NCBI GenBank assembly: GCA_041545745.1
Contig: CP168152.1
Location: forward strand, 2,354,001-2,418,000
Reading direction: 5' to 3'
DNA length: 64,000 nucleotides
From: Stenotrophomonas indicatrix
GTDB taxonomy: Bacteria > Pseudomonadota > Gammaproteobacteria > Xanthomonadales > Xanthomonadaceae
The notes beneath the pieces are model-generated. The model had not been told where the DNA came from, made no database searches, and worked only from the letters and a program-made list of their open reading frames with translations. Positions 1-64,000 of the stretch are shown piece by piece; within the stretch, counting starts at the first letter, position 1; every line of letters begins with the position of its first letter. The position numbers were made by a program, and so were the translations under genes.

Positions 1-627
1 GCCAGCGTGCAGCGTGGCCCCCTCTGGTGGGCAGCCCACCACCGCCATCACCACCGCCACGCGGATCAACCGCAGGACCCACACTCCCCGCGCCAGGGTG
101 GATTCTGGCGCAGTCACATGGGGTGGTTTCTGACCCGCAGTGCCTTTGCCACCGAGCTGCAGCGCATTCCCGATCTGGCCCGGTACCCCGAGCTGCGCTG
201 GCTGGACCGGTTCGACACCGTGGTGCCCGTGTTGCTGGCCGCTGCGCTGTACGGCCTCGGTGCGGTACTCGAGCGCGTGGCCCCGGCCTTGCATACCTCC
301 GGCCCGCAGCTATTGGTGTGGGGCTTCTTCATCTCCACCGTCGTGCTGTTCCATGCCACGGTCACCATCAATTCGCTGGCGCACCGCTTCGGCCGGCGCC
401 GCTTCGAGACCCGCGATGACAGCCGCAACAACCTGTGGCTTGCCCTGCTGACCTTCGGCGAGGGCTGGCACAACAACCATCATTTCTTCCCCGGCACCGC
501 GCGCCAGGGCTTCCACTGGTGGGAGATCGACATCAGCTGGTATGGCCTGCGCGTCATGGCCGCGCTGGGCCTGGTGAAGGGGCTCAAGCCGATCCCGGCC
601 TGGGTGCTGGCCAAGGCGAGGCACTGA
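1..627 (+). CDS. Acyl-CoA/fatty acid desaturase, C-terminal part (5' end outside window)
   Basis: Frame 1 is open from the first base, so about 209 C-terminal residues are visible and the N-terminus lies outside the window. The diiron histidine boxes of membrane delta-9-type desaturases are present: HHRHHHRHAD near the start and HNNHHFFP near the end. The first box (HRxxxH) must be upstream. Two hydrophobic stretches (around VVPVLLAAALYG and FFISTVVLFHATVTI) lie between them. The family inserts a double bond into fatty acyl chains at the inner membrane. The next gene starts one base after this stop codon, so it is probably the first visible member of the lipid-modification operon and could supply the unsaturated acyl substrate for the downstream methyltransferases (inference). 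Confidence 0.9.
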   Translation, partial: ASVQRGPLWWAAHHRHHHRHADQPQDPHSPRQGGFWRSHMGWFLTRSAFATELQRIPDLARYPELRWLDRFDTVVPVLLAAALYGLGAVLERVAPALHTSGPQLLVWGFFISTVVLFHATVTINSLAHRFGRRRFETRDDSRNNLWLALLTFGEGWHNNHHFFPGTARQGFHWWEIDISWYGLRVMAALGLVKGLKPIPAWVLAKARH

Positions 628-628
628 C

Positions 629-1906
629 ATGCGCATCGCAATCATCGGTTCCGGCATCGCCGGCCTGGCCAGCGCATGGTGGCTGGACGGCGAGCATGAC
701 GTCACCCTGTTCGAGGCCAACGACTACCTGGGCGGCCACACCCACACCCACGACGTGACGGTGGACGGACGCAGGATGGCGGTCGACAGTGGGTTCATCG
801 TCTTCAATCCGCACCACTACCCGCTGTTGTCGGCCCTGTTCGATGAACTTGGCGTGGCCTCGCAGCCGACCACGATGAGTTTTTCGATGCACAGCGAGCG
901 CAGCGGCGTGGAATACAACGCCACGTCGCTGGATGGACTTTTCTGTCAGCGCCGCAATCTGCTCTCACCGCGCTTCTGGGGGATGCTGGCCGACCTGCGG
1001 CGCTTCTATCGTGACGCCCCCCTGCTGCTCGGCGAGGAGAAGGGGCCTACGCTGGGCCAATACCTGCACAGCCAGCACTATGGCGAGGCGTTCGTGCAGG
1101 AGCATCTGCTGCCGATGGCCTCGGCACTGTGGTCATCACCGACCGCACAGGTGCTGGACTTCCCAGCGCGCTACCTGGTGCAGTTCATGGCCAACCACCA
1201 GATGCTGCAGATGACCGGGCGTGCGTCCTGGCGCGTGGTCAAGGGCGGTTCGGCCCGCTATGTGGATGCCCTTCGTGCGCGCTGGCGGGTACACGAGCGG
1301 CTGGAATGCCCAGTGCACGCGGTCGAGCGCATGCCCTGGGGCGCGCGCGTGCACACCGCGACCGGCGTTGAAGGCTTCGATGAAGTGATCCTGGCCTGCC
1401 ACAGCGACCAGGCCCTGGCCCTGCTGCCAGACGCGGATCCGGTTGAGCAGGCGGTGCTGGGTGCCATCCGCTACCAGCCCAACGAGGCCGTGCTGCACAC
1501 CGATGCCTCGCTGCTGCCTGCCAACCGCAAGGCCTGGGCGGCCTGGAATGCGCATGTGCCGCGCGATCCTTCCGCGCCCTGCACGGTCAGCTACTGCATG
1601 AACCTGCTGCAAGGCCTGCCCGGCGACACTCCGTTGGTGGTGACCCTAAACCGCAGCGAGGCGATCGATCCGGCCAAGGTGCTGCGCCGCCTGAAGTACG
1701 CACATCCGATACATGACCATGTTGCGGTACAGGCACAACAGCGCTGGGGCGAGGTGCAGGGACATCGCCATACCTGGTTCGCGGGTGCGTACTGGGGCTG
1801 GGGTTTCCACGAGGACGGCATCCGCAGTGCCCGCCGCGTGGTCGACGCGCTGCAGGCACGCTCATTCCGCAGCCACAGCGCGCAGCAAGCGGAGGTGCCC
1901 GCGTGA
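629..1906 (+). CDS. FAD-dependent oxidoreductase (amine-oxidase-like) of the DUF1365/CFA cluster
   Basis: 425 aa. It begins with a Rossmann dinucleotide-binding motif (IIGSGIAGLASAW) and an acidic FAD-ribose motif (LFEANDYLGGHTHTH). It ends with the conserved GAYWGWGFHEDGIRSA segment typical of NAD/FAD-binding proteins encoded beside DUF1365 and cyclopropane-fatty-acid-synthase genes. There is no signal peptide, so it is probably cytoplasmic or membrane-peripheral. Related clusters in alphaproteobacteria belong to singlet-oxygen regulons and have been linked to methylated and furan fatty acids. By analogy it may oxidise or desaturate a methylated acyl chain; that is inference and the substrate is unknown. 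It overlaps the next start by 4 bases. Confidence 0.88.
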   Translation: MRIAIIGSGIAGLASAWWLDGEHDVTLFEANDYLGGHTHTHDVTVDGRRMAVDSGFIVFNPHHYPLLSALFDELGVASQPTTMSFSMHSERSGVEYNATSLDGLFCQRRNLLSPRFWGMLADLRRFYRDAPLLLGEEKGPTLGQYLHSQHYGEAFVQEHLLPMASALWSSPTAQVLDFPARYLVQFMANHQMLQMTGRASWRVVKGGSARYVDALRARWRVHERLECPVHAVERMPWGARVHTATGVEGFDEVILACHSDQALALLPDADPVEQAVLGAIRYQPNEAVLHTDASLLPANRKAWAAWNAHVPRDPSAPCTVSYCMNLLQGLPGDTPLVVTLNRSEAIDPAKVLRRLKYAHPIHDHVAVQAQQRWGEVQGHRHTWFAGAYWGWGFHEDGIRSARRVVDALQARSFRSHSAQQAEVPA

Positions 1907-2670
1907 GCGCCAGCGCCATCTACTTCGGCCACGTCGAGCATCGTCGCCACCACCCGCATGCCCACGCGTTCCGCTACCCGATCGCGCAGCTGCTGCTGGA
2001 TCTGGACGAGCTGGACCAGGTATTTGCCGGACGCTGGCTGTGGTCGGTCGGGCGCCGCAACCTGGCAGAGTTCCGCCGCAGCGACTACTTCGGTGATCCC
2101 GCGACCTCCCTGGCCGACGCCGTGCGTGATCATGCCGCGACGGTGCTCGGGCGGCGCCCCGACGGCCCGGTGCGGCTGCTGACCCACCTGCGCTTCGGTG
2201 GCCACGTGTTCAACCCGGTCAGCTTCTACTACTGCTACCAAGCTGACCGGGAGACCCTGGACTGCATCGTCGCCGAGATCACCAATACGCCCTGGAAGGA
2301 GCGACACGCCTACGTGCTTCCGGTCGAAACTGCGATACGGCAGGGCCGCGCCCTGCGCTGGCAGTTCGACAAGACCTTCCACGTTTCACCCTTCATGCCC
2401 ATGGATTGCGCGTATGACTGGCGCTTCACCGCGCCCGCGGACGACCTGCGCGTGCACATGCAGGTATGGCGCAACGGCCAGCGCCAGTTCGATGCCACAC
2501 AGAGCATGCAGCGGCGGCCCATCGATAGCCGTGGGCTTGCCCGGGTATTGGCCTGCTACCCGCTGATGAGCGCGCAGGTGGTCACCGCCATCCACTGGCA
2601 GGCATTGCGCCTCTGGCTCAAGCGCAACCCAGTGCACGACCATCCTTCCCTAGCCGAGAAACCGCGATGA
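1903..2670 (+). CDS. DUF1365 family protein
   Basis: 255 aa with a GTG start at 1903 inside the stop region of the preceding gene (translational coupling). Family features are the N-terminal IYFGHVEHRRHHPHAHAFRY, the central THLRFGGHVFNPVSFYYCY and the later FHVSPFMPMDCAYDWRF. DUF1365 proteins are almost always encoded between an FAD oxidoreductase and a CFA-synthase-like methyltransferase, as here. The biochemical activity of the family is not established; a role in making or handling modified fatty acyl chains is inferred from context. The last bases overlap the next ATG (ATGA arrangement). Confidence 0.88.
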   Translation: MSASAIYFGHVEHRRHHPHAHAFRYPIAQLLLDLDELDQVFAGRWLWSVGRRNLAEFRRSDYFGDPATSLADAVRDHAATVLGRRPDGPVRLLTHLRFGGHVFNPVSFYYCYQADRETLDCIVAEITNTPWKERHAYVLPVETAIRQGRALRWQFDKTFHVSPFMPMDCAYDWRFTAPADDLRVHMQVWRNGQRQFDATQSMQRRPIDSRGLARVLACYPLMSAQVVTAIHWQALRLWLKRNPVHDHPSLAEKPR

Positions 2671-3932
2671 ACGAAATGACCCCCTCGGCCACCCTGCCCC
2701 AGCCCGGCACCGTGGACGCGTTCCTGCGCCGACGCCTTCTGGCCCAGCTTGCGCCGCTGCACAACGGGCGTCTGTGCGTGCGTGATGCGTTTGGCGAGGT
2801 GCAGCTGGGCAACGCAGGAAGCGACCTTCAGGTCACCGTGACCATCGATGACCCGGGGTTCTACCGCAAGGTGGCGGCGAACGGCAGCGTTGGCGCCGGC
2901 GAGAGCTACATCAACGGTGATTGGCGCTGCGACGACCTGGTGGCGCTGGTGCAGCTGCTGGTACGCAACCGCGACCTGCTGGATGGCATGGAACGCGGGC
3001 CGGCGCGCATCGGTGGCTGGTTGCTGCGCGGCTGGAACCGGCTGCGGCGCAACAGCCGCGAAGGCAGCCGTCGCAACATCGCCGCCCACTATGACCTGGG
3101 CAATGATTTCTTCGCCCTGTTCCTGTCGCCGGACCTGATGTACTCCTCGGCGCTGTTCGCCGATGCCGCTGACTCGCTGGAGAGCGCATCGCGACGCAAG
3201 CTGGACCGCATCTGCCAGCAGCTGCGACTGCAGCCGGGTGATCGCGTGGTCGAGATAGGCACCGGCTGGGGTGGCTTCGCCGTGCACGCCGCGCAGCACT
3301 ACGGCTGCCATGTCACCACCACCACCATCTCCGCCGAACAGCATGCCTTGGCCGCACAGCGGGTGGCCGATGCGGGCCTGCAGGATCGGGTGACGTTGCT
3401 GATGCAGGACTATCGCGATCTGCAGGGACGGTTCGACAAACTGGTGTCCATCGAGATGATCGAGGCCATCGGTGCCGAATACCTGGACACCTACATGGCC
3501 ACCCTGCAGCGGCTGTTGAAGCCTGATGGGGTGGCGCTGCTGCAGGCCATCACCATCGAGGACCACCGCTACGAACAGGCGCGGCGCAGCGTGGACTACA
3601 TCAAGCGCTTCGTGTTTCCGGGCAGCTTCATTCCCTCGATCAATGCCATCCTGGCCGCCAAGACCCGGGCCAGTGACCTGCAGCTGATCGCCCAGCAGGA
3701 CTTCGGCCACTCCTATGCATTGACCCTGCGCGCCTGGCGGCAGCGCTTCCTGGCGCAGTTGCCGGCGGTACGCGCGCAAGGATTCGATGAGCGCTTCTGC
3801 AGGCTGTGGGAGTTCTACCTGGCCTACTGCGAAGGTGGCTTCCTGGAGCGCTCCATCGGCGTTTCCCATCTGCTGCTGGCACGCCCTGGCTACCGCCCCG
3901 TAGCGGATGCCCATGGCGAGCGGACCGGCTGA
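2667..3932 (+). CDS. Cyclopropane-fatty-acyl-phospholipid synthase-like SAM methyltransferase
   Basis: 421 aa. An N-terminal domain is followed by the CFAS hallmark IAAHYDLGNDFFALFL (about residues 138-153), the SAM-binding loop VVEIGTGWGGF (194-204) and a C-terminal catalytic region. The fold is that of enzymes adding a SAM-derived methyl group to unsaturated phospholipid acyl chains. Aligned by eye with E. coli Cfa, two bicarbonate-pocket residues differ: the YSC cysteine is serine (YSS, about residue 161) and the LHTIG histidine is glutamine (LLQAIT, about residue 293). The product may therefore be a methyl or methylene chain rather than a cyclopropane (inference). The start overlaps the DUF1365 stop. 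Confidence 0.88.
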   Translation: MNEMTPSATLPQPGTVDAFLRRRLLAQLAPLHNGRLCVRDAFGEVQLGNAGSDLQVTVTIDDPGFYRKVAANGSVGAGESYINGDWRCDDLVALVQLLVRNRDLLDGMERGPARIGGWLLRGWNRLRRNSREGSRRNIAAHYDLGNDFFALFLSPDLMYSSALFADAADSLESASRRKLDRICQQLRLQPGDRVVEIGTGWGGFAVHAAQHYGCHVTTTTISAEQHALAAQRVADAGLQDRVTLLMQDYRDLQGRFDKLVSIEMIEAIGAEYLDTYMATLQRLLKPDGVALLQAITIEDHRYEQARRSVDYIKRFVFPGSFIPSINAILAAKTRASDLQLIAQQDFGHSYALTLRAWRQRFLAQLPAVRAQGFDERFCRLWEFYLAYCEGGFLERSIGVSHLLLARPGYRPVADAHGERTG

Positions 3933-3933
3933 C

Positions 3934-4476
3934 ATGCGCCGCACCTGGGTCAACGTAATCGGCAACCAGCTGGTATGGCTGTGCGCCGTTGCCGGCGCCG
4001 GCCGAGGCTGGCAATGGCCGGCGGTGCTGTCAGCCACTGTGTACATCGGCAGCCAGCTGCTCACCTCATCGCGGCCCCGTCTGGATCTGCGCTTGCTGCT
4101 GCTCGCGCTGGCCTGTGCTTGGCTGGTCGATGGCAGCGCGGCCGCCAGCGGTGGCGTGCACTACGCCGCTGCGCCTCTGGGTTGGGTGCCGCCTCCGTGG
4201 ATTTTCGCCCTGTGGGCTGCTTTTGCGATGACGCTGACTGCATCGATGGCGTTCCTGCAGCGGCACTGGTTGCTGCCGGTGGCCCTCGGCCTGCTGGCGC
4301 CGCTGGCGTATCTGTCTGCGGCGCGCGGATTCCAGGCGGTGAACTTCACTGCCCCGGCCTGGCAGGGCGTGGCGACACTGGCGCTGGGCTGGTGCGTGGC
4401 GCTGTCGCTGCTGTGCGCGGTGGCCCGTCGCGGAACGCCCGGCAAGCAGGACACCCCATTGATCGGAGCAACTTGA
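3934..4476 (+). CDS. DUF2878 family inner-membrane protein
   Basis: About 180 aa, very hydrophobic, with five or six predicted membrane segments and the N-terminal signature NVIGNQLVWLCAV of DUF2878 proteins. I chose the ATG at 3934, which lies one base after the preceding stop; in-frame starts further upstream would overlap the CFAS-like gene. The family has no assigned activity and co-occurs with DUF1295 and CFA-like genes. A plausible role is a membrane partner that organises the lipid-modifying enzymes (inference). The stop overlaps the next ATG (TGATG at 4474-4478). Confidence 0.85.
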   Translation: MRRTWVNVIGNQLVWLCAVAGAGRGWQWPAVLSATVYIGSQLLTSSRPRLDLRLLLLALACAWLVDGSAAASGGVHYAAAPLGWVPPPWIFALWAAFAMTLTASMAFLQRHWLLPVALGLLAPLAYLSAARGFQAVNFTAPAWQGVATLALGWCVALSLLCAVARRGTPGKQDTPLIGAT

Positions 4477-5252
4477 TGAGCAGCTTGTGGTGGGTACTGC
4501 TGTACGCCGTGCTGATCATGGCCTGGGGCTGGGCATGGCAGCGCATGCACCAGAACATCGGCATCGTCGACGTGCTGTGGGCAAAGGGTGTGGCGGCAGG
4601 CGCACTGCTGCTGGCATGGCTGGGTGATGGTGCGCTGCAGCCCCGCATCGCGGCGGCGGCGCTGGGTGGCCTGTGGGGAGGTCGACTTGCCCTGCACCTG
4701 TGGCGCCGCGTGCGCAGCGAAGCGGAAGACGGCCGCTACCGTTACCTGCGCGAGCATTGGCACGGGCACCAAGGAAAGATCTTCGGCTTCTTCATGGCAC
4801 AGGCCGCGCTGGTGGTGATGTTTGCGCTGCCGTTCGTGGCCGTGGCCAGCAACCCGCGCAGCGACATGTCTGCATGGATCGCAGCGGCGGTCGTGGTGTG
4901 GCTGCTCAGTGTAGGTGGCGAAGCACTCGCCGACCGCCAGCTGGCTCGTTTCCGTGCCGACCCGGCCAACAAGGGCCGCACCTGCCGCGAAGGGCTGTGG
5001 CGGTATACGCGCCACCCCAACTACTTCTTCGAGTGGCTGCACTGGTTCACCTATGTAGTGCTCGCAGCGGGGTCGCCGCTGTGGTGGCTGGCCTGGACCG
5101 GGCCAGTGCTGATGTACGTGTTCCTGCGCTACCTCAGTGGTGTTCCCTTCACCGAGAAACAGGCGCTGCGCAGTCGCGGTGACGACTATCGCGACTACCA
5201 GCGCAGCACCTCGATGTTCTTCCCCTGGTTTCCGCGCAGCCCCAAGGAGTGA
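4476..5252 (+). CDS. DUF1295 / steroid 5-alpha-reductase-like membrane enzyme
   Basis: 258 aa, starting at 4476 and sharing a base with the previous stop. The reading frame is open further upstream, but that part overlaps the DUF2878 gene and does not look like protein. Several transmembrane helices are followed by the C-terminal 5-alpha-reductase/ICMT-type signature: GLWRYTRHPNYFFEWLHW, then GVPFTEKQALRSRGDDYRDY. Members of this superfamily are NAD(P)H-dependent reductases or methyltransferases acting on membrane lipids. Within this operon, reduction of a modified acyl-chain double bond is a reasonable guess but is not shown by the sequence. Confidence 0.87.
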   Translation: MSSLWWVLLYAVLIMAWGWAWQRMHQNIGIVDVLWAKGVAAGALLLAWLGDGALQPRIAAAALGGLWGGRLALHLWRRVRSEAEDGRYRYLREHWHGHQGKIFGFFMAQAALVVMFALPFVAVASNPRSDMSAWIAAAVVVWLLSVGGEALADRQLARFRADPANKGRTCREGLWRYTRHPNYFFEWLHWFTYVVLAAGSPLWWLAWTGPVLMYVFLRYLSGVPFTEKQALRSRGDDYRDYQRSTSMFFPWFPRSPKE

Positions 5253-5257
5253 TTGCG

Positions 5258-6334
5258 ATGAACAGCACCCCGTCCCTTGCTCCGGTTGCCGATACCGAGG
5301 GCGGACTCACCGGCTGGGCCGAGCGTGGCTGGCTGCCTGATGCAGCCCTGCGCGCGGGCATCCGTCGCCTGTGCGCACAACGCCTGGCCGAAGAGTCGGC
5401 CGGCAGCATGGAGGAGCAGTCGCAGCGCTTCAGCCGCCGCATCGCCGAACTGACCAGCAGCCCGCTGGCCCTGCATGTGGATGCGGCCAACCGCCAACAC
5501 TATGAGGTTCCCGCCGCCTTCTTCCAGGGCTGCCTGGGGCATCGCCTGAAGTACAGCAGCTGCTATTACCGCACCGGCAGCGAGACGCTGGACCAGGCCG
5601 AGGATGCGATGCTGGAGCTGTACGGACAGCGCGCCGGGTTGGCCGACGGCCAGCACATCCTGGAACTGGGCTGCGGCTGGGGCTCGCTGACGCTGTGGAT
5701 GGCAGAACGCTACCCGAACGCGCGCATCACCGCCGTGTCCAACTCGCATAGCCAGCGCGACCATATCCTGGCGCAGTGCGAGGCGCGCGGGTTCGGCAAC
5801 GTCGAGGTGCTGACCCGCGACGTCAACCAGCTGGAGCTGCCTGCAGCGGCATTCGACCGCTGCGTATCGGTGGAGATGTTCGAACACGTCCGCAACTACG
5901 ACCGCCTGCTGGGTCGCATCGCCCGCTGGTTGAAGCCGGATGGCGCGCTGTTCGTGCATATCTTCGCGCATCGCACGCTGATGTATCCGTTCGAGACCGA
6001 GGGCGACGACAACTGGATGGGCCGGCACTTCTTCACCGGTGGCTTGATGCCGGCCGCGGACACGCTGCTGCACTTCCAGCGCGAGCTGGTGCTGGACCAG
6101 CGCTGGCTGCTGGATGGCACCCACTACCAGCGCACCGCAAACCATTGGCTGGCCAACCAGGATGAGGCCCGCGAGCAGCTGCTGTCGATCCTGGCGCAGA
6201 CCTATGGCGATGAAGCCGCCGCACGCATCTGGTGGCAGCGCTGGCGCATGTTCTGGATGGCCTGCGCCGAGCTGTTCGGCTACGACGATGGTCAGCAATG
6301 GCTGGTCGCCCACTATCTGTTCCGCCCGCGCTGA
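5258..6334 (+). CDS. SAM-dependent methyltransferase of the CFAS / coclaurine N-methyltransferase-like family
   Basis: 358 aa. A GTG at 5249 is also in frame, but the ATG at 5258 has AAGGAG 8 bases upstream and is preferred. A short helical N-terminal region precedes RQHYEVPAAFF, LKYSSCYYRTG, the SAM loop ILELGCGWGSLTLWMAERYP and the later FEHVRNYDRLLGRI and DNWMGRHFFTGG motifs. This pattern fits the bacterial relatives of plant coclaurine N-methyltransferase within the CFAS superfamily rather than classical Cfa. It is the second methyltransferase in the operon, so two successive or alternative SAM-dependent modifications of acyl or lipid substrates are possible (inference). Confidence 0.88.
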   Translation: MNSTPSLAPVADTEGGLTGWAERGWLPDAALRAGIRRLCAQRLAEESAGSMEEQSQRFSRRIAELTSSPLALHVDAANRQHYEVPAAFFQGCLGHRLKYSSCYYRTGSETLDQAEDAMLELYGQRAGLADGQHILELGCGWGSLTLWMAERYPNARITAVSNSHSQRDHILAQCEARGFGNVEVLTRDVNQLELPAAAFDRCVSVEMFEHVRNYDRLLGRIARWLKPDGALFVHIFAHRTLMYPFETEGDDNWMGRHFFTGGLMPAADTLLHFQRELVLDQRWLLDGTHYQRTANHWLANQDEAREQLLSILAQTYGDEAAARIWWQRWRMFWMACAELFGYDDGQQWLVAHYLFRPR

Positions 6335-6348
6335 AGGAGACCGCCACC

Positions 6349-6882
6349 ATGCGTATCGCCCCACTGTTCACGCTGCTGGCCGTGGCCCTGTTCGGCGCAG
6401 GCTGCAGCAGCCACGACACCCGCCCCATCCCGCTGCCACCGAAGGTGGACGTGCCGCGCTTCATGGGCGACTGGTACGTCATTGCCCATATTCCTTCGCG
6501 GCCCGAGCGCGAGGCCTTCGATGCCGTGGAATGCTATGCGCTGCAGGCCGATGGGCGCATCAAGACCACCTTCACTTACCGCAAGGGCAGCTTCCAGTCG
6601 CCACAGAAGTCGATGCACCCGGTAGGTCGGGTGGAGAAACATGGCAATGGTGCGGTCTGGGGCATGCAGTTCATCTGGCCCATCCAGGCCGAGTACCTCA
6701 TTGCCTGGCTGGATGAGGGCTACACCCAGACCATCGTAGCCCGCAGCAAGCGCGACTACGTGTGGTACATGGCGCGTACGCCGCAGGTGAGCGAGGCCGA
6801 GTATCAGCAGGCGGTGGCCCGAATCAAGGCAATGGGGTACGACACCGGCAAGCTGCGCCGGGTGCCGCAATCGGTACGATGA
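6349..6882 (+). CDS. Lipocalin family lipoprotein (Blc-like)
   Basis: 177 aa. The start at 6349 follows AAGGAG 9-14 bases upstream and gives a lipoprotein signal peptide with lipobox LFGAGC (cleavage before Cys at about residue 18). The mature protein opens with the lipocalin motif FMGDWYVIAHIP (GxW) and continues as a beta-barrel with GRIKTTFTYRKGSF and the late segment RDYVWYMARTPQVSE. Bacterial Blc-type lipocalins sit on the outer membrane and bind fatty acids or lysophospholipids. As the last gene of the operon it could carry or scavenge the modified lipids made by the upstream enzymes. The gene ends the co-directional run; the next gene follows after 168 bases. Confidence 0.92.
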   Translation: MRIAPLFTLLAVALFGAGCSSHDTRPIPLPPKVDVPRFMGDWYVIAHIPSRPEREAFDAVECYALQADGRIKTTFTYRKGSFQSPQKSMHPVGRVEKHGNGAVWGMQFIWPIQAEYLIAWLDEGYTQTIVARSKRDYVWYMARTPQVSEAEYQQAVARIKAMGYDTGKLRRVPQSVR

Positions 6883-7050
6883 GACGCCTGCACGTGCTAC
6901 GGGTTGCGGCTGGGGCGTCCGGCGGGCCAAGGCCCCACAACGAGATGAATGGGGGCTCGCCCGGCCGCTAGCCGCGCGTAGCCTGCCTCCTCTATAGTCA
7001 GCCGAGCACGACAGGCGTGGTGCCTGTCCGGCAACTACAGGGAGTGGGTC

Positions 7051-8199
7051 ATGGGTCTGGTACAAGCGGTGAAGGGTGCAGTCGGCGGCGTGCTGGCTGA
7101 CCAATGGAAAGACTTCTACACCGTGCCGACCGGCCTGCCGTCCACGGCAGCCCTGTTCGCAGCGGTGCCGCAGGGCACCAATGCCGGGCGCGGCTCGAAC
7201 ACCAGCGGCTCGTCCAACATCATCAGCAACGGCTCGAAGATCGTCGTGCCGGAAGGTTATGGCCTGCTGCTGTTCCAGGATGGCGCGATCACCGCCTTCG
7301 TCGCCGAGCCGGGTGGCTACGAGTGGCGCTCGGACGATCTGAACTCGCAGTCGATCTTCGCCGGCGACGGCCTGGTCAGCACCTTCATCAAGCAGAGCTG
7401 GGAGCGCTTCAAGTTCGGCGGCCAGCCGGGCTCGCAGCAGGCTGCCTTCTTCGTTTCGCTGAAGGAACTGCCGGACAACCGCTTCGGCACCCAGTCGGAA
7501 ATCTACTGGGACGACGGCTTCCTCAACACCCAGGTTGGCGCGGTCACCCGTGGCTCGTACACGCTGAAGATCGTCGACCCGATCCTGTTCGTGAAGAACT
7601 TCGTTCCGGCCAGCTACCTGCAGCCGGGCCAGGTGTTCGACTTCACCGACCTGGACAACGCTGCTGCCAGCCAGCTGTTCAATGAAGTGGTGGGATCGCT
7701 GGCGCCGGCATTCAGCCTGTACACCAACGATCCAAGCAAGGGCAACCGCATCACCAAGCTGCAGCAGGACTCGCTGGGCTTCGCGCAGAGCCTGTCGGCC
7801 GCCGTCGAACAGGGCTACCAGTGGAAGTCCGATCGTGGCCTGGCCATCGTCAAGACTGCCATTGTCTCGATCGAGTACGACGCCAACACCCGTGAACTGC
7901 TGAAGACCGTGCAGCGCGCCGATGCCCTGTCCGGCTCGCGCGGCAATTCCAACCTGCAGGCCAGCGTTGCCCAGGGCATCCAGTCCGCAGGCGAGAACGG
8001 CGGTGCCGCCGGCCTTGTCGGCGTGGGCATGGCGTCGGGCATGTTCGGCGCGGGCAATCTGCAGCAGCCAGCGACCCCGGTCGCTCCGGCTGCCGACGAC
8101 CCGGTGGCCAAGCTGAAGAAGGCCAAGGAAATGCTGGATCTGGGCCTGATCACCCAGACCGACTACGACGCGCTGAAGGCCAAGGCGCTGGGACTGTAA
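7051..8199 (+). CDS. SPFH-domain protein with C-terminal SHOCT motif (YdjI-like)
   Basis: 382 aa. The N-terminal and central parts match the SPFH/band-7-like proteins formerly annotated as virion core protein-like: KIVVPEGYGLLLFQDGAI, SEIYWDDGFLNTQVGAVTRG and a long helical region. A glycine-rich linker leads to a C-terminal SHOCT helix pair (KLKKAKEMLDLGLITQTDYDALK). B. subtilis YdjI has this fold, is encoded with PspA and the zinc-ribbon proteins YdjG/YdjH, and helps recruit PspA to stressed membrane. Here the next two genes are a zinc-ribbon membrane protein and a small membrane protein, but no PspA is visible. The start has GGGAGTG 9-14 bases upstream. Confidence 0.88.
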   Translation: MGLVQAVKGAVGGVLADQWKDFYTVPTGLPSTAALFAAVPQGTNAGRGSNTSGSSNIISNGSKIVVPEGYGLLLFQDGAITAFVAEPGGYEWRSDDLNSQSIFAGDGLVSTFIKQSWERFKFGGQPGSQQAAFFVSLKELPDNRFGTQSEIYWDDGFLNTQVGAVTRGSYTLKIVDPILFVKNFVPASYLQPGQVFDFTDLDNAAASQLFNEVVGSLAPAFSLYTNDPSKGNRITKLQQDSLGFAQSLSAAVEQGYQWKSDRGLAIVKTAIVSIEYDANTRELLKTVQRADALSGSRGNSNLQASVAQGIQSAGENGGAAGLVGVGMASGMFGAGNLQQPATPVAPAADDPVAKLKKAKEMLDLGLITQTDYDALKAKALGL

Positions 8200-8223
8200 G
8201 AAGACGCAGGACGCGCAACCACC

Positions 8224-9573
8224 ATGTCCGATCCCAGAAACACGCCTCCGCCGCTGCCCCAATCCGCTTCAGCACCGCCGCCCCTGCCGGCGGCGGTGCT
8301 GGACGGGCCGGGTTCGCCGCAGGACGTCCCTCCCCTGCCCGGCAGCTTCCCGCTCGATACCTCGACGCTGCCTGAGGCCATCCGCAACGAGATCGAGGCG
8401 CCCGACCCGGTCGCCATCGACACCTCCGCTGACGAACTGAAGGACGGCCTCAACCGTTGCCCGAAGTGCGGCGCTACCGATATCCGGCCCAAGCTGGGCA
8501 CCGATATCCTGGTCTGCCTGTACTGCCGTCACGAATGGCATGGCGCACGGGTGGAAGAAGAATTCGGCCTGGGCGAAGCCATCGACCAGCTGCGTGGCAC
8601 CGTCATCGCATCAGGCGCGCGCGATATCGATGCCGACACCTCGGCACTGATGACCTTCAAGTGCACCGGCTGCGGCGCCGAAGTCACGGTCAACACCGAA
8701 AGCACGATGACGGCGCGCTGCCACTGGTGCCGGCACGTGTTCGGCGTCAACGAACAGATCGCCAACGGCGCCGTGCCTGACGCCGTGCTGCCGTTCCACA
8801 TCAAGAAGGAGGATGCGGTCGCGCGCATCCGCCAGTTCGTGGACAAGCGCCGGATGTTCGCGCTCAAGGCGTTCAAGGAGCAGTTCACCCCGGAAAACGT
8901 GGTGGGTGTGTACCTGCCCTACATGATCGTCGACGGCAATGTCAGTGCGGCCGTGGCCGGCAAGGGCGAGATCAAGACGCGCGAATACACCCGTGGCAGC
9001 GAAAAGAACAAGCAGACCTACTACGACGCGGACATCTACCAGGTGGAACGCCAGGTCGATTTCACCGTGGACGACCTGCCGCTGGAATCGTCGGCAGAGC
9101 GCGGCAACCTCGACACGCGCGCCAACACCAACAACATCATCAATACGATTCTGCCGTTCGACACCAAGAACGCAGTGAAGTGGAACGCCTCCTACCTGGC
9201 GGGCTTCACCTCGGAAAAGCGCAACCTGGACGTCGAAAAGCTGCGGCCGCGACTGGAAGACCAGCTGCTGTCGATCGCCCGCGCGCAGGTGGAAGGCACG
9301 GTGCGCCGTTACGACCGTGGCGTGCGCTGGGAACAGGAACAACTGGAAGTGCACGGCACCCGCTGGGTGGCCATGTACCTGCCGGTGTGGCTGTATTCGT
9401 ACCACCAGCCCGGCAAGAATGGCGGCATGCTGCACTACATCGCGGTGAACGGCCGGACCGGTGAAACCATGGGCAGCGTGCCGGTGCAGCAGTGGAAGAT
9501 GCTGCTGGCGGCGCTGACCGCCGGCACGATCATCGAAGCCCTCGCAATTGCCTTCCTGGTGGCCAGCACATGA
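8224..9573 (+). CDS. Double zinc-ribbon (TFIIB-type) protein with C-terminal membrane anchor, YdjG-like
   Basis: 449 aa. A proline-rich N-terminus (about 1-45) precedes two rubredoxin-like ribbons: CPKCG...CLYC (about 78-101) and CTGCG...CHWC (about 150-174). A large beta-rich region follows, with VVGVYLPYMIVDGN and a later duplicated-looking WVAMYLPVWLYSYH, and then one hydrophobic helix at the very C-terminus (LLAALTAGTIIEALAIAFLV). The domain order resembles B. subtilis YdjG, the membrane partner of the SPFH protein YdjI. It lies 24 bases downstream of the SPFH gene, so the two are probably co-transcribed and form a membrane complex (inference). Confidence 0.82.
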   Translation: MSDPRNTPPPLPQSASAPPPLPAAVLDGPGSPQDVPPLPGSFPLDTSTLPEAIRNEIEAPDPVAIDTSADELKDGLNRCPKCGATDIRPKLGTDILVCLYCRHEWHGARVEEEFGLGEAIDQLRGTVIASGARDIDADTSALMTFKCTGCGAEVTVNTESTMTARCHWCRHVFGVNEQIANGAVPDAVLPFHIKKEDAVARIRQFVDKRRMFALKAFKEQFTPENVVGVYLPYMIVDGNVSAAVAGKGEIKTREYTRGSEKNKQTYYDADIYQVERQVDFTVDDLPLESSAERGNLDTRANTNNIINTILPFDTKNAVKWNASYLAGFTSEKRNLDVEKLRPRLEDQLLSIARAQVEGTVRRYDRGVRWEQEQLEVHGTRWVAMYLPVWLYSYHQPGKNGGMLHYIAVNGRTGETMGSVPVQQWKMLLAALTAGTIIEALAIAFLVAST

Positions 9574-9830
9574 GTGATGACAGTGGTCTTTGGTTGTTGG
9601 CTGCAGGCCCGGCCGGCGCGACCGCGCTGTACTGGGCGCTGTACCGGTTCTACCGCAATACCGACAAATCGCATTCGTTCGAACACGAAACCGCTGTCGA
9701 GGCGCAGCCGGTGACCGGCTCGGATCGTCGCGTGGACAGCATCAGCGGGACGCAGGAAAAGCGGATCCGCGGTGACAACGTGTATGAGTACCGAAAGCGT
9801 GTGGCGCGGGTGAAGACCGGCCCGGAATAG
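9570..9830 (+). CDS. Small membrane protein, third gene of the SPFH module
   Basis: 86 aa. The ATG at 9570 overlaps the stop of the zinc-ribbon gene (ATGA), which indicates translational coupling; the longer open frame upstream lies inside that gene. One N-terminal hydrophobic segment (LWLLAAGPAGATALYWAL) is followed by a charged soluble tail (about 58 residues) ending in YRKRVARVKTGPE. I recognise no family. Its position suggests a small accessory subunit of the SPFH/zinc-ribbon membrane complex. Confidence 0.75.
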   Translation: MSDDSGLWLLAAGPAGATALYWALYRFYRNTDKSHSFEHETAVEAQPVTGSDRRVDSISGTQEKRIRGDNVYEYRKRVARVKTGPE

Positions 9831-9837
9831 TCGACCC

Positions 9838-9855
9838 GGCCGGCCAGGGCCGGCC
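9838..9855 (+). terminator. GC-rich hairpin after the SPFH operon
   Basis: Inverted repeat GGCCGGC / GCCGGCC with a 4-base CAGG loop, starting eight bases after the last stop of the three-gene unit. It has no T-run, so it may be a weak or factor-assisted terminator. The rest of the gap up to 10050 is GC-rich and shows nothing else that I can assign. Confidence 0.45.
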
Positions 9856-10050
9856 ATGACTGTGGCGGACTGCCCAGATCCGGGCGCAATGCCGTGCCTA
9901 TACTGCTGCCGCCCTGGTCCGGCGGCGCGTTCGCGCCCGTCGATCCGGGCGGCGGGGCTGGATGTCCCCGTCCGGCCCGTGGCAGCAGCCGCGGGCCCTT
10001 GCAGTGATTCGTAACCCGACGCGGTTGAACCAATCACCAGGGAGGACGCT

Positions 10051-11709
10051 ATGCGTTATACACGCCGTGATTTCCTAGCAACCACTGCCACCGCCTCATT
10101 GGCATCGCTGTTCGCACCCAGTGCGCTGGCCAGTGCCCAAAGCGCGACCGACGGTACCGCAGTGGCGCGCTTCCACCGTTACAACGTCACCAGCCCGGAA
10201 GGCCAGCGCATGCTGGCCAGTTATGCGCGCGGCATCCAGGCAATGCTGGCGCTGCCGGCTGACGACCCGCGCAACTGGTTCCGCAATGCGTTCGTGCACC
10301 TGATGGATTGCCCGCACGGCAACTGGTGGTTCTATGTCTGGCATCGCGGCTACGTAGGCTACTTCGAACAGACCATCCGCGAGCTCAGCGGCGATCGCCA
10401 GTTCGCCATGCCGTACTGGGACTGGACCGAACTTCCGCAGATTCCGGTTGCGATGTTCGACGGCCTGTTGACCCCGACCGACAAGGCCTATACGCCCTAC
10501 ACCCGCAACCTGGCGGTGTTCACCCAGTTCATGAAGCCTGCGTTGCAGCGCCACTGGAACACCCTGGACAGTGGGCAGCGGCAGCAGCTGTCGCTGCGTG
10601 GTTACAACAGCGCCGAAGACGTCTGGAACGACGTCACCGGCTACAACGCCAAGGAACAGACCGGCATTTCCGGCAATGCGGCGTACGCGGTTACCTGTGG
10701 CGCCCGTTATCTCTGGCGCGAGCACCCGGGCTTCGACCCGAAGACGGCCTCCGCCGTGTCCGCCGACACCATCCGTGCCGGCCTGTCACCGGTGGAGTTC
10801 AACAACCCTGACATCAGCCGCAGCTTCACCAGCTCGCGCACCACCTCGCACGTGCTGCAGCCCGATGGGGCCACCAAGTTCTCGGTGCTGGAAGGCTTCC
10901 CGCACAACAAGGTGCACAACTGCATTGGCGGTGTCGGCGCCGTCGATCCCGGCCCCTACGGCAACATGACCAACTTCCTGTCGCCGCTGGATCCGATCTT
11001 CTACCTGCACCACGCCAACATGGATCGCCTGTGGGATGTGTGGACACGCAGGCAGCAGGCCTTCGGCCGCCCGATCATGCCGACCGACGCTGCCGAACGC
11101 CGGCAGTTCATGGACGAACCGTTCCGCTTCTTCGTCAATGGCCAGGGCCGCTACGTCGGCACGCGCCCGGCCGCGGAATTCTTCTCCACCACCGCGTTCG
11201 ACTATGACTACGTCTATGGCCGCGGTGTCCGTGCCGCAGAGCAGGCCGCAACGGCTCCGAACGCCGCGAAGGCCGCGCGGCTGGTGCGCGGCAAGCGGAC
11301 CGACGGCGCCGTGCGTGTAGCCGTGCCGAACGAAGCGGTTCGTGCGCATCTGGCGGCCACCGGCCCGCGCATGCTGATTGCGGAGGTGACCCTCGAGCGC
11401 CCCCATGGACTGCACAACACGCGCGAGTTCGACGTGCTGATCAATGCACCGGCCGACGTCACCTCGGTCAGCGCGGACAGTCCGTACTACGCCGGCACGG
11501 TCTCATTCTTCGGGCCGAGCATGGCGGCCATGGGGCACGATCATCCAACGACGTTCGCCGTGCCATTGCCACAGACGCTGGGGGCGCTGCGCGCGGATGC
11601 TGCCGGCGGCGGTTCGACGACGCTGGAGATCCGCCTGGTCGCCTCGTCGGGCCAGGCGCCGCAATCGTTCCCGGTGCTGGATGCGGCGATCCTGGTGGCT
11701 CCACACTAG
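10051..11709 (+). CDS. Tat-exported tyrosinase (type-3 dicopper oxidase)
   Basis: 552 aa. The N-terminus carries a twin-arginine signal (TRRDFLATTATASLASLF) ending near ALASAQ, so the folded, copper-loaded enzyme is probably exported. The CuA region is seen around CPHGNWWFYVWHRGYVGYFE with PYWDWTE after it, and CuB around HNKVHNCIGG and DPIFYLHHANMDRLWDVW. These are the histidine clusters that bind the two copper ions. Tyrosinases hydroxylate monophenols and oxidise o-diphenols to quinones, leading to melanin-like pigment. The roughly 150-residue C-terminal beta domain (from about residue 395) could shield the site or act as a built-in caddie. A purine-rich GGGAGGA precedes the ATG. The gene appears monocistronic. 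Confidence 0.92.
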   Translation: MRYTRRDFLATTATASLASLFAPSALASAQSATDGTAVARFHRYNVTSPEGQRMLASYARGIQAMLALPADDPRNWFRNAFVHLMDCPHGNWWFYVWHRGYVGYFEQTIRELSGDRQFAMPYWDWTELPQIPVAMFDGLLTPTDKAYTPYTRNLAVFTQFMKPALQRHWNTLDSGQRQQLSLRGYNSAEDVWNDVTGYNAKEQTGISGNAAYAVTCGARYLWREHPGFDPKTASAVSADTIRAGLSPVEFNNPDISRSFTSSRTTSHVLQPDGATKFSVLEGFPHNKVHNCIGGVGAVDPGPYGNMTNFLSPLDPIFYLHHANMDRLWDVWTRRQQAFGRPIMPTDAAERRQFMDEPFRFFVNGQGRYVGTRPAAEFFSTTAFDYDYVYGRGVRAAEQAATAPNAAKAARLVRGKRTDGAVRVAVPNEAVRAHLAATGPRMLIAEVTLERPHGLHNTREFDVLINAPADVTSVSADSPYYAGTVSFFGPSMAAMGHDHPTTFAVPLPQTLGALRADAAGGGSTTLEIRLVASSGQAPQSFPVLDAAILVAPH

Positions 11710-11728
11710 CGGGCGCTCCGGGCGGGTG

Positions 11729-11751
11729 GCGTCGCAGCGGGGCGACGCTAC
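11729..11751 (-). repeat. SMAG-like (GTAG-ended) palindromic element
   Basis: On the minus strand this reads GTAG followed by a GCGTCGC / GCGACGC stem with a short loop. It sits in the 210-base gap after the tyrosinase gene. A GTAG tetranucleotide at one foot of a short stem-loop is the hallmark of the Stenotrophomonas extragenic SMAG repeats. The sequence class differs from the copies near 24.8 kb. No other element was recognised in this gap apart from the purine-rich leader before 11921. Confidence 0.55.
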
Positions 11752-11920
11752 CTCGGGCTGCCGCATGCAGGCGGCGGTCCAACCGGCGAGGGTGCACTCG
11801 GATTGACCCGCGCTGGCGTAGGCCCATGGACGGCCTTCATCACATCCGCCCTGCCCCGCCGGGCCTATGCTCCCGCCCACACACTCCGCTGTTTCCGTTG
11901 TCCCCAACGAGGATTCAACG

Positions 11921-12577
11921 ATGGCGACCGTGTTCCCCTACCTCGGCCTGCTGGCCCTCTGCAGCCTTGCCGCACCGGCGACCACACTGGCCCAGGATGC
12001 TTCCATCGGGCTCGGCCAGCAATCCAGCAGCACCCAGTCCTCCAGCACTTCGCAGACAACGGAAACCACCCGGTCGACGTCGGGCTCGAGCAACGATGAC
12101 AGCGCCGGAAAGAACACGGGCGACTCGGCATTCGGCAATCTCGGATCGATGACGACCCGGTCGAGTAGCACCGGCAGCTCGCATTCCGAGTCGCGCAGTG
12201 AGCGCAAGGGCGCGGAGATCGATATCGGTTTCCATGAAGACCGCAGCGACGACTGGGGCCACGAACGCCACCGCGGCGATCCGGTCAATGAAAGCGATCT
12301 GTTCGGCAACTGGACGCTGGGCCAGGAAAACGGCAACAGCTGCACCATCGAACTGAAGAACAGCCCGTGGTTCGGTGGCTATGGCGCGTGGGTGCCGGCC
12401 GGTTGCCCGGACGAGTTCTTCGCGGCCAACCGCTGGCTGCTGTCGGGCAACCAACTGCTGACTACCGATACCGACAACAAGGTGATCGGCCGCTTTCGCC
12501 AGAGCGGTGGCGGGCGCTGGTCGGGGCGACGCGAATCAGACGGTGCACGGCTGTATCTGAATCAAGTCGGGCGCTGA
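11921..12577 (+). CDS. Secreted protein with AprI/Inh-type protease-inhibitor domain
   Basis: 218 aa. I chose the start at 11921 because it opens a clear Sec signal peptide (YLGLLALCSLAAPATTLAQ) and has an AGGA-like site upstream. Residues about 25-125 are a low-complexity Ser/Thr/Gln-rich then charged linker. The C-terminal roughly 95 residues form a small beta-barrel pattern: LFGNWTLGQENGNSC, one more Cys about 24 residues later, NRWLLSGNQLL and GRWSGRRESDGARLYL. This matches the Inh/AprI inhibitors of secreted metalloproteases (and Brucella Omp19). The two cysteines could form the family disulfide. S. maltophilia secretes many proteases, so self-protection in the periplasm is plausible, but the target is unknown. 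Confidence 0.72.
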   Translation: MATVFPYLGLLALCSLAAPATTLAQDASIGLGQQSSSTQSSSTSQTTETTRSTSGSSNDDSAGKNTGDSAFGNLGSMTTRSSSTGSSHSESRSERKGAEIDIGFHEDRSDDWGHERHRGDPVNESDLFGNWTLGQENGNSCTIELKNSPWFGGYGAWVPAGCPDEFFAANRWLLSGNQLLTTDTDNKVIGRFRQSGGGRWSGRRESDGARLYLNQVGR

Positions 12578-12706
12578 GAGCTGATGCTGCCCTGAAGGAG
12601 CGCGTTCTTGTCCACGCAAGGATATGCATGGATCTGGATTTCGATTCAAGCGCTTTCGCGAACGGCCGATATCCGGAGGTGAAGCCCGACTCATGGACGA
12701 TGCGCG

Positions 12707-13939
12707 ATGCCGTTGCAGGACCCCCGCCCCGACACCCTTTCGCCTACTTCCGGCTCGCCTTGGCCGGCAGCGTCCAAAATCCTGACCGACATCTACGCCC
12801 ACAAGGCGTTGTTCGCGCTGGCGGGCACCCTTGCGATGATCGTCTTCTTCTGGCGGATCCACTACCTGCCAAGCCTTGCACTGACCGATATCGGTCTGGT
12901 GGCGGCGGCCATCGTCTTCTTTTCGGTCGTGATGGTCATCGTGGTCATCTTGACGCTCATGCTCCCCGCCGCTGTGCTGATCGAGTGGCAGAAATCAGGA
13001 TTCATCACCGACAGAAGCAGCGTCCGCACATCTCAGACGCAATGGTTGGCGTCCGCTGGCCTCAGCATGGGTATGGCCATGCTGGGAGCGGCCCTGGCAA
13101 CAGGCTGGATGTACGTCTGGCTTTTCACTCCGCTCGGCGACGCTGCACCCATCCTGTTCGCAGGCGCCATTCTGGTCGGTGCCGCTGGCGCCTTCGCGCC
13201 GATGGGAATGAAGCCCAAGCCCATTGATGAGCCCGTCGGCAGCGTTCTACGGAAGAAGAAGATCTGGTGGGCACTGAAGCTGACTGCACTGTCCGCTTGC
13301 CTTTACCTGTTCACGCTCCCCTTGATCGCGATCGTGGTCTTCGGCACCCATTCCGCAGCCGCCACGATGAGCGGCTGGGAAGTGCTCCTGGTCTCGCTCG
13401 GGCTGCCGCTCCTTCACTTGGTCATCTTGAGCATCAGAACACTCCCGCTCTGGTCCCGGGTACTCGCACTTGCCTTGGTAATCGCCCCGATCCTGCTCAT
13501 TGCCGGCACCCTGTTCGAATCACTCGACCGCGCTGCCAACACGTTCCAGCTAGGGATGCTGCCCCACCAGAGTGTGGTGGTATCGAGCGAGGGCTGCAGG
13601 ATGGTTCGGGCATCCGGGGTGTCAACCAACTGCCGCAGAATCGACGGCCCCGGGAAGGAGCTGTATGAGATCCGGGATGTCTTCCTGCTCAATCGCCTTG
13701 GCAGCCACACCGTCATCGCCGAACCGGGCTGGACGCCGAAGACCCGAACCCGGTCGATCCCCGTGCCCAGCAGCGAAGTGTTCACATGGTACACGACGCC
13801 TGAAGCTCCCCAAGCAACTCCCCCACCGCAGCCTCCGGAACCTCCGGCGCCAACATCCGTCACACCGCCACCACCGGTGAAGGCCGCCACCGGCGCGGTG
13901 CGCAAATCAAGGCCGCGGCAAAGGGCTCCCGCCTGCTGA
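12707..13939 (+). CDS. Multi-pass membrane protein of unknown function with proline-rich C-terminus
   Basis: 410 aa. The frame is closed by a stop at 12680, so the ATG at 12707 is the only reasonable start, although no good ribosome site lies directly before it. Hydrophobic segments are visible around residues 30-48, 55-90, 120-145, 150-170, 195-220, 230-250 and 255-275. A soluble domain of about 110 residues with two cysteines (SSEGCRMVRASGVSTNCRR) follows, then a proline-rich tail (about 365-395). I recognise no family. Codon use is less strongly GC-rich than its neighbours, which may suggest later acquisition, but that impression is by eye. Confidence 0.65.
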   Translation: MPLQDPRPDTLSPTSGSPWPAASKILTDIYAHKALFALAGTLAMIVFFWRIHYLPSLALTDIGLVAAAIVFFSVVMVIVVILTLMLPAAVLIEWQKSGFITDRSSVRTSQTQWLASAGLSMGMAMLGAALATGWMYVWLFTPLGDAAPILFAGAILVGAAGAFAPMGMKPKPIDEPVGSVLRKKKIWWALKLTALSACLYLFTLPLIAIVVFGTHSAAATMSGWEVLLVSLGLPLLHLVILSIRTLPLWSRVLALALVIAPILLIAGTLFESLDRAANTFQLGMLPHQSVVVSSEGCRMVRASGVSTNCRRIDGPGKELYEIRDVFLLNRLGSHTVIAEPGWTPKTRTRSIPVPSSEVFTWYTTPEAPQATPPPQPPEPPAPTSVTPPPPVKAATGAVRKSRPRQRAPAC

Positions 13940-14035
13940 CCCAGACGCGGCGGAGCTGTGAACGGCGTTCGCCCTGCACACGCCGGGGACAAGGTGGACG
14001 CGATCATCAGTCTTCCGCGCCACCTTGTCTCTGCC

Positions 14036-14995
14036 ATGTCCTCGCCCTCCGGCTCACGTCTGGTCATCTACGCTGCACTGGCAGGCAACCTCGCCATCGC
14101 CATTGCCAAGTTCACCGCCGCTGGCCTGTCCGGCAGCTCGGCCATGCTCAGCGAGGGCGTGCACTCGCTGGTCGATACCCTCAACGAAGTGTTGCTGCTG
14201 TACGGTCTACGCCGTGCCGAGAAGGCCCCCGACACGCTGCACCCGTTCGGCTACGGCCGCGAACTGTACTTCTGGAGCTTCATCGTCGCCCTGCTGGTAT
14301 TTGCCGCCGGTGCCGGCGTCTCGGCCTACGAGGGCATCCAGCACATCCGCCAGCCGGAGCCGGCCACCAATCACGCCATCAGCTACAGCGTGCTGGGCAT
14401 CTCCATACTGTTCGAGGGCGCTTCATGGTGGGTGGCGCTGCGCGAATTCCGCCGCAGCAAGGGCTCGCTGGGATACTTCGAGGCGTTCCGCCGCAGCAAG
14501 GATCCGTCCACCTTCACCGTGCTGCTGGAAGACAGTGCCGCCCTGCTCGGCCTCGGCTTCGCACTGGTCGGGCTGCTGGCCGCACAACTGCTGGAGATGC
14601 CGGTGCTTGATGGGGTCGCCTCGCTGTGCATTGCCGGTGTGCTGGCGCTGACCGCATTCCTGCTCGCGCGCGAGACCAAGGGCCTGCTGATCGGCGAGCC
14701 GGCCCACCCGGCGGTAGCGCAACGGATCATGGCCGTGGCCGTGACCGACCCGGATCTGCGCCGCGCCAACGGCGTGACCACCCTGCAGATGGGCCCGGAA
14801 CAAGTGGTGGCGATGCTCAGTGCGGAATTCGAGGACGATCGCACGACACCGCAGATCGAGGCCTGCATCACCCGGATCGAGTCTGCGGTGAAACAGGAGT
14901 TCCCGGAACTGGTGGCAGTGTTCATCAAACCGCAGACACCGGAGGTGTTTGCCGCGCGCCGGGCCGCGCTCGATCGTCCGGCCACGGCGGAGTGA
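14036..14995 (+). CDS. Cation diffusion facilitator (CDF) family transporter
   Basis: 319 aa from the ATG at 14036. A GTG at 13958 would add 26 residues that look non-conserved, so the shorter form is preferred. CDF features are LSEGVHSLVDTLNEVLLLYG, HPFGYGRELYFWSF and the later LEDSAALLGLGFALVGLLA, which carries the acidic metal-binding positions of the fifth helix. Six membrane helices are expected, then a cytoplasmic domain (about 215-319). The family exports divalent metals such as Zn2+, Fe2+ or Mn2+ by proton antiport. The metal cannot be told from the sequence. Confidence 0.87.
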   Translation: MSSPSGSRLVIYAALAGNLAIAIAKFTAAGLSGSSAMLSEGVHSLVDTLNEVLLLYGLRRAEKAPDTLHPFGYGRELYFWSFIVALLVFAAGAGVSAYEGIQHIRQPEPATNHAISYSVLGISILFEGASWWVALREFRRSKGSLGYFEAFRRSKDPSTFTVLLEDSAALLGLGFALVGLLAAQLLEMPVLDGVASLCIAGVLALTAFLLARETKGLLIGEPAHPAVAQRIMAVAVTDPDLRRANGVTTLQMGPEQVVAMLSAEFEDDRTTPQIEACITRIESAVKQEFPELVAVFIKPQTPEVFAARRAALDRPATAE

Positions 14996-15041
14996 CGCCG
15001 CGCTGGCGACAGCTTCACCGCTGACAGGCGATGATTCCACC

Positions 15042-15704
15042 ATGCCCATACAGACCGGTCCAGATGCCACGCTCGTCGCACAACCCATTGACGGGACCAG
15101 GCTGCCGCGCGCCTTCTATCAGCGACCTTCAACGGCGGTCGCACCAGAGCTGCTGAACAAGTTGCTGGTTCGCAACGACGGCCGCGTGGCACGCATTGTC
15201 GAGGTCGAGGCGTATGCCGGCAGCGAAGACCCAGCGGCACACTCCTGGCGCGGCATGACCGCGCGCAACGCCAGCATGTTCGGCGAAGCGGGCCATCTCT
15301 ATGTCTACTTCACTTATGGCATGCACTGGGGCAGCAATGTCGTCTGTGGTGACGTCGGTGAGGGCGTTGCGGTACTGCTGCGCGCCGCCGCGCCAATTGC
15401 CGGGCAGGAGCTGATGTACCCGCTGCGCCCTGCCGCCCGCCACGACCATGACCTGGCCAGTGGTCCCGGCAAGCTGTCGCAGGCGTTTGGCCTGGACCGG
15501 CGCTTCGACGGCGCCGACCTGGTGACTGCCAGCCATGGCATCACGATACTGGACGACGGCATGCCGCCGCCGGACGACCCGGTGGTGGGGCCGCGCATCG
15601 GCATCACCCGTGCCGTGGATTTTCCTTGGCGCTGGCATGTACGCGATCACCGTCACGTTTCGGTACGCGCGCCCCGCGCGGCAACACGAAGGAGCCCCCG
15701 ATGA
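15042..15704 (+). CDS. DNA-3-methyladenine glycosylase (AAG/MPG family)
   Basis: 220 aa. Start 15042 was chosen because the upstream in-frame extension runs back into the CDF gene. Family motifs are LPRAFYQRPSTAVAPELLNK, the catalytic-region RIVEVEAYAGSEDPAAHSW, the TARNASMFGEAGHLYVYFTYG segment and the later GPGKLSQAFGL. The enzyme excises alkylated purines (3-methyladenine, hypoxanthine) from DNA, starting base excision repair in the cytoplasm. The stop overlaps the ATG of the next small gene (ATGA at 15701-15704), so the two are translationally coupled. Confidence 0.92.
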   Translation: MPIQTGPDATLVAQPIDGTRLPRAFYQRPSTAVAPELLNKLLVRNDGRVARIVEVEAYAGSEDPAAHSWRGMTARNASMFGEAGHLYVYFTYGMHWGSNVVCGDVGEGVAVLLRAAAPIAGQELMYPLRPAARHDHDLASGPGKLSQAFGLDRRFDGADLVTASHGITILDDGMPPPDDPVVGPRIGITRAVDFPWRWHVRDHRHVSVRAPRAATRRSPR

Positions 15705-15895
15705 CACCCCTCGACAAACCGTTACGCCGGCACCTTACCGTCGCCGGCAAGCCTTATACGCTGACCCTCGATCCGAGCGGGCTGAAGCTGGTCGAGAAAG
15801 GACGACGGAAAGGTCTGGAACTGCGCTGGCAGGACCTTGTCTCCGGTGATGCCGCGTTGGCCAGCGCCCTGCAGGCATCCCTGCAGCAGCCATGA
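15701..15895 (+). CDS. Small conserved-looking protein downstream of the glycosylase
   Basis: 64 aa with AAGGAG 6-11 bases before the ATG, which overlaps the glycosylase stop. The sequence (RRHLTVAGKPYTLTLDPSG, then KLVEKGRRKGLELRWQDL) looks like a small beta-rich, basic protein. I recognise no named family. Coupling to the repair gene suggests an accessory role or simple co-transcription. Confidence 0.7.
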   Translation: MTPLDKPLRRHLTVAGKPYTLTLDPSGLKLVEKGRRKGLELRWQDLVSGDAALASALQASLQQP

Positions 15896-15965
15896 TCAAG
15901 CGCATCACGACGGCATCACCAGTGTACGCAGCGCGCTAACAAACCGAGTACTAGCGTGGGAAGCC

Positions 15966-17672
15966 ATGGATGAGGCCACCCGACTTCTCGAAATCGAACG
16001 ACTGAGCGTGCTTGATACGCCGCCCGAGCCGGTGTTCGATGCGATCGTCGCCGCCGCTCGCGCCGCCACCGGCATGCCCATTGGCCTGATCTCCATCGTT
16101 GCCGAGCAGAGGCAGTGGTTCAAATCCAGCATCGGCCTGGGCGATGTCGGTGAAACCCAACGCTCCATCTCGTTCTGTACCTACACCATCGAACAGGAGG
16201 CGCTGCTGGAGATCCCGGATGCGCGGCTGGATCCGCGCTTCGCCCATAACCCTCTGGTCACGACCGCGCCCAGGGTGCGGCACTATGCCGGCGTCCCTCT
16301 GGCCACCGCCCATGGTGCACGCATCGGTACGCTCTGTCTGCTCGACACCCTGCCCGGCGTGCTGTCGCCGTCGCAGCGCGAGCTGATGATCCATCTTGGC
16401 CGTGCCACCACCGAGGTGCTGGAGCAGCGCAGCACACTGCTGCGACAGATCGACCAGGCGCAGGTACTGCATCGCGAACTCAAGCGTAGCGAGGACTTCC
16501 TGGAGCGTACCAACGCGGCTGCCAAGGTCGGGGGGTGGGAACTGGAACTGGCCAGCCGCGAGGTGCGCTGGACGCGCGAAACCAAGCAGATCCACGGCGT
16601 GCGTTCCAGCTACCAGCCAACGTTCGAGTCTGCCTTGTCGTTCTATCGACCGGACAGCCGCAGCATCATCCAGGCGGCGGTACAGCGCTGCACGGACGAT
16701 GGCACTCCCTGGGACGTGCAGTTGCCGATGACCACGGCGGATGGCCGCAGCATCTGGACCCGGGTAGTGGGCAGCCGACAACAGGTGGAGGGCCATCCGC
16801 AGCTGGTGGGCGCCATCCAGGACATCACCGAAGAACGCGCGGCACTGGACGCCCTGGAAGCGAGTGAGGTGCGCTATCGGCGTCTGTTCCACTACAGCCT
16901 GGGTCTGATCTGCACGCATACGCTGGATGGCACGCTGACCTCGGTGAACCCTGCGGCGCTGCAGTCGCTGGGCTACGAGGAACGCCAGATCATCGGCCGC
17001 AACCTTTGCGACTACATGCCGCCCGAGCGCCGCGATGTGTTCAATGCCTACCTGAAGCGCATCGAGGCCAACCACACCGATGCCGGCGTCATCGAACTCA
17101 TTGCCGCCGATGGAACGCTGCGCTACTGGGCCTACAACAACGTGCTCGACAGCGAGGGACAGCCGCCCTTCGTGCTGGGCCACGCCCAGGATGTCACCGC
17201 GCTGCGCCTGCAGGAGCAGCGTCTGCGCGAGCTGTCGCTGAAGGATCCGCTCACCCAGTGCCACAACCGCCGCTACCTGCACCGGCTCGATGAAATGACC
17301 GCCGGAACGTGGGCCTGCCTGGTTTTTGACCTGGACGATTTCAAACGGATCAATGATGCGCAGGGTCACCGCCGCGGCGACGCGATCCTGGTCGAGTTTG
17401 TTGCCTTCCTGAAGGCACCTCTGACCACGGGAGAGACCGTGGTCCGCCTGGGCGGAGACGAGTTCCTGGTGGTGTTGACCGCATCGGCGTCCGAACGCCT
17501 TGCTCTGCTGGAGGGCTGGTACGCCACCAACGCAGCGCAGTCGCCGACGGCGTTCTCGATGGGTACGGCGGTCAGCGCGCCAGGAGAATCCGTGGCTGAC
17601 ACCATCCATCATGCGGACAGCCAGCTTTATGACGCGCGTGCACGGGTGCGCAGGCAGCGGCGCGACGAATAG
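15966..17672 (+). CDS. GAF-PAS-PAS-GGDEF diguanylate cyclase
   Basis: 568 aa from the ATG at 15966; the longer frame upstream overlaps the small gene and is not protein-like. Domain order: GAF (about 20-165, beginning RLSVLDTPPEPVFDAIV), a PAS fold (about 190-305), a second PAS (about 310-425) and GGDEF (about 430-560). The catalytic motif RLGGDEFLVVL is intact, as are DPLTQCHNRRYL and FDLDDFKRINDAQGH, so c-di-GMP synthesis from GTP is expected. The position that would hold the RxxD inhibitory I-site reads TTGE, so feedback inhibition through that site is probably absent. There is no transmembrane segment: a cytoplasmic sensor of unknown ligand. Confidence 0.9.
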   Translation: MDEATRLLEIERLSVLDTPPEPVFDAIVAAARAATGMPIGLISIVAEQRQWFKSSIGLGDVGETQRSISFCTYTIEQEALLEIPDARLDPRFAHNPLVTTAPRVRHYAGVPLATAHGARIGTLCLLDTLPGVLSPSQRELMIHLGRATTEVLEQRSTLLRQIDQAQVLHRELKRSEDFLERTNAAAKVGGWELELASREVRWTRETKQIHGVRSSYQPTFESALSFYRPDSRSIIQAAVQRCTDDGTPWDVQLPMTTADGRSIWTRVVGSRQQVEGHPQLVGAIQDITEERAALDALEASEVRYRRLFHYSLGLICTHTLDGTLTSVNPAALQSLGYEERQIIGRNLCDYMPPERRDVFNAYLKRIEANHTDAGVIELIAADGTLRYWAYNNVLDSEGQPPFVLGHAQDVTALRLQEQRLRELSLKDPLTQCHNRRYLHRLDEMTAGTWACLVFDLDDFKRINDAQGHRRGDAILVEFVAFLKAPLTTGETVVRLGGDEFLVVLTASASERLALLEGWYATNAAQSPTAFSMGTAVSAPGESVADTIHHADSQLYDARARVRRQRRDE

Positions 17673-17705
17673 CAAAAGCGTCTGCTGTCACATCAAGGCA
17701 AGACT

Positions 17706-18800
17706 TCATCCGGCGAGGAATCGCGTCATCCGTTCCAGTTCGTCATCCAGCGCATTGCGGAACAGAACGTCCTTCATGGGCGAGTCACTGGCGAATCCAA
17801 CATCCGGCTGCAGAGCGCCATCCTTGGCGGTGACATTGGCCCAGCCGACCACCTGGTCGCGCCACAACAGCGGCAGCGCGTAGTAGCCGAAGCGACGCTT
17901 GGCCGCCGGGGTGTAGGCCTCGAACCTGTAGACCCAGCCCCAGAGCAGTTCGAACCGTCGCCGATCCCAGGCCACCGGATCGAACGGTGCCAGCAGCCGC
18001 ACCTGCTCATCGGCCTGGTAGCGCCGCGAGCGGGGATTCTCCTCGGCCGGCCAGTACCACTGTGTTCCGTCGATGATGCAGCCAGCCAAGCGCTCGCGCG
18101 CCAGTCGCAGTGCCTGCTGGATCTCGGCTGCCAGATGTGGAGCGCCATAGCCCAGCAACCGTGCCAGATAGGTGAGGCTGGCCGAAGGCAACGGCGCGTA
18201 CTTGCGCACCACCAGGTCGATCAGTGCGGTGGCGCGCTGCAGGCGTGCGGCCTTGCCGCCTTCGGCGAGTGCATGTGCCGCAACGGCGTAGATGCGGGTA
18301 CCACTGTCACGACGGGCGATGCGCAACATGCCGCGGTAGTGCATGCCATCCAGCAGGTGGGTGCTGGCATTGCTGGTGCCGCCCCAGTAGTTGGTCACCC
18401 GGCCATGCGAGAACGCCTGGTCGACCTCGCGTGGATGCACCGCACCCCGCTCCTGTACGAACGCCAGCACTTCGGCCGCCTTGCGCCGCGTGCTGGCGTC
18501 CCACGGCCTGCGGGACACCCGCGGATGCATCAACGCCAGGTGTTCGCGCGGCAGGAAACCGTAGTTGACCAGGAAGTCTTCCTCGATCGGCATCCGGCTG
18601 TAGCGGCGCTCCAGATCCCCGGCCTGATAGCCCTTCACCCGGTGCCGCAGGGTCAGGTCCTGGGCACGCGCGGGCGCACGGATGGGGTCGGCCTGCACGA
18701 AGCCCAGGCGACGGATCGCTGTCAGCAACGTGGTGGGCGTGAACAGCGTGCGGGCTACAGCGTAGCGACGCAGATTGTCGAGGGTGGGCGGGGTCGGCAT
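17706..18800 (-). CDS. Winged-helix DNA glycosylase of the AlkZ/YcaQ (AlkX) family
   Basis: 364 aa; start at 18800 (MPTPPTLDNLRRYAVAR), because the upstream extension is not family-like. The protein has the HTH_42/YcaQ layout: LGFVQADPIRAPARAQDLTLRHRV near residues 35-57 contains the Q-x-D active-site pair (QAD) described for YcaQ-type enzymes. FLVNYGFLPREHLALMHPR, the YWGGTSNASTHLLDGMHYRG segment and a C-terminal winged-helix/beta region follow. The family unhooks DNA interstrand crosslinks or removes bulky alkylated bases. It is convergent with the GGDEF gene, with a 33-base gap. Confidence 0.85.
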   Translation of the reverse strand: MPTPPTLDNLRRYAVARTLFTPTTLLTAIRRLGFVQADPIRAPARAQDLTLRHRVKGYQAGDLERRYSRMPIEEDFLVNYGFLPREHLALMHPRVSRRPWDASTRRKAAEVLAFVQERGAVHPREVDQAFSHGRVTNYWGGTSNASTHLLDGMHYRGMLRIARRDSGTRIYAVAAHALAEGGKAARLQRATALIDLVVRKYAPLPSASLTYLARLLGYGAPHLAAEIQQALRLARERLAGCIIDGTQWYWPAEENPRSRRYQADEQVRLLAPFDPVAWDRRRFELLWGWVYRFEAYTPAAKRRFGYYALPLLWRDQVVGWANVTAKDGALQPDVGFASDSPMKDVLFRNALDDELERMTRFLAG

Positions 18801-18899
18801 CAGCCGATTGTAGAGGCGAGCGTGCCCGCTGTGCGTCGCGGCCTGGAAAGACACCGGCGACGTGAGCGGGCAGCTCATCGCCACGATGGATGTCGCTAC

Positions 18900-19571
18900 T
18901 CAGCGCAGCCAGTGCGCATAGGCGGCGAGGACCGCCAGGTGCCCCACGTAGTACACATAGAACGCCCAGCGTGATCGCGGAACCACCCACGGCACCCTGG
19001 CCAACGCCAGCACCAGCGGGATGGCCAGCAACGCCCATCCGTTGCCATTCACCCAGCACAGCCCGCCGAATCCGAATGCCAGCAGCCAGTACGCCCGGTG
19101 GCGGAACGCGATCCAGCCCAGCATCACCAATGCCACCCCCGCCCATTGGTAATCCACGAAGAACGGCAGCAGGCCTGCGGTAACCAGCAGCAACAGCTGC
19201 CGGTTGTTGCTCAGCGCATGCACGGCGACCGCGGCCAGCGCGAAGGTCAACAGGATGTTCAGCGGCAACCAGTGGCCGAAGGCCAGCATGTGCAGGGGCT
19301 GCGCGACCAGGCCCCATGCGGACAGGCGCCGGATCGACTTGCCCAGATCGGCACCCGGTTGCGCCAGGTTGCAGGCCATCACCAGCGCGAACAGCGGGAA
19401 GGCGATGCGCCCAAACTCGCTGACCACCGGCACATAGCCACCGAAAACCACTTTGGCGACGTGATCACCGGTCATCGACAGCAGCGCGAGCCACTTCATC
19501 GACTCACGGGCGCCGCTGCTGAGCGTGCCGCGCGCCGATGGGGCTTGTACGGCGACGTCCTGCGCGCTCAT
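18900..19571 (-). CDS. TraX-family membrane protein (acyltransferase-like)
   Basis: 223 aa from the ATG at 19571, which has AGAGG 9 bases upstream; an in-frame ATG at 19580 sits directly on that site and is less likely. About eight hydrophobic helices are visible. The N-terminal KWLALLSMTGDHVAKVVFGG and FGRIAFPLFALVMACNL segments are typical of chromosomal TraX-family proteins, named after the F-plasmid pilin N-acetylase. No conjugation genes are nearby, so the acyl acceptor is unknown. The downstream glycosylase gene lies about 100 bases away on the same strand, but I see no evidence of coupling. Confidence 0.82.
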   Translation of the reverse strand: MSAQDVAVQAPSARGTLSSGARESMKWLALLSMTGDHVAKVVFGGYVPVVSEFGRIAFPLFALVMACNLAQPGADLGKSIRRLSAWGLVAQPLHMLAFGHWLPLNILLTFALAAVAVHALSNNRQLLLLVTAGLLPFFVDYQWAGVALVMLGWIAFRHRAYWLLAFGFGGLCWVNGNGWALLAIPLVLALARVPWVVPRSRWAFYVYYVGHLAVLAAYAHWLR

Positions 19572-19719
19572 ATCGTTCATCCTCTGCGTCCTGCCATGTC
19601 CATCCCGCCAGGAACCGACGGCATTGCCCCTTGAACGCAAAGAATACTTGAACCTGACGCGGATGACGCTGACCGCTGCACCCCGCTATCCTTGCAGTCC
19701 CCGCTTGTGAGGCATCGCC

Positions 19720-20667
19720 ATGCGCACGCTGTACCCGCCGATCACCCCGTACCGCGAGCACACGCTTCCCGTCGACGCGCTGCACACCCTGCATATCGAA
19801 GAGTGCGGAACGCCTGAAGGCATTCCGGTGGTGTACCTGCATGGCGGTCCGGGCGCCGGCATCTCGCCCACCCATCGCCGCTTCTTCGACCCGAAGCGCT
19901 ACCGCATCGTGCTGATCGATCAGCGCGGCAGCGGCCGCTCCACGCCATTCGGCGAACTGCGCGACAACACAACGCAGGATCTGGTGGCCGACATCGAGAA
20001 GGTGCGCGAACACCTGGGCATCGAGCGCTGGCTGGTCTACGGCGGCTCCTGGGGTTCGACGCTGTCACTGGCCTATGCACAGGCCCATGCCGACCGCGCC
20101 ACCGGGCTGATCGTACGCGGTGTTTTCCTGGGTCGCGAGGAAGAGAACCGCTGGTTCGCCGAGCTCAACGGCGGTGCCCGCTGGATCTTCCCGGAGCGTT
20201 GGGATCGCTACGAGGCGCACATCCCGGAGGACGAGCGCGGCAACATGCTCGAAGCCTACTGGAAGCGCCTGGATCACGCCGACGAAGCCGTCCGCATCGC
20301 AGCGGCACAGGCTTGGCTGGGCTGGGAAGACAATGCCGCCACGCTGGTGCATGACGTCGACGCGGCATCCGCTACCGATCCGCTTGATACCCTGGCCAAG
20401 GCGCGTATCGAGGCGCATTACTTCCGCCACAACACCTTCCTGGAACACGGCCAGCTGCTGCGCGATGTCGATCGCATCCGCCACCTGCCCGGCGTCATCG
20501 TGCAGGGGCGCTACGACATCATCTGCCCACCACGCAGTGCCTGGGACCTGGCCAAAGCCTGGCCGGAAGCCACCCTGGAGATGGTCATCGCCGGCCACAG
20601 CGCCAACGAAGCGGCCACTACCGATGCTTTGGTGCGGGCCACCGACGCTTTCGCCGACCGCAGTTGA
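19720..20667 (+). CDS. pip: Proline iminopeptidase (alpha/beta hydrolase, family S33)
   Basis: 315 aa. Key motifs are the oxyanion-region HGGPGAGISPTHRRFFDP, the nucleophile elbow YGGSWGSTLSLAYAQAH (catalytic Ser about residue 112), the acid in GRYDIICPP and the histidine in VIAGHSANE near the C-terminus. The enzyme removes N-terminal proline from short peptides in the cytoplasm. The length matches the family norm (about 310-320). It is transcribed alone and followed by a strong terminator. Confidence 0.93.
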   Translation: MRTLYPPITPYREHTLPVDALHTLHIEECGTPEGIPVVYLHGGPGAGISPTHRRFFDPKRYRIVLIDQRGSGRSTPFGELRDNTTQDLVADIEKVREHLGIERWLVYGGSWGSTLSLAYAQAHADRATGLIVRGVFLGREEENRWFAELNGGARWIFPERWDRYEAHIPEDERGNMLEAYWKRLDHADEAVRIAAAQAWLGWEDNAATLVHDVDAASATDPLDTLAKARIEAHYFRHNTFLEHGQLLRDVDRIRHLPGVIVQGRYDIICPPRSAWDLAKAWPEATLEMVIAGHSANEAATTDALVRATDAFADRS

Positions 20668-20671
20668 ACAG

Positions 20672-20693
20672 AAGGGGCCAACGGCCCCTTTTT
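20672..20693 (+). terminator. Rho-independent terminator of the iminopeptidase gene
   Basis: Stem AAGGGGCC / GGCCCCTT with loop AAC, followed by a run of five T (TTTTTC). It lies five bases after the stop codon, a textbook intrinsic terminator. Confidence 0.88.
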
Positions 20694-20709
20694 CTATACC
20701 AAGGTATAG
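20694..20709. promoter_or_regulatory. Perfect 16-bp palindrome upstream of the Mg2+ transport genes
   Basis: CTATACCAAGGTATAG is a perfect inverted repeat directly after the terminator, about 220 bases before the first gene of the Mg2+ unit. It is AT-rich compared with the surroundings, so it could be an operator or part of a promoter. The 200 bases that follow (20710-20904) hold no other obvious element. Confidence 0.4.
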
Positions 20710-20904
20710 CCGGGCTAACCCACGGGCCTCTAGGCCTGCTGAATACGAGCGCGGACAATAGCGCCACTGGCCAGCGACTGGCCGCCCCACGCGGAAACGC
20801 AGATGGATCCCGACCCTGCCGGGCGCGACGCGCGCCCTTGCCTGTCCCCTTGTTCACTGCTGGCGACTGACGGCCGGTTCCTGTCCGTGTAGACGATGGG
20901 AGCC

Positions 20905-20926
20905 CCGGGCAGCGCCTGCCCGGAGG
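20905..20926 (+). promoter_or_regulatory. Leader hairpin overlapping the ribosome-binding site of the Mg2+ operon
   Basis: CCGGGCAG / CTGCCCGG forms a perfect 8-bp stem with a 3-base CGC loop. Its 3' arm runs into the GGAGG ribosome site (20922-20926) for the ATG at 20933. The helix would sequester part of the Shine-Dalgarno sequence, so translation may be controlled by RNA structure. Mg2+-responsive leaders are known for mgtA genes in enterobacteria, but this sequence is not recognisably homologous. Confidence 0.45.
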
Positions 20927-20932
20927 AATCCC

Positions 20933-21232
20933 ATGTCCTACAAGATTCTCTACATCACTGTCCGCCGCCTGATCGGTGAGCGCGATGTTTCCGCCCTGCG
21001 CAGCCTGCTGCTGCAGCACGGCCCTGTCCTGTTCGCCCGTTCGCTGGCCCTCGGCTCGCCACGGGTGGTGGCCGACGCGCTGTCGCTGCTGCCGATCAGC
21101 GAGCGCATCAACGTGCTGCGCCATCTGCCCTACCCGCTGCGCGATGCGATGAAGCCGCTGTGCATCGGCGGCAGCCAACGGCTGCGCATGCAGCCCTGGT
21201 CGCCATCGGCGCTGGCCATGCGCCACGCCTGA
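20933..21232 (+). CDS. Small protein with MgtE-N-like helical repeat, upstream of mgtA
   Basis: 99 aa, with GGAGG 6 bases before the ATG. The sequence is helical and amphipathic: RLIGERDVSALRSLLLQHG, PRVVADALSLLPISERINVL, HLPYPLRDAM. The pattern of short helices around ALSLLP..ER..VLRHLP resembles the cytoplasmic N domain of MgtE Mg2+ channels, which senses Mg2+; this is resemblance by eye, not a confirmed homology. There is no membrane segment. Lying 63 bases before mgtA on the same strand, it may be a regulatory partner of the transporter. Confidence 0.7.
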   Translation: MSYKILYITVRRLIGERDVSALRSLLLQHGPVLFARSLALGSPRVVADALSLLPISERINVLRHLPYPLRDAMKPLCIGGSQRLRMQPWSPSALAMRHA

Positions 21233-21295
21233 CCAACCGCCCCTTCCGCTCCACACGCCGGCTCCGCCCGGCGCCGCTCCAAGAGGACCTTTCCC

Positions 21296-24055
21296 ATGAG
21301 CCTGCTCAACGCCTGGTTCAACGCCTTCCTGCGCAGCCGCCGCGCGGGCAACCTGTTCGGTCGTCGTGCGATGCCCGAAGCCGGTTACGGCCGTGGCAGC
21401 ACGCAGGCCGCACCGGCCACGCTCACTGCCGGACTGCTCGCGCTTGCACAGGGCAGCGAAGCCGATGCGCTGGCTACCCTGCAGTCGCACGTCGACGGTC
21501 TCAGCCCGCACGAAGCCGAAGAGCGCCTGCTGCGCTTCGGCCCGAACGAGGTCGACCACGAGAAGCCGCTGCCGTGGTGGCGCCATCTGTGGCAGTGCTA
21601 TCGCAATCCGTTCAACCTGCTGCTGACGGTGCTGGCGGCCGTGTCCTGGCTGACCGAAGATGCCAAGGCGACGGTGGTGATCGGTGCGATGGTGGTGCTG
21701 TCCACCTTGATCCGCTTCGTGCAGGAGGGTCGCTCCAATCGCGCTGCCGAACGGCTGAAGGCCCTGGTGGGCAACACCGCACGCGTGCTGCGCCGCGCTG
21801 CGGGCACCGAAGCGGCAGAAGTGGCCGATCAGTATTTCGGCGCACAACTGCACAGCCGGCGGCCGGCACGACTGCTGGATCTGCCGATCCGTGATCTGGT
21901 GCCGGGTGACCATATCGTGCTGTCGGCCGGCGACATGATCCCGGCCGATTGCCGTGTGCTCGCGGCCAAGGACCTGTTCGTCGCACAGGCCGCGATGACC
22001 GGTGAATCGTTGCCGGTGGAGAAGTTCGTGCAGGCGGGCACCGCCGAGGCTGGCCTGATGGAACAGGCCAACCTGTTGTTCATGGGCACCAATGTGGTGT
22101 CCGGCACGGCAACTGCGTTGGTGCTGGCCACCGGCAACACCAGCTACTTCGGCACCCTCGCCCAGCGCAGCAGTGCCAGCGATCGCGCGCCGACAGCGTT
22201 CCAGGCCGGGGTCAACAGTGTCAGCTGGCTGCTGATCCGCTTTGCCCTGGTGATGGTGCCGTTCGTCCTGCTGGTCAATGGCTGGACCAAGGGCGACTGG
22301 ACAGAAGCGTTCCTGTTCGCGCTGTCGGTGGCGGTGGGCCTGACCCCGGAAATGCTGCCGATGATCGTCACCTCCACCCTGGCCAAGGGTGCGGTGCTGC
22401 TGTCGCGGCGCAAGGTGATCGTCAAGCGCCTGGACGCGATCCAGAACTTCGGTGCGATGGAAGTGCTGTGCACCGACAAGACGGGCACCCTCACCCAGGA
22501 CAAGATCGCACTGGAGCGGCACACCGACGTGTTCGGGCAGGATTCGGAGGATGTGCTGACCTTCGCCTACCTCAACAGCCACTTTCAGACCGGCCTGATC
22601 AACCTGCTCGATCGTGCGGTGCTGGAGCATGTGGAGCTGCAGAGCTCGCTGCGCCTGTCACAGGACTACCGCAAGGTCGATGAGATTCCGTTCGACTTCG
22701 AGCGCCGCCGCATGTCGGTGGTGGTATCCGAGCGCGAGGACCATCACGAATTGATCTGCAAGGGTGCGGTGGAGGAAATGCTGGAGGTGTGCAGCACCGT
22801 GCGCGAGAACGGCAAGGACATGCCGTTGGATGAGCAGCGACTGGCCCGCGTGCGGCAGACCACCGAGGAACTGAACGAACAGGGTCTGCGCGTGGTGGCC
22901 GTGGCGATGAAGGAAACCGCGGCCAGCCAGAGTGTGTACTCGCAGGCCGACGAGCGCGATCTGACCCTGGTGGGCTACGTGGCCTTCCTCGATCCGCCGA
23001 AGGAATCCGCTGCTCAAGCATTGCAGGCGCTGGCCGCGCACGGTGTGGAGGTAAAGGTATTCACTGGCGACAACGAACTGGTCACCGCCCGTGTCTGTGC
23101 CCAGGTCGGCCTGGACGCCGACACGATCGTGACCGGCCCGCAGATCGAGCGCATGGACGATGCGGCCGTGGCGCGCGCACTGCACGAACACCGCGTGTTC
23201 GCCCGCCTCACGCCGCTGCACAAGGAACGGCTGGTGCGCGAGCTGCGTGCACAGGGCAAGGTGGTCGGCTTCCTCGGTGATGGCATCAACGATGCTCCCG
23301 CACTGCGCGCAGCCGATATCGGCATCAGCGTGGACAGCGCGGTGGACATCGCCAAGGAGGCCGCCGACATCATCCTGCTGGAGAAGAACCTGATGGTGCT
23401 GGAGGAAGGCGTCATCCAGGGGCGGCGTACCTTCAGCAACATGCTGAAGTACATCCGCATGACCGCCAGCTCCAATTTCGGCAACGTATTCTCGGTACTG
23501 GTGGCCTCGGCGTTCCTGCCGTTCCTGCCGATGCTGCCGTTGCAGCTGCTGGTGCAGAACCTGCTGTATGACATCTCGCAGATCGCCATTCCGTTCGACA
23601 ACGTCGATGAGGAACTGGTGCGCAAGCCGCTGAAGTGGAACCCGGCGGACATCGGCCGCTTCATGGTGTTCTTCGGGCCGATCAGCTCGATCTTCGACCT
23701 CAGCTGCTTCGCCTTGATGTGGTACGTGTTCGATGCGCGCACGCCGGCCGACCAGGGTCTGTTCCAGTCCGGCTGGTTCGTGGTCGGTCTGCTGACCCAG
23801 ACCCTGATCGTGCACATGATCCGCACGCCCAAGGTGCCGTTCCTGCAGAGCATCGCCGCGCCGCCGCTGCTGATGATGACCGGGGCGATCATGGCCATCG
23901 GCGTGATCCTGCCGATGAGCCCGTTGGCGGGCTACTTCAAGCTGCAGGCGCTGCCGGCCGGCTACTGGCCGTTCCTGGTGGCGATCCTGTTCGGCTATGC
24001 GGTGCTGACCACCGCGCTGAAGAAGCTCTACATCCGCCGTTACGGCTGGCAGTAG
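21296..24055 (+). CDS. mgtA: Mg2+-importing P-type ATPase (MgtA/MgtB family)
   Basis: 919 aa, the usual length for P3B ATPases. An N-terminal actuator region precedes TGES (AMTGESLPVEK), the phosphorylation motif LCTDKTGTLTQD, the nucleotide-binding domain and the hinge FLGDGINDAPALRAADIG. About ten membrane helices are present, including PEMLPMIVTSTLAKGA before the phosphorylation site and six at the C-terminus. It imports Mg2+ across the inner membrane at the cost of ATP, typically during Mg2+ limitation. It is followed by mgtC, so this is a dedicated Mg2+-starvation unit. Confidence 0.95.
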   Translation: MSLLNAWFNAFLRSRRAGNLFGRRAMPEAGYGRGSTQAAPATLTAGLLALAQGSEADALATLQSHVDGLSPHEAEERLLRFGPNEVDHEKPLPWWRHLWQCYRNPFNLLLTVLAAVSWLTEDAKATVVIGAMVVLSTLIRFVQEGRSNRAAERLKALVGNTARVLRRAAGTEAAEVADQYFGAQLHSRRPARLLDLPIRDLVPGDHIVLSAGDMIPADCRVLAAKDLFVAQAAMTGESLPVEKFVQAGTAEAGLMEQANLLFMGTNVVSGTATALVLATGNTSYFGTLAQRSSASDRAPTAFQAGVNSVSWLLIRFALVMVPFVLLVNGWTKGDWTEAFLFALSVAVGLTPEMLPMIVTSTLAKGAVLLSRRKVIVKRLDAIQNFGAMEVLCTDKTGTLTQDKIALERHTDVFGQDSEDVLTFAYLNSHFQTGLINLLDRAVLEHVELQSSLRLSQDYRKVDEIPFDFERRRMSVVVSEREDHHELICKGAVEEMLEVCSTVRENGKDMPLDEQRLARVRQTTEELNEQGLRVVAVAMKETAASQSVYSQADERDLTLVGYVAFLDPPKESAAQALQALAAHGVEVKVFTGDNELVTARVCAQVGLDADTIVTGPQIERMDDAAVARALHEHRVFARLTPLHKERLVRELRAQGKVVGFLGDGINDAPALRAADIGISVDSAVDIAKEAADIILLEKNLMVLEEGVIQGRRTFSNMLKYIRMTASSNFGNVFSVLVASAFLPFLPMLPLQLLVQNLLYDISQIAIPFDNVDEELVRKPLKWNPADIGRFMVFFGPISSIFDLSCFALMWYVFDARTPADQGLFQSGWFVVGLLTQTLIVHMIRTPKVPFLQSIAAPPLLMMTGAIMAIGVILPMSPLAGYFKLQALPAGYWPFLVAILFGYAVLTTALKKLYIRRYGWQ

Positions 24056-24080
24056 GCGCATCGGCGCAGGGAGAATCGTC

Positions 24081-24818
24081 ATGGACTTCAACCCCCACCT
24101 GCCCGCGTTCAACGCGGGCGCCACCCTCAGCTCGCTGATCAGCCTGTCCGTCGCCTTCGTGCTGGGCGCGCTGATCGGCCTGGAGCGGCAATTCCGCCAA
24201 CGCACCGCCGGCCTGCGCACCAACACGCTGGTGGCGGTGGGCGCTGCCGTGTTCGTCGACCTGGCCGTGCGCTTCCACGACCTGTACGGCGGGCCGCCGT
24301 CACCGCTGCACGTGGTGGCCTATGTGATCTCCGGCGTCGGCTTCCTCGGTGCCGGCGCGATCATGAAGGATGGCGCCCAGGTATCGGGCCTGAACACCGC
24401 CGCCACCTTGTGGGGCTCGGCGGCGGTCGGCGCCTGTGCCGGCATCAAGCTGCTGCCCGAGGCGGTGCTGGCTGCGGTGTTCGTGCTGGCTGCCAACACC
24501 CTGCTGCGGCCGGTGGTGAACCGCATCCAGCGGCAACCGCTGCCGGAAGCGTTCAGCGAGGCGACCTACGCGATCAACGTGGTCTGCCAGCGTGAGCAGC
24601 AGGCCGAGGTACTGGATCGGCTTCTCCTGCTGCTGGAACAGGCGCAGTATCCGGTGCGCGCGGTCGACCAGCGCCCGTTCGGCGAGCGCGATGTCGAGAT
24701 CGAAGCGGTGCTGTACGCCACCACGGTCGATGGCGGTGAGCTGGATGCCGTGCTGGCGACGCTTGCGGCCACGCCGGGCGTGCTGCAGGGATTCTGGAAC
24801 GCCAGCCTGGAGGAGTAG
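24081..24818 (+). CDS. mgtC: MgtC/SapB family protein
   Basis: 245 aa. The MgtC core is seen in the N-terminal half: VAFVLGALIGLERQFRQRTAGLRTNTLV and VISGVGFLGAGAIMKDGAQVSGLNTAATLW, with four or five membrane helices. A C-terminal ACT-like soluble domain (about 155-245) follows. MgtC proteins modulate F1Fo-ATPase and Mg2+ homeostasis and support intracellular survival in several pathogens. It lies 25 bases after mgtA. The stop codon TAG is part of the GTAG end of a SMAG repeat. Confidence 0.92.
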   Translation: MDFNPHLPAFNAGATLSSLISLSVAFVLGALIGLERQFRQRTAGLRTNTLVAVGAAVFVDLAVRFHDLYGGPPSPLHVVAYVISGVGFLGAGAIMKDGAQVSGLNTAATLWGSAAVGACAGIKLLPEAVLAAVFVLAANTLLRPVVNRIQRQPLPEAFSEATYAINVVCQREQQAEVLDRLLLLLEQAQYPVRAVDQRPFGERDVEIEAVLYATTVDGGELDAVLATLAATPGVLQGFWNASLEE

Positions 24819-24890
24819 TGCCGGCCGCTGGCCGGCGACCTCATGAACTGCGGGAGCATCCTGCAGATGCCGGCCAGCGGCCGGCACTAC
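24815..24890. repeat. SMAG-type extragenic palindrome, inverted dimer
   Basis: Starts GTAGTGCCGGCCGCTGGCC and ends with the inverse copy (GGCCAGCGGCCGGCACTAC), separated by about 30 bases. Each half can fold into a GCCGGCC/GGCCGGC-type hairpin and the two halves can pair with each other. This is the dimeric arrangement of the Stenotrophomonas GTAG (SMAG) repeats. It overlaps the stop codon of the mgtC gene and may act as a terminator or mRNA 3' stabiliser. Confidence 0.82.
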
Positions 24891-24908
24891 CCTGCATCCC
24901 TCTGGCGC

Positions 24909-24932
24909 ATGCCGACCAAGGTCGGCATCTAC
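24909..24932 (-). repeat. SMAG-type palindrome, monomer
   Basis: On the minus strand it reads GTAG followed by ATGCCGACC / GGTCGGCAT, a perfect 9-bp stem around TT. It lies 19 bases after the dimer copy, in the short gap before the histidine-kinase gene. Stem sequence and loop differ from the dimer, so this is another subfamily of the same repeat. Confidence 0.75.
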
Positions 24933-24980
24933 CGAACAGCGCTTTGCTATCCTTTCCACCCACGCCAGGGAGCCATCCCG

Positions 24981-26039
24981 ATGCCATCGCTGTCGCCCCG
25001 CCGCCCTCTGGTCGTGCTGGCCCTGATCATCGTGATGGCGGCCATCTTCCTGGTCGATACGGTTACCGACTACGCCGTTGCCGCCGCCTGCTTCTACGCA
25101 GCCGTCATCCTGGCGGCGTCGCGGCGGCTGCCCGCACGCGGCCTCATTGCGCTTGCGGCGGTCTGCATCGCGTTGACCGGCCTCAGCTTCTTCCTGACCC
25201 GCTTCGGCACCTACCGCATCGGCCTGGTCAATTCAGCGATCGGCATGCTGGTGATCGGCATCACCACCTATCTGGCATTGAAGATGGAAGCCGCCAAGGC
25301 CGCGGTGCAGGACGCACAGGCGCGCCTGCTGCGGGTTGCCCGTGCCTCCACGGTCGGCGAGCTGACCACTTCCATCGCGCATGAAGTGAACCAGCCGTTG
25401 GCTGCCATCGCCAGCAGCGCCGAGGCCAGCCAGCGCTGGTTGGCCCAGAATCCGCCCAACCTGGACAAGGCGCGGCAGACCATCGCCCGCATTGTCGCCG
25501 ACGCCCATCGCGCCAGTGACGTGATCGCCCGCATCCGCGGCCTGACCCAAGGGGCCGCGCCTGAGCGCCAGGCCTTCGACCTCAATCAGGCCGTGGAGGA
25601 AATGCTGGCGCTATCGCACAGCGAACTGGAGCAGCATGGCGTGACAGTCGCGCTGGTGCTGGGCAGCGACCTGCCTCCTGCCCATGCCGATCGCGTGCAG
25701 GTACAGCAGGTGATCGGCAACCTCATCCTCAACGCCGTCGACGCGATGGCCGGTACGCCCACGGGCGAGCGCAGGCTGTCGCTGCTGACCACGCATGATG
25801 GGCATGGCCACGTCAGCCTGAGTGTGCGCGACCGTGGTATCGGCCTGCCCGTGGAGCAGCCTGACCGGGTGTTCGATGCATTCTGGACCACCAAATCGAA
25901 CGGCCTCGGCCTGGGCCTCAGCCTGAGCCGCTCGATGATCGAAGCCAACGGCGGCCATATCCGCGCAGAGCGACCCGCTGGTGGCGGCGCCTGTTTCATC
26001 TTCGAGCTGCCCACGCACATGGAGGCTACCCATGCGTAA
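24981..26039 (+). CDS. Membrane sensor histidine kinase (FixL/DctB-like transmitter)
   Basis: 352 aa from the ATG at 24981 with CAGGGAG upstream; the longer frame runs into the SMAG repeats. Three or four N-terminal membrane helices (about 8-105) form a compact sensor with hardly any periplasmic domain. The phosphoacceptor box is TTSIAHEVNQPLAAIASSAE (His about residue 135). The ATP-binding domain carries QQVIGNLILNAVDAM, DRGIGLP and GLGLGLSLSRSMIE. The transmitter type usually pairs with FixJ-like regulators, and one overlaps it directly downstream (ATGCGTAA). The signal is unknown. Confidence 0.9.
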   Translation: MPSLSPRRPLVVLALIIVMAAIFLVDTVTDYAVAAACFYAAVILAASRRLPARGLIALAAVCIALTGLSFFLTRFGTYRIGLVNSAIGMLVIGITTYLALKMEAAKAAVQDAQARLLRVARASTVGELTTSIAHEVNQPLAAIASSAEASQRWLAQNPPNLDKARQTIARIVADAHRASDVIARIRGLTQGAAPERQAFDLNQAVEEMLALSHSELEQHGVTVALVLGSDLPPAHADRVQVQQVIGNLILNAVDAMAGTPTGERRLSLLTTHDGHGHVSLSVRDRGIGLPVEQPDRVFDAFWTTKSNGLGLGLSLSRSMIEANGGHIRAERPAGGGACFIFELPTHMEATHA

Positions 26040-26673
26040 ACCCACGACACTCCCTGTGGAACCGTCACCGATCGTCTACGTGGTAGACGACGATGCCTCG
26101 GTACGTGCCGCGCTGGAAGACCTGCTGGCCTCGATGGGCCTTCAGGTGCGTGCCTTCGCTTCTACCGTCGAATTCCTCGCCCACGCGATGGACGATGCGC
26201 CGTCCTGCCTGGTGCTGGACGTGCGCATGCCTGGTCAGAGCGGACTGGACTTCCATCGCACCATGGCCAGCCACGGCCTGCACCTGCCGGTGGTGTTCAT
26301 CACCGGGCACGGCGACATCGCCATGGGCGTCAATGCGATCAAGGAAGGCGCCATCGAATTCCTGACCAAGCCCTTCCGTGACCAGGAACTGCTGGACGCC
26401 ATCCACAAGGGCATAGAGATCGATCGCTTGCAACGCCGCGAGGGTGAACTGCTGGGCGCATTGCAGCAGCGCTGGGACACCTTGAGCATCGGCGAGCGCG
26501 AGGTGGTCGCCGGCGTGGTACGGGGCCGGCTCAACAAGCAGATCGCGGCTGATCTTGGCGTCAGCGAAATCACGGTGAAGGTGCGTCGCGCGCAGTTGAT
26601 GCGCAAGATGGGCGCGCGCACCCTGGTGGATCTGGTGCGCATGTATGACCGGCTGCAGGGCAGCACGCCATGA
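26032..26673 (+). CDS. FixJ/NarL-type response regulator
   Basis: 213 aa; the ATG at 26032 overlaps the kinase stop by 8 bases. The receiver domain (about 12-130) shows VYVVDDDASVRAALEDLL, the phospho-acceptor in CLVLDVRMPGQSGLDF and the lysine in EFLTKPFRDQELL. The C-terminal LuxR-type helix-turn-helix (about 150-210) reads RLNKQIAADLGVSEITVKVR. It is the cognate regulator of the upstream kinase. Targets are unknown; the immediately coupled downstream gene is DUF1697. Confidence 0.93.
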   Translation: MRKPTTLPVEPSPIVYVVDDDASVRAALEDLLASMGLQVRAFASTVEFLAHAMDDAPSCLVLDVRMPGQSGLDFHRTMASHGLHLPVVFITGHGDIAMGVNAIKEGAIEFLTKPFRDQELLDAIHKGIEIDRLQRREGELLGALQQRWDTLSIGEREVVAGVVRGRLNKQIAADLGVSEITVKVRRAQLMRKMGARTLVDLVRMYDRLQGSTP

Positions 26674-27185
26674 CCGCATATGTAGCCCTGCTGCGCGCGG
26701 TGAATGTGGGCGGTACCGGCAAGCTGCCGATGGCCGAACTGGTGGGCATGTGCCAGCGCGCAGGATTCAGTGACGTCCGCACCTATATCGCCAGCGGCAA
26801 TGCTGTGTTCAGCAGCCCGCTCGACGAAGCGGGTGTGCGCGACAGTTTGGCGCAATGCCTGCATGCCTATGCAGGCAAGCCGGTAGGCGTGCTGGTGCGT
26901 ACCGCTGCCGAGATGGCCGCAGTGATCGCCCGCAACCCCTTCAAGGACGCCGCCGGCAACCGTGTCGTCGCCCTGTTCATTGATGAGGCGCTGCCCGAGG
27001 ACCCGCTGCAGGGCGTGACGGGTATCGGCGATGAACAGCTCGCCCTCGGCAAGCGCGAGCTGTTCATCCACTACGGCGATGGCATGGCCGGTTCGCGCCT
27101 GCGCATCCCCTTCGCGGCACAAGGTACTGGTCGCAACATCAACACCGTGGCCCGACTTGCGGCGATGGCTGCGGAGCTGGACTGA
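26670..27185 (+). CDS. DUF1697 family protein
   Basis: 171 aa with an ATGA overlap to the response regulator. Family features are AYVALLRAVNVGGTGKLPMAEL at the N-terminus, SDVRTYIASGNAVFSS, then ARNPFKDAAGNRVV and the C-terminal RNINTVARLAAM. Cytoplasmic, about 170-180 aa as usual for the family, function not established. Linkage with the two-component genes may be only transcriptional. Confidence 0.88.
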   Translation: MTAYVALLRAVNVGGTGKLPMAELVGMCQRAGFSDVRTYIASGNAVFSSPLDEAGVRDSLAQCLHAYAGKPVGVLVRTAAEMAAVIARNPFKDAAGNRVVALFIDEALPEDPLQGVTGIGDEQLALGKRELFIHYGDGMAGSRLRIPFAAQGTGRNINTVARLAAMAAELD

Positions 27186-27226
27186 GCCACCTGTGCAGCC
27201 ATGCCTCCGCAATCAGCGGGCAACCA

Positions 27227-30200
27227 TCAATCGAAGGCCATGCCAAAGCCAATGCTCAGCAGCGGCTGGTCGCCCCGCGCGACAGATACCCCAGCGTTGA
27301 CGTTGTATCGGCCATCGCGGCTCCAGCGTGACAACCCCAGGGCCAATGCGGACTCACCGCGATAGCTGGCCGTACCAAAGTTCAACGTAACCTTGCCCGG
27401 CAGGTTGGGCGTGACCTGCACCAGCGCCGCCGAGGCAGCGATGCCGCGATTGATCTGTCGCGACATGTGCGAGGCCTGTGCGCCAATGGCCTGCTCCATC
27501 GCGTCAACGCGTTGGTCGGTGTAGCGGTTCACCGAAGCCATCTGCTCCTGCAGCTGGGCCACGTTGACCGCATCGGTATCGGCCCTGCCGGCAGCCACGT
27601 GGGCAATCTGGCGCTCGCCTCCGACGTGCCCGACCGACACGCTGTCGGCGCGATCGGCGATGGCATCAGAACCGAGCGCCACGCTGTTGTCTGCACTCGC
27701 CTGGGCACCGGAACCGGCTGCCACGGCGCCCTGGCCTGTGGCTTCAGCCGGCGCACCATCGGCCACCAGTGCCTCATTGCCGGTAGCGCCGTAGTACGGC
27801 AGATCCGACCCGGCACCACCGCCCGTTTGGCCTTCCAGCGCGCCGACACGATCCTGCAGTCCTTCCAGCTGCCGGCCGATGCCTTCGCCGATGGCCGACA
27901 ACTGACCGCCATTGACCGCCTCGCGGCTGCCCAGCTGCACGCGACCGTCGGCAACGTTGGTCAGCACGGTGCCTGCGGCACCACCGAACACCACCTGGCT
28001 GCGATCGCTGCCCGCCACATAGCCAACCGTCTCCTTGACGTCACCATCGTCGCCGACCAGCCCGGCCTGCTTCAGCTGGCGCAGATTGATGGCGTCGGTA
28101 TCGTCGCTGGCATCGGCCACGTGGGTGATCTGGCGTTCCGCACCATCACGCCCGATCGAAACGGCGTTGGCACGGTCGGACACCGACCCTGCGCCCAGTG
28201 CAATGGCACCGTCCACAGAAGCCTGCGCCCCCTGTCCCAGCGCGATGGCCGCAATACCGTCGGCCTGCGCCGACGCACCGATGGCCAGCGCCCCCACAGC
28301 GCTGATCGAGGCGTCGTCGCTGCCATCAGCACGACCATCAACCTTCAGATAGCGGCTGTCCTCTGGCTGCGCCGCCGACAGGCCGTCCTGCATCTGTGCA
28401 AGGGTCACTGCATCGGTTGCGTCATCGGCAGCGGCCAGGCCCTTCAGCTGGCGCGCACCCGTTGCCCCCGTCAGGTCGACCACAGCACCGGCACGACCCG
28501 AGGCCACCGAAATGTTGCCGCTGGCGGCATCCTGGCGCACCAGGCCTGCGTCGCCGCCGTTCCACGCATCGATCTGGCGCTGCGTATCCAACACATCGTC
28601 TTCGGTGTGGGTGACGCGCTGGTCGAGCACCTGCAGCTGCCCGTCCACCGCGTCCAGCGCAGAACCGGCATCGCGGAAGCTGCTGCCCTGTACGACATAG
28701 GTCGGGCCTGTCACGGAACCTGTGGCCGCCTCGACCTGCGCGCCACCACCGAGCGCGGCGACCGTGGACTGCAACTGCTGCAGGTTGACCACATCGGTCG
28801 CTTCGGTGCCGTTGGCCACGTTGATCAACTGACGCGTACCGATAGCGCCGCCACCCAAGGACAGCACCTGGTCGCGATCAGCGACCGAGCCTGCGCCCAG
28901 TGCGACCGCGTTCTCGCCGTTGGCGTGCGCGCCGGCACCGATGGCGACGCTACCCTGCCCGGCCGCACGCGCGTCGGCGCCCATGGCCAGTGAATGCGGG
29001 CCGCTCGCTGCCGCTCCGCTGCCCAGCGCGAGACTGCCGGTTCCGCCCGTGGTAGCCGGCGCATCGACATCACCGGCTGCGGCCTGGAAGTAGCGCTGGG
29101 CAACCACCAGGTCGCTGCCCAGATCGACCAGCTCGGCACGCTGCGCGCGGTCTTCCGCATCCAGTGCATGCAGCGCATCACCGGCGCTATGCACGGTGGT
29201 GCCCACCACATTGAAATCCGGTGCCCGCAGGGTGCCATCGGCGGCCACGCCCGCGCCTGCGCCAAGCGCCGCTGCCACACTGGCCACGGCGGCATCGGAC
29301 TGCGCCTTGTTGATGGCCTCGTCGCCAGCAACGGCATCGGCCACACCGCCCAGACGGCGGGCGCCTGCAGTTCCAGCCATACCAATGGCGGCGCCATCAC
29401 GATCCACACCGACCGTCAGGTCGCTGCCCGGCGCGGCCTGCTGGACCATACCGATGGTGCCCTGGCTGATCCGCGTATGCAGATCGTTCACCGATACGTC
29501 AACGCTGGAGAGGCCGCCGTCCAGCGCGGTGAGCGCGCTGCCGATGCTGGTGTGGGTGCCTCCGTGAGCAAGATCGAAAGCCGGCGGGATGACAGAGCCA
29601 TCGGTCGCCAGCGCACCGCCGGTAGCCTGCAGAAGTCCCTGCAGCTGCTGCACGCTGGCCACGTCATTGTCCTGCGTGCCATCGGCCATGTTCTCGATGC
29701 CACGGCGTGCGGTGGTTGAACCCAGCGCAACCGTGGCGTTGCCGCGGCTGACCGAACCGGCGCCGATGGCAACACTGTTGGCGTGGGTGGCGCGGGCGCC
29801 TGCGCCGATCGCGGAGGAGTACTGCCCGGTGGCGGTAGCAGCGCGCCCCAGGGCAATGCCTCGCTCGCCAGTGGCTACTGCCGCCGACCCCAATGCGGTC
29901 ACCACCGTACCGGCACCGTTGGCCTGGAAGCCAACCGCGGTCGCGTTCCAGGTGGTTCGCGTGCTGGCGCCCAGCGAGGTCGCGCCACTGGCGCCCGAGC
30001 CGTTCTGGCTGTCTGCGGCGGCACCGAAGCCGATCGACACAGCGTTGCTGCCGGTGGCCACCGAGTTGCTGCCCAGTGCGATGGCACCGTTGTTGGCACC
30101 ATTGCTGGCCGGTCGCGCGACGGCATTGCTGCCGATGGCGATCATGTTGATGCCGTTGACGCTGGCGGCAGTGGCATTGCTGCCGATGTTCACCACCAGC

Positions 30201-30457
30201 AGGCTGTCATCGGTTGCAGCCAACGGCAGGGCGCCACGCAACGCGGCGGGGTGCAGGCAGGCGGCTTCCTGCGGTTCGTGCGGTGCGCTGCACAGTACCT
30301 GCTGGATGTCGCTGGCAAGCACGTTTGGCGCGACAATCGCGAGGAGCACTGCGGCGATGCCCGCACCCGCGCGACGGCGACGGCCCTGGGCCAGTTCCGA
30401 GGCGACGACCCACTTGCCGGTGGCCGCGTTCCAGACGATGCGATAGATGCAGTTCAT
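27227..30457 (-). CDS. Trimeric autotransporter adhesin 1 (YadA/Hia-like, ESPR signal)
   Basis: 1076 aa from the ATG at 30457, which follows GGAGAA and opens an extended signal peptide region (MNCIYRIVWNAATGKWVVAS); a further upstream start is not plausible. After the signal sequence (to about ALASD) comes a passenger made of YadA head repeats (AIALGSNSVATGSNAVSIG, GIALGRAATATGQYSSAIG) and neck/stalk blocks of the type ERQITHVADASDDTDAINL. The C-terminal roughly 75 residues are the YadA anchor, ending SRWSRDGRYNVNAGVSVARG. Three chains form one outer-membrane barrel and display the stalk for surface adhesion, autoaggregation and biofilm. It is a tandem paralog of the next gene, with the same promoter motif about 95 bases upstream. 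Confidence 0.93.
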   Translation of the reverse strand: MNCIYRIVWNAATGKWVVASELAQGRRRRAGAGIAAVLLAIVAPNVLASDIQQVLCSAPHEPQEAACLHPAALRGALPLAATDDSLLVVNIGSNATAASVNGINMIAIGSNAVARPASNGANNGAIALGSNSVATGSNAVSIGFGAAADSQNGSGASGATSLGASTRTTWNATAVGFQANGAGTVVTALGSAAVATGERGIALGRAATATGQYSSAIGAGARATHANSVAIGAGSVSRGNATVALGSTTARRGIENMADGTQDNDVASVQQLQGLLQATGGALATDGSVIPPAFDLAHGGTHTSIGSALTALDGGLSSVDVSVNDLHTRISQGTIGMVQQAAPGSDLTVGVDRDGAAIGMAGTAGARRLGGVADAVAGDEAINKAQSDAAVASVAAALGAGAGVAADGTLRAPDFNVVGTTVHSAGDALHALDAEDRAQRAELVDLGSDLVVAQRYFQAAAGDVDAPATTGGTGSLALGSGAAASGPHSLAMGADARAAGQGSVAIGAGAHANGENAVALGAGSVADRDQVLSLGGGAIGTRQLINVANGTEATDVVNLQQLQSTVAALGGGAQVEAATGSVTGPTYVVQGSSFRDAGSALDAVDGQLQVLDQRVTHTEDDVLDTQRQIDAWNGGDAGLVRQDAASGNISVASGRAGAVVDLTGATGARQLKGLAAADDATDAVTLAQMQDGLSAAQPEDSRYLKVDGRADGSDDASISAVGALAIGASAQADGIAAIALGQGAQASVDGAIALGAGSVSDRANAVSIGRDGAERQITHVADASDDTDAINLRQLKQAGLVGDDGDVKETVGYVAGSDRSQVVFGGAAGTVLTNVADGRVQLGSREAVNGGQLSAIGEGIGRQLEGLQDRVGALEGQTGGGAGSDLPYYGATGNEALVADGAPAEATGQGAVAAGSGAQASADNSVALGSDAIADRADSVSVGHVGGERQIAHVAAGRADTDAVNVAQLQEQMASVNRYTDQRVDAMEQAIGAQASHMSRQINRGIAASAALVQVTPNLPGKVTLNFGTASYRGESALALGLSRWSRDGRYNVNAGVSVARGDQPLLSIGFGMAFD

Positions 30458-30520
30458 GGTCGTTCTCCGAGGGCGCAAGCGCCCATTGGGGGTGGCAGCC
30501 GGCCGTTCCAGCCATGGCCA

Positions 30521-30566
30521 GATACTAGGCAAGCGCCCCCCGATGGCGTATCGGACGCGGCCTAAA
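30521..30566 (-). promoter_or_regulatory. Shared adhesion-regulon promoter motif, adhesin 1
   Basis: On the minus strand: TTTAGGCCGCGTCCGAT (30566-30550), 21 bases, then CTAGTAT (30528-30522) as a -10-like element. GTCCGAT would fall at about -41 to -35 relative to transcription start, the position of a class II activator site. The same GTCCGAT-21-CTAG layout is found before adhesin 2 and the fimbrial major subunit. Confidence 0.7.
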
Positions 30567-30615
30567 GCGCGCCCGGATACACCCGTGGGATGGTTTGTGA
30601 TTCAGCAGGTTGCAA

Positions 30616-30644
30616 CTGGGCGCGGCGTCGTGCGCCGCGCCCAG
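30616..30644 (-). terminator. Hairpin downstream of adhesin 2
   Basis: CTGGGCGCGGCG / CGCCGCGCCCAG forms a perfect 12-bp stem around TCGTG, just past the adhesin 2 stop (30653) on its strand. The following bases are only weakly T-rich. It could separate adhesin 2 transcription from adhesin 1, which then depends on its own promoter. Confidence 0.6.
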
Positions 30645-30652
30645 CGCTGGGC

Positions 30653-33600
30653 TCAGTCGCCCAGTACCACGCCGACGCCCATGCGGAAGATCGGCTTGTC
30701 GCCGCGCGCCATCGACGCGCCGCCGTTGACATTGACGCGGCCGTTGTCGCTCCAGCGCGACACGCCCACACCCATCGCCGTTTCGCTGCGGTAATTGGCC
30801 AGGTTGGCGTTGATGGTGGTCCTGCCCGGCAGGTACGGGGTCATCGGCGCCAGTGCAGCTGCGGCGGCGATGCCTCGGTTGGCTTGGCGGTTGACCTGGT
30901 CCAAGCGCTGTTCCAGGCCGCTCCAGGCATCCTGTACTCGCTCGTCGGCATACGCCTTGGCATCATCCACACCCTGTTGCAGCTGGCCTACGTTCACTGC
31001 ATCGGTGGCCTGCACACCGGCTGCCACGTTGGTGATCTGACGCTCGCCACCTTCGCGGCCGACCGACACGCTGTTCTCGCGGTCGGCGACCGAGCCGGCA
31101 CCCAGCGCAACGCTGTTGTCGGCCTGGGCTTCTGCGCCGGCACCGGCCGCCACGCTGCCCTGGCCGATGGCCTGGGCCGGGTTGTCACCCGCCTGATCGC
31201 CCGGCTGCGGATTGGCGCCGTAGTACGGCGGATTGCCGCCACCACCGGCATCGCCTGCTTCCAATGCGCCGACGCGGCCATCCAGATCGCCGATGCGGCC
31301 CTGCAGCTGGTCGCGCAGTGCGGCCAGCTGGCCACCGTTCACGGCCTCGCGGCTGCCTGCACCCACACGACCATCGGCCACGTTGGACAGCACGGTGCCA
31401 TTGGCACCACCGAAAGTGACCTGTGCACGCTGGCTGCCTGCATCATAGGTCACCGCATCCAGCATCTGCCCGCCATCGCCCACCAGACCTGCCGCCTTCA
31501 GCTGGCGCAGGTTCACCGCATCGGTATCCTCGCTGCCATCGGCCACATGGGTGATCTGGCGCTCGCTGCCGGCCGCACCCACCGACACGCTGTTGGCGCG
31601 ATCGGCCACGGCGCCAGCGCCCAACGCCACACTGTTGTCAGCCAGCGCCGCCGCCCCCTGGCCCAGCGCTACGCTACCCGCGCCATTGGCCTGGGCCGAT
31701 GCACCTACCGCCATCGCGCCCTGCCCGTTGGCCTGCGCATCATCACTGCCATCGCCTGCACCATCGACCCGCACGTAGCGGTTGCCGGTGGCGCGAAGGT
31801 CATCGACGGCCGAGTTCAGCTGGCCCAGGTTCACCGCATCACTGGCGTCGATGCCGGCAGCCACGCCCTTGAGCTGGCGTTCGCCGTTGGTACCGCGCAG
31901 GTCCACCACGGTGCCTCCGGTACCTGCACCGATCGTCACTGCAGCGTCCGCAGCGGACTGCTGCACCAGGCCGGCTTCGCCATTGCCCAGGTCCACCAGC
32001 TGCTGACGCAGCTGGGTGATATCGCCTTCGTTGCGGGTCACACGGCCGTCGATCACGGTCAGGCCACCGTCAACCGAAGACAATGCATCGCCCACGTTGT
32101 CGAAGGTCTGACCCTGCACGCTGTACTGCGGGCCGGTCACGGTGCCGGTCAGCGCATTGTGCGTCGCGCCGCCGCCCAGGCCCTCGATGACAGGAAGCAG
32201 CTGCTGCACGTTCACCGCATCTGCGGCTTCGGTACCGTTGGCCACGTTGATGATCTGGCGAGTGCCGTTACCGCCCATGCCCCAGCCCACCGAGACCACG
32301 TTGTCGCGGTCTGCTACCGCCTCAGCGCCCAGCGCGACTGAATTCTCACCACTGGCGCGTGCATTGGCACCCAGCGCGATCGCGCCGTCACCGCTGCTCG
32401 CACGCGCGCCCCAACCGACGGCCACACCCTGTGCAGCGCTCGCGGCGGCGCTGGCCCCGGCGGCGATGCTGCCCGAGCCCGTTGCAGCGGCTTCGTCGGC
32501 CACACCCGAGCCGTCCGCCTTGAAATAGCGGCTGCCTTCATCCAGCGCGTCGCGCAGATCAGCAAGGTCCTGGCCGGTGCTGCCAACACGGCCATCCAGT
32601 GCGGTCAATGCATCGCCTACGTTGCCGTAGTTGTTGCCATCCACGGCGTAGCTCGGCGCACTGATGCGCCCCTGCGCATCGGCAACGCTGCCACCGCCGA
32701 GCGCATCGGCCACCGAGGCCGAGGATGCCTGCAGCTGGCCCAGCGTCACGGCTTCGTCGGCCGCCGTGGCTGCGGCCACGCCACTGAGGCGACGGGCCCC
32801 GTCAGTACCCGTGAAGTCCACCGCAGCACCATTGGTGCTGGCACCCACGGTCAGGTTGGCACCCGGTGCTGCCTGCTGCACCAGGCCCACGGTGCCATTG
32901 TCCAGCGAAGTACTCAACTGGTTCAAGGTAGTGGTGGTGGTGGTCAGGCCGTCATCCAGCGCCTCCAGCGCGCTGCCGACGGTGGTGTGGGTACCGCCAT
33001 GGTCCAGCACATAGCTGGGCGCGGTGATGCTGCCGTCGGCAGCAACATCGGCGCCGCCACCCAGCGCCTGCACGCCGGCACGCAGCTGTTGCACGATGGC
33101 CGCGTCGTTGGCCTGCGTACCCGCTGCAACATTGACGACCTGGCGACGCAACGTGGCGCTGCCGACCGATACCGTGTTTTCGCGGTTGGCGACCGATGCA
33201 CGGCCGATCGCCACTGCACCGGCAGCCGTAACCTGCGACGAACCGCCGAGGGCAACGCCGCCGGAACCGCTGACCGAGGCGTTGTCACCCATCGCCACCG
33301 CTTCGGTGGCGCTGCCGCGCGCGCCGCGCCCAACAGCCACTGCTGCCGAGCCGCCAGCATTGGTGTTGTAGCCCACCGCCACGCTGTTCCAGCCACCGGC
33401 GCTGGCATTGGCACCCACGGCCAGCGACCCTGCAGCGCCCTGCGCGTTCTGGCTGTTGGCACTTGCACCCATACCGATGGCGACTGCGTTGTTGCCCTGG
33501 GTGCTGGCGTTGGCACCCATCGCAATGGCGTTGTCCGCGTTGCCGTCCGCATCGGCCAAGGCGCGTGCGTTGTTGCCGATGGAGATCGCGCCCACTCCTG

Positions 33601-33949
33601 CGGCCGTGGCAGCCGTACCCGAGCCATTGACCTTCACATACAAGTCATCCACCGCGGCCTGTACACCAATGGCGCGGGTCTGCGCTGCCGCATCTGCGTT
33701 CGCATCGGCATCAGTGGCCACACAGCGGCCCTCAGCATCGATCACACCCGCCTGGCCCTGTGCCAGGGTGCACGTGGTGCTGCTGTCTTCGGCCGCCCAC
33801 AACGGCAGGGCCAGCATCAGCAGACTGGCCGCAGCCAGCCCGCGTGCGGCAACCTTGCCGCCCTTCTTCCTGCGGCCGGTGGCCAGCTCTGAAGCAACCA
33901 CCCACTTTCCGATGGCCGCGTTCCACACAATCCGGTAGATGCTGTTCAT
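30653..33949 (-). CDS. Trimeric autotransporter adhesin 2 (YadA/Hia-like, ESPR signal)
   Basis: 1098 aa from the ATG at 33949 after GGAGA, giving the ESPR start MNSIYRIVWNAAIGKWVVAS nearly identical to adhesin 1. A signal sequence ends near ALPLWAAED. The passenger has many head repeats (NAIAMGANASTQGNNAVAIG, AVAMGDNASVSGSGGVALGG) and neck motifs (TDAVNLRQLKAAG), interrupted by stalk blocks with coiled-coil register. The C-terminal anchor ends SRWSDNGRVNVNGGASMARG. It is an outer-membrane trimeric adhesin. The two proteins share architecture throughout but diverge in repeat number and sequence, so they are old paralogs rather than a fresh duplication. Confidence 0.93.
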   Translation of the reverse strand: MNSIYRIVWNAAIGKWVVASELATGRRKKGGKVAARGLAAASLLMLALPLWAAEDSSTTCTLAQGQAGVIDAEGRCVATDADANADAAAQTRAIGVQAAVDDLYVKVNGSGTAATAAGVGAISIGNNARALADADGNADNAIAMGANASTQGNNAVAIGMGASANSQNAQGAAGSLAVGANASAGGWNSVAVGYNTNAGGSAAVAVGRGARGSATEAVAMGDNASVSGSGGVALGGSSQVTAAGAVAIGRASVANRENTVSVGSATLRRQVVNVAAGTQANDAAIVQQLRAGVQALGGGADVAADGSITAPSYVLDHGGTHTTVGSALEALDDGLTTTTTTLNQLSTSLDNGTVGLVQQAAPGANLTVGASTNGAAVDFTGTDGARRLSGVAAATAADEAVTLGQLQASSASVADALGGGSVADAQGRISAPSYAVDGNNYGNVGDALTALDGRVGSTGQDLADLRDALDEGSRYFKADGSGVADEAAATGSGSIAAGASAAASAAQGVAVGWGARASSGDGAIALGANARASGENSVALGAEAVADRDNVVSVGWGMGGNGTRQIINVANGTEAADAVNVQQLLPVIEGLGGGATHNALTGTVTGPQYSVQGQTFDNVGDALSSVDGGLTVIDGRVTRNEGDITQLRQQLVDLGNGEAGLVQQSAADAAVTIGAGTGGTVVDLRGTNGERQLKGVAAGIDASDAVNLGQLNSAVDDLRATGNRYVRVDGAGDGSDDAQANGQGAMAVGASAQANGAGSVALGQGAAALADNSVALGAGAVADRANSVSVGAAGSERQITHVADGSEDTDAVNLRQLKAAGLVGDGGQMLDAVTYDAGSQRAQVTFGGANGTVLSNVADGRVGAGSREAVNGGQLAALRDQLQGRIGDLDGRVGALEAGDAGGGGNPPYYGANPQPGDQAGDNPAQAIGQGSVAAGAGAEAQADNSVALGAGSVADRENSVSVGREGGERQITNVAAGVQATDAVNVGQLQQGVDDAKAYADERVQDAWSGLEQRLDQVNRQANRGIAAAAALAPMTPYLPGRTTINANLANYRSETAMGVGVSRWSDNGRVNVNGGASMARGDKPIFRMGVGVVLGD

Positions 33950-34021
33950 GATGTTCTCCGTAGGCAATGCGCCTGCTTGGTCGGGCGGTTGAATGGCGGC
34001 CGATGCCGCGTCTACGGGGAA

Positions 34022-34066
34022 ATGCTAGAAAGCAGCGGCCTCGTCCCGAATCGGACGGGGCCTAAA
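34022..34066 (-). promoter_or_regulatory. Shared adhesion-regulon promoter motif, adhesin 2
   Basis: Minus strand: ATTTAGGCCCCGTCCGAT (34067-34050), 21 bases, then CTAGCAT (34028-34022). GTCCGAT is part of a wider dyad, CGTCC-N6-GGACG, at 34042-34057. The motif lies about 100 bases before the adhesin 2 start codon. Confidence 0.72.
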
Positions 34067-34084
34067 TGGCGCCTGCGGCGCTGG

Positions 34085-34104
34085 CTGAACGACCTGCCGT
34101 TCAG
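34085..34104 (-). terminator. Possible terminator of the fimbrial operon
   Basis: CTGAACG / CGTTCAG, 7-bp stem with a 6-base loop, starting 13 bases beyond the stop of the last minor fimbrin. There is no T-run. It lies just upstream of the adhesin 2 promoter motif, where the fimbrial transcript should end. Confidence 0.4.
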
Positions 34105-34116
34105 TCCGCCGGACAA

Positions 34117-34605
34117 TCAGTTGTAGGTCATCGTGACCGTGATCGGGCGGCTCACCGCGCCTGCGGAAACCGTCGCCGCGCTCTGCACGAAGCGCGCGCG
34201 GAAGGCGTGGGTGCCGGCGGCCGTCGCCATCTGGGTCCACCCGCCGGGCCGCAGGCGTGCGCCACTGCTGGTACGTTGCAGCTCGATACCGATGCCGGCA
34301 ACGCCTTGGAACAGCGTCGCGTCATTGTTGTCGGCGACGCCATTGAAGTGCAGGCCCACCCGCGCGACCAGAGGATCGCATTGGCTGACCACCACGTTGA
34401 CGGCCTGGAACGGCGTACTGAACGCACCGGTGAACTGGGTGGACTGATAGGTTCCCAGGTCGACATCGGCCACGGCGATGCGGCATACGCCCGGCAGAAT
34501 GGTGCCGGTGACGTTGAAGTTGGTGGTGGTGGCGGTCTGCGCCGATGCTGCACCGGACAGCGTCAGCACGGCGGCGAGCAGCAGGCCTGGAATCGGAAGA
34601 TGCAT
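34117..34605 (-). CDS. Minor fimbrial subunit (chaperone/usher pilin) C
   Basis: 162 aa. Signal peptide LLLAAVLTLSGAASAQ. Pilin domain with NVTGTILPGVCRIAV, a second Cys in VVVSQCDPLVARV and the C-terminal beta strand with penultimate aromatic RPITVTMTYN, as needed for donor-strand and chaperone binding. It resembles the two genes upstream (35102-35596 and 34614-35093). Last gene of the fimbrial operon; 8 bases separate it from the preceding gene. Confidence 0.85.
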   Translation of the reverse strand: MHLPIPGLLLAAVLTLSGAASAQTATTTNFNVTGTILPGVCRIAVADVDLGTYQSTQFTGAFSTPFQAVNVVVSQCDPLVARVGLHFNGVADNNDATLFQGVAGIGIELQRTSSGARLRPGGWTQMATAAGTHAFRARFVQSAATVSAGAVSRPITVTMTYN

Positions 34606-34613
34606 GGAAGCTC

Positions 34614-35093
34614 TCAGTTGTAGGTCAGGGAAACGGTGATGGGCCGCTGGATGCGTCCAACGGAGACCGGCATCGCCGATTGCAGCAGGCGCGCACGGAA
34701 CGGGTAGACGCCGTCCGCCGTCACGTATTGGGTGCTCCCACCCGGCGGAAGGGGCACGTTCAACGACGACACCACGCGTACCAATTGCACACCCACGCCG
34801 GGCACTCCCTCGAACAACGCGCTGTTGTGACTGTCGGCGGTGCCGTCGAAGGTCATTGCCACGCGCCGAATCAAGGGGTCGCAGTCACTGACGGTTCCGC
34901 TGAAATCGACGTAGGCGGTGCCATGGCTGCCAGTGAACACGTTCGCCAGGTGCGACCCGAGATCCACGTCCGGGAAGGAAATCCGGCATGCGCCGGGCAG
35001 GATCTCGCCAGAAACGGTGAATGGCTGGGTGTCCTGCGCCTGCACACTGGCCGTCAACATGGCCAGCACGAGGAAAAATGCAGTGCGATGCAT
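34614..35093 (-). CDS. Minor fimbrial subunit (chaperone/usher pilin) B
   Basis: 159 aa. Signal peptide FFLVLAMLTASVQAQ, then VSGEILPGACRISFPDVDLG, the second Cys in VSDCDPLIRRV and the terminal RPITVSLTYN pilin strand. Closest in pattern to its downstream neighbour, suggesting tandem duplication. Minor pilins of this size commonly act as tip adaptors or assembly initiators and terminators; which role applies here is not visible. Confidence 0.85.
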   Translation of the reverse strand: MHRTAFFLVLAMLTASVQAQDTQPFTVSGEILPGACRISFPDVDLGSHLANVFTGSHGTAYVDFSGTVSDCDPLIRRVAMTFDGTADSHNSALFEGVPGVGVQLVRVVSSLNVPLPPGGSTQYVTADGVYPFRARLLQSAMPVSVGRIQRPITVSLTYN

Positions 35094-35101
35094 GACGCGC
35101 C

Positions 35102-35596
35102 TCAGTTGTAGGTGACCTGTACGGTCACAGGAGTGCGGATGGTGCCTGCCGACACCGTGCCGGTGCGCACCAGGCGCGCATACAGCAGGTGACCCGCCGC
35201 AGGCGTTCCATTGGTAGGCCAGTCGAAGCCTGCCTGGTTTGGCGCCAATGTCTGCTGGGCGGGCGTGTACAACCAGACGGCCAGGCCGCGCACACCGCCT
35301 GCCGCGGGTATCGCGAAGTAGCGCGCGTCGCTGCTGTCGGCGCTTCCGGCCATGCGCACGTGCAGCACCCGCAGGTCATTGGCGCAGCTACTGCGGTTGA
35401 GCGTGAAGCCGACCACGGGCGACTGCGGATTGGCCGTGAAGTACGCCGCGTCGAATGTACCCACGTCGACATCGGCGACGCTGATCTGGCAGGTTCCCGG
35501 CTGGAAACGACCGCTGAAGCGCAGGGTCAGGTCAGCCGCTTGCGATGGTAGCGGCAGCAACGCAGCAAGCGCGGCCAGCAACAGCACAGCGTGCAT
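35102..35596 (-). CDS. Minor fimbrial subunit (chaperone/usher pilin) A
   Basis: 164 aa; start at 35596 chosen because it opens the signal peptide HAVLLLAALAALLPLPSQA. The longer frame overlaps the adhesin gene and lacks a signal. Pilin pattern: FSGRFQPGTCQISVADVDVG, second Cys in LNRSSCANDLRV, final strand TPVTVQVTYN. Its start codon lies 1-2 bases from the adhesin stop (translational coupling likely). Confidence 0.85.
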   Translation of the reverse strand: MHAVLLLAALAALLPLPSQAADLTLRFSGRFQPGTCQISVADVDVGTFDAAYFTANPQSPVVGFTLNRSSCANDLRVLHVRMAGSADSSDARYFAIPAAGGVRGLAVWLYTPAQQTLAPNQAGFDWPTNGTPAAGHLLYARLVRTGTVSAGTIRTPVTVQVTYN

Positions 35597-35597
35597 G

Positions 35598-36656
35598 TCA
35601 GTTGTACTCCAGGGTGATGGTGGCGGCGCCATTGGCCTGTCCCGAGGCGGCCGCCGCCGCAAGTCGGTAATAGCGTGCACGCAACATGATCGTGTACTGC
35701 GCGTTGTTGGTTTCGGTCAGCGCCAAGCCGGAATCCCGCATTGCATTGAAGCCGATCGAATCCTGTGTCTGCGTGCCGATCTGGATACCAATGCCGGTCG
35801 CCGTCATGTTCACGCCATCGTCCTGCAGCGCCATGACCGATCGCGTGCGGTCGGCAACCGCGGTGACCGGATCGACACGATAGCGGATGCGGTTGTCCAC
35901 TCGCCCGTTGGCGGTCTGCACCGTGCCGGTGGTCAAGTGGCCGCGGTAGCGTCCGAAGAATGCAGGGCAGTCCCGCAGCACCACCGGCACGTTCACCCAG
36001 CCCGTGGTGGAGCCGACCGCAGGGATCTCGCTCATCTGATGCACGCCCAGGTCCACGGGCACATCGCTGGTGCTGCACGTACGCGAGACGATGTTCAGGC
36101 TGCCCTGCACGCGCCCGCTCCACAACAGAACGTTCCGGTTGACGCCACTCATCCGGTACTCGAACTGCGGGAGGCTGGCGCCAGTCACGGTCCCTGCGTT
36201 GATCGGCCCGATCTTGATCAGGCTCACGTCATAGGACTGAACAGGCCAGAGCAGCAGGATCGGCTCGATGACTTCGTCTTCAGTCAGGATTGGAAACCCT
36301 CTTCCGCTGAACCAAACCGCCACACCCACGCCCGGCACGTTGGTCTCATAGACAGTGCCATAGGTGGGATGGACAAAGTCTGAGGCGCGATGCGGCAGCG
36401 AGGTGTACTGCCGGATGCGATCCATTCGCCCCGGCGAGCACGTGATCTGGTTCGCAGGACCGGCATAGTAGGTCGCACGGAAGATCTCGGTACCCACCGG
36501 CACGTCCGGCCCGACAGTGATCGAGCCATTGAGGTTGGCGATGTTGACCAATGGCCTGTCACCATCGACAAGCCGGCAGTTCTGCGCCCAGACAGGGGCA
36601 CTGGCCAACAGCATCATGGCCAGCACAACGCGGGCCACCAACAGGATCGGGATCAT
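35598..36656 (-). CDS. Two-domain fimbrial tip adhesin
   Basis: 352 aa; start at 36656 overlaps the usher stop (ATGA) and gives the signal peptide VVLAMMLLASAPVWAQ. At about twice the size of a pilin, it has an N-terminal roughly 180-residue putative receptor-binding domain (Cys pair in NCRLVDGDRP and QITCSPGRM) and a C-terminal pilin domain (RTCSTSDVPVDLG, VVLRDCPAFFG) ending with the strand AATITLEYN. This is the layout of FimH/PapG-like lectin adhesins. The receptor is unknown. Position directly after the usher matches the smf-type fimbrial operons of S. maltophilia. Confidence 0.83.
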   Translation of the reverse strand: MIPILLVARVVLAMMLLASAPVWAQNCRLVDGDRPLVNIANLNGSITVGPDVPVGTEIFRATYYAGPANQITCSPGRMDRIRQYTSLPHRASDFVHPTYGTVYETNVPGVGVAVWFSGRGFPILTEDEVIEPILLLWPVQSYDVSLIKIGPINAGTVTGASLPQFEYRMSGVNRNVLLWSGRVQGSLNIVSRTCSTSDVPVDLGVHQMSEIPAVGSTTGWVNVPVVLRDCPAFFGRYRGHLTTGTVQTANGRVDNRIRYRVDPVTAVADRTRSVMALQDDGVNMTATGIGIQIGTQTQDSIGFNAMRDSGLALTETNNAQYTIMLRARYYRLAAAAASGQANGAATITLEYN

Positions 36657-39331
36657 GGCGCTTTCTCCAGAGTGGCCACATGGGGTCGGGTGCCGGGCTC
36701 GGACTTCTGTGCAGCGGCGGCGGCCTGGCAGCGTGCTTCCACTACGGTGTAACCGTCGCTGGAACGCGACATTGGCACCTGCACCTGCATCACGCACTGC
36801 TCGTCGCTGCCGGGACCCCACTGCACCTGCACCGGGCCGGACGCCTGCAGGCCGGTGAGCAGCAGGCGGCTGCCCTGCCCCACCACACCAACATTGGTGC
36901 CTTGGCCGTCAGTTGCCTCGGCGCCGAACGGCAATGGCCGGCCGTCATCGGTACGTGCGTCCACCATCAGGCCGTGACTTGCACGCGTGCTGAAAGCCAG
37001 CCGCACCAGGGAACCAGCACGCGGCGCGACGCTGCGTGCGGTCTCCTGCAGCTCCACGTCGAAGCCAGTGCCCTTCGGATCAATCGAGATGGTGTTCAAC
37101 TGGTAAGGCGTCAGGAACGGGACCACGGCATAGCCGCGCTTGTCCAGGCGTGCACCGCCCCCGTTCTCGATGCGCGCGCCAGCCGCGCCAGCGGCATGCA
37201 CCAGTGCTGCCGTTTCGCCCAGCGGCGGGGACAAGGTCAGCCCGTCGCCATGCAGCACCATGCCACCTGCGGCGCCCATGCCCAGCTGGGTGTAATCGCT
37301 GCCATTGCTGATGCTGGCCGTCCACTGGCCGCGCGCACCGCGGTAGCCGGTGTTGATATCGGCGCTGTTGCTGCCCGCGATGCGTGACAGGGTAGCGCCA
37401 TAGCTGAAGCGGTCGTCCCGCGATGAGATGCCATTGGTCGACAGCTGCGTCGCCGGCTCGCCATTGCGGCTGCGGGTATGCATCAGGTTGCCCAACGGCG
37501 CACGCGGAGACCTGCCCAGCGGCAGCGACACCATCAGCATCAGCCGGTTGTCCACCCGTGCCTGCTGGGCCCTTGCTGCCGGCATGTCCACGCCGGGAAT
37601 GCTGTCCTGCAGGTAGCCGCGGCCGAAGTCGATCGAATCGCGGGTACGCTGGAAGTTGACGCTGTAGCTCAATGCCTTCCACTGGTTGCTGTAGCCGATG
37701 CTCAGGTCGAGCTGACGGCCGGGTGCGTTCCAGAAATCGCGGCGGGTGCCGATCACGAACAGCTGCCCACCCCGCTCACCCAGCTGCTGGTTCATGCTCA
37801 GGTCCATGCGGTTGCGCTGGCGCGCTACGGTGTCGATATCCAGATCGCGGGCGCGCGCATCACGCAGCGATGCCCAGTCGCGCAGGCTCACGTAGTCCCG
37901 GGTGGCATAGCGGTAGGCGGCCACGGCAAAAGACGTTCCGGTGCGCACGACGTTGCGGTTGTAGGCCAACCGGAAGCTGCTGCCGGACATCGGCGGCAGC
38001 CCCTGCACCGCCGTCCGCGCCAGCGACACGTCTGCGGCCACCGCGCCGAAGGATGTGTTGATGGCCGCACCTGCAAGGCCGGCACGGTAGTCCTCACCCA
38101 CGACCATGCCGCCGTAGGTGCTGAGGATGTTGCTGAGGCCGCGCTGGTATTGCAGCTGCAGCAGCTCTGGCGCCGCACGCAGCGAGCTTTCGTCGACCCG
38201 CCCGGCGGACATGCTCCAGCGCGACTGGCCCGGTCGCAGCAGCTGCGGTACCGCCGAGTACGGCACGGTGAAGCGGCGCGAGCGGCCATCCGCCTCGCGC
38301 ACCTCGACTTCAAGGTCACCGGCGTAGCCGGTTGGATACAGATCGTCCAGTTCGAACGGCCCCGGCGCGACGCTGGCCTCGTGCAGCACGCTGCCGCGCT
38401 GGCGCACGATCACCCGTGCGTTGGTTTCGGCCACGCCGCGGATCACCGGTGCGAAACCTCGCTGCGACTGCGGCAGCATGCGATCGTCGCTGCCCAGGCG
38501 AACGCCACGCAGGCGTACACCTTCGAACAGGTCGCCCGGCGTGGAGGTGTCGCCCAGCATCAGCTGCGCCTTCCACCGCACGATATCGTGCTGCAGATAC
38601 GCGGCCGTTGAGCGGTAGCGCTGGGGTTGGCTGCCCCCCAGGGTCATCGCGCCCTGGTGCACCAGCTGCCATCCGGCGACGCGGCCGGCGGCGTTCAGTC
38701 CCACGAAGCCCGAATAGCGGGCCGTGCTGCCGTTGTTGTAGTGATACGCGTTGGCGTTGTAGCTCAAGGCGAACGCGGGCACGCCTGCATCCCACTGGCT
38801 GGGATCGACGTAACCGCGTGCCTCGTTGCGCAGGTACAGCTGGGGCACCTGCAGGTCCAGCGTCTGCCTGCCCGCATCGAACGCTGCCGTGGCACCGGGC
38901 ACCAGATCTCCCAGGCTTCCGCAGAACAGCTCCTGCGGCCATGGCAACGCGGGCAGGTGCTGCGCGTCGGCCTGCAGCCGTTCCGGACCGATGCCGTAAG
39001 CCTGCAGGTTGGCCGGATCCAGGCACAGGCGGGAACTGCCCTCCACCTCGCGGTAGACGATGTCGGTACGGGCCTGCCACTGCCCGTTGAGACGGACGTC
39101 GCCACGATAAGTGCCGGGCGCGACATAGTCAGCCTGTGCGAAGCGTTCAAGATCCAGGCGGGCCGATGCACCGGCCGGAAGGAACGCCGCATCGAACGTC
39201 ACTGCATCATCGGCACCGGGCTCGGTTGCCGAGACGGTGTGGGCGAACAGGATGGTGGCCACCAGCATCGGCAGCCGGGCATGCCGCAGGCGGCAGGCGC
39301 CGTTACCCGGCGCCCGGATCGGGGCGTTCAT
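36653..39331 (-). CDS. Fimbrial outer-membrane usher protein
   Basis: 892 aa from the ATG at 39331 (GGAG 11-14 bases upstream). After a signal region comes the N-terminal chaperone-binding domain (TFDAAFLPAGASARLDLERF), then a large beta-barrel with plug (LRGVRLGSDDRMLPQSQRGF, APVIRGVAETNARV), RRFTVPYSAVPQLLRPGQ and C-terminal domains ending in a Cys-containing segment (SDEQCVMQVQVPMS). Ushers take chaperone-subunit complexes, catalyse donor-strand exchange and thread the fimbria through the outer membrane. The size is normal (about 850-900). Confidence 0.94.
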   Translation of the reverse strand: MNAPIRAPGNGACRLRHARLPMLVATILFAHTVSATEPGADDAVTFDAAFLPAGASARLDLERFAQADYVAPGTYRGDVRLNGQWQARTDIVYREVEGSSRLCLDPANLQAYGIGPERLQADAQHLPALPWPQELFCGSLGDLVPGATAAFDAGRQTLDLQVPQLYLRNEARGYVDPSQWDAGVPAFALSYNANAYHYNNGSTARYSGFVGLNAAGRVAGWQLVHQGAMTLGGSQPQRYRSTAAYLQHDIVRWKAQLMLGDTSTPGDLFEGVRLRGVRLGSDDRMLPQSQRGFAPVIRGVAETNARVIVRQRGSVLHEASVAPGPFELDDLYPTGYAGDLEVEVREADGRSRRFTVPYSAVPQLLRPGQSRWSMSAGRVDESSLRAAPELLQLQYQRGLSNILSTYGGMVVGEDYRAGLAGAAINTSFGAVAADVSLARTAVQGLPPMSGSSFRLAYNRNVVRTGTSFAVAAYRYATRDYVSLRDWASLRDARARDLDIDTVARQRNRMDLSMNQQLGERGGQLFVIGTRRDFWNAPGRQLDLSIGYSNQWKALSYSVNFQRTRDSIDFGRGYLQDSIPGVDMPAARAQQARVDNRLMLMVSLPLGRSPRAPLGNLMHTRSRNGEPATQLSTNGISSRDDRFSYGATLSRIAGSNSADINTGYRGARGQWTASISNGSDYTQLGMGAAGGMVLHGDGLTLSPPLGETAALVHAAGAAGARIENGGGARLDKRGYAVVPFLTPYQLNTISIDPKGTGFDVELQETARSVAPRAGSLVRLAFSTRASHGLMVDARTDDGRPLPFGAEATDGQGTNVGVVGQGSRLLLTGLQASGPVQVQWGPGSDEQCVMQVQVPMSRSSDGYTVVEARCQAAAAAQKSEPGTRPHVATLEKAP

Positions 39332-39383
39332 CAGGATGTCTCCGCAGGAACAGGGAATGGCGCGCACCCGGTGCGCGCTGTAC

Positions 39384-40124
39384 TCAGGGCTGCAAGGCAA
39401 CCTGGGTCGGCACCAGGGCACCGAAGTCATTGATGACGGTGATCGCGCCCTTCAGTTCGCCCGGGGGCCGGGTTGTGAGACCCTCCAGCACGAACTCGCC
39501 CTTTGCGAACGGTGCGACCATGCCGCCCCCCTGCATGCCTGCTTCCTTGCCATTGGCCCACAGGCCGACGCTGGCGAAGTTGACGTGGTAGGGCGTGGGG
39601 TTGTCCGCCCGCAGCACCAGTCCACTGGACGCGGAGTGCAGCGACCAACGTACCTTCTGATGCGCCAGCACCGGCTCGCCGGCCAGGTTTGGTGGGCGGT
39701 AGAAGACCTTGATGCGGGTACGGAAGGCGAACTGCAGGATGTTGGCCGCGCTACCGCCCGTCTTCGGCGGAATCTCGAGCATGTTCAGCCAGTAAAGCGT
39801 TTCACGATCGGTTGGCAGCGTGGCACCGGTGAACAGGATACGGGCAGTCTGCTGTTTCTTCGGATCCAGGCGGAACACCGGTGGCGCGACCGCAAACGGC
39901 GCCTTGGCGCTGTCCGGCGTGGACTGGTCGTCACCGTCATCCAGCCACACCTGGACCAGCACGGCGCGCTCGCCTTCGTTCATGAATTTGAGCGTGACTT
40001 CCTTGTCCTGCGCGGGATAGACCACGCGGGTACCACCGATCACCACCGATGCGTCGGCTGCCTGGGCGAACAGTGCGCCCAGGGCGAGGACGCCGGCACA
40101 GAGCATGCGGTTGAAGGAGAGCAT
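39384..40124 (-). CDS. Periplasmic fimbrial chaperone (PapD-like)
   Basis: 246 aa. Signal peptide MLCAGVLALGALFAQAADA, then two Ig-like domains. The N-terminal domain has GGTRVVYPAQDKEVTLKF (conserved Arg of the subunit-anchoring site), VQVWLDDGDD, APPVFRLDPKKQQTARIL and LYWLNMLEIPPK, the classic PapD pattern. It stabilises subunits by donating its G1 strand until delivery to the usher. It lies between the major subunit and the usher, 52 bases before the usher start. Confidence 0.94.
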   Translation of the reverse strand: MLSFNRMLCAGVLALGALFAQAADASVVIGGTRVVYPAQDKEVTLKFMNEGERAVLVQVWLDDGDDQSTPDSAKAPFAVAPPVFRLDPKKQQTARILFTGATLPTDRETLYWLNMLEIPPKTGGSAANILQFAFRTRIKVFYRPPNLAGEPVLAHQKVRWSLHSASSGLVLRADNPTPYHVNFASVGLWANGKEAGMQGGGMVAPFAKGEFVLEGLTTRPPGELKGAITVINDFGALVPTQVALQP

Positions 40125-40153
40125 GGATCACCTCATGGATGAGGCCGGACACA

Positions 40154-40179
40154 GGGCCGCCGGCACGTGCCGACGGCCC
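40154..40179 (-). terminator. Intercistronic hairpin between major fimbrin and chaperone
   Basis: GGGCCGCCGGCAC / GTGCCGACGGCCC, 13-base arms with a single mismatch and practically no loop, in the 64-base gap after the major subunit stop. There is no T-run. Such hairpins often protect or partly terminate the pilin mRNA so that the major subunit is made in excess over chaperone and usher. Confidence 0.6.
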
Positions 40180-40188
40180 CGCGCGGCA

Positions 40189-40752
40189 TCAGTTGTAGAC
40201 AACCTTGTAGTTGACGTACGACTGCACGAAGCCGGGCGCAGCAGCGCCATTGACGGCGACGTACTGGCTGGCCATGTCGATCACAGCGGTGTTGTTGGCG
40301 ATGGTTACCGGATCGGTCTTGAAGGACGGATCGCGCAGATCGACCACGGCGTTCTTGTACAGCACCTGGATCTGGGTGTTGACGGCCGGGGCATTGGCTT
40401 CCTGGTTGCGCAGGTTGCCGTTGCCCGCGTCCACCTGGCCGGCGGTCGGGTCGAAGTACAGCTCGGCGATCTTGCCGTTCTGGCAGGTACCCTGGCCCGG
40501 GCCGCCGATGACAAGCTGGTACGGATGCAGGCCCGCAACGTCACCTGCAGCTGCCAGCTGGTTGGCCTGGACCGGGTCCATCGGCACGGTGATGTTGGTG
40601 GTGCCGATGGCGCCTGCACCGCCGGAAATCGTGCAGGTCAGGTCGGTCACTTCGCCGGTGAATTCGATGACGCCCGAGCCGTAGGACTGGGCGTTGGCGG
40701 CCGCAGCAGCCAGCAGCAGGGTTGCAGCGGAAGCAATCGGGAGGAGCTTCAT
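40189..40752 (-). CDS. Major fimbrial subunit (SMF-1-like fimbrin)
   Basis: 187 aa; the start at 40752 gives the signal peptide KLLPIASAATLLLAAAAANA, and the longer upstream frame is not protein-like. The mature pilin starts QSYGSGVIEFTGEVTDLTC and has the second Cys in GQGTCQNGKI and the terminal strand YVNYKVVYN. First gene of the cluster and larger than the three minor pilins, as expected for the rod subunit. S. maltophilia SMF-1 fimbriae have the same gene order (fimbrin, chaperone, usher, adhesin); I cannot tell whether this is that locus or a paralogous one. Its promoter region carries the shared GTCCGAT-CTAG motif. Confidence 0.88.
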   Translation of the reverse strand: MKLLPIASAATLLLAAAAANAQSYGSGVIEFTGEVTDLTCTISGGAGAIGTTNITVPMDPVQANQLAAAGDVAGLHPYQLVIGGPGQGTCQNGKIAELYFDPTAGQVDAGNGNLRNQEANAPAVNTQIQVLYKNAVVDLRDPSFKTDPVTIANNTAVIDMASQYVAVNGAAAPGFVQSYVNYKVVYN

Positions 40753-40898
40753 GGTGTTGGATTCTTCTTCACAGGTGTGATCCGCGCGTGGCGGCAAAAG
40801 GGCCCCGCCGCCGGGGAGGACGGCGGGGCCGGGAACGGGTGGGACACTTGGGGAGAAGCGTCCTTCCCGGCAGCCCGGTTCATTGGCCTGCAGGAGGA

Positions 40899-40943
40899 AT
40901 GCTAGGAATCGGAGGCGGTTGCCTCCATCGGACCCGGCCGAGA
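40899..40943 (-). promoter_or_regulatory. Shared adhesion-regulon promoter motif, fimbrial operon
   Basis: Minus strand: TCTCGGCCGGGTCCGAT (40943-40927), 21 bases, then CTAGCAT (40905-40899). Spacing is identical to the two adhesin promoters. The -10-like element lies about 150 bases before the major fimbrin start, leaving a long leader that also contains a run of C on the coding strand. Confidence 0.72.
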
Positions 40944-40979
40944 TTTCGGCCGCGGTCGCCGAACACGGTTTCCCGCGGA

Positions 40980-41168
40980 TCACGCATCATCACCTTCGTC
41001 GTCGGCGGGCGCATGCCGGTGCCAATGACGGCGCAGCTGGTTGCGGCGCTTCGGCGAGGCGAACAGGTAGTGATTCAACAGTTCGAGGAATTTCGCCTGC
41101 GCGGCTGCGGGCAGCCGGCTGAAGTGCAACAGCAGGGCGATCAAACGGGGGTCGTCTCGAACGGGCAC
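40980..41168 (-). CDS. Small 62-codon ORF between the regulator and the fimbrial operon
   Basis: 62 aa with a GTG start at 41168. Predicted helical, with FSRLPAAAQAKFLELLNHYLF followed by a basic stretch (KRRNQLRRHWHRH) and an acidic tail. No family recognised. Support for a real gene comes from a copy of the shared promoter motif whose -10-like element ends about 30 bases before the GTG. It could be a small regulator or an anti-regulator of the fimbrial switch, or the ORF may be chance within a long leader. Confidence 0.45.
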   Translation of the reverse strand: MPVRDDPRLIALLLHFSRLPAAAQAKFLELLNHYLFASPKRRNQLRRHWHRHAPADDEGDDA

Positions 41169-41197
41169 ATCGTCACCGCAGCAGGGATATGTCTCCG

Positions 41198-41241
41198 AGC
41201 CTAGGCATGGGCGACGCCGGGTCCATCGGACCCGTCCTCAA
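41198..41241 (-). promoter_or_regulatory. Shared adhesion-regulon promoter motif, small ORF / distal fimbrial promoter
   Basis: Minus strand: TTGAGGACGGGTCCGAT (41241-41225), 20 bases, then CTAGGCT (41204-41198). Here GTCCGAT is centred in a perfect dyad GGGTCC-ATC-GGACCC (41219-41233). It begins at the last bases of the response-regulator stop region and could drive the 62-codon ORF and/or a longer fimbrial transcript. Confidence 0.62.
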
Positions 41242-41931
41242 TCAGTCGGTGGATCCATCCCCGCCTGCGCCTGCGCGTGCGTTCTGTGACGCCTGCACAA
41301 GGCCGTGCGTCAGCGCGTACTCGAAGATCTCCGCATCGCGCTGCAATCCCAGCTTGCGCATCGCTGCGATCTTCTGCGTGCTGATGGTCTTGCGGCTGCG
41401 TCCAACGCGCTCGGCGATCTGCATCACGCTCAGCCCCTCGGCAAACATCCGCAGCACCTCCGATTCCCGCTTCGACAGGGCCTCGGTCTCCTGCACATCG
41501 CCCTGCGGGCCACTCTCGGCGATCAGCCGCGCGATCTCCGCTGATATGAAGGCCTGGCTGCGGCTGGCGGCGTGCACAGCCGGAACCAGCTGCTCCAGCG
41601 GATCGCTCTTGCTGACGATGCAGGACACCCCGGCACGCTGTATCGAGCGCAGAACCAGAGGACTCTCCATGCCGGTCAGTACCACCAGGTGCAGGGTCGG
41701 AAAGCGGCGCTGCAGGAAGCGCAGCAGCGTAACGCCGTCCCCATAGCGGCCATTGGGCATCGAGAAATCGCAGACCGCCACATCCACCGGAGTGCGGCTG
41801 AGCAGATCGACCAGTTCGGTGGAATCGCGTACCAGCCCGGCAATGGCCAGGCCCGGCGCGGCCTGCAGCAGGTGCTCCATGCCGGCCAGCAGGACCGGAT
41901 GGTCATCGGCCACGACGATGTTCAACGGCAT
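41242..41931 (-). CDS. NarL/RcsB-type response regulator (adhesion island, minus strand)
   Basis: 229 aa. Receiver domain (about 1-125): NIVVADDHPVLLAGMEHLL, phospho-acceptor Asp in VAVCDFSMPNGRYGDGV, and the conserved Lys in CIVSKSDPLEQL. LuxR-type helix-turn-helix (about 150-215): LSKRESEVLRMFAEGLSVMQ, ERVGRSRKTISTQK. The ISTQK recognition-helix region is of the BvgA/RcsB/EvgA type, whose partners are BvgS-like phosphorelay kinases; two such kinases are encoded nearby. Divergent from a paralogous regulator at 42048, and transcribed toward the fimbrial and adhesin genes. Confidence 0.92.
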   Translation of the reverse strand: MPLNIVVADDHPVLLAGMEHLLQAAPGLAIAGLVRDSTELVDLLSRTPVDVAVCDFSMPNGRYGDGVTLLRFLQRRFPTLHLVVLTGMESPLVLRSIQRAGVSCIVSKSDPLEQLVPAVHAASRSQAFISAEIARLIAESGPQGDVQETEALSKRESEVLRMFAEGLSVMQIAERVGRSRKTISTQKIAAMRKLGLQRDAEIFEYALTHGLVQASQNARAGAGGDGSTD

Positions 41932-41965
41932 GCTCGCTTCCTCCCGTGATGGTGCACCGCACGAC

Positions 41966-41995
41966 CTGTCAGAGGGCGTTCGGCTGTCTTATAGT
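41966..41995 (+). promoter_or_regulatory. Candidate sigma-70 promoter of the plus-strand regulator
   Basis: CTGTCA (41966-41971), an 18-base spacer and TATAGT (41990-41995), 53 bases before the ATG at 42048 in the 116-base divergent intergenic region. Agreement with consensus is moderate at -35 and good at -10. The shared GTCCGAT motif is absent from this region. Confidence 0.45.
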
Positions 41996-42047
41996 GGTTC
42001 GTGCAAATTACGGCAATTTCTGTCGGTTTAAGCAACAGAGACCCTCC

Positions 42048-42707
42048 ATGTCCCATCCGATCATCCGCGTTGCCATCGCCGACGACCATCCGGTCATCCG
42101 CATGGGCATTGAAGCTGCCATCGACGATATTCCTACCCTGTCCTGCATCGGCGCGGTGGGGGATTCCTCGGCCTTGGTCGCGTTGCTGGAGCAGACCCCC
42201 TGCGATGTGGTGGTGACCGACTACGCCATGCCCGGCGGCGCCTTCGGTGACGGTCTGCAGCTGCTTGATCACCTGCGCGCGCGCTTTCCGGACCTGCGCC
42301 TGATCGTGATGACCGGGCTCGACCAGCCGGCGATGATCCAGGCGCTGCACGCCAGTGGCATCGACCACATCCTGAGCAAGGCCGATGACACCAGCCACGT
42401 GCCGGCGGCGATCGCAGCGGCATGGGCCAACCGTCGCTACCTGTCGCCGTCGATCACCCAACTGCTCCCTGCACGCGGGGCCCCGCGTGCCATCGCGGCG
42501 CTGTCGCCCCGCGAGCACGAGGTGCTGGCGCTGTTCGTCTCCGGGTTGAGCGTCAATGAAATCGCAACCCGACTGGACCGTCGCAAGCAGACGATCAGTA
42601 CCCAGAAGACCGCCGGAATGGCCAAGCTCGGCATCGACAAGGACGCCGACCTGTTCAAGTTCGCCAGCGAGCTGGGACTGCGCACAGTCAGGCCGGATAC
42701 GGAGTAG
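42048..42707 (+). CDS. NarL/RcsB-type response regulator (adhesion island, plus strand)
   Basis: 219 aa from the ATG at 42048; the longer frame upstream covers the divergent promoter. Receiver motifs: RVAIADDHPVIRMGIEAAI, Asp in VVVTDYAMPGGAFGDGLQLL, Lys in HILSKADDTSHV. C-terminal helix-turn-helix: LSPREHEVLALFVSGLSVNE, TRLDRRKQTISTQKTAG. It is a clear paralog of the divergent regulator. Convergent with the hybrid kinase gene, whose stop lies 11 bases away. Two regulators and two kinases side by side suggest a branched phosphorelay. Confidence 0.92.
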   Translation: MSHPIIRVAIADDHPVIRMGIEAAIDDIPTLSCIGAVGDSSALVALLEQTPCDVVVTDYAMPGGAFGDGLQLLDHLRARFPDLRLIVMTGLDQPAMIQALHASGIDHILSKADDTSHVPAAIAAAWANRRYLSPSITQLLPARGAPRAIAALSPREHEVLALFVSGLSVNEIATRLDRRKQTISTQKTAGMAKLGIDKDADLFKFASELGLRTVRPDTE

Positions 42708-42718
42708 CAACAGCCTGC

Positions 42719-45700
42719 TCACGCTCCATCCCGCAGGCCATCGCGATAGGCTTCGATCAGGTCGCGCAGATCGGACAGCAGTGCACCGCGTTCATCCTTC
42801 GACAACGACTGTCCTTCTCGCAGCAACCGTTCAGCATCGCCAAAACGAGCGCCAAGCGGTTTTTCACCCATCATCAGCAGCACGCCCTTCAGCGCATGCA
42901 ATTGCTCCAGCAGCGCCGCGTCGTCGCCACTCTCGTCCGCAGCCTGCATCCTGTCCAGGTCGCGGGTGCTGCTTTCCACGAACAATGCACGCAGCTTGTG
43001 CGGCTTGTCCTTTCCTGCCGGCGAAGGGGACCGTGGCGGCGACGGCAGCGCCTGCAGGTAGCGATCCAGCATCGCCAGCAGCCGGGCCAGGTCCAGCGGC
43101 TTGAGCAGCAGGTCGTCGATGCCCGCAGCGCGGCAGCGTTCGCGTTCACTGGCCAGCGCAGTGGCGGTCACGGCGAGGATCGGCAGCGTCTCGCCGCGAC
43201 TACGCAGGGCCCGTGCCAGCTGGTAGCCATCGAGGACCGGCATGTTGATGTCGGTCATCACGATATCCCACGCCCCTGGTTGCCAGCCGGTCAACGCCAC
43301 CTGCCCGTTTTCCATTGCGTCGACCTGGCAGTCCAGCTCCTCCAGCTGCTGCTGGATCAGCTCGCGATTGACCGGGTTGTCTTCCACCAACAGAACACGG
43401 CCTCGCGTGCGACGTGTTTCGGCCTGCGGCGCAGCGTCATGCGCCCGCGCCACAGGCATCCACTCCCCGCGCAGCGCCTGCAGCAACGCGGGGCTGGCAT
43501 AGCAGGAAACGTGCACCGCATCATCGCGCTGCTCAGGCGACAACGGCCCCCTTGGATAGGCCCGCACGACCCTGGCATAGCTGGGCAGCACCGCCAGCTC
43601 CTCTTCATCGTTCCAGGCACGGCGTTCGCCGAAGATCAGCAGCGTGGCTCCGGAAGCGCCATCCGCAGGTCGCTCGATCACCGTCACATCGGCGCCCCAG
43701 CGGTGCAGCAACTGCCCGATCTCCTGCCGCCACTCCTGCGCCGACGACAACAGGGCAATGCGACGACCGGACAGTGGCTGGTCCGGCGCTGTCGCGACAA
43801 CTGAACGGTGAACGGGTACGTCAAGGGTAAACACGCTACCGACACCCAGCGTGCTCTGCACCTGGATCCGCCCTCCCAGCAGTTGCGCCAACTGCTGGCA
43901 CAACGCCAGGCCAAGACCACTGCCGCCGTAGCGCCGGGAGACGCTGGCATCGCCCTGCTGGAAGGGACGGAACAGCGTGGCGACCTGTTCCTCGGAAAGA
44001 CCAATGCCCGAGTCGACCACCTGCAGGCGCAGCTGCCGCTGTTCCCCTGCCCCGCCACCATCCTCAGCCCGCAGGGTGATGCGACCGGAGGCAGTGAACT
44101 TCACCGCATTGCTCAGCAGATTGTTGAGGATCTGGCGGATACGGTGGACGTCGCCGATGAAGGTCCCATCCAGCGCCGGGTCGATGGCGAAGTACAGCTT
44201 CACGTCCTTGCGCTGCGCTTCCGGGGCGTACAGCAGCGCGGCCTGTTCGATCAGCGGGCGCAGCGAGAACGGTAGCGGATCGATGTCCAGCTGCCCTGCT
44301 TCGATCTTGGAGAAATCCAGCACGTCGCTGATGATCGCCATCAGCGAATCGGCCGACAGTCGAATCCGCTGCAGGCGTTCATGCTGGTCGGGCTGCAATG
44401 GTGAACGTGCCAGCAGCTCAAGGTGCCCCAGCACACCGTTGAGCGGCGTGCGGATTTCATGGCTCATCGTCGCCACGAATGTGGTCTTGGCGCGACTGGC
44501 GGCCTCGGCCGCTTCGCGCGCGCGCTCCGAATCCTGCCGCGCCTGCTGCAGCGTGCGCTGGAGTTCCACCTGCGCGGTAGCATCGCGCATCGCACACACC
44601 CAGACCGCTTGGTCGTGGTAATTGGCTGCCGCCAGGGCGACCTGCAGCTGGCGGGCGTCGTTCGTGCCGGCATCAAGCGCCCAGTTGAATTCACCGCCAC
44701 GGGCTGGCAGCCCACGTGCATGCGCGATCAATTGGGCATAGAGCTCCGGGACGGCTTCGTCCTGGCCGGATTCGCCGACCAGATCGCGCGCCACCTGGTT
44801 CTGCAGCAGAGCGGCACCATCAGCCCGGCGCAGCAGCGCCAGGCCCACCGGTGCAGTACCAATGATGGCCTGGCTCAGCGCTTCGCTCTCATACACCCGC
44901 GAGGCATCGGCCAACGCGGGTGCGAAGACGCGACGGTCCATCCGCCACAGCAGCATCCACAGTGCAGCCAGGATCAGCAGTGCAGTGAACACGCGCAGCA
45001 GGATCGCCGCATGCTGCTCCCGCCACAGGTCTGCCCAGCCGTACAGGTGGGTAAGGCGCCAATCCACCCCGCGCAGCGCGCCGCTGACCAGGAACCGGCC
45101 ATCGTGGTACTGGCGCTGCCCTGCGGCCGATCGCGCATCTGCCAGCGCCGCAGCCAACGTGGCAGGTGATTGCGCGAGCGCCCCGCCCGCCAGCACCACA
45201 CGTCCGTCACCGGTGGTCACCAGGTAACTGCCGGGATCGGTTGCTTCCAGTCGTCCCTTGAGGTTGTCGATGGATTCGAACACCACGCGCCGGAAGTACG
45301 GCGCGTCCGCACGGGCCATGGTCATCACACCGATCAGCGCAGGTTGACCGTTGAGCGGATTTTCACCGAGGAAAGACACCAGGCGACGGCCCTGCGCCGC
45401 GCCCACCACTGGACCGGGCGCGGGAACCTGATCGCCCACGGCAGTCTCCATCTGCATCAGCTTTTCGAAGGCCTGTGCACGGGTTGGCACCTTCAGGGTC
45501 TGCAGCAGCTGGGCCTCGTCGATCACACCGGCCACGGCCAGCAGTCGCCCTCGCGGCTCATACGCGAACATGGTGGTCGGGCCCTGGGACTGCAGGGCGG
45601 TGATGGTAGCGGCGGTATACACCGAGTATTCGTGCAGCATTCCCAGATAGGGCTGGAGCTCGTCCGGCGGCATGGGTTGCGAGGGGTTGCCCAACACCAG

Positions 45701-46072
45701 CCATGGAACCGAAGCGCGTCCTTCAGCACGCACAACCAGTTGCTGTCCCTGCGCAAGGAAGTCACTGAGCAGAGGGGTACCCAATCGTCGCAGCTCGTCC
45801 TGCTGGTCAGTCCACAATGCATCATTGGCATTGATGCTGTTGGCATAGGCGCGATCGCGCTGGGACAGGAAATAATCCAACGCGGACTGCGCCTCCTGGA
45901 AGGTCTGCCGCTCGCGCGAGTGGAACGCGCCGATGCCACCGACAAGGCTGGCGACGGCCGTCAACACGATCAGGATGCTGATCAGCCCGCCACCACCAAA
46001 CAGCAGGCGTCGCTGCAGTCTGCGCAGTGCATCGATCTGGTTGATGGGCGCTGTTGGCGCGGCCGGATGCAT
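42719..46072 (-). CDS. BvgS/EvgS-type tripartite hybrid sensor kinase (TM-sensor-PAS-HK-REC-HPt)
   Basis: 1117 aa; start 46072 with AAGGGGA upstream, as the longer frame lacks a membrane start. Order: membrane helix (about 25-47), roughly 300-residue periplasmic sensor, second helix (about 355-378), PAS-like region (about 395-510), HisKA with ATMSHEIRTPLNGVLGHLE (His about 537), HATPase (VDSGIGLSEEQVATLF, GGSGLGLALCQQLAQLLGGR), a degenerate receiver-like region, a true receiver with DIVMTDINMPVLDGYQLARA (Asp about 940) and a C-terminal HPt with LEQLHALKGVLLMMG (His about 1058). This allows His-Asp-His-Asp relay to a BvgA-like regulator. The stimulus is unknown. Confidence 0.9.
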   Translation of the reverse strand: MHPAAPTAPINQIDALRRLQRRLLFGGGGLISILIVLTAVASLVGGIGAFHSRERQTFQEAQSALDYFLSQRDRAYANSINANDALWTDQQDELRRLGTPLLSDFLAQGQQLVVRAEGRASVPWLVLGNPSQPMPPDELQPYLGMLHEYSVYTAATITALQSQGPTTMFAYEPRGRLLAVAGVIDEAQLLQTLKVPTRAQAFEKLMQMETAVGDQVPAPGPVVGAAQGRRLVSFLGENPLNGQPALIGVMTMARADAPYFRRVVFESIDNLKGRLEATDPGSYLVTTGDGRVVLAGGALAQSPATLAAALADARSAAGQRQYHDGRFLVSGALRGVDWRLTHLYGWADLWREQHAAILLRVFTALLILAALWMLLWRMDRRVFAPALADASRVYESEALSQAIIGTAPVGLALLRRADGAALLQNQVARDLVGESGQDEAVPELYAQLIAHARGLPARGGEFNWALDAGTNDARQLQVALAAANYHDQAVWVCAMRDATAQVELQRTLQQARQDSERAREAAEAASRAKTTFVATMSHEIRTPLNGVLGHLELLARSPLQPDQHERLQRIRLSADSLMAIISDVLDFSKIEAGQLDIDPLPFSLRPLIEQAALLYAPEAQRKDVKLYFAIDPALDGTFIGDVHRIRQILNNLLSNAVKFTASGRITLRAEDGGGAGEQRQLRLQVVDSGIGLSEEQVATLFRPFQQGDASVSRRYGGSGLGLALCQQLAQLLGGRIQVQSTLGVGSVFTLDVPVHRSVVATAPDQPLSGRRIALLSSAQEWRQEIGQLLHRWGADVTVIERPADGASGATLLIFGERRAWNDEEELAVLPSYARVVRAYPRGPLSPEQRDDAVHVSCYASPALLQALRGEWMPVARAHDAAPQAETRRTRGRVLLVEDNPVNRELIQQQLEELDCQVDAMENGQVALTGWQPGAWDIVMTDINMPVLDGYQLARALRSRGETLPILAVTATALASERERCRAAGIDDLLLKPLDLARLLAMLDRYLQALPSPPRSPSPAGKDKPHKLRALFVESSTRDLDRMQAADESGDDAALLEQLHALKGVLLMMGEKPLGARFGDAERLLREGQSLSKDERGALLSDLRDLIEAYRDGLRDGA

Positions 46073-46118
46073 GGTGATTCCCCTTGAATGATGTCGTGCG
46101 ATGGCGCCCGCAATGAAT

Positions 46119-48785
46119 CTAGTCCAAGCCCTGCCCGACCGCCAGCGGCCGCCGCCCCGGCCGCTGGGACGGTGCCAGCAACGCCTGCAGCAGCGATTCA
46201 CCGGAATAGCAGGATACCCGCCAGGTGCACCCCCGACGCTGTGCACGCAGGGGGCCATCGGCACTGACCCGCACCACGCATCGTCCGTCCTCGGCAAAGA
46301 TCGGCAGATCCCGCGCGGGTGCCCGCTCGAACAGGACCAGCGGCGTGGCCGCATCGACATCGTGCAGGGCCAACAGGCCCGGATCATCCATCACCTGCAC
46401 ATGGGCGCCCCATGCCTGCAGGCGCCGGCTCAGTTCATCGCTCCAGCCGGCTGCCGCCGAGGCAAGCACCACGCTGCGTCCCGCCAGCGGCCGAGGCGCG
46501 GCGCCCGCCACCCGCCCCACCGGTACCGCGAAAGTAAACACACTGCCCACGGCGGGCGTGCTGCGCGCATGGATCTCCCCGCCCATCCGCAGGCACAGTT
46601 CCCGGCACAACGACAGCCCCAGTCCGGACCCGCCGAAGCGGGTGATGATGCTCGCATCGGCCTGCACATAGGGCTGGAACAGCCGCTCCAGCTGCAACGG
46701 GCTCAGGCCGATGCCCGAGTCGGCCACCTCCACATGCAGCAACAGTGATTCATCCTGCGCTTCCACCCGAACCCGCAGCGCGATGCGTCCAGAAAGGGTG
46801 AACTTCACCGCATTGCTGACCAGATTGCGCAGTACCTGCTCGATGCGCGCCTGCGGGCCTTCCACCTGGGTAGGCACCGCCGCATCCACCGACAGATCCA
46901 TCACCAGCCCCTTGGCTTCCGCCAGCGGGGAGAACAACACGGCAACTCGCTCCAGCAGGGCGATCGGTTCGAATGCTTCGGCCTGCAGCTCCAGCTGGCC
47001 CGCTTCGGCACGGGAGAAATCCAGCACGTCATTGATGATCTGCAGCAGTGAGTCGGCCGATTGGTTGATGCGGCGCAGTCGGGCCTGCTGATCCTCATCG
47101 AGCGGGGAACGGCCAAGCAGTTCGAGGTGGCCAAGGATACCGTGCAGCGGCGTGCGGATTTCGTGGCTCATCGTCGCCAGGAAGATGCCCTTGGCGCGGC
47201 TTGCCGCTTCGGCGGCCTGGCGTGCCTGCGCCTGCTGCTGCTCCAGCTCCACGCGCGCGCTGAGATCGCGCAGCGCGCACAGCAGTACGCTGCGCCCCTG
47301 ATAGGTGGCGCCGACGGCACCGACCAGCAGCTGCCGGCCGGGCGATTTGTCATTGGCAGGAAGAGGCAGCTCGAACTCCACTGGCGCCTGGAACGTGCCG
47401 GTCCCGGACTCCTGTTCGGACGCCAGCTGCACCAGTTGCAGGTACAGCGGTACGCCACTGCGCTCGGCCGCTGCGGCATAGTGGCGCATCAGCTCGTTCT
47501 GCAGGACAGGGCGGGCCTCGCTGCGGTCGATCAGGCACAGGCCCACCGGCGACAACTGGATGAGGGACCGGCTGAGCTGCTCGCCCTGGTAGACGCGTGC
47601 TGCGCGCGCCAGCGCGGGGCCGAACACGCGCCAGTGCAGCCAGGCAAGCAACGTCCACAGGCCCAGCAGTAGTCCGCCCCCCAGCACGGCGGCCACAGCG
47701 TACAGACGCCTGCCATCCTGGGCGATGTCACCCACGCAATAGGTGTTCACCAGCAGCCAGTCGGTGCCGGCGACACGCAACGCCTGGTAGAAGCGGGGCC
47801 CCTGCCGGAACGCCACCACGGACCCGTCGCCCTGCCTGCCAGCGCGTAGCGCACGCATTGCGCTGTCCAGCGGCAATCCGGTGGCATCCGCGGTGCCGGC
47901 AACCACGCGGCCATCAGCGGTCACCACGAATGACGTGCCACGATCTGCAACCGCCATCACCCGTGCGAGTCGATCTGTCGGTTCCAGGGTCACGAATGTA
48001 CCGATCGCGCCGCCCTTGTCGTGCGCCGAAAGCCGCACCGCGATCGAAGCTGCGGCGCTCACAGGATGGCGCACCAAGGTGATCTGCATGTCGCTGGCCG
48101 TGCCAGGCACAGCATCTGCGGAGGGCGTCGACAGCCGCTGCAGGTGCCGGAACAATCCCGCACGATGGCCGGCACCGGTGGCAGCCAGCAGGCGCTGTTC
48201 GGTCAAGCCGTCCCCCAGCACCAGGAACTGGTGGCTGGGATCGAAGAAGAAGCCGCTGGCGGCCGTATCCGGTTCTCCCTGTGGCGTGCTCAGCCTGCGG
48301 ATCACCGACAACGAATGGGCCAATGTGAGATAGCGGTCCAGACGGGCAAGAGGCCAGGTGTCGGTGCCGACCCCCAACACCATCTGCGGAGCGCTTTCGG
48401 GCCCGGCGCTGACGATCATCCGCTGACCACCGGCCAGGTAGCGCTGCCGCTCCGCCAGCCGGGTGGCGACGTCGCTGTCCGGACGATGCCGCCAGGCATA
48501 CTCGGCCATGTTCAACATGCGCTGGTGTGCCGCGTCCGCCGCCACCAGATGCGCCTCGACTGCCGCATGGGTGCGCTGCAGCCCTTCCAGACGACGTGTC
48601 TGGAAGCCGCTGGCGTGCAGCAGCACCAGCGCGACCACCCCGGCCACGATGGCAAGGCTGAGCAGGCAGCCGCCCCACAGCAGCACGCGGTGCTGGTAGC
48701 GGCGCAACGCACTGACATCGCAGTCTTCGCCGTCGAAGGAGCTGCGACCGCGCAACAGCGGTGGAAGGGAGGGAAACCAGTGCAT
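46119..48785 (-). CDS. Sensor histidine kinase lacking functional receiver and HPt (paralog of the hybrid kinase)
   Basis: 888 aa starting at 48785. Two membrane helices (about 35-57 and 350-378) enclose a large periplasmic domain. PAS-like region, HisKA with LATMSHEIRTPLHGILGHLE (His about 541) and HATPase (VADSGIGLSPLQLERLFQPY, GGSGLGLSLCRELCLRMGG). The last roughly 110 residues match the degenerate receiver-like part of the neighbouring hybrid kinase but show no phospho-acceptor aspartate. The true REC and HPt modules of the neighbour are absent, with an ordinary stop 46 bases before that gene. It may therefore pass phosphate through the neighbour's REC-HPt. A variant of the shared promoter motif lies upstream. 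Confidence 0.87.
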   Translation of the reverse strand: MHWFPSLPPLLRGRSSFDGEDCDVSALRRYQHRVLLWGGCLLSLAIVAGVVALVLLHASGFQTRRLEGLQRTHAAVEAHLVAADAAHQRMLNMAEYAWRHRPDSDVATRLAERQRYLAGGQRMIVSAGPESAPQMVLGVGTDTWPLARLDRYLTLAHSLSVIRRLSTPQGEPDTAASGFFFDPSHQFLVLGDGLTEQRLLAATGAGHRAGLFRHLQRLSTPSADAVPGTASDMQITLVRHPVSAAASIAVRLSAHDKGGAIGTFVTLEPTDRLARVMAVADRGTSFVVTADGRVVAGTADATGLPLDSAMRALRAGRQGDGSVVAFRQGPRFYQALRVAGTDWLLVNTYCVGDIAQDGRRLYAVAAVLGGGLLLGLWTLLAWLHWRVFGPALARAARVYQGEQLSRSLIQLSPVGLCLIDRSEARPVLQNELMRHYAAAAERSGVPLYLQLVQLASEQESGTGTFQAPVEFELPLPANDKSPGRQLLVGAVGATYQGRSVLLCALRDLSARVELEQQQAQARQAAEAASRAKGIFLATMSHEIRTPLHGILGHLELLGRSPLDEDQQARLRRINQSADSLLQIINDVLDFSRAEAGQLELQAEAFEPIALLERVAVLFSPLAEAKGLVMDLSVDAAVPTQVEGPQARIEQVLRNLVSNAVKFTLSGRIALRVRVEAQDESLLLHVEVADSGIGLSPLQLERLFQPYVQADASIITRFGGSGLGLSLCRELCLRMGGEIHARSTPAVGSVFTFAVPVGRVAGAAPRPLAGRSVVLASAAAGWSDELSRRLQAWGAHVQVMDDPGLLALHDVDAATPLVLFERAPARDLPIFAEDGRCVVRVSADGPLRAQRRGCTWRVSCYSGESLLQALLAPSQRPGRRPLAVGQGLD

Positions 48786-48859
48786 GGGTGAGCAGGAGGC
48801 GGCCCCGGCGCACAGCGTCGGGACGGCGCTCCCGTGGAAGGGCCGGTGATGGGATCACG

Positions 48860-48905
48860 AGGCTATCGACGCCCTGCCCCCCTCCCCATAGGACAGGGCT
48901 GAGTT
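48860..48905 (-). promoter_or_regulatory. Variant of the adhesion-regulon promoter motif before the second kinase
   Basis: Minus strand: CAGCCCTGTCCTAT (48901-48888), 21 bases, then ATAGCCT (48866-48860). It has one mismatch to GTCCGAT and two to CTAGCAT, with exactly the same 21-base spacing as the adhesin and fimbrial promoters. The flank (CTCAGCCCTGTCCTATGGGG) also resembles the fimbrial copy. It lies about 75 bases before the kinase start, suggesting autoregulation. The remaining bases of the 160-base gap hold nothing else that I recognise. Confidence 0.5.
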
Positions 48906-48945
48906 CGATCCGCTGCGACCTGTCAGGCACCGTCGTGGCAGGCGG

Positions 48946-50121
48946 TCAGTCCCGCGGCAGACGCCGGTGCTTCAGCCGTGTATCGGCCAGCCCCACCGCC
49001 AGCAGCACGATGCTGGTCAGCCACCCTGCGGCCAGCAGGTGCATCCATGGCAGCACGAAGCCGAGTACGACCAGCGCCGCCGCCCCTGCCAGGTGCGAGC
49101 GCGGAACGCGGCCGTAGACCGCCCGCTTGTACAGTGCGCTGCCCAACAGGTAGATCAACGGCCCCGCCGCAAGCATCGCGGCATACGGCAGGGTCACTGC
49201 CGCCTCCGGCTCGTCCATCACCAGATCATTGCCGACGGCGGTGGCGATGATGCCGGCGATCAACAGCGCGTGCACATAGTGGAAATAGGCGCCGATGCGA
49301 CCCGGGTCGTCGGAGCGGGTGATGGTGTCGGTGGCGTCCCGGCTGGAGATGCCGAAGTACAGCCACCACATCGCGATCGTACCGGCGAAGGTCGCCAGCA
49401 CCGCCGAAACCACCTCTCCACTCCAGTGCTCCACCTCGCTCAGCACGCCGCCGGTTGCCAGCAGCGTCTCACCCAGTGCGACGATCACGAACAGCTGGCA
49501 GCGCTCGGCCAGATGCCCGCCTTCGATGGTCCACTCGCGGGTACGCGAACGGCCGAGGCCGGGAAACGCAAAGCCGAACATCGGCGAGATGTATTCACAG
49601 GCGACGGCCAGCGCCCACAGCGCCAGCCGCGCATTGCCCTCGACTGCTGCACCAGCCAGCCAGAAGCAGGCCGAAACGCTGACCCAGGCCAGCATGCGCC
49701 TGAAATTTGCAGCCAGCGGGTGCGCGCGCCCTACTTCCAGCAGGACAAACAGCGTCCGGCCCACCTGCATCGTGGCGTAGGCGCCGGCGAATATCCACGC
49801 GCGTCCGGCAAAGGCTTCGGGGATGGACGAAGACATCAGCAACGCCAGCAGCATCGTGACGAACAACAGGCCTCGGATGCGCGGCGCCTCCGGGTCGAAC
49901 CAGTTGCTGACCCAGCACGCGTACTGCCAGCCAAGCCAGACCGCAAACCACAGCACCAGCGTCTGCAGCACGCCCAGCAGGCCCAGGTGGTGCAGCAGGT
50001 GGTGGCTGAGCTGGGTGACGGCGAACACGTAGACCAGATCGAAGAACAGTTCTTCGTAGGTCACCCGCGCATGATGGCCGTCGCGACGACGCAGGGCAGG
50101 AAGACGGGGTGTTGCCGGCAT
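48946..50121 (-). CDS. Low temperature requirement A (LtrA) family membrane protein
   Basis: 391 aa from the ATG at 50121; the long upstream extension overlaps the next gene and is not protein-like. The N-terminal signature VTYEELFFDLVYVFAVTQLS and the later AERCQLFVIVALGETLLATG are hallmarks of LtrA (named from Listeria cold growth). Ten or more hydrophobic segments follow. An inner-membrane protein whose biochemical role is not established. The preceding small membrane-protein gene lies 14 bases upstream on the same strand. Confidence 0.88.
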   Translation of the reverse strand: MPATPRLPALRRRDGHHARVTYEELFFDLVYVFAVTQLSHHLLHHLGLLGVLQTLVLWFAVWLGWQYACWVSNWFDPEAPRIRGLLFVTMLLALLMSSSIPEAFAGRAWIFAGAYATMQVGRTLFVLLEVGRAHPLAANFRRMLAWVSVSACFWLAGAAVEGNARLALWALAVACEYISPMFGFAFPGLGRSRTREWTIEGGHLAERCQLFVIVALGETLLATGGVLSEVEHWSGEVVSAVLATFAGTIAMWWLYFGISSRDATDTITRSDDPGRIGAYFHYVHALLIAGIIATAVGNDLVMDEPEAAVTLPYAAMLAAGPLIYLLGSALYKRAVYGRVPRSHLAGAAALVVLGFVLPWMHLLAAGWLTSIVLLAVGLADTRLKHRRLPRD

Positions 50122-50135
50122 CGCGGATCCTCGGT

Positions 50136-50402
50136 TCAGCGGCCCAGCCGCCAGAAAATGACACCGGCTACCAGCGCCGGCACGGCAAACACCAGCAACA
50201 GGATCGGCAGCTCCTCGCGCACCGCATAGCCCGCCCGGCTGACCCCCACCCACAGATTGGCCACCGACACCAGCAGCCAGGTGCCGATGAAGGCCAACAG
50301 CGCCGTTGGCAACTGCGAGCTGCCTGTGCTCCAGAGCCTGCCGAACAGGGCGAAGACGCCCAGCAACAGGAACCCGCCGACGATCACCAGAAGCACGTGC
50401 AT
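50136..50402 (-). CDS. Small membrane protein upstream of ltrA
   Basis: 88 aa; ATG at 50402 with GGGGAGA upstream (a GTG two codons earlier is also possible). Three hydrophobic segments: VLLVIVGGFLLLGVFALF, LPTALLAFIGTWLLVSVANL and ELPILLLVFAVPALVAGVIF. No named family recognised. Close linkage to the LtrA gene suggests a shared transcript. Confidence 0.72.
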   Translation of the reverse strand: MHVLLVIVGGFLLLGVFALFGRLWSTGSSQLPTALLAFIGTWLLVSVANLWVGVSRAGYAVREELPILLLVFAVPALVAGVIFWRLGR

Positions 50403-50610
50403 GGTCACTCTCCCCGATGGCTGCCCTGCAGCCTATCTGCGGCCGAGTGTGCGCTGCAGAGGGTGATCGTGGATTCACTTTCCAGCGGCCACGAACAATC
50501 CCCCGTGGCACACTCGATAGCAAATGCGAACAGTTCCCATTACTATCGTGGCACCGCGCAGGGCTGGCCTTGCGTGGCCCCACCCCTCCCCGTCTGCGCC
50601 GCTTTCCCGG

Positions 50611-51144
50611 ATGTCCACGCCACCGCACTCCCCATCACCTGCGCTGCCGCTGGTGTCCTCGCTGGTGCGCCACTACGAGGATCTGGTGGATTACCTGCGC
50701 CGTCGCTTCGCCTCACCCGGGCTGGCCCGCGAGGTGGTGCACGATGTCTGCATCCGCCTGCTGGAGCGCCCCACCCCGGCAGATGTGCGGCAACCGATGG
50801 CGCTGCTGCGGCGGATGGCGCATGACGCCGCGGTTGATCGTTGCCGTGCCGAAGACCTGCGCCGCCAGTGGGTGGAACCCCGTGCCGAACTGCCAGATGC
50901 CGCCTGCGAAGGCGCCGGCCCTGCCAGGCAGGCGGCCGCCGCGCAGGAACTGGAACGGCTGGTCGAGGTCATCCGTGCGATGCCCTGCCGCCGCCGCCAG
51001 GTGTTCATCCTGCACAAGATCCATGACCTGCCGCAGGCGGCGGTTGCGCGGCGCATGGGCATCGGCCTGAAGGCCGTCGAGCGGCATCTGCGGTTGGCGA
51101 TGCTCGATTGCCGGCAGACGCTGGATGTGCGGGCGCTGACGTGA
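50611..51144 (+). CDS. ECF sigma-70 factor (FecI-like)
   Basis: 177 aa from the ATG at 50611. Region 2 is around YEDLVDYLRRRFASPGLARE and region 4 around CRRRQVFILHKIHDLPQAAV, RRMGIGLKAVERHLR. The size and order (sigma, FecR-like, TonB receptor) are those of FecI-type cell-surface signalling systems. The sigma factor would drive its receptor gene after outer-membrane ligand binding. The stop overlaps the GTG start of the FecR-like gene. Confidence 0.9.
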   Translation: MSTPPHSPSPALPLVSSLVRHYEDLVDYLRRRFASPGLAREVVHDVCIRLLERPTPADVRQPMALLRRMAHDAAVDRCRAEDLRRQWVEPRAELPDAACEGAGPARQAAAAQELERLVEVIRAMPCRRRQVFILHKIHDLPQAAVARRMGIGLKAVERHLRLAMLDCRQTLDVRALT

Positions 51145-52001
51145 CAGCACCACGCCGCCCGCGCACCCCACGCCCGGACAGAACCGGCGCGCCTTCGCCT
51201 GATCGTGTGCTGGATCAACATCGGGACACCCTCAAGGCATTGTTTCCGGTGCCCGACCCGGTGCAGCTGTATCGGCCTCATCGCAGCCGGCAGATCGGCG
51301 GCGCCGTGCTCGGCCTGCTGTTGGTGACTGGACTGGGCGGGCTTTACGCCTTCGATCCCGGCTGGCAACAGCACGATTGCCAGACAGCCATCGGCGAGCG
51401 TCGCAACGTGCTGCTGGCCGATGGCAGCCGCATCGAACTGGATGCAGACAGCCATCTGCAGGTGCGCGGCCATCTGCGTTCGCGCCGCATGGTGCTGGTC
51501 TACGGACGCGCCCGCTTCGAGGTGGCGCCGTCGCGCTGGCGTCGGTTCCAGGTCGATGCCGGACCGGTGCAGGTGCGCAACTACGGCACCGTGTTCGATG
51601 TGGATCGACGCGGTGACCGCAGTGAAGTCCGCCTGTGGCGCGGCAAGGTCGGCGTGCGCGTGACTGGCCGCGATGGCGAGCAGCGCCTGCATCCTGGCCA
51701 GCAGCTGCTGGCAGGGACAGGCCCGGTCCAGCAACCGCAGCCGATCGCCACCGGCAGCGGGGAATGGACCGAGGGCAGGCTGCAGTTCGCGCAGACCCCG
51801 CTGGGCGAAGTGATACGCAGCCTGCAGCGCTATCACCGCGGCGCGATCGTACTGGACGAACCCGGTCTGGCCACGCTGCAGGTTTCGGGCGTGTTCGATG
51901 GCGACCATGCCGCCACCGCGCTGGCGCTGCTGCCGGAGATCCTGCCGGTCGTCGTCCACCCCCGCGACGATGGCAGCGTCCACATCTCCGCGCACCACTG
52001 A
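51141..52001 (+). CDS. FecR-like transmembrane anti-sigma/sensor
   Basis: 286 aa with a GTG start overlapping the sigma stop by 4 bases. A short cytoplasmic part (about 1-55) leads to one membrane helix (IGGAVLGLLLVTGLGGLYAF), then the FecR beta domain (AIGERRNVLLADGSRIELDA, QVRNYGTVFDVDRRGDRSEV) and the C-terminal STN-like domain (LQFAQTPLGEVIRSLQRYHR). It relays the signal from the receptor's N-terminal domain to the sigma factor. The usual longer N-terminal anti-sigma domain is reduced. Confidence 0.88.
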   Translation: MTAPRRPRTPRPDRTGAPSPDRVLDQHRDTLKALFPVPDPVQLYRPHRSRQIGGAVLGLLLVTGLGGLYAFDPGWQQHDCQTAIGERRNVLLADGSRIELDADSHLQVRGHLRSRRMVLVYGRARFEVAPSRWRRFQVDAGPVQVRNYGTVFDVDRRGDRSEVRLWRGKVGVRVTGRDGEQRLHPGQQLLAGTGPVQQPQPIATGSGEWTEGRLQFAQTPLGEVIRSLQRYHRGAIVLDEPGLATLQVSGVFDGDHAATALALLPEILPVVVHPRDDGSVHISAHH

Positions 52002-52071
52002 ATTCCGCATCGGGGGTGGGTTGTGGCCCTGCTCATCCGGCTGCTGCTTGAACCCCTCTGAAGGACCCCGC

Positions 52072-54498
52072 ATGACCCGCATTGCCCTGCCCGCCGCCCT
52101 GCGCCGCCTGACGCCTGCCCTGCTGGCCGTCAGCCTGTGCGCCGCCCTTCCGGTGGCGGCGCAATCCACCCCCATGACGGTGGACGTCCATCTTCCGGCG
52201 GCGCCGCTGCAGCAGTCACTCAATGCGATGGCCAGGCAGAGCGGCATCCAGCTGCTGTTCGCTGCGGACAGCGTTGCCGGCCGCGAGGCGCCAGCGCTGG
52301 ACGGCCGCTATGCCCCACGAGAGGCGCTGCAACGGCTGATTGCCGGCCAGGGCCTGGACGTCGAGGAGCGCTCGCCAGGCGTGTTCGTGATCCGCAGTGC
52401 GGTCGCAACCGCGGCGCCGGCAGCAAAAGCGGACAGCCTGCGCACCGCAGCAGCGCCGGCAGCCGCGACCTCACTCGGCAGAGTGACCGTGTCGGCGTCG
52501 ACTGCGCGTATGCCGCAGGGCGAGACCGCCATGCCCAACACCATCACCGTGCTCACCCGTGAGGACATCCAGCAACAGCTGGCACTGGGCTCGGATGTGT
52601 CACGCGTACTGTCCTCGCAGATCCCGGCCTTCGCCCCGGCGCGCGAGAAGATGTCCAACTATGGCGAAAGCATGCGCGGGCGCGGCATCCTCTACATGGT
52701 CGACGGCGTGCCGCAGTCCACGCCGCTGCGCGATGGTTCGCGTGATTCACATACCATCGATCCGGCGATGATCGAACGCATCGAAGTGATCCACGGTGCC
52801 AACGCGCTGCAGGGTATCGGCGGCACCGGCGGCATCGTCAACATCATCACCCGCAGCGCGCCGAGCGAACCGGGCGCCTTCCTGCTGGACAGCAACCTGT
52901 CGCTCACTGCCGCCTCGCCGGGCCGCCGCGACGATGATGGCCAGCGTGCTTCGGCACTGGTGGGTATCCGCGGCGAACAGTTCGACCTCGTTGCCGGCTT
53001 GGCCCATGAGCGGCAGGGCCTGTACTACGACGGCGACGGCCGTGCGATCGGCACCAATGCGCAGGGCGAACTGATGGATTCGACCTCGACCAACATCTTC
53101 GCCAAGCTTGGCTGGAACATCGCCGAAGGCCAGCGCCTGCAGTTGATGGCCAATCGCTACGAACTGCGCGGCCTGGACAATTACCTGCCCGTGGATGGCA
53201 ACTTCCGCAGCGGTCGCCCGGCCACGTCGGTGCCCGGCGATACGCCGCTCGATCCGCCGATGAACCGCTCACGCTCGCTGACCCTGGACTACAGCAATGC
53301 CGATCTGTTCGGCGGCCAGTTCCTGGCGCAGGCCTTCGCGGTTGATTTCGAAGGGCGTTACGGCGCTAGCCAGTGGGACCCGTGGGGCAACACGGGTGCC
53401 AACGCCGCCTGGGACCAGACCCAGAACGAATCGGACAAACGCGGCTTCAAGCTGACCCAGAGCTGGCGCCGCATCGGCGACACGTCGCTGGACGTGACCC
53501 TGGGCCTGGATGGCCTGCGTGACCGCACCCACCAGGTACTGCTGGCCAGCGGCCTGAACTGGGTGCCGCTGACCACCTACCAGAGCCTGTCGCCGCTGTT
53601 GCAGCTGCAGTGGTGGCCCACCGACCACGTCATGCTGTCCGCTGGCCTGCGTTACGAAAAGGGCGAACTGGAAGTAGGCGACTACACCACCCTGCCCCGC
53701 TACGGCGCACGCAAGGTGGCCGGTGGCAAACCGACGATGAGCGAGACGCTGCCCAATTTCGGCGCGGTCTGGTACATCAATGATCGCCTCAACGCCTACG
53801 CGTCGTATTCGGAAGGCTACACCGTGGCCGATGTTGGCCGCGTGCTGCGCGCGATCAACCGCGATGGCCAGCGCGTGGACAACCTGGTGGACCTGTCGCC
53901 GGTGGTGTCGGACAACCGCGAGATCGGACTGGAATATGACGATGGTCGCTTCAGCGGCGATATCGCGTACTACACCTCCGAATCCAAACTGGGTTCGGTA
54001 CTGGTCTATGACGCCGGTATCGATGCCTACAACGTGCAGCGCCAGGCTACGCGGGTGGAAGGCTTCGAGACCAACCTGCGCCTGCGCCTGGGCGACAGCC
54101 GCCTCGGCCTGGGCTACGCCCGCGCCAATGGCCGCTACGACGCCAATCTGGATGGTCAACTGGAAAGCGACCTGGCGGGCGTCAACATCGCCCCGAACCG
54201 GCTGACCGCGTTCTGGGAGCAGAGCTGGACCTCGCAGCTCAGCACCCGTCTGCAGGCCAGCCATGCCTTCGATCGCGACTTCGACCTGCGCGGCGTGCCG
54301 GTGGCCAGTTTCAAGGGCTACACCACGTTCGATCTGGTCGCCCGCTATGCGCTGGACAAGAGCAGTTTCACCCTGGGCGTGCAGAACCTCGCCAACAAGC
54401 AGTACATCACCTACTACTCGCAGACCACGCCATCCAACCCGAGCTATTTTGCCGGCCGCGGGCGTGTACTGACGCTGGGATGGCAGTACCGCTACTGA
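52072..54498 (+). CDS. TonB-dependent siderophore receptor with N-terminal signalling (STN) domain
   Basis: 808 aa from the ATG at 52072 (GAAGGA upstream). Signal peptide to about PVAAQS. The STN secretin/TonB N-terminal domain occupies about 25-80 (LPAAPLQQSLNAMARQSGIQ) and a flexible linker follows. The plug reads TITVLTREDIQQQLALGSD, GRGILYMVDGVPQS and ALQGIGGTGGIVNIIT, then a 22-strand barrel ends with FAGRGRVLTLGWQYRY (terminal aromatic). The STN domain marks it as a transducer partner of the upstream FecR-like and ECF proteins. Iron-siderophore uptake is most likely; the ligand is unknown. Confidence 0.93.
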   Translation: MTRIALPAALRRLTPALLAVSLCAALPVAAQSTPMTVDVHLPAAPLQQSLNAMARQSGIQLLFAADSVAGREAPALDGRYAPREALQRLIAGQGLDVEERSPGVFVIRSAVATAAPAAKADSLRTAAAPAAATSLGRVTVSASTARMPQGETAMPNTITVLTREDIQQQLALGSDVSRVLSSQIPAFAPAREKMSNYGESMRGRGILYMVDGVPQSTPLRDGSRDSHTIDPAMIERIEVIHGANALQGIGGTGGIVNIITRSAPSEPGAFLLDSNLSLTAASPGRRDDDGQRASALVGIRGEQFDLVAGLAHERQGLYYDGDGRAIGTNAQGELMDSTSTNIFAKLGWNIAEGQRLQLMANRYELRGLDNYLPVDGNFRSGRPATSVPGDTPLDPPMNRSRSLTLDYSNADLFGGQFLAQAFAVDFEGRYGASQWDPWGNTGANAAWDQTQNESDKRGFKLTQSWRRIGDTSLDVTLGLDGLRDRTHQVLLASGLNWVPLTTYQSLSPLLQLQWWPTDHVMLSAGLRYEKGELEVGDYTTLPRYGARKVAGGKPTMSETLPNFGAVWYINDRLNAYASYSEGYTVADVGRVLRAINRDGQRVDNLVDLSPVVSDNREIGLEYDDGRFSGDIAYYTSESKLGSVLVYDAGIDAYNVQRQATRVEGFETNLRLRLGDSRLGLGYARANGRYDANLDGQLESDLAGVNIAPNRLTAFWEQSWTSQLSTRLQASHAFDRDFDLRGVPVASFKGYTTFDLVARYALDKSSFTLGVQNLANKQYITYYSQTTPSNPSYFAGRGRVLTLGWQYRY

Positions 54499-54501
54499 GA
54501 G

Positions 54502-54523
54502 ATGGCGCCCTTATGGGTGCCAT
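54502..54523 (+). terminator. Hairpin after the TonB receptor gene
   Basis: ATGGCGCCC / GGGTGCCAT with a TTAT loop (one G-T pair), four bases after the stop codon. It is followed by GAAATC rather than a T-run, so it is a weak terminator candidate. Confidence 0.5.
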
Positions 54524-54544
54524 GAAATCTATGCGTGACGCGAC

Positions 54545-55462
<918 letters not shown>

Positions 55463-55465
55463 ACA

Positions 55466-55492
55466 GGCGCGGCGGCAATCCGCCGCCGCGCC
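55466..55492. terminator. Bidirectional hairpin between blaL1 and the DUF411 gene
   Basis: GGCGCGGCGGC / GCCGCCGCGCC, an 11-bp perfect stem with loop AATCC, three bases after the blaL1 stop and 13 bases before the end of the convergent gene. No T-run on either side, but the position suits a shared terminator. Confidence 0.65.
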
Positions 55493-55505
55493 CGCTGAAC
55501 CCCTG

Positions 55506-56039
55506 TCAGCCGCCCTGCCCGCGCTGTGCGAAGGGCTCGGTGCTGCCATCAGCCAGCACCAGCTCTACGGTATACGGCTGCACATAGCCATCCGGCATTT
55601 CCATGCCCGGAGATCCGGCCGGCATGCCCGGCAGCACCAGGCCACGCGCCGTCGGTCGTTCCTTCAGCAGGCGCTTGATGTCGCTGGCCGGAATATGGCC
55701 TTCCACCACGTAGCCACCGATCTCGGCGGTATGACAGGACGCCTTGCCAGCCGGTACGCCGAGGCGCTGCTTGACCGGATGCATGTCATCGGTGTCGCGG
55801 ATCTCAACCGGGAAGCCGGCAGCCTTGAGGTGGTCGGCCCACACGCCACAGCAGCCACAACTGGCCGTCTTGTGGACGATGGCCAGCGGTAGTTCTGGAT
55901 CGATCGTCGCCGCGACTGCCGACGAGGAGGCTGCGGTTGCCGTGGCGGGCGAGGACACGGCCTCTTCGGAGGCACGCGCGCAGGCGGTGCCAAGCAGAAC
56001 GGTGGTAAGCAACAGGCTCAGGGAAAGCGTGCGGTTCAT
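55506..56039 (-). CDS. DUF411 lipoprotein, probable periplasmic copper-related protein
   Basis: 177 aa. Lipoprotein signal with lipobox LLGTAC, a low-complexity Ala/Ser/Thr linker, then the DUF411 core: IVHKTASCGCCGVWADHLKA (CxCC metal-binding cysteines), DDMHPVKQRLGVPAGKASCH, GYVVEGHIPASDIKRLL and GLVLPGMPAGSPGMEMP. DUF411 proteins are frequently found in copper and metal resistance loci and are thought to bind metal in the periplasm. The CopL-like gene lies upstream on the same strand. Confidence 0.87.
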   Translation of the reverse strand: MNRTLSLSLLLTTVLLGTACARASEEAVSSPATATAASSSAVAATIDPELPLAIVHKTASCGCCGVWADHLKAAGFPVEIRDTDDMHPVKQRLGVPAGKASCHTAEIGGYVVEGHIPASDIKRLLKERPTARGLVLPGMPAGSPGMEMPDGYVQPYTVELVLADGSTEPFAQRGQGG

Positions 56040-56159
56040 ATGTCAGGTTGTCCTTCGCAATCGCAGGCGCGAGCGCCTGCCACCCACACGATGGATTCGC
56101 GTGGGTCAGGTAGATGAGGGGGTACTGCAGGACGGCAGGCACGCAATGCCTGCGCGTGA

Positions 56160-56513
56160 TCAGGCGATCGGCGGACGGATCAGGTGCGGCAGCGCAGGCG
56201 CGGGATGACCGGGTCGCAGCGCTTCGCCGGGCACTGCAGGTCGCGGCCATGCAGGAACGCTTGCCGCCGACGGCAGCATGGCCACACTGGCCGGCACGCA
56301 TTCGCAACCCTCGCTGCTGCACGCGCCTGCGTCCCGGTCATCGCAGCGAGCAGGCGCGGCAGAGATCGCAATGTCGGCGCTCTCGTGGGGTGCACCGCAA
56401 TGACCATTGCTGGCCTGACCGTTGATGCCGCCCGAGGCAAGCGCCAGCGCCGGTGCATTCAGCACCAGGGTCAGGAGCAGCATCAGTCGCAGCAGTAGGC
56501 CGGATATATCCAC
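56160..56513 (-). CDS. CopL-like metal-binding regulatory protein
   Basis: 117 aa. N-terminal hydrophobic signal (LLLRLMLLLTLVLNAPALALA) followed by a Cys/His-bearing region: NGHCGAPHESADIAI, ARCDDRDAGACSSEGCEC. The C-terminus is proline-rich (RPGHPAPALPHLIRPPIA). The layout resembles the CopL proteins of Xanthomonas and Stenotrophomonas, which are needed for copper-induced expression of copAB. No copA/copB genes follow; only the DUF411 gene lies downstream after a 120-base gap that contains a GCAGGCGC/GCGCCTGC hairpin near 56065-56082. Confidence 0.68.
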   Translation of the reverse strand: MDISGLLLRLMLLLTLVLNAPALALASGGINGQASNGHCGAPHESADIAISAAPARCDDRDAGACSSEGCECVPASVAMLPSAASVPAWPRPAVPGEALRPGHPAPALPHLIRPPIA

Positions 56514-56813
56514 GGGCTGATGATAGCCGACGCACGACGCGCCCGTCGCCGCTGCCGGGTGCCATCATGGATGACGTTCAGCGGAGACGCAGCGCGCGGC
56601 TGGTGTACCTGGTCAGCCTCGACTACAACGCCAAGCGCTGGACCCAGAGGGTGCCGGTGGTGAGCGACAACGAGGAATCGTACGGGCGCGCCCACCGGCC
56701 TGTCCGGCTGGCTGACTCACCCCGGGCTTGCGTGCTGTCCGCGTCTGTGGCGAGATGGCGGTTGCGCCCGAGCCTCCAGGCACGGGGCCCCTCCAGGACA
56801 CGGAATTGTCTCG
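56514..56813. other. Intergenic region without a convincing gene
   Basis: 300 bases between the divergent CopL-like and 338-aa genes. Both strands have short open frames, but their composition does not look like protein: basic, Arg/Pro-rich and without ribosome sites. A plus-strand segment near 56565-56700 (RLVYLVSLDYNAKRWTQRV) could be a gene remnant. Promoters for the two flanking genes must lie here, but I cannot place them with confidence. Confidence 0.5.
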
Positions 56814-57830
56814 ATGAATGGAATCATGCAATCGCTGCTGGCCCTCGTCCTGCTCTGCGGCGCCATGTCCGCGCGCGCCGATGAGCTGACTGACCGCCAC
56901 GCTGTTATCCGGCAAGCCAACGATCTGTTCGAGAAGCAGGATTTCGCCGCGCTGGAACGGTTGGGCGAACGCTATCGCACGACAGACCAGCGCTTCGGCA
57001 GCGGCGTGTGGAAGCTGTCCACCTACTACGTCGGCATCTCCAGGGCGTTCGGCATCACCAACCGCGACCCCGCCTACTGGGCTGGCCGCGAGAAGATCGT
57101 GCGCACCTGGATCGAACGCCATCCGAAGTCACCGGCGGCGCACCTGGCCATGGCCAGGATGCTGTCCAGCCACGCTTGGAGCATTCGCGGCAGCGGTTAT
57201 GCCAACACGGTCAAGGACGAGGACTGGGGGCCCTTCAAGAGCTACCAGCAACAAGCCATCGACTACCTGCAGGAGCACAAGGCCATCGTCTCGACCGATC
57301 CCTACTGGTACGAGCTGATGGAACACCTCGCCATCGAGCGCAGCTGGCCATTGGAGCAGTTCATCGCTTTGCACGACGAAGGAATCAAGCGCTTTCCAGA
57401 CTATTACCCGCTGTACTTCGCGGCCGTCCGCTACTTCGCGCCGAAATGGGGTGGCGATGCGCAGGGCTTGGAGATCTACGCACGACGGGTCATGGCACTG
57501 GCACCGCCGCGAGATCAGTACATGCTGTATGCGCGCATCTACTGGGTAGCCTCGCAGGATGACTACGGCAAACGCCTGTTCGTCGACTCTGCCGTCGACT
57601 GGCCAAGCATGAAACGCGGCTTCGAGGACATCCTGGCACGCTATCCGGACGAATGGAACCTGCAGGCGTTCGCCTACTTCGCCTGCCAGGCCAATGATCG
57701 GGAAACGGCTCGTGGGCTGGTTGCACAGATCCAGGAGCCCATCCTGGCGGTGTGGCGGGATACGGCCGACTACTACCGCTGTTCATTCGCCCTGGACGAA
57801 GACACCAACCCGCACCTGGGCGCCCGCTAG
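56814..57830 (+). CDS. Secreted alpha-helical protein (possibly DUF4034-like)
   Basis: 338 aa. Signal peptide IMQSLLALVLLCGAMSARA, then a long mostly helical protein of TPR-like character: KQDFAALERLGERYRTTDQR, LSTYYVGISRAFG, RTWIERHPKSPAAHLAMARM, DEGIKRFPDYYPLYFAAVRY, YPDEWNLQAFAYFACQANDR. The last motif and the overall layout recall DUF4034 proteins, though I am not certain. Probably periplasmic. The start at 56814 is preceded by no clear ribosome site; a second ATG at 56826 is possible. The gene stands alone, convergent with the oxidoreductase gene. Confidence 0.75.
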   Translation: MNGIMQSLLALVLLCGAMSARADELTDRHAVIRQANDLFEKQDFAALERLGERYRTTDQRFGSGVWKLSTYYVGISRAFGITNRDPAYWAGREKIVRTWIERHPKSPAAHLAMARMLSSHAWSIRGSGYANTVKDEDWGPFKSYQQQAIDYLQEHKAIVSTDPYWYELMEHLAIERSWPLEQFIALHDEGIKRFPDYYPLYFAAVRYFAPKWGGDAQGLEIYARRVMALAPPRDQYMLYARIYWVASQDDYGKRLFVDSAVDWPSMKRGFEDILARYPDEWNLQAFAYFACQANDRETARGLVAQIQEPILAVWRDTADYYRCSFALDEDTNPHLGAR

Positions 57831-57884
57831 CGTCAAATACGCTCGACGTCGCCAGACCCGCTGGCTGGCATACATGGTCCTGCC

Positions 57885-60179
57885 TTACGCAGGCAGGTCG
57901 ACCTGCTCGACCTGCGCGCGCATCCGTACCGGAATGGATTTCGCCGCTGGCGTGCCGCTGATGCGGTCGTAGTAGTCCAGCGGCAGCAGCGGGTTCAGCT
58001 CCGGGTAGTAGCCCGCCAGCGCACCGCGCGGCATCGGATAATCGAGCACGGTCAGGCCTTCGATGCGCCGCGTCACGCCATCGTCGCTGATCGTTTCCAG
58101 GCTCACCAGGGCTTCCTTGCCGAGCCCGCGCGCCAGACGGTCTTCGATGTTCATGAACACCACCATGCGGTCGTTGTACACGCCCCGGTAGCGGTCGTTG
58201 TAGCTGTAGATGGTGGTGTTGTACTGGTCGTGCGAACGCACGGTGGCCAGCCGCAGCATCTCCGGGTCATCAACCACCGTGTTCACTTCCAGACCCGGCA
58301 TGACCAGGATGTTCGCCTTGCCGTTCGGCGTCGGCCACACGCGCCGGCGCGGTGGAATATCCAGATGGAAACCGTGCAGTGCCTGGATGCGTTCGTTGAA
58401 GCCTGCGTAGATGTCAGGGTAGACGGCGGCGATCAGGTCGCGGATCGGGCCGTAATCGTGCATGTACGCGGCCCAGTCCACCTTGCTGTCCGGCAACGTT
58501 GCCATCGCCATCCGGCAGACGATCTCCACCTCCGGCAGCACGTGCTCGCTGGCCGGCTCCAGCACACCGCGCGACGCCGTCACGTTGGACATCGCATCTT
58601 CGATGGTGACGAACTGCTCGCCCTTCGGCGTGCGGATCCACTCCGAACGCGCCACCACTGGAAGAATCAGCGCGTCGCGGCCATGCACAAGATGACCTCG
58701 GTTGAGCTTGGTGGCGATGCCCACGGTCAGTTCCAGCTTGCGCATGGCTTCGTAGGCGCGTTCGGTATCGGGCACGGCATGGATGAAGTTGCCGCCCATG
58801 CCGATGAATACCTTGGCGCTGCCATCCAGCATCGCCGCGATCGACTCGACCACGTGGTGGCCGTGTTCGCGCGGCGGATCGAAACCGAACACCTGCTGCA
58901 CGCGATCCAGGTAGCGCGCCGTGGGCTTTTCATCGATGCCGACCGTGCGGTCACCCTGCACGTTGGAATGCCCGCGGATCGGGCCGATGCCCGCGCCCGG
59001 CTTGCCGAAGTTGCCGCGCAGCAACAGCAGGTTGGCCACCTGCTGCAGCAGCCGCGAACCCTGCTGGTGCTGGGTCAGGCCCATTCCATAGCAGATGACC
59101 GTCGCGCGCGAACGGATATAGATCTGCGCGCAGCGCCGGATCTGTTCCTGCGCGATGCCCGACACCCGCACGATCTCATCCCAGTCCTGCGCCAGAACAT
59201 CCTCGCGCAGCGCCTCCAGGCCAACGGTGTGCTCGGCCAGGAAGGCATGATCCAGTACCTGCTCGCCCTGGGCCTCGCGCTCGAACATCACCTTCATCAT
59301 GCCCTTGATCAGCGCCAGGTCGCCGCCGATACGGACATGCACGAACTCGCTGGTGATCTCGGTGGAACCGAACGTGGCCATCTGCACCACGTCCTGCGGT
59401 TCGGTGAAGCGGATCAGCGCACGCTCCGGCATCGGGTTGACCGCCACGATCGGCACGCCGCGTTTGCGCGCTTCCACCAGGTTGCTCATCATCCGCGGCG
59501 AGTTGGTGCCGGTGTTCTGGCCCATGACGAAGATCGCCTCGGCGTGTTCGAAGTCGTCCAGCACGATGGTGCCCTTGCCCACGCCGATCACCGGCGGCAG
59601 GCCACGGCTGGTCGGCTCGTGGCACATGTTCGAGCAGTCCGGAAAGTTGTTGGTGCCGAACTCGCGCACGAAGATCGAATACAGGAACGCCGCCTCGTTG
59701 GGCGTGCGGCCGGAGGTGTAGAACTCGGCTTGGTCGGGGTTGTCCAAAGCCTGTAGATGGCGGCCAATCAGCGCGAACGCCTCGTCCCATTCGCAGGGCA
59801 CGTAGTGATCGGTGGCGGCGTCGTAGCGCATCGGTTCGGTCAGCCGGCCCTGCATCTCCAGCCAGTAATCGGTCTGCGCCATCAGCTCGGTGACGGTGTG
59901 CTGGGCGAACAGCTCGCGGGTCACCCGGTGCTGGGTCGCTTCCCAGGCCAGGGCCTTGGCGCCGTTCTCGCAGAATTCCAGCTTCTTGCGATGATCGGCA
60001 TCGGGGAACGCGCAGCTGGGGCACTTGAAGCCACCCGGCTGGTTCATCGCCAGCAGTGCCTTCGATCCTTTGCCGATCACGCTCTGCTGCAGCAGCACCT
60101 TGGCGGTCGCACCGGCGGCCCCCCAGCCGCCTGCCGGTTGGTTGTAGGGCTTGTAACGCGGCGGCTTCTGTTCGGACAT
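57885..60179 (-). CDS. FdhF/YdeP-family molybdopterin oxidoreductase
   Basis: 764 aa from the ATG at 60179. The N-terminal GGFKCPSCAFPDADHRKKLE, then FCENGAKALAWE, is the iron-sulfur/cofactor region typical of YdeP-like proteins. Molybdopterin-binding motifs follow: FYTSGRTPNEAAFLYSIFVR, CSNMCHEPTSRGL, GQNTGTNSPRMMSNLVEARK, IRGHSNVQGDRTVGI and, at the C-terminus, RSHDQYNTTIYSYNDRYRGV. It belongs to the formate-dehydrogenase-H superfamily; YdeP is linked to acid resistance in E. coli. The substrate is not known. The divergent fdhD gene supplies the sulfuration factor such enzymes need. Confidence 0.92.
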   Translation of the reverse strand: MSEQKPPRYKPYNQPAGGWGAAGATAKVLLQQSVIGKGSKALLAMNQPGGFKCPSCAFPDADHRKKLEFCENGAKALAWEATQHRVTRELFAQHTVTELMAQTDYWLEMQGRLTEPMRYDAATDHYVPCEWDEAFALIGRHLQALDNPDQAEFYTSGRTPNEAAFLYSIFVREFGTNNFPDCSNMCHEPTSRGLPPVIGVGKGTIVLDDFEHAEAIFVMGQNTGTNSPRMMSNLVEARKRGVPIVAVNPMPERALIRFTEPQDVVQMATFGSTEITSEFVHVRIGGDLALIKGMMKVMFEREAQGEQVLDHAFLAEHTVGLEALREDVLAQDWDEIVRVSGIAQEQIRRCAQIYIRSRATVICYGMGLTQHQQGSRLLQQVANLLLLRGNFGKPGAGIGPIRGHSNVQGDRTVGIDEKPTARYLDRVQQVFGFDPPREHGHHVVESIAAMLDGSAKVFIGMGGNFIHAVPDTERAYEAMRKLELTVGIATKLNRGHLVHGRDALILPVVARSEWIRTPKGEQFVTIEDAMSNVTASRGVLEPASEHVLPEVEIVCRMAMATLPDSKVDWAAYMHDYGPIRDLIAAVYPDIYAGFNERIQALHGFHLDIPPRRRVWPTPNGKANILVMPGLEVNTVVDDPEMLRLATVRSHDQYNTTIYSYNDRYRGVYNDRMVVFMNIEDRLARGLGKEALVSLETISDDGVTRRIEGLTVLDYPMPRGALAGYYPELNPLLPLDYYDRISGTPAAKSIPVRMRAQVEQVDLPA

Positions 60180-60391
60180 GGTCGGGAACCTGCGTTGGTG
60201 GAGTGCCTGCCTGCAGTGCCGGGCCCGCGCCCGGCTGCCGTGGCCAGTCAAGCACGCCGGCAACCGCGGCGCCATAGCCCGGCCGTGGCACAGCAGGCTG
60301 TCATGGCAAGGGTTACCGCCACGTCTTCACTGGATGGCTGCGCTATTCTGCGGGCGTAGCCTGCCCTTCTGCTTTGCCCAGGATGTGCCGC

Positions 60392-61249
60392 ATGCCCGGA
60401 TCGACGCCGCCCTCCCCTCCGCCCGCCGGCACGGCCCTGCGCACGATGCAACGCTGGCGCAGCACAGGGCAGGAGCAACAGGTGGACGTGATCGCCGAAG
60501 AAGTACCGGTGGCGATGCGTTACAACGGCGCGGCCTTCGCGGTGATGATGGCCACGCCGTGCGACCTGGAGGATTTCGCCCTGGGCTTCTCACTCAGCGA
60601 AGGGTTGATCGAGCGTCCTGATCAGTTGCTGTCCGCCGAGGTGCAGCCACAACTGGAAGGCATCGAGCTGAAGATGACCGTGTCCGCCGACGCCCCCGGC
60701 GCCGCACTGGATCCGGACAACGGGCGCCTGCTGCCTGGCCGCGGCGGTTGCGGGTTGTGCGGCGCACGTCAGCTGGAAGACGTATTGCGCCCACTGCCGC
60801 CGGTAAAAGACCGCCGCACGTATCAGACGGCTGCCCTGCAGCGGGCATTGGCTGGGCTGGCCCTACGCCAGCCGATGAATGCTGCCAGTGGTTCGACCCA
60901 TGCGGCGGCCTGGGCCGATGCCAGTGGCCGCATCGGCTGGGTGCGCGAAGACGTCGGCCGCCACAACGCGCTGGACAAGCTGATCGGTGCGCTGCACCAC
61001 AACGAACACAGCATCGATGGCGGCCTGCTGGTGGTGTCCAGCCGCGCCAGCTATGAAATGGTCAGCAAGGCGGCACGCGCCGGCGCCAGCGTGCTGGCCG
61101 CCGTCTCGGCCCCCACCGCACTGGCCATCGATCTGGCCCGCGGTGCCGGCCTATGCCTGGTGGGTTTCGCCCGCGAAGGGGGCTTCAACGTGTATACCCA
61201 TCCGGAGCGACTGCAGGGGGATGGCCTGCACGGGCATCCGCCTGCCTGA
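60392..61249 (+). CDS. fdhD: FdhD sulfurtransferase (formate dehydrogenase accessory protein)
   Basis: 285 aa from the ATG at 60392 with AGGA 8 bases upstream; in-frame starts at 60383 and 60374 are possible. Motifs: YNGAAFAVMMATPCDLEDFALGF, the cysteine loop GRGGCGLCGARQLE (C-x2-C, which transfers sulfur), WVREDVGRHNALDKLIG and VVSSRASYEMVSKAA. FdhD carries sulfur from a cysteine desulfurase to the bis-molybdopterin guanine dinucleotide cofactor. It is divergent from the YdeP-like oxidoreductase gene across a 212-base gap. Confidence 0.94.
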   Translation: MPGSTPPSPPPAGTALRTMQRWRSTGQEQQVDVIAEEVPVAMRYNGAAFAVMMATPCDLEDFALGFSLSEGLIERPDQLLSAEVQPQLEGIELKMTVSADAPGAALDPDNGRLLPGRGGCGLCGARQLEDVLRPLPPVKDRRTYQTAALQRALAGLALRQPMNAASGSTHAAAWADASGRIGWVREDVGRHNALDKLIGALHHNEHSIDGGLLVVSSRASYEMVSKAARAGASVLAAVSAPTALAIDLARGAGLCLVGFAREGGFNVYTHPERLQGDGLHGHPPA

Positions 61250-61277
61250 CGGGCGCCCTCAGCGGATGGACTGGCTG

Positions 61278-61838
61278 CTACGCCTTCCGGGACTGCTCGG
61301 GAGAGAGCAGCCCGCCGATCCGCTCGGTCAACTGTGCGCGCACCTTCTCGTCCAGCTGGCCTCCGTACATGGCCTCGTAGATCCACAGGCCGTCGGCGGC
61401 CAGCCGCGCCACGAAATTGTCCAGCACCGCAGGGTCGTCGCTGCCGGCGGCCGGTGGCGAAGGTGCCCAGCGCTGCACCACCGGTGCCCACGGCCGCTCG
61501 CTGGGGAACTCAGGGCCCACCGAGTCCAGCATGAACATCAGCTCGGCGCGGGTGGCACTCTGCGCCGAAACGCGCACGAAGGTCTGGTAACGCTCCAGCG
61601 CAGTGGCCTCGCCAGCCGACTTGCCCAGCAGCGCCTCCATCGATGCTTCCCAGCTCTGCACCAGGTGCTCGTCGATGCCACGCAGCAACGCTTCGCGCGA
61701 CGGGAAGTGGTACAGCAGGCCGCCACGGGTCAACTGCGCCTCGGCCGCCACCGATTCAAAGGTGACCGCACGCACGCCGTCGCGGTTGATCACGCTGACG
61801 GCGGCGTCGAGGATGCGCTCGCGCTTGCTGGTTCTCAT
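61278..61838 (-). CDS. TetR-family transcriptional repressor
   Basis: 186 aa. N-terminal helix-turn-helix: RERILDAAVSVINRDGVRAV, AEAQLTRGGLLYHFPSREAL. The C-terminal ligand-binding domain is helical and has no recognisable specificity. It lies five bases after the MFS efflux gene on the same strand, so repressor and pump are co-transcribed. A palindromic site in front of the pump gene is the obvious target. The organisation parallels SmvR/SmvA and QacR/QacA systems, which respond to cationic biocides. Confidence 0.92.
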   Translation of the reverse strand: MRTSKRERILDAAVSVINRDGVRAVTFESVAAEAQLTRGGLLYHFPSREALLRGIDEHLVQSWEASMEALLGKSAGEATALERYQTFVRVSAQSATRAELMFMLDSVGPEFPSERPWAPVVQRWAPSPPAAGSDDPAVLDNFVARLAADGLWIYEAMYGGQLDEKVRAQLTERIGGLLSPEQSRKA

Positions 61839-61843
61839 TGCCG

Positions 61844-63376
61844 CTATTTTACGCGATCGGCGGCGCCGTCGCGGCTACCGGCGCGTCCACGCAGCAGGCG
61901 CGCGATGATCGCCGCGCCGCCCGCCAGCACCGCACTGATCACCAGCAGCACGATCTGGTAACCGCGATCGTAGGCCGCGGTTGCAAGGGCAAACCACTGC
62001 CCCTGCCCCGTGTCACGCGCCACGTGCAACGCCTGGGTGAACCCCTCGCGCGCAGCGGCGGGAATGTCCACCGACTCCGGCAGGAACGCGCCGTACATCG
62101 CAGCGCTGAGGCTGCCCAGCAGCGCGACCGCCAGCAGGCCACCGAACTCGTAGGACACTTCTTCGACCGATGAGGCCATGCCCGCACGATGCGGCGGCAC
62201 GTTGTTGAGGATGGCGGTGGACGCCACCGAGATCGCAGCACCCATGCCGAAGCCGGTGATCGCCATGCCGGCCACCACCCAGCCCAGGCCATGCGGAAAG
62301 CCCAGCGCCACCAGCGCCACACCCACCGCGCCAGCCGCCAGACCACCGCAGATCAGTGGGCGAAGGCCGACGCGATGCAGCACGCTGCCACCCAGCAACG
62401 CGCTGGGCAGGCTGCCCAGCGCCGCCACCGACACCAGCAGGCCCGCCTGCAACGGGCTGAGGCCGGCCACCAGCTGGAAACGCTGGGTGGTGAGCAGCTG
62501 CAGCCCGGCCATCGCAAACAGGGTGAACACCGCCGACAGCGTGCCGGCAAGGAAGGCCGGATTGCGGAAGATGGTGAAATCCAGCAGCGGATACGGCAAC
62601 TGCTGCTGACGGCGGCTGAAGGCGAAGCCGGCGCTGAGCGCCAGCAGCAGCGAAACAGCGCCCACACCGTACGAGGGCGGCGTAGCGATCAGCGACTTGA
62701 TCGCCAATACCAGGCCCGACAGCGCTGCCAGTGCAAGCAGCGAGGACAACAGGTCCCATGGGCGGGTGCTGTCGCGCTGCCCTTCCGGCGCCAGTACCAG
62801 GGTCGCGATGAAGGCGACCACCACCACCGGCACGTTGATCAGGAACACCGAGCCCCACCAGAAGTGCTGCAGCAGCCAGCCGCCGATGATCGGCCCTAGG
62901 GCTGCACCGATGATGGCCACCGAACCCCAGATCGCGATGGCGATGTTGCGCTCGCGCTCTTCATGGAAGCTGAGCCCGATCAATGCCAGCGTGGCCGGCA
63001 TCATCGCCGCCGCACCCACGGCGAGGAACGCACGCGCTGCGATCAGCTGCCCTGCGGTCGCAGAGAACGCCGCTGCCAACGAGGCGATGCCGAACACCAC
63101 CAGGCCAACCAGGAACATCCGGCGGTGGCCGATGCGGTCGCCCAGGGTGCCAGCGCCCAGCAGCAGGCCGGCCATCACCAGCGGATAGGCGTTGATGATC
63201 CACAGCGCCTGCCCGGCACTGGCCGAGAGCTCCTCGGTCAGGGTTGGCAGCGCCGTGTACAGCACCGAGTTGTCCAACGTGACCAGCAGCAGGCCGGCGG
63301 CGACGGTGAACAGCAGCGACCAGCGTCGGGCGCGCGACAGGGACGGAGCACCGTCCAAGGGCGGGGAGAGAGCCAT
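61844..63376 (-). CDS. 14-TM MFS drug efflux transporter (DHA2, SmvA/QacA/LfrA-like)
   Basis: 510 aa from the ATG at 63376 with AGG 6 bases upstream. An in-frame ATG at 63406 would put the operator directly at the start codon and is less likely. The N-terminal LLFTVAAGLLLVTLDNSVLY has the membrane Asp of this family (motif D1), followed by GTLGDRIGHRRMFLVGLVVF (motif A). About 14 hydrophobic helices are seen in total, with motif C in VAIIGAALGPIIGGWLLQ. Expected to export cationic biocides, dyes or drugs in exchange for protons. It forms an operon with the TetR gene. Confidence 0.92.
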   Translation of the reverse strand: MALSPPLDGAPSLSRARRWSLLFTVAAGLLLVTLDNSVLYTALPTLTEELSASAGQALWIINAYPLVMAGLLLGAGTLGDRIGHRRMFLVGLVVFGIASLAAAFSATAGQLIAARAFLAVGAAAMMPATLALIGLSFHEERERNIAIAIWGSVAIIGAALGPIIGGWLLQHFWWGSVFLINVPVVVVAFIATLVLAPEGQRDSTRPWDLLSSLLALAALSGLVLAIKSLIATPPSYGVGAVSLLLALSAGFAFSRRQQQLPYPLLDFTIFRNPAFLAGTLSAVFTLFAMAGLQLLTTQRFQLVAGLSPLQAGLLVSVAALGSLPSALLGGSVLHRVGLRPLICGGLAAGAVGVALVALGFPHGLGWVVAGMAITGFGMGAAISVASTAILNNVPPHRAGMASSVEEVSYEFGGLLAVALLGSLSAAMYGAFLPESVDIPAAAREGFTQALHVARDTGQGQWFALATAAYDRGYQIVLLVISAVLAGGAAIIARLLRGRAGSRDGAADRVK

Positions 63377-63407
63377 GGAAACCTGGATGGGAAGGGGTAC
63401 GTCCATA

Positions 63408-63431
63408 ACTATACAGGATGTCCTGTACAGT
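63408..63431. promoter_or_regulatory. Palindromic TetR-type operator before the MFS-TetR operon
   Basis: TACAGGATGTCCTGTA (63412-63427) is a perfect inverted repeat, extended by matching ACT/AGT at both ends with one mismatched pair (24 bp overall). It ends 32 bases upstream of the pump start codon, where a promoter is expected, and is the likely binding site of the co-transcribed TetR repressor. Confidence 0.82.
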
Positions 63432-63499
63432 TACGAATGTCCCAGCGGACGCCATTCAGCTTCCGGGAGGCGCCATGCCCGCTGCCGCAAGGCCCTGGC

Positions 63500-64000
63500 T
63501 TACCTGCATTCCCCGGGCAATGCCGCGACCGCCTGCACTATCGGGTCCTGCATGGCGTGTCCCACCTCGGCATCCAGCTCGCCACGCAGATGGCCGTGCT
63601 GCCGCTGCATCTCGTCTTCGCACAACGCACGCACCCGCGCACGAGCGTTGCTGCGCAGTGTGCTGCAGCGCCAATCCACCCCTCCCAGCGGCAGCACCGA
63701 ATAGACCACGCTGTTGCAGGCGTTGCCGGCGCGCTCTGGCAGCGGGCGCCCGCCAAAGTCACGCGGCACACTGCTGCGCTGCGGGTCGAAGTAGCTGTCC
63801 GGGAAGGTGCGTGCGTACTGATCGATATCCACCTCGACACTGCCGCCATCGCCTGCCGGCAGGCGCAGTGGCTGGCCGCAGCCGGTGGCGTCGGCGCGGT
63901 GCTGGATGTACTGGTAGATCGGTCGGTCCAGGCTCGCATCCTGCGTGGTCACGGTGCTCACCGCCGCCAGCACCGGCAGCGACGCACGGTTGGCCATGCG
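63500..64000 (-). CDS. Unknown protein, C-terminal part running off the window
   Basis: At least 166 residues remain open to the right edge; the methionine codon at 63997 has no visible ribosome site, so the gene probably starts outside. Visible segments include RPIYQYIQHRADATGCGQPL, a Cys in RAGNACNSVVYSVLPLGGVD, WRCSTLRSNARARVRALCED and a C-terminal Cys, four or five cysteines in all, which suggests an exported protein with disulfides. I recognise no family. Confidence 0.55.
   Translation of the reverse strand, partial: RMANRASLPVLAAVSTVTTQDASLDRPIYQYIQHRADATGCGQPLRLPAGDGGSVEVDIDQYARTFPDSYFDPQRSSVPRDFGGRPLPERAGNACNSVVYSVLPLGGVDWRCSTLRSNARARVRALCEDEMQRQHGHLRGELDAEVGHAMQDPIVQAVAALPGECR

Follow-up and report, generated by a model that had tools for sequence, protein, structure and literature searches.

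Surface genes, regulators and putative promoter elements of the locus

The window, i.e., the whole 64-kb stretch of DNA that was analysed, carries genes for two adhesins, chaperone-usher fimbriae and a small protein next to response regulator and kinase genes, with a shared box upstream of several of them. The features and the basis of each assignment (in brackets) are as follows:

27227..30457, minus strand: trimeric autotransporter adhesin 1 with ESPR, YadA head, stalk and anchor (domain search)
30522..30527, minus: TAGTAT, presumed -10 of the adhesin 1 promoter (sequence)
30550..30566, minus: box before YadA-type adhesin 1, GTCCGAT at 30556-30550 plus left arm (genome scan)
30653..33949, minus: trimeric autotransporter adhesin 2 with ESPR, YadA head, stalk and anchor (domain search)
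34022..34027, minus: TAGCAT, presumed -10 of the adhesin 2 promoter (sequence)
34050..34066, minus: box before YadA-type adhesin 2, GTCCGAT at 34056-34050 plus left arm (genome scan)
34117..40124, minus: rest of the chaperone-usher operon, i.e., chaperone, usher, tip and three minor pilins (domain search)
40189..40752, minus: fimA, major pilin heading the chaperone-usher operon (Pfam FimA at 21.7 bits, below the cut-off of 30)
40795..40892, minus: structured leader with C-rich hairpin loops and a terminator-like hairpin (folding, Rfam)
40899..40904, minus: TAGCAT, presumed -10 of the fimbrial promoter (sequence)
40927..40943, minus: box before the fimbrial operon, GTCCGAT at 40933-40927 plus left arm (genome scan)
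40980..41168, minus: small ORF of 62 aa with GTG start (family profile, structure model)
41198..41203, minus: TAGGCT, presumed -10 of the small-ORF promoter (sequence, relatives' alignment)
41225..41241, minus: box before the small ORF, GTCCGAT at 41231-41225 plus left arm (genome scan, relatives' alignment)
41242..41931, minus: RR1, RcsB-like REC-GerE response regulator (Pfam, structure matches, NCBIfam)
42048..42707, plus: RR2, RcsB-like REC-GerE response regulator, divergent from RR1 (Pfam, structure matches, NCBIfam)
42719..46387, minus: HK1, hybrid kinase HisKA-HATPase-REC-Hpt (Pfam, NCBIfam)
46119..48785, minus: HK2, sensor kinase (HisKA-HATPase), 888-aa ORF (ORF, Pfam)
48860..48865, minus: TAGCCT, presumed -10 of the HK2 promoter, 22 bases past the box (spacing analysis, sequence)
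48888..48904, minus: fifth box, upstream of HK2, GTCCTAT at 48894-48888 plus left arm (PSSM, relatives)

The sequence-only reading had described a two-part element, GTCCGAT followed by CTAG, before the two adhesin genes, the fimbrial operon and the small ORF. The observation is real and was confirmed: all four elements lie where it had placed them on the minus strand, with spacings of 21, 21, 21 and 20 bases. A scan of the whole own genome (4,658,546 bases) for GTCCGAT-N19-22-CTAG gave four matches, all at these places, so the motif is confined to one locus; in the window, the pattern occurred 4 times against 0.03 expected, and at least 4 occurrences were seen in none of 100 shuffles. Since a control with the pattern read backwards also had four matches in the own genome (one forward, three reverse), it is the clustering rather than the number of matches that is remarkable, the chance of four random matches all falling within 10.7 kb of the genome being about 5e-8 by our arithmetic. 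GTCCGAT by itself was rejected as the signal: it was found 10 times in the window against 7.1 expected, a number reached in 15 of 100 shuffles. This lack of enrichment leaves the two-part architecture as the signal.

The small-ORF product belongs to a conserved protein family and has three helices in its structure model. A single-sequence search found it in only 5 of 297 genomes and a family-profile search in 27 of 43 scanned regions, while a fold search returned no PDB match.

Geometry and conservation of the element

The comparison set consisted of 28 fetched loci plus the window (n = 29). In 19 of the 29 sequences, a GTCCGAT (17) or GTTCGAT (2) box was present within 120 bases after RR1, each of the 19 with a TAnnnT hexamer 21 or 22 bases on. 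Over all 29, TAnnnT followed GTCC(G/T)AT 14 times at spacing 21 and 24 times at spacing 22, but no more than twice at any of the other 53 spacings in the range from 5 to 59. The constant parts among relatives are GTCC(G/T)AT and, 21-22 bases on, a -10 hexamer of the form TAnnnT. CTAG was rejected as an essential part, relatives having mostly C-TAnnnT; of the earlier assignment of CTAG(CAT) to the -10 element, the sigma-70-like -10 stands but the CTAG letters do not.

Column information was calculated from 14 rows, i.e., the 19 sequences above less five near duplicates (the other 10 of the 29 did not enter), with the spacing picked by looking for TAnnnT; in this alignment, 16 of 19 spacer columns had at most 0.55 bits, and the seven box columns had 1.6-2.0 bits. 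Orthologous promoters thus conserve the box, as anticipated, while most of the spacer drifts. In the loci L089, L090 and L094, the small ORF had GTCCTAT with no TAnnnT at 21-22 bases, L091 had GTCCTAT with no small ORF detected, and L093 and L099 had no convincing site.

Counted from the first G, dyad complementarity had its maxima at the centre positions -2.0 (z of 7.6) and -1.5 (z of 7.7). The inverted repeat, which includes the upstream flank, is centred at about -42, the position of a class II activator; in BvgA/NarL-type class II activation, the activator site likewise overlaps the -35 region with its centre near -42. The proposal of an activator site replacing the -35 box is supported, except that GTCCGAT alone is not the site but rather an arm of a dyad. 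As left arm, TTTAGGC is present at both adhesin sites; those of the small ORF and fimA deviate from a TTAGG-like half-site.

A variant fifth site in the window, absent from the sequence-only reading, has the form GTCCTAT-N22-TAGCCT (48894-48860) and precedes the kinase genes. Its box had a PSSM score of 17.9, below the shuffle maximum of 18.8. Among 16 relatives, 14 have a similar box 58-127 bases upstream of HK2, with TAnnnT at 21/22 missing in 9 of the 14.

The PSSM, trained on the 14 small-ORF promoters of the alignment above, also found sites before fimA and autotransporter genes, although the scores of the fimA sites in five relatives (15.0-18.5) were within the shuffle range (maximum 18.8). 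Two matches above the shuffle maximum (L079 at -3114, L089 at 9640) were, as far as seen, not before such genes. The 30 sites behind a second model, R1, came from genomes that were later searched, which makes its counts partly circular, and the species are not independent; over 91 Stenotrophomonas genomes, it gave 42 matches with E <= 0.0113 (hand count), comprising 27 model sites, 7 close orthologues and 8 others. Five of these eight precede pilin or YadA genes; the other three do not precede adhesins, being located within a gene, at a signal peptidase gene and at an unknown ORF. By hand count, an independent strong match was present in 6 of the 27 genomes carrying RR1 versus 1 of the 64 remaining genomes (Fisher p 0.0025), and one such strong match before a pilin gene belongs to a genome without a close RR1 (G045).

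Overall, the genes that follow the sites are those for pilins, autotransporter adhesins, the small protein and kinases, also where these genes are moved, inverted or unlinked. In G089 and G069, there is no fimbrial gene at the RR1 locus, and the boxes precede a chaperone-usher operon located on a different contig or at a distance of 1.2 Mb. The surface-gene context expected for the motif was therefore borne out, the unlinked sites of relatives falling before pilins and adhesins. Because relatives keep the signal before the same kinds of genes, it probably marks co-activated surface-attachment genes.

RcsB-like regulators and known systems

Both regulators embedded in the cluster are present where they had been noted, with the correction that RR2 (42048-42707) is encoded on the plus strand and diverges from RR1. 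They contain a receiver and a GerE (LuxR-type HTH) domain (Pfam), and their nearest solved relative over the full length is Escherichia coli RcsB (5vxn/5w43; E of 6e-41 for RR1 and 1e-38 for RR2). Since the NCBIfam RcsB equivalog was matched with 158 and 149 bits, missing the cut-off of 235, they are termed RcsB-like and not RcsB. The NarL/BvgA-type activator of the sequence-only reading is supported as a response-regulator activator but not as BvgA-like: kinship with EvgA or NarL was rejected as weaker than that with RcsB, and BvgA was not among the matches listed.

The phospho-acceptor and switch residues D10, D11, D56, T87 and K109 are kept in all 54 aligned regulators, including RR1 and RR2 of the window (one more row with masked letters was dropped). 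RR1 and RR2 from 19 loci form two separate clades of 19, and the own genome has two RR1-like regulators at E <= 1e-40, namely RR1 and RR2. The best NCBIfam model for HK1 is RcsC (402 bits, below the cut-off of 920); its ORF overlaps that of HK2 at 46119-46387. At the RcsB base-contact positions K180 and S184, taken from PMC5829831, RR1 has K and T, and RR2 has Q and T. GTTCGAT occurs together with ISAQK in two loci (L096, L097), but a relation between the box letters and the recognition helix was rejected, as K/Q at 180 does not follow GTCCGAT versus GTCCTAT.

The RcsAB box has the consensus TaAGaatatTCctA, whose TCCTA resembles the right arm of the GTCCTAT sites, whereas GTCCGAT is the form of most sites here. 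In E. coli, RcsB frequently has RcsA or other auxiliaries as partner, whereas here two full response regulators are paired. The E. coli flhDC half-site TTAGGAA, given in PMC5829831, resembles the left arm TTTAGGC.

According to two papers on Pseudomonas aeruginosa PA14 (PMC2696094, PMC3842833), RcsCB/PvrSR control the cupD fimbriae, and an RcsAB-like box in the pilin promoter is needed for activation. Common to both systems are an RcsB-type REC-HTH regulator and an unorthodox HK-REC-Hpt kinase adjoining a chaperone-usher operon. In contrast to PA14, two divergently encoded RcsB-like regulators are found here; within the Stenotrophomonas cluster, both are REC-GerE proteins without the EAL domain that PvrR has. 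The putative targets here go beyond fimbriae to the kinase genes, the conserved small protein and both YadA-type adhesins, and the box has a GTCC(G/T)AT arm at a fixed distance to the -10. The RcsB-fimbria link of PA14 would thereby extend to another family, with a regulator pair instead of one regulator. No description of the GTCC(G/T)AT-TAnnnT element was found in the literature searched.

Proposed regulation and alternative explanations

The element is probably the RcsB-type box of a conserved adhesin regulon with activator-dependent sigma-70 promoters, driven by RR1, RR2 or both. Indeed, confinement to the locus, conservation and the unlinked matches all favour the core of the sequence-only reading, in which a sigma-70-like -10 and an activator site in place of the -35 would serve the co-regulation of surface genes by the embedded regulators. 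The RcsC-like kinases HK2/HK1 would phosphorylate one or both RcsB-like regulators. Once phosphorylated, RR1 and/or RR2 would bind a quasi-palindromic box whose left arm is roughly TTTAGGC or TTGGAC and whose right arm is GTCC(G/T)AT. With its centre some 42 bases before the expected transcription start, this box would stand in for a -35, and the bound regulator would recruit RNA polymerase to a TAnnnT-type -10 lying 21-22 bases beyond the box. In this way, the chaperone-usher fimbria and both YadA-type adhesins may be switched on together with the small conserved protein and, as feedback, the kinase genes.

It is improbable that the box, real and conserved as it is, answers mainly to another RcsB-like regulator encoded elsewhere in a paralogous kinase-regulator module, with RR1/RR2 secondary. 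The good pilin site of G045 would fit this, as would a 39% identical RcsB-like regulator in G045 and two other genomes (G061, G062), after which a variant element, TTTAGGAAACGCCTGAT-N21-CTAGGCT, precedes a large ORF (in G045 an autotransporter). However, this paralogue has its own box variant alongside, the own genome has no third such regulator at the threshold given above, and independent strong matches concentrate in RR1 carriers. Very unlikely is the explanation of the two blocks as -35 and -10 of an alternative sigma factor without an activator site: they are conserved at fixed spacing, and no sigma-70-like promoter match was obtained at the element positions, but 20-22 bases are long for a -35/-10 spacer, the upstream block forms part of a dyad, the downstream block has the sigma-70 form TAnnnT, and the site adjoins response regulators. 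Copies from local duplication or shared ancestry without regulatory meaning are scarcely credible: the adhesin genes look paralogous and have a longer flank in common, yet the spacers of the four sites are unlike, drift across species while the box stays, and the box is kept at relocated, inverted and unlinked operons.

For surface attachment in Stenotrophomonas, a genus that includes an opportunistic pathogen, the proposed RR1/RR2 regulon comes with a recognition site that is predicted and can be put to the test. A single box would connect two kinds of surface structure, chaperone-usher fimbriae and autotransporter adhesins, with a conserved small protein and with the kinases in control, and the geometry is fixed, so targets are predictable from sequence. 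A further proposal, tentative and rather unlikely, is that the two co-inherited RcsB paralogues act on the asymmetric box, with its strict right and loose left arm, only as a heterodimer. Two kinase inputs would then be combined in an AND gate controlling a genus-wide adhesin regulon, and the small three-helix protein, itself regulated, would be a feedback partner. The regulator pair and the asymmetric site make a natural test case for RcsB heterodimers.

A minor observation concerns the structured leader between the fimbrial box, which starts 181 bases upstream of the fimA ATG, and fimA. It matched sX13 (Rfam RF02232; PMC3771888) weakly, with 32 bits against a gathering score of 50; in the two nearest relatives, no such match was found at E <= 1 and the terminator tails were poor. 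An sX13-like sRNA was therefore rejected at this position and the segment kept as a structured leader; an over-cut-off sX13 match of 117 bits lies elsewhere in the own genome.

The kinase-regulator cluster and its surface genes

The minus strand of the window encodes two kinases (HK2 and HK1), the response regulator RR1, a 62-aa ORF, fimA, a chaperone, an usher, a tip protein, three pilins and two trimeric autotransporters, both of the latter with ESPR signal peptides; the second regulator, RR2, lies divergent from RR1 on the plus strand. Both kinases have the HisKA-HATPase arrangement, with additional REC and Hpt domains in HK1. The best match of both regulators, among solved structures and NCBIfam models, was RcsB, and that of HK1 was RcsC, all below the equivalog cut-off. 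Across the 19 loci that carry both divergent regulators, RR1 and RR2 fell into two separate supported clades of 19 each, and the pair was therefore inherited together. The phosphorylation residues were kept in 54/54 aligned regulators, one row with masked letters being left out. The listed frames of HK2 and HK1 share about 270 bases (46119-46387, minus strand), and the real HK1 start is probably further downstream.

According to excerpts of two reports on P. aeruginosa PA14, cupD is activated by RcsB via an RcsAB-like box, and RcsC, encoded beside RcsB, is an HK-REC-Hpt kinase (PMC2696094, PMC3842833). An excerpt on the RcsB-DNA structure gives a half-site TTAGGAA with base contacts by K180 and S184 (PMC5829831). 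Among the matches listed, from a search with subscription literature mostly outside its scope, neither this box nor RcsB control of Stenotrophomonas fimbriae was described.

Conservation and geometry of the box

The sequence-only reading had placed a two-part element, with a spacing of 20 or 21 bases, before the two adhesins, fimA and the small ORF, and reading of the minus strand bore out all four elements and their spacings. The exact pattern (GTCCGAT-N19-22-CTAG) occurred 4 times in the window against 0.03 expected, and the scan of the whole genome (4.66 Mb) returned these same four places. Since a backward control pattern was equally frequent there (4), it is the clustering of the sites, not their number, that counts. 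Genus-wide, 32 of 91 Stenotrophomonas genomes, own genome counted, had the exact pattern, mostly in single copy; the relatives G064 and G068 carried three copies each at the equivalent locus, and G075 had three at dispersed positions.

RR1 relatives (E <= 1e-40) were present in 44 of the 91 genomes, 27 of which, own genome included, reached E <= 2e-54 and were taken as carriers. The loci of the 26 other carriers, a weaker match (L098) and a locus from a separate small-ORF search (L099) gave 28 loci, or 29 sequences with the window. The proposed conservation in orthologous promoters was found in the region after RR1 in 19/29 sequences, as GTCCGAT (17) or GTTCGAT (2) followed by the presumed -10 motif TAnnnT at 21 or 22 bases. 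In a 14-row alignment omitting near duplicates (L072, L073, L078, L087, L097), the information content was 1.6-2.0 bits in the seven box columns and <= 0.55 in 16 of the 19 spacer columns. Before an inverted small ORF, L092 had an exact site and L088 the variant GTCTGAT. GTCCTAT occurred without TAnnnT at 21/22 in L089, L090 and L094; it was also present in L091, where the small ORF was undetected, and once in the inverted L095. L098 had GCCTGAT, and no convincing site was found in L093 and L099. The GTTCGAT of L096 and L097 (G041/G042) stood both at the small-ORF site and at a second site, and their RR1 recognition helix reads ISAQK vs ISTQK; co-evolution of regulator and box in these genomes is possible.

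When every GTCC(G/T)AT in the 29 sequences was considered without preselecting the spacing, TAnnnT followed at 21 bases in 14 cases and at 22 in 24, with no more than two cases at any of the 53 other spacings (5 to 59); these counts, like the gene associations below, are inflated by species kinship. The left flank was most complementary to the right arm at centres -2.0 and -1.5 from the first G (z 7.6 and 7.7; 500 shuffles of the left flank per row), with z <= 1.1 at eight other dyad centres. If TAnnnT spans -12 to -7, the centre of this dyad falls near -42, a position taken by class II activators.

Genes behind the box and probable action in trans

Beyond the small-ORF sites used for training, the 29 sequences contained 109 further GTCC(G/T)AT, 21 of them with TAnnnT at 21/22. 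Downstream of these lay major pilins (11), YadA-type adhesins (6), and a fimbrial tip adhesin, an ESPR autotransporter, an inverted small ORF and the kinase HK2 (one each). A PSSM trained on 14 small-ORF promoters only found a second class of sites, with the spacing one base longer, before fimA (L079, L081, L082, L084-L087, L094) and ESPR adhesins (window, L072-L074). Outside the small-ORF promoters, 17 sites scored above the shuffle maximum of 18.8 (5.9 Mb of strand), and 15 of these precede pilin, tip, autotransporter or small-ORF genes; five fimA sites (L081, L082, L084, L086, L087) scored under that maximum, at 15.0-18.5. The same scan gave a fifth site in the window:

48894-48860, minus strand: GTCCTAT-N22-TAGCCT, about 110 bases before HK2

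A GTCC-box with PSSM >= 9.2 lay 58-127 bases upstream of the extrapolated HK2 start in 15 of 17 regions (window and 16 relatives), L179 and L180 having none. TAnnnT at spacing 22 followed six of the 15, window counted; six of the remaining nine had CATGCT. Such conservation suggests that the kinase genes probably belong to the regulon.

A sequence-only model of 30 sites (R1), run on the 91 genomes, gave 42 listed matches at E <= 0.0113, of which 27 were sites of the model itself and 7 were close orthologues. The remaining 8 precede a YadA adhesin (G026), pilins (G089, G069, G045), a fimA 88% like the window's and ~15 kb from RR1 (G061), a signal peptidase (also G061) and a 135-aa ORF of unknown kind (G044), and one is inside a gene (G064). 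The pilins of G089 (no Pfam match) and G069 (weak Pfam match) lie upstream of more fimA-like genes, a chaperone and an usher. No fimbrial gene was found at the RR1 locus of either genome; the boxes head chaperone-usher operons on another contig or 1.2 Mb off. These unlinked boxed operons point to a box regulator that would act in trans. Independent R1 matches occurred in 6/27 carriers vs 1/64 other genomes (p 0.0025).

Related modules, the small ORF and the fimA leader

One Dyella genome (L136) has the kinases, the divergent RR2-RR1 pair and the small ORF in like arrangement. In G045, G062 and G061 a variant element, TTTAGGAAACGCCTGAT-N21-CTAGGCT, lies downstream of a paralogous regulator, and in G045 a pertactin-like autotransporter comes after this element. 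From the Dyella arrangement and this paralogous module, the pairing of an RcsB-like regulator with a box beside surface genes seems broader than the window locus. The paralogous kinase-regulator module has its own box type (GCCTGAT/GGCTGAT), at the same distance to CTAGnnT or TAnnnT as in RR1-type sites (L170:8664, L171:7844, L172:7742, L173:7432 and 15463, L098); several of these boxes stand upstream of an autotransporter or kinase gene. RR1-like regulators also occur in Dyella, Paraburkholderia, Cupriavidus and Pseudomonas protegens (L136, L138-L140, L142-L146), most adjoining kinase, usher or YadA-like genes.

The small ORF (40980-41168, minus strand) is one of a conserved protein family that has no Pfam match, present in 27/43 scanned regions and with 61 database homologues; the named ones are hypothetical or uncharacterized proteins of Stenotrophomonas, Herbaspirillum, Xanthomonas theicola and a compost metagenome. 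Its predicted three-helix model (pLDDT 85) had no fold match in PDB.

Folding of the fimA leader (40795-40892, minus strand) is unusually good (z -4.3); the structure includes hairpins with C-rich loops and one resembling a terminator, whose pairing is kept in G061 despite changed letters. The leader may be an attenuator or the source of a leader-derived RNA. Its sX13-like score is weak; the own genome's sX13 candidate, at G000:C1:4504727-4504840 (117 bits, above the Rfam cut-off), is the probable sX13 gene.
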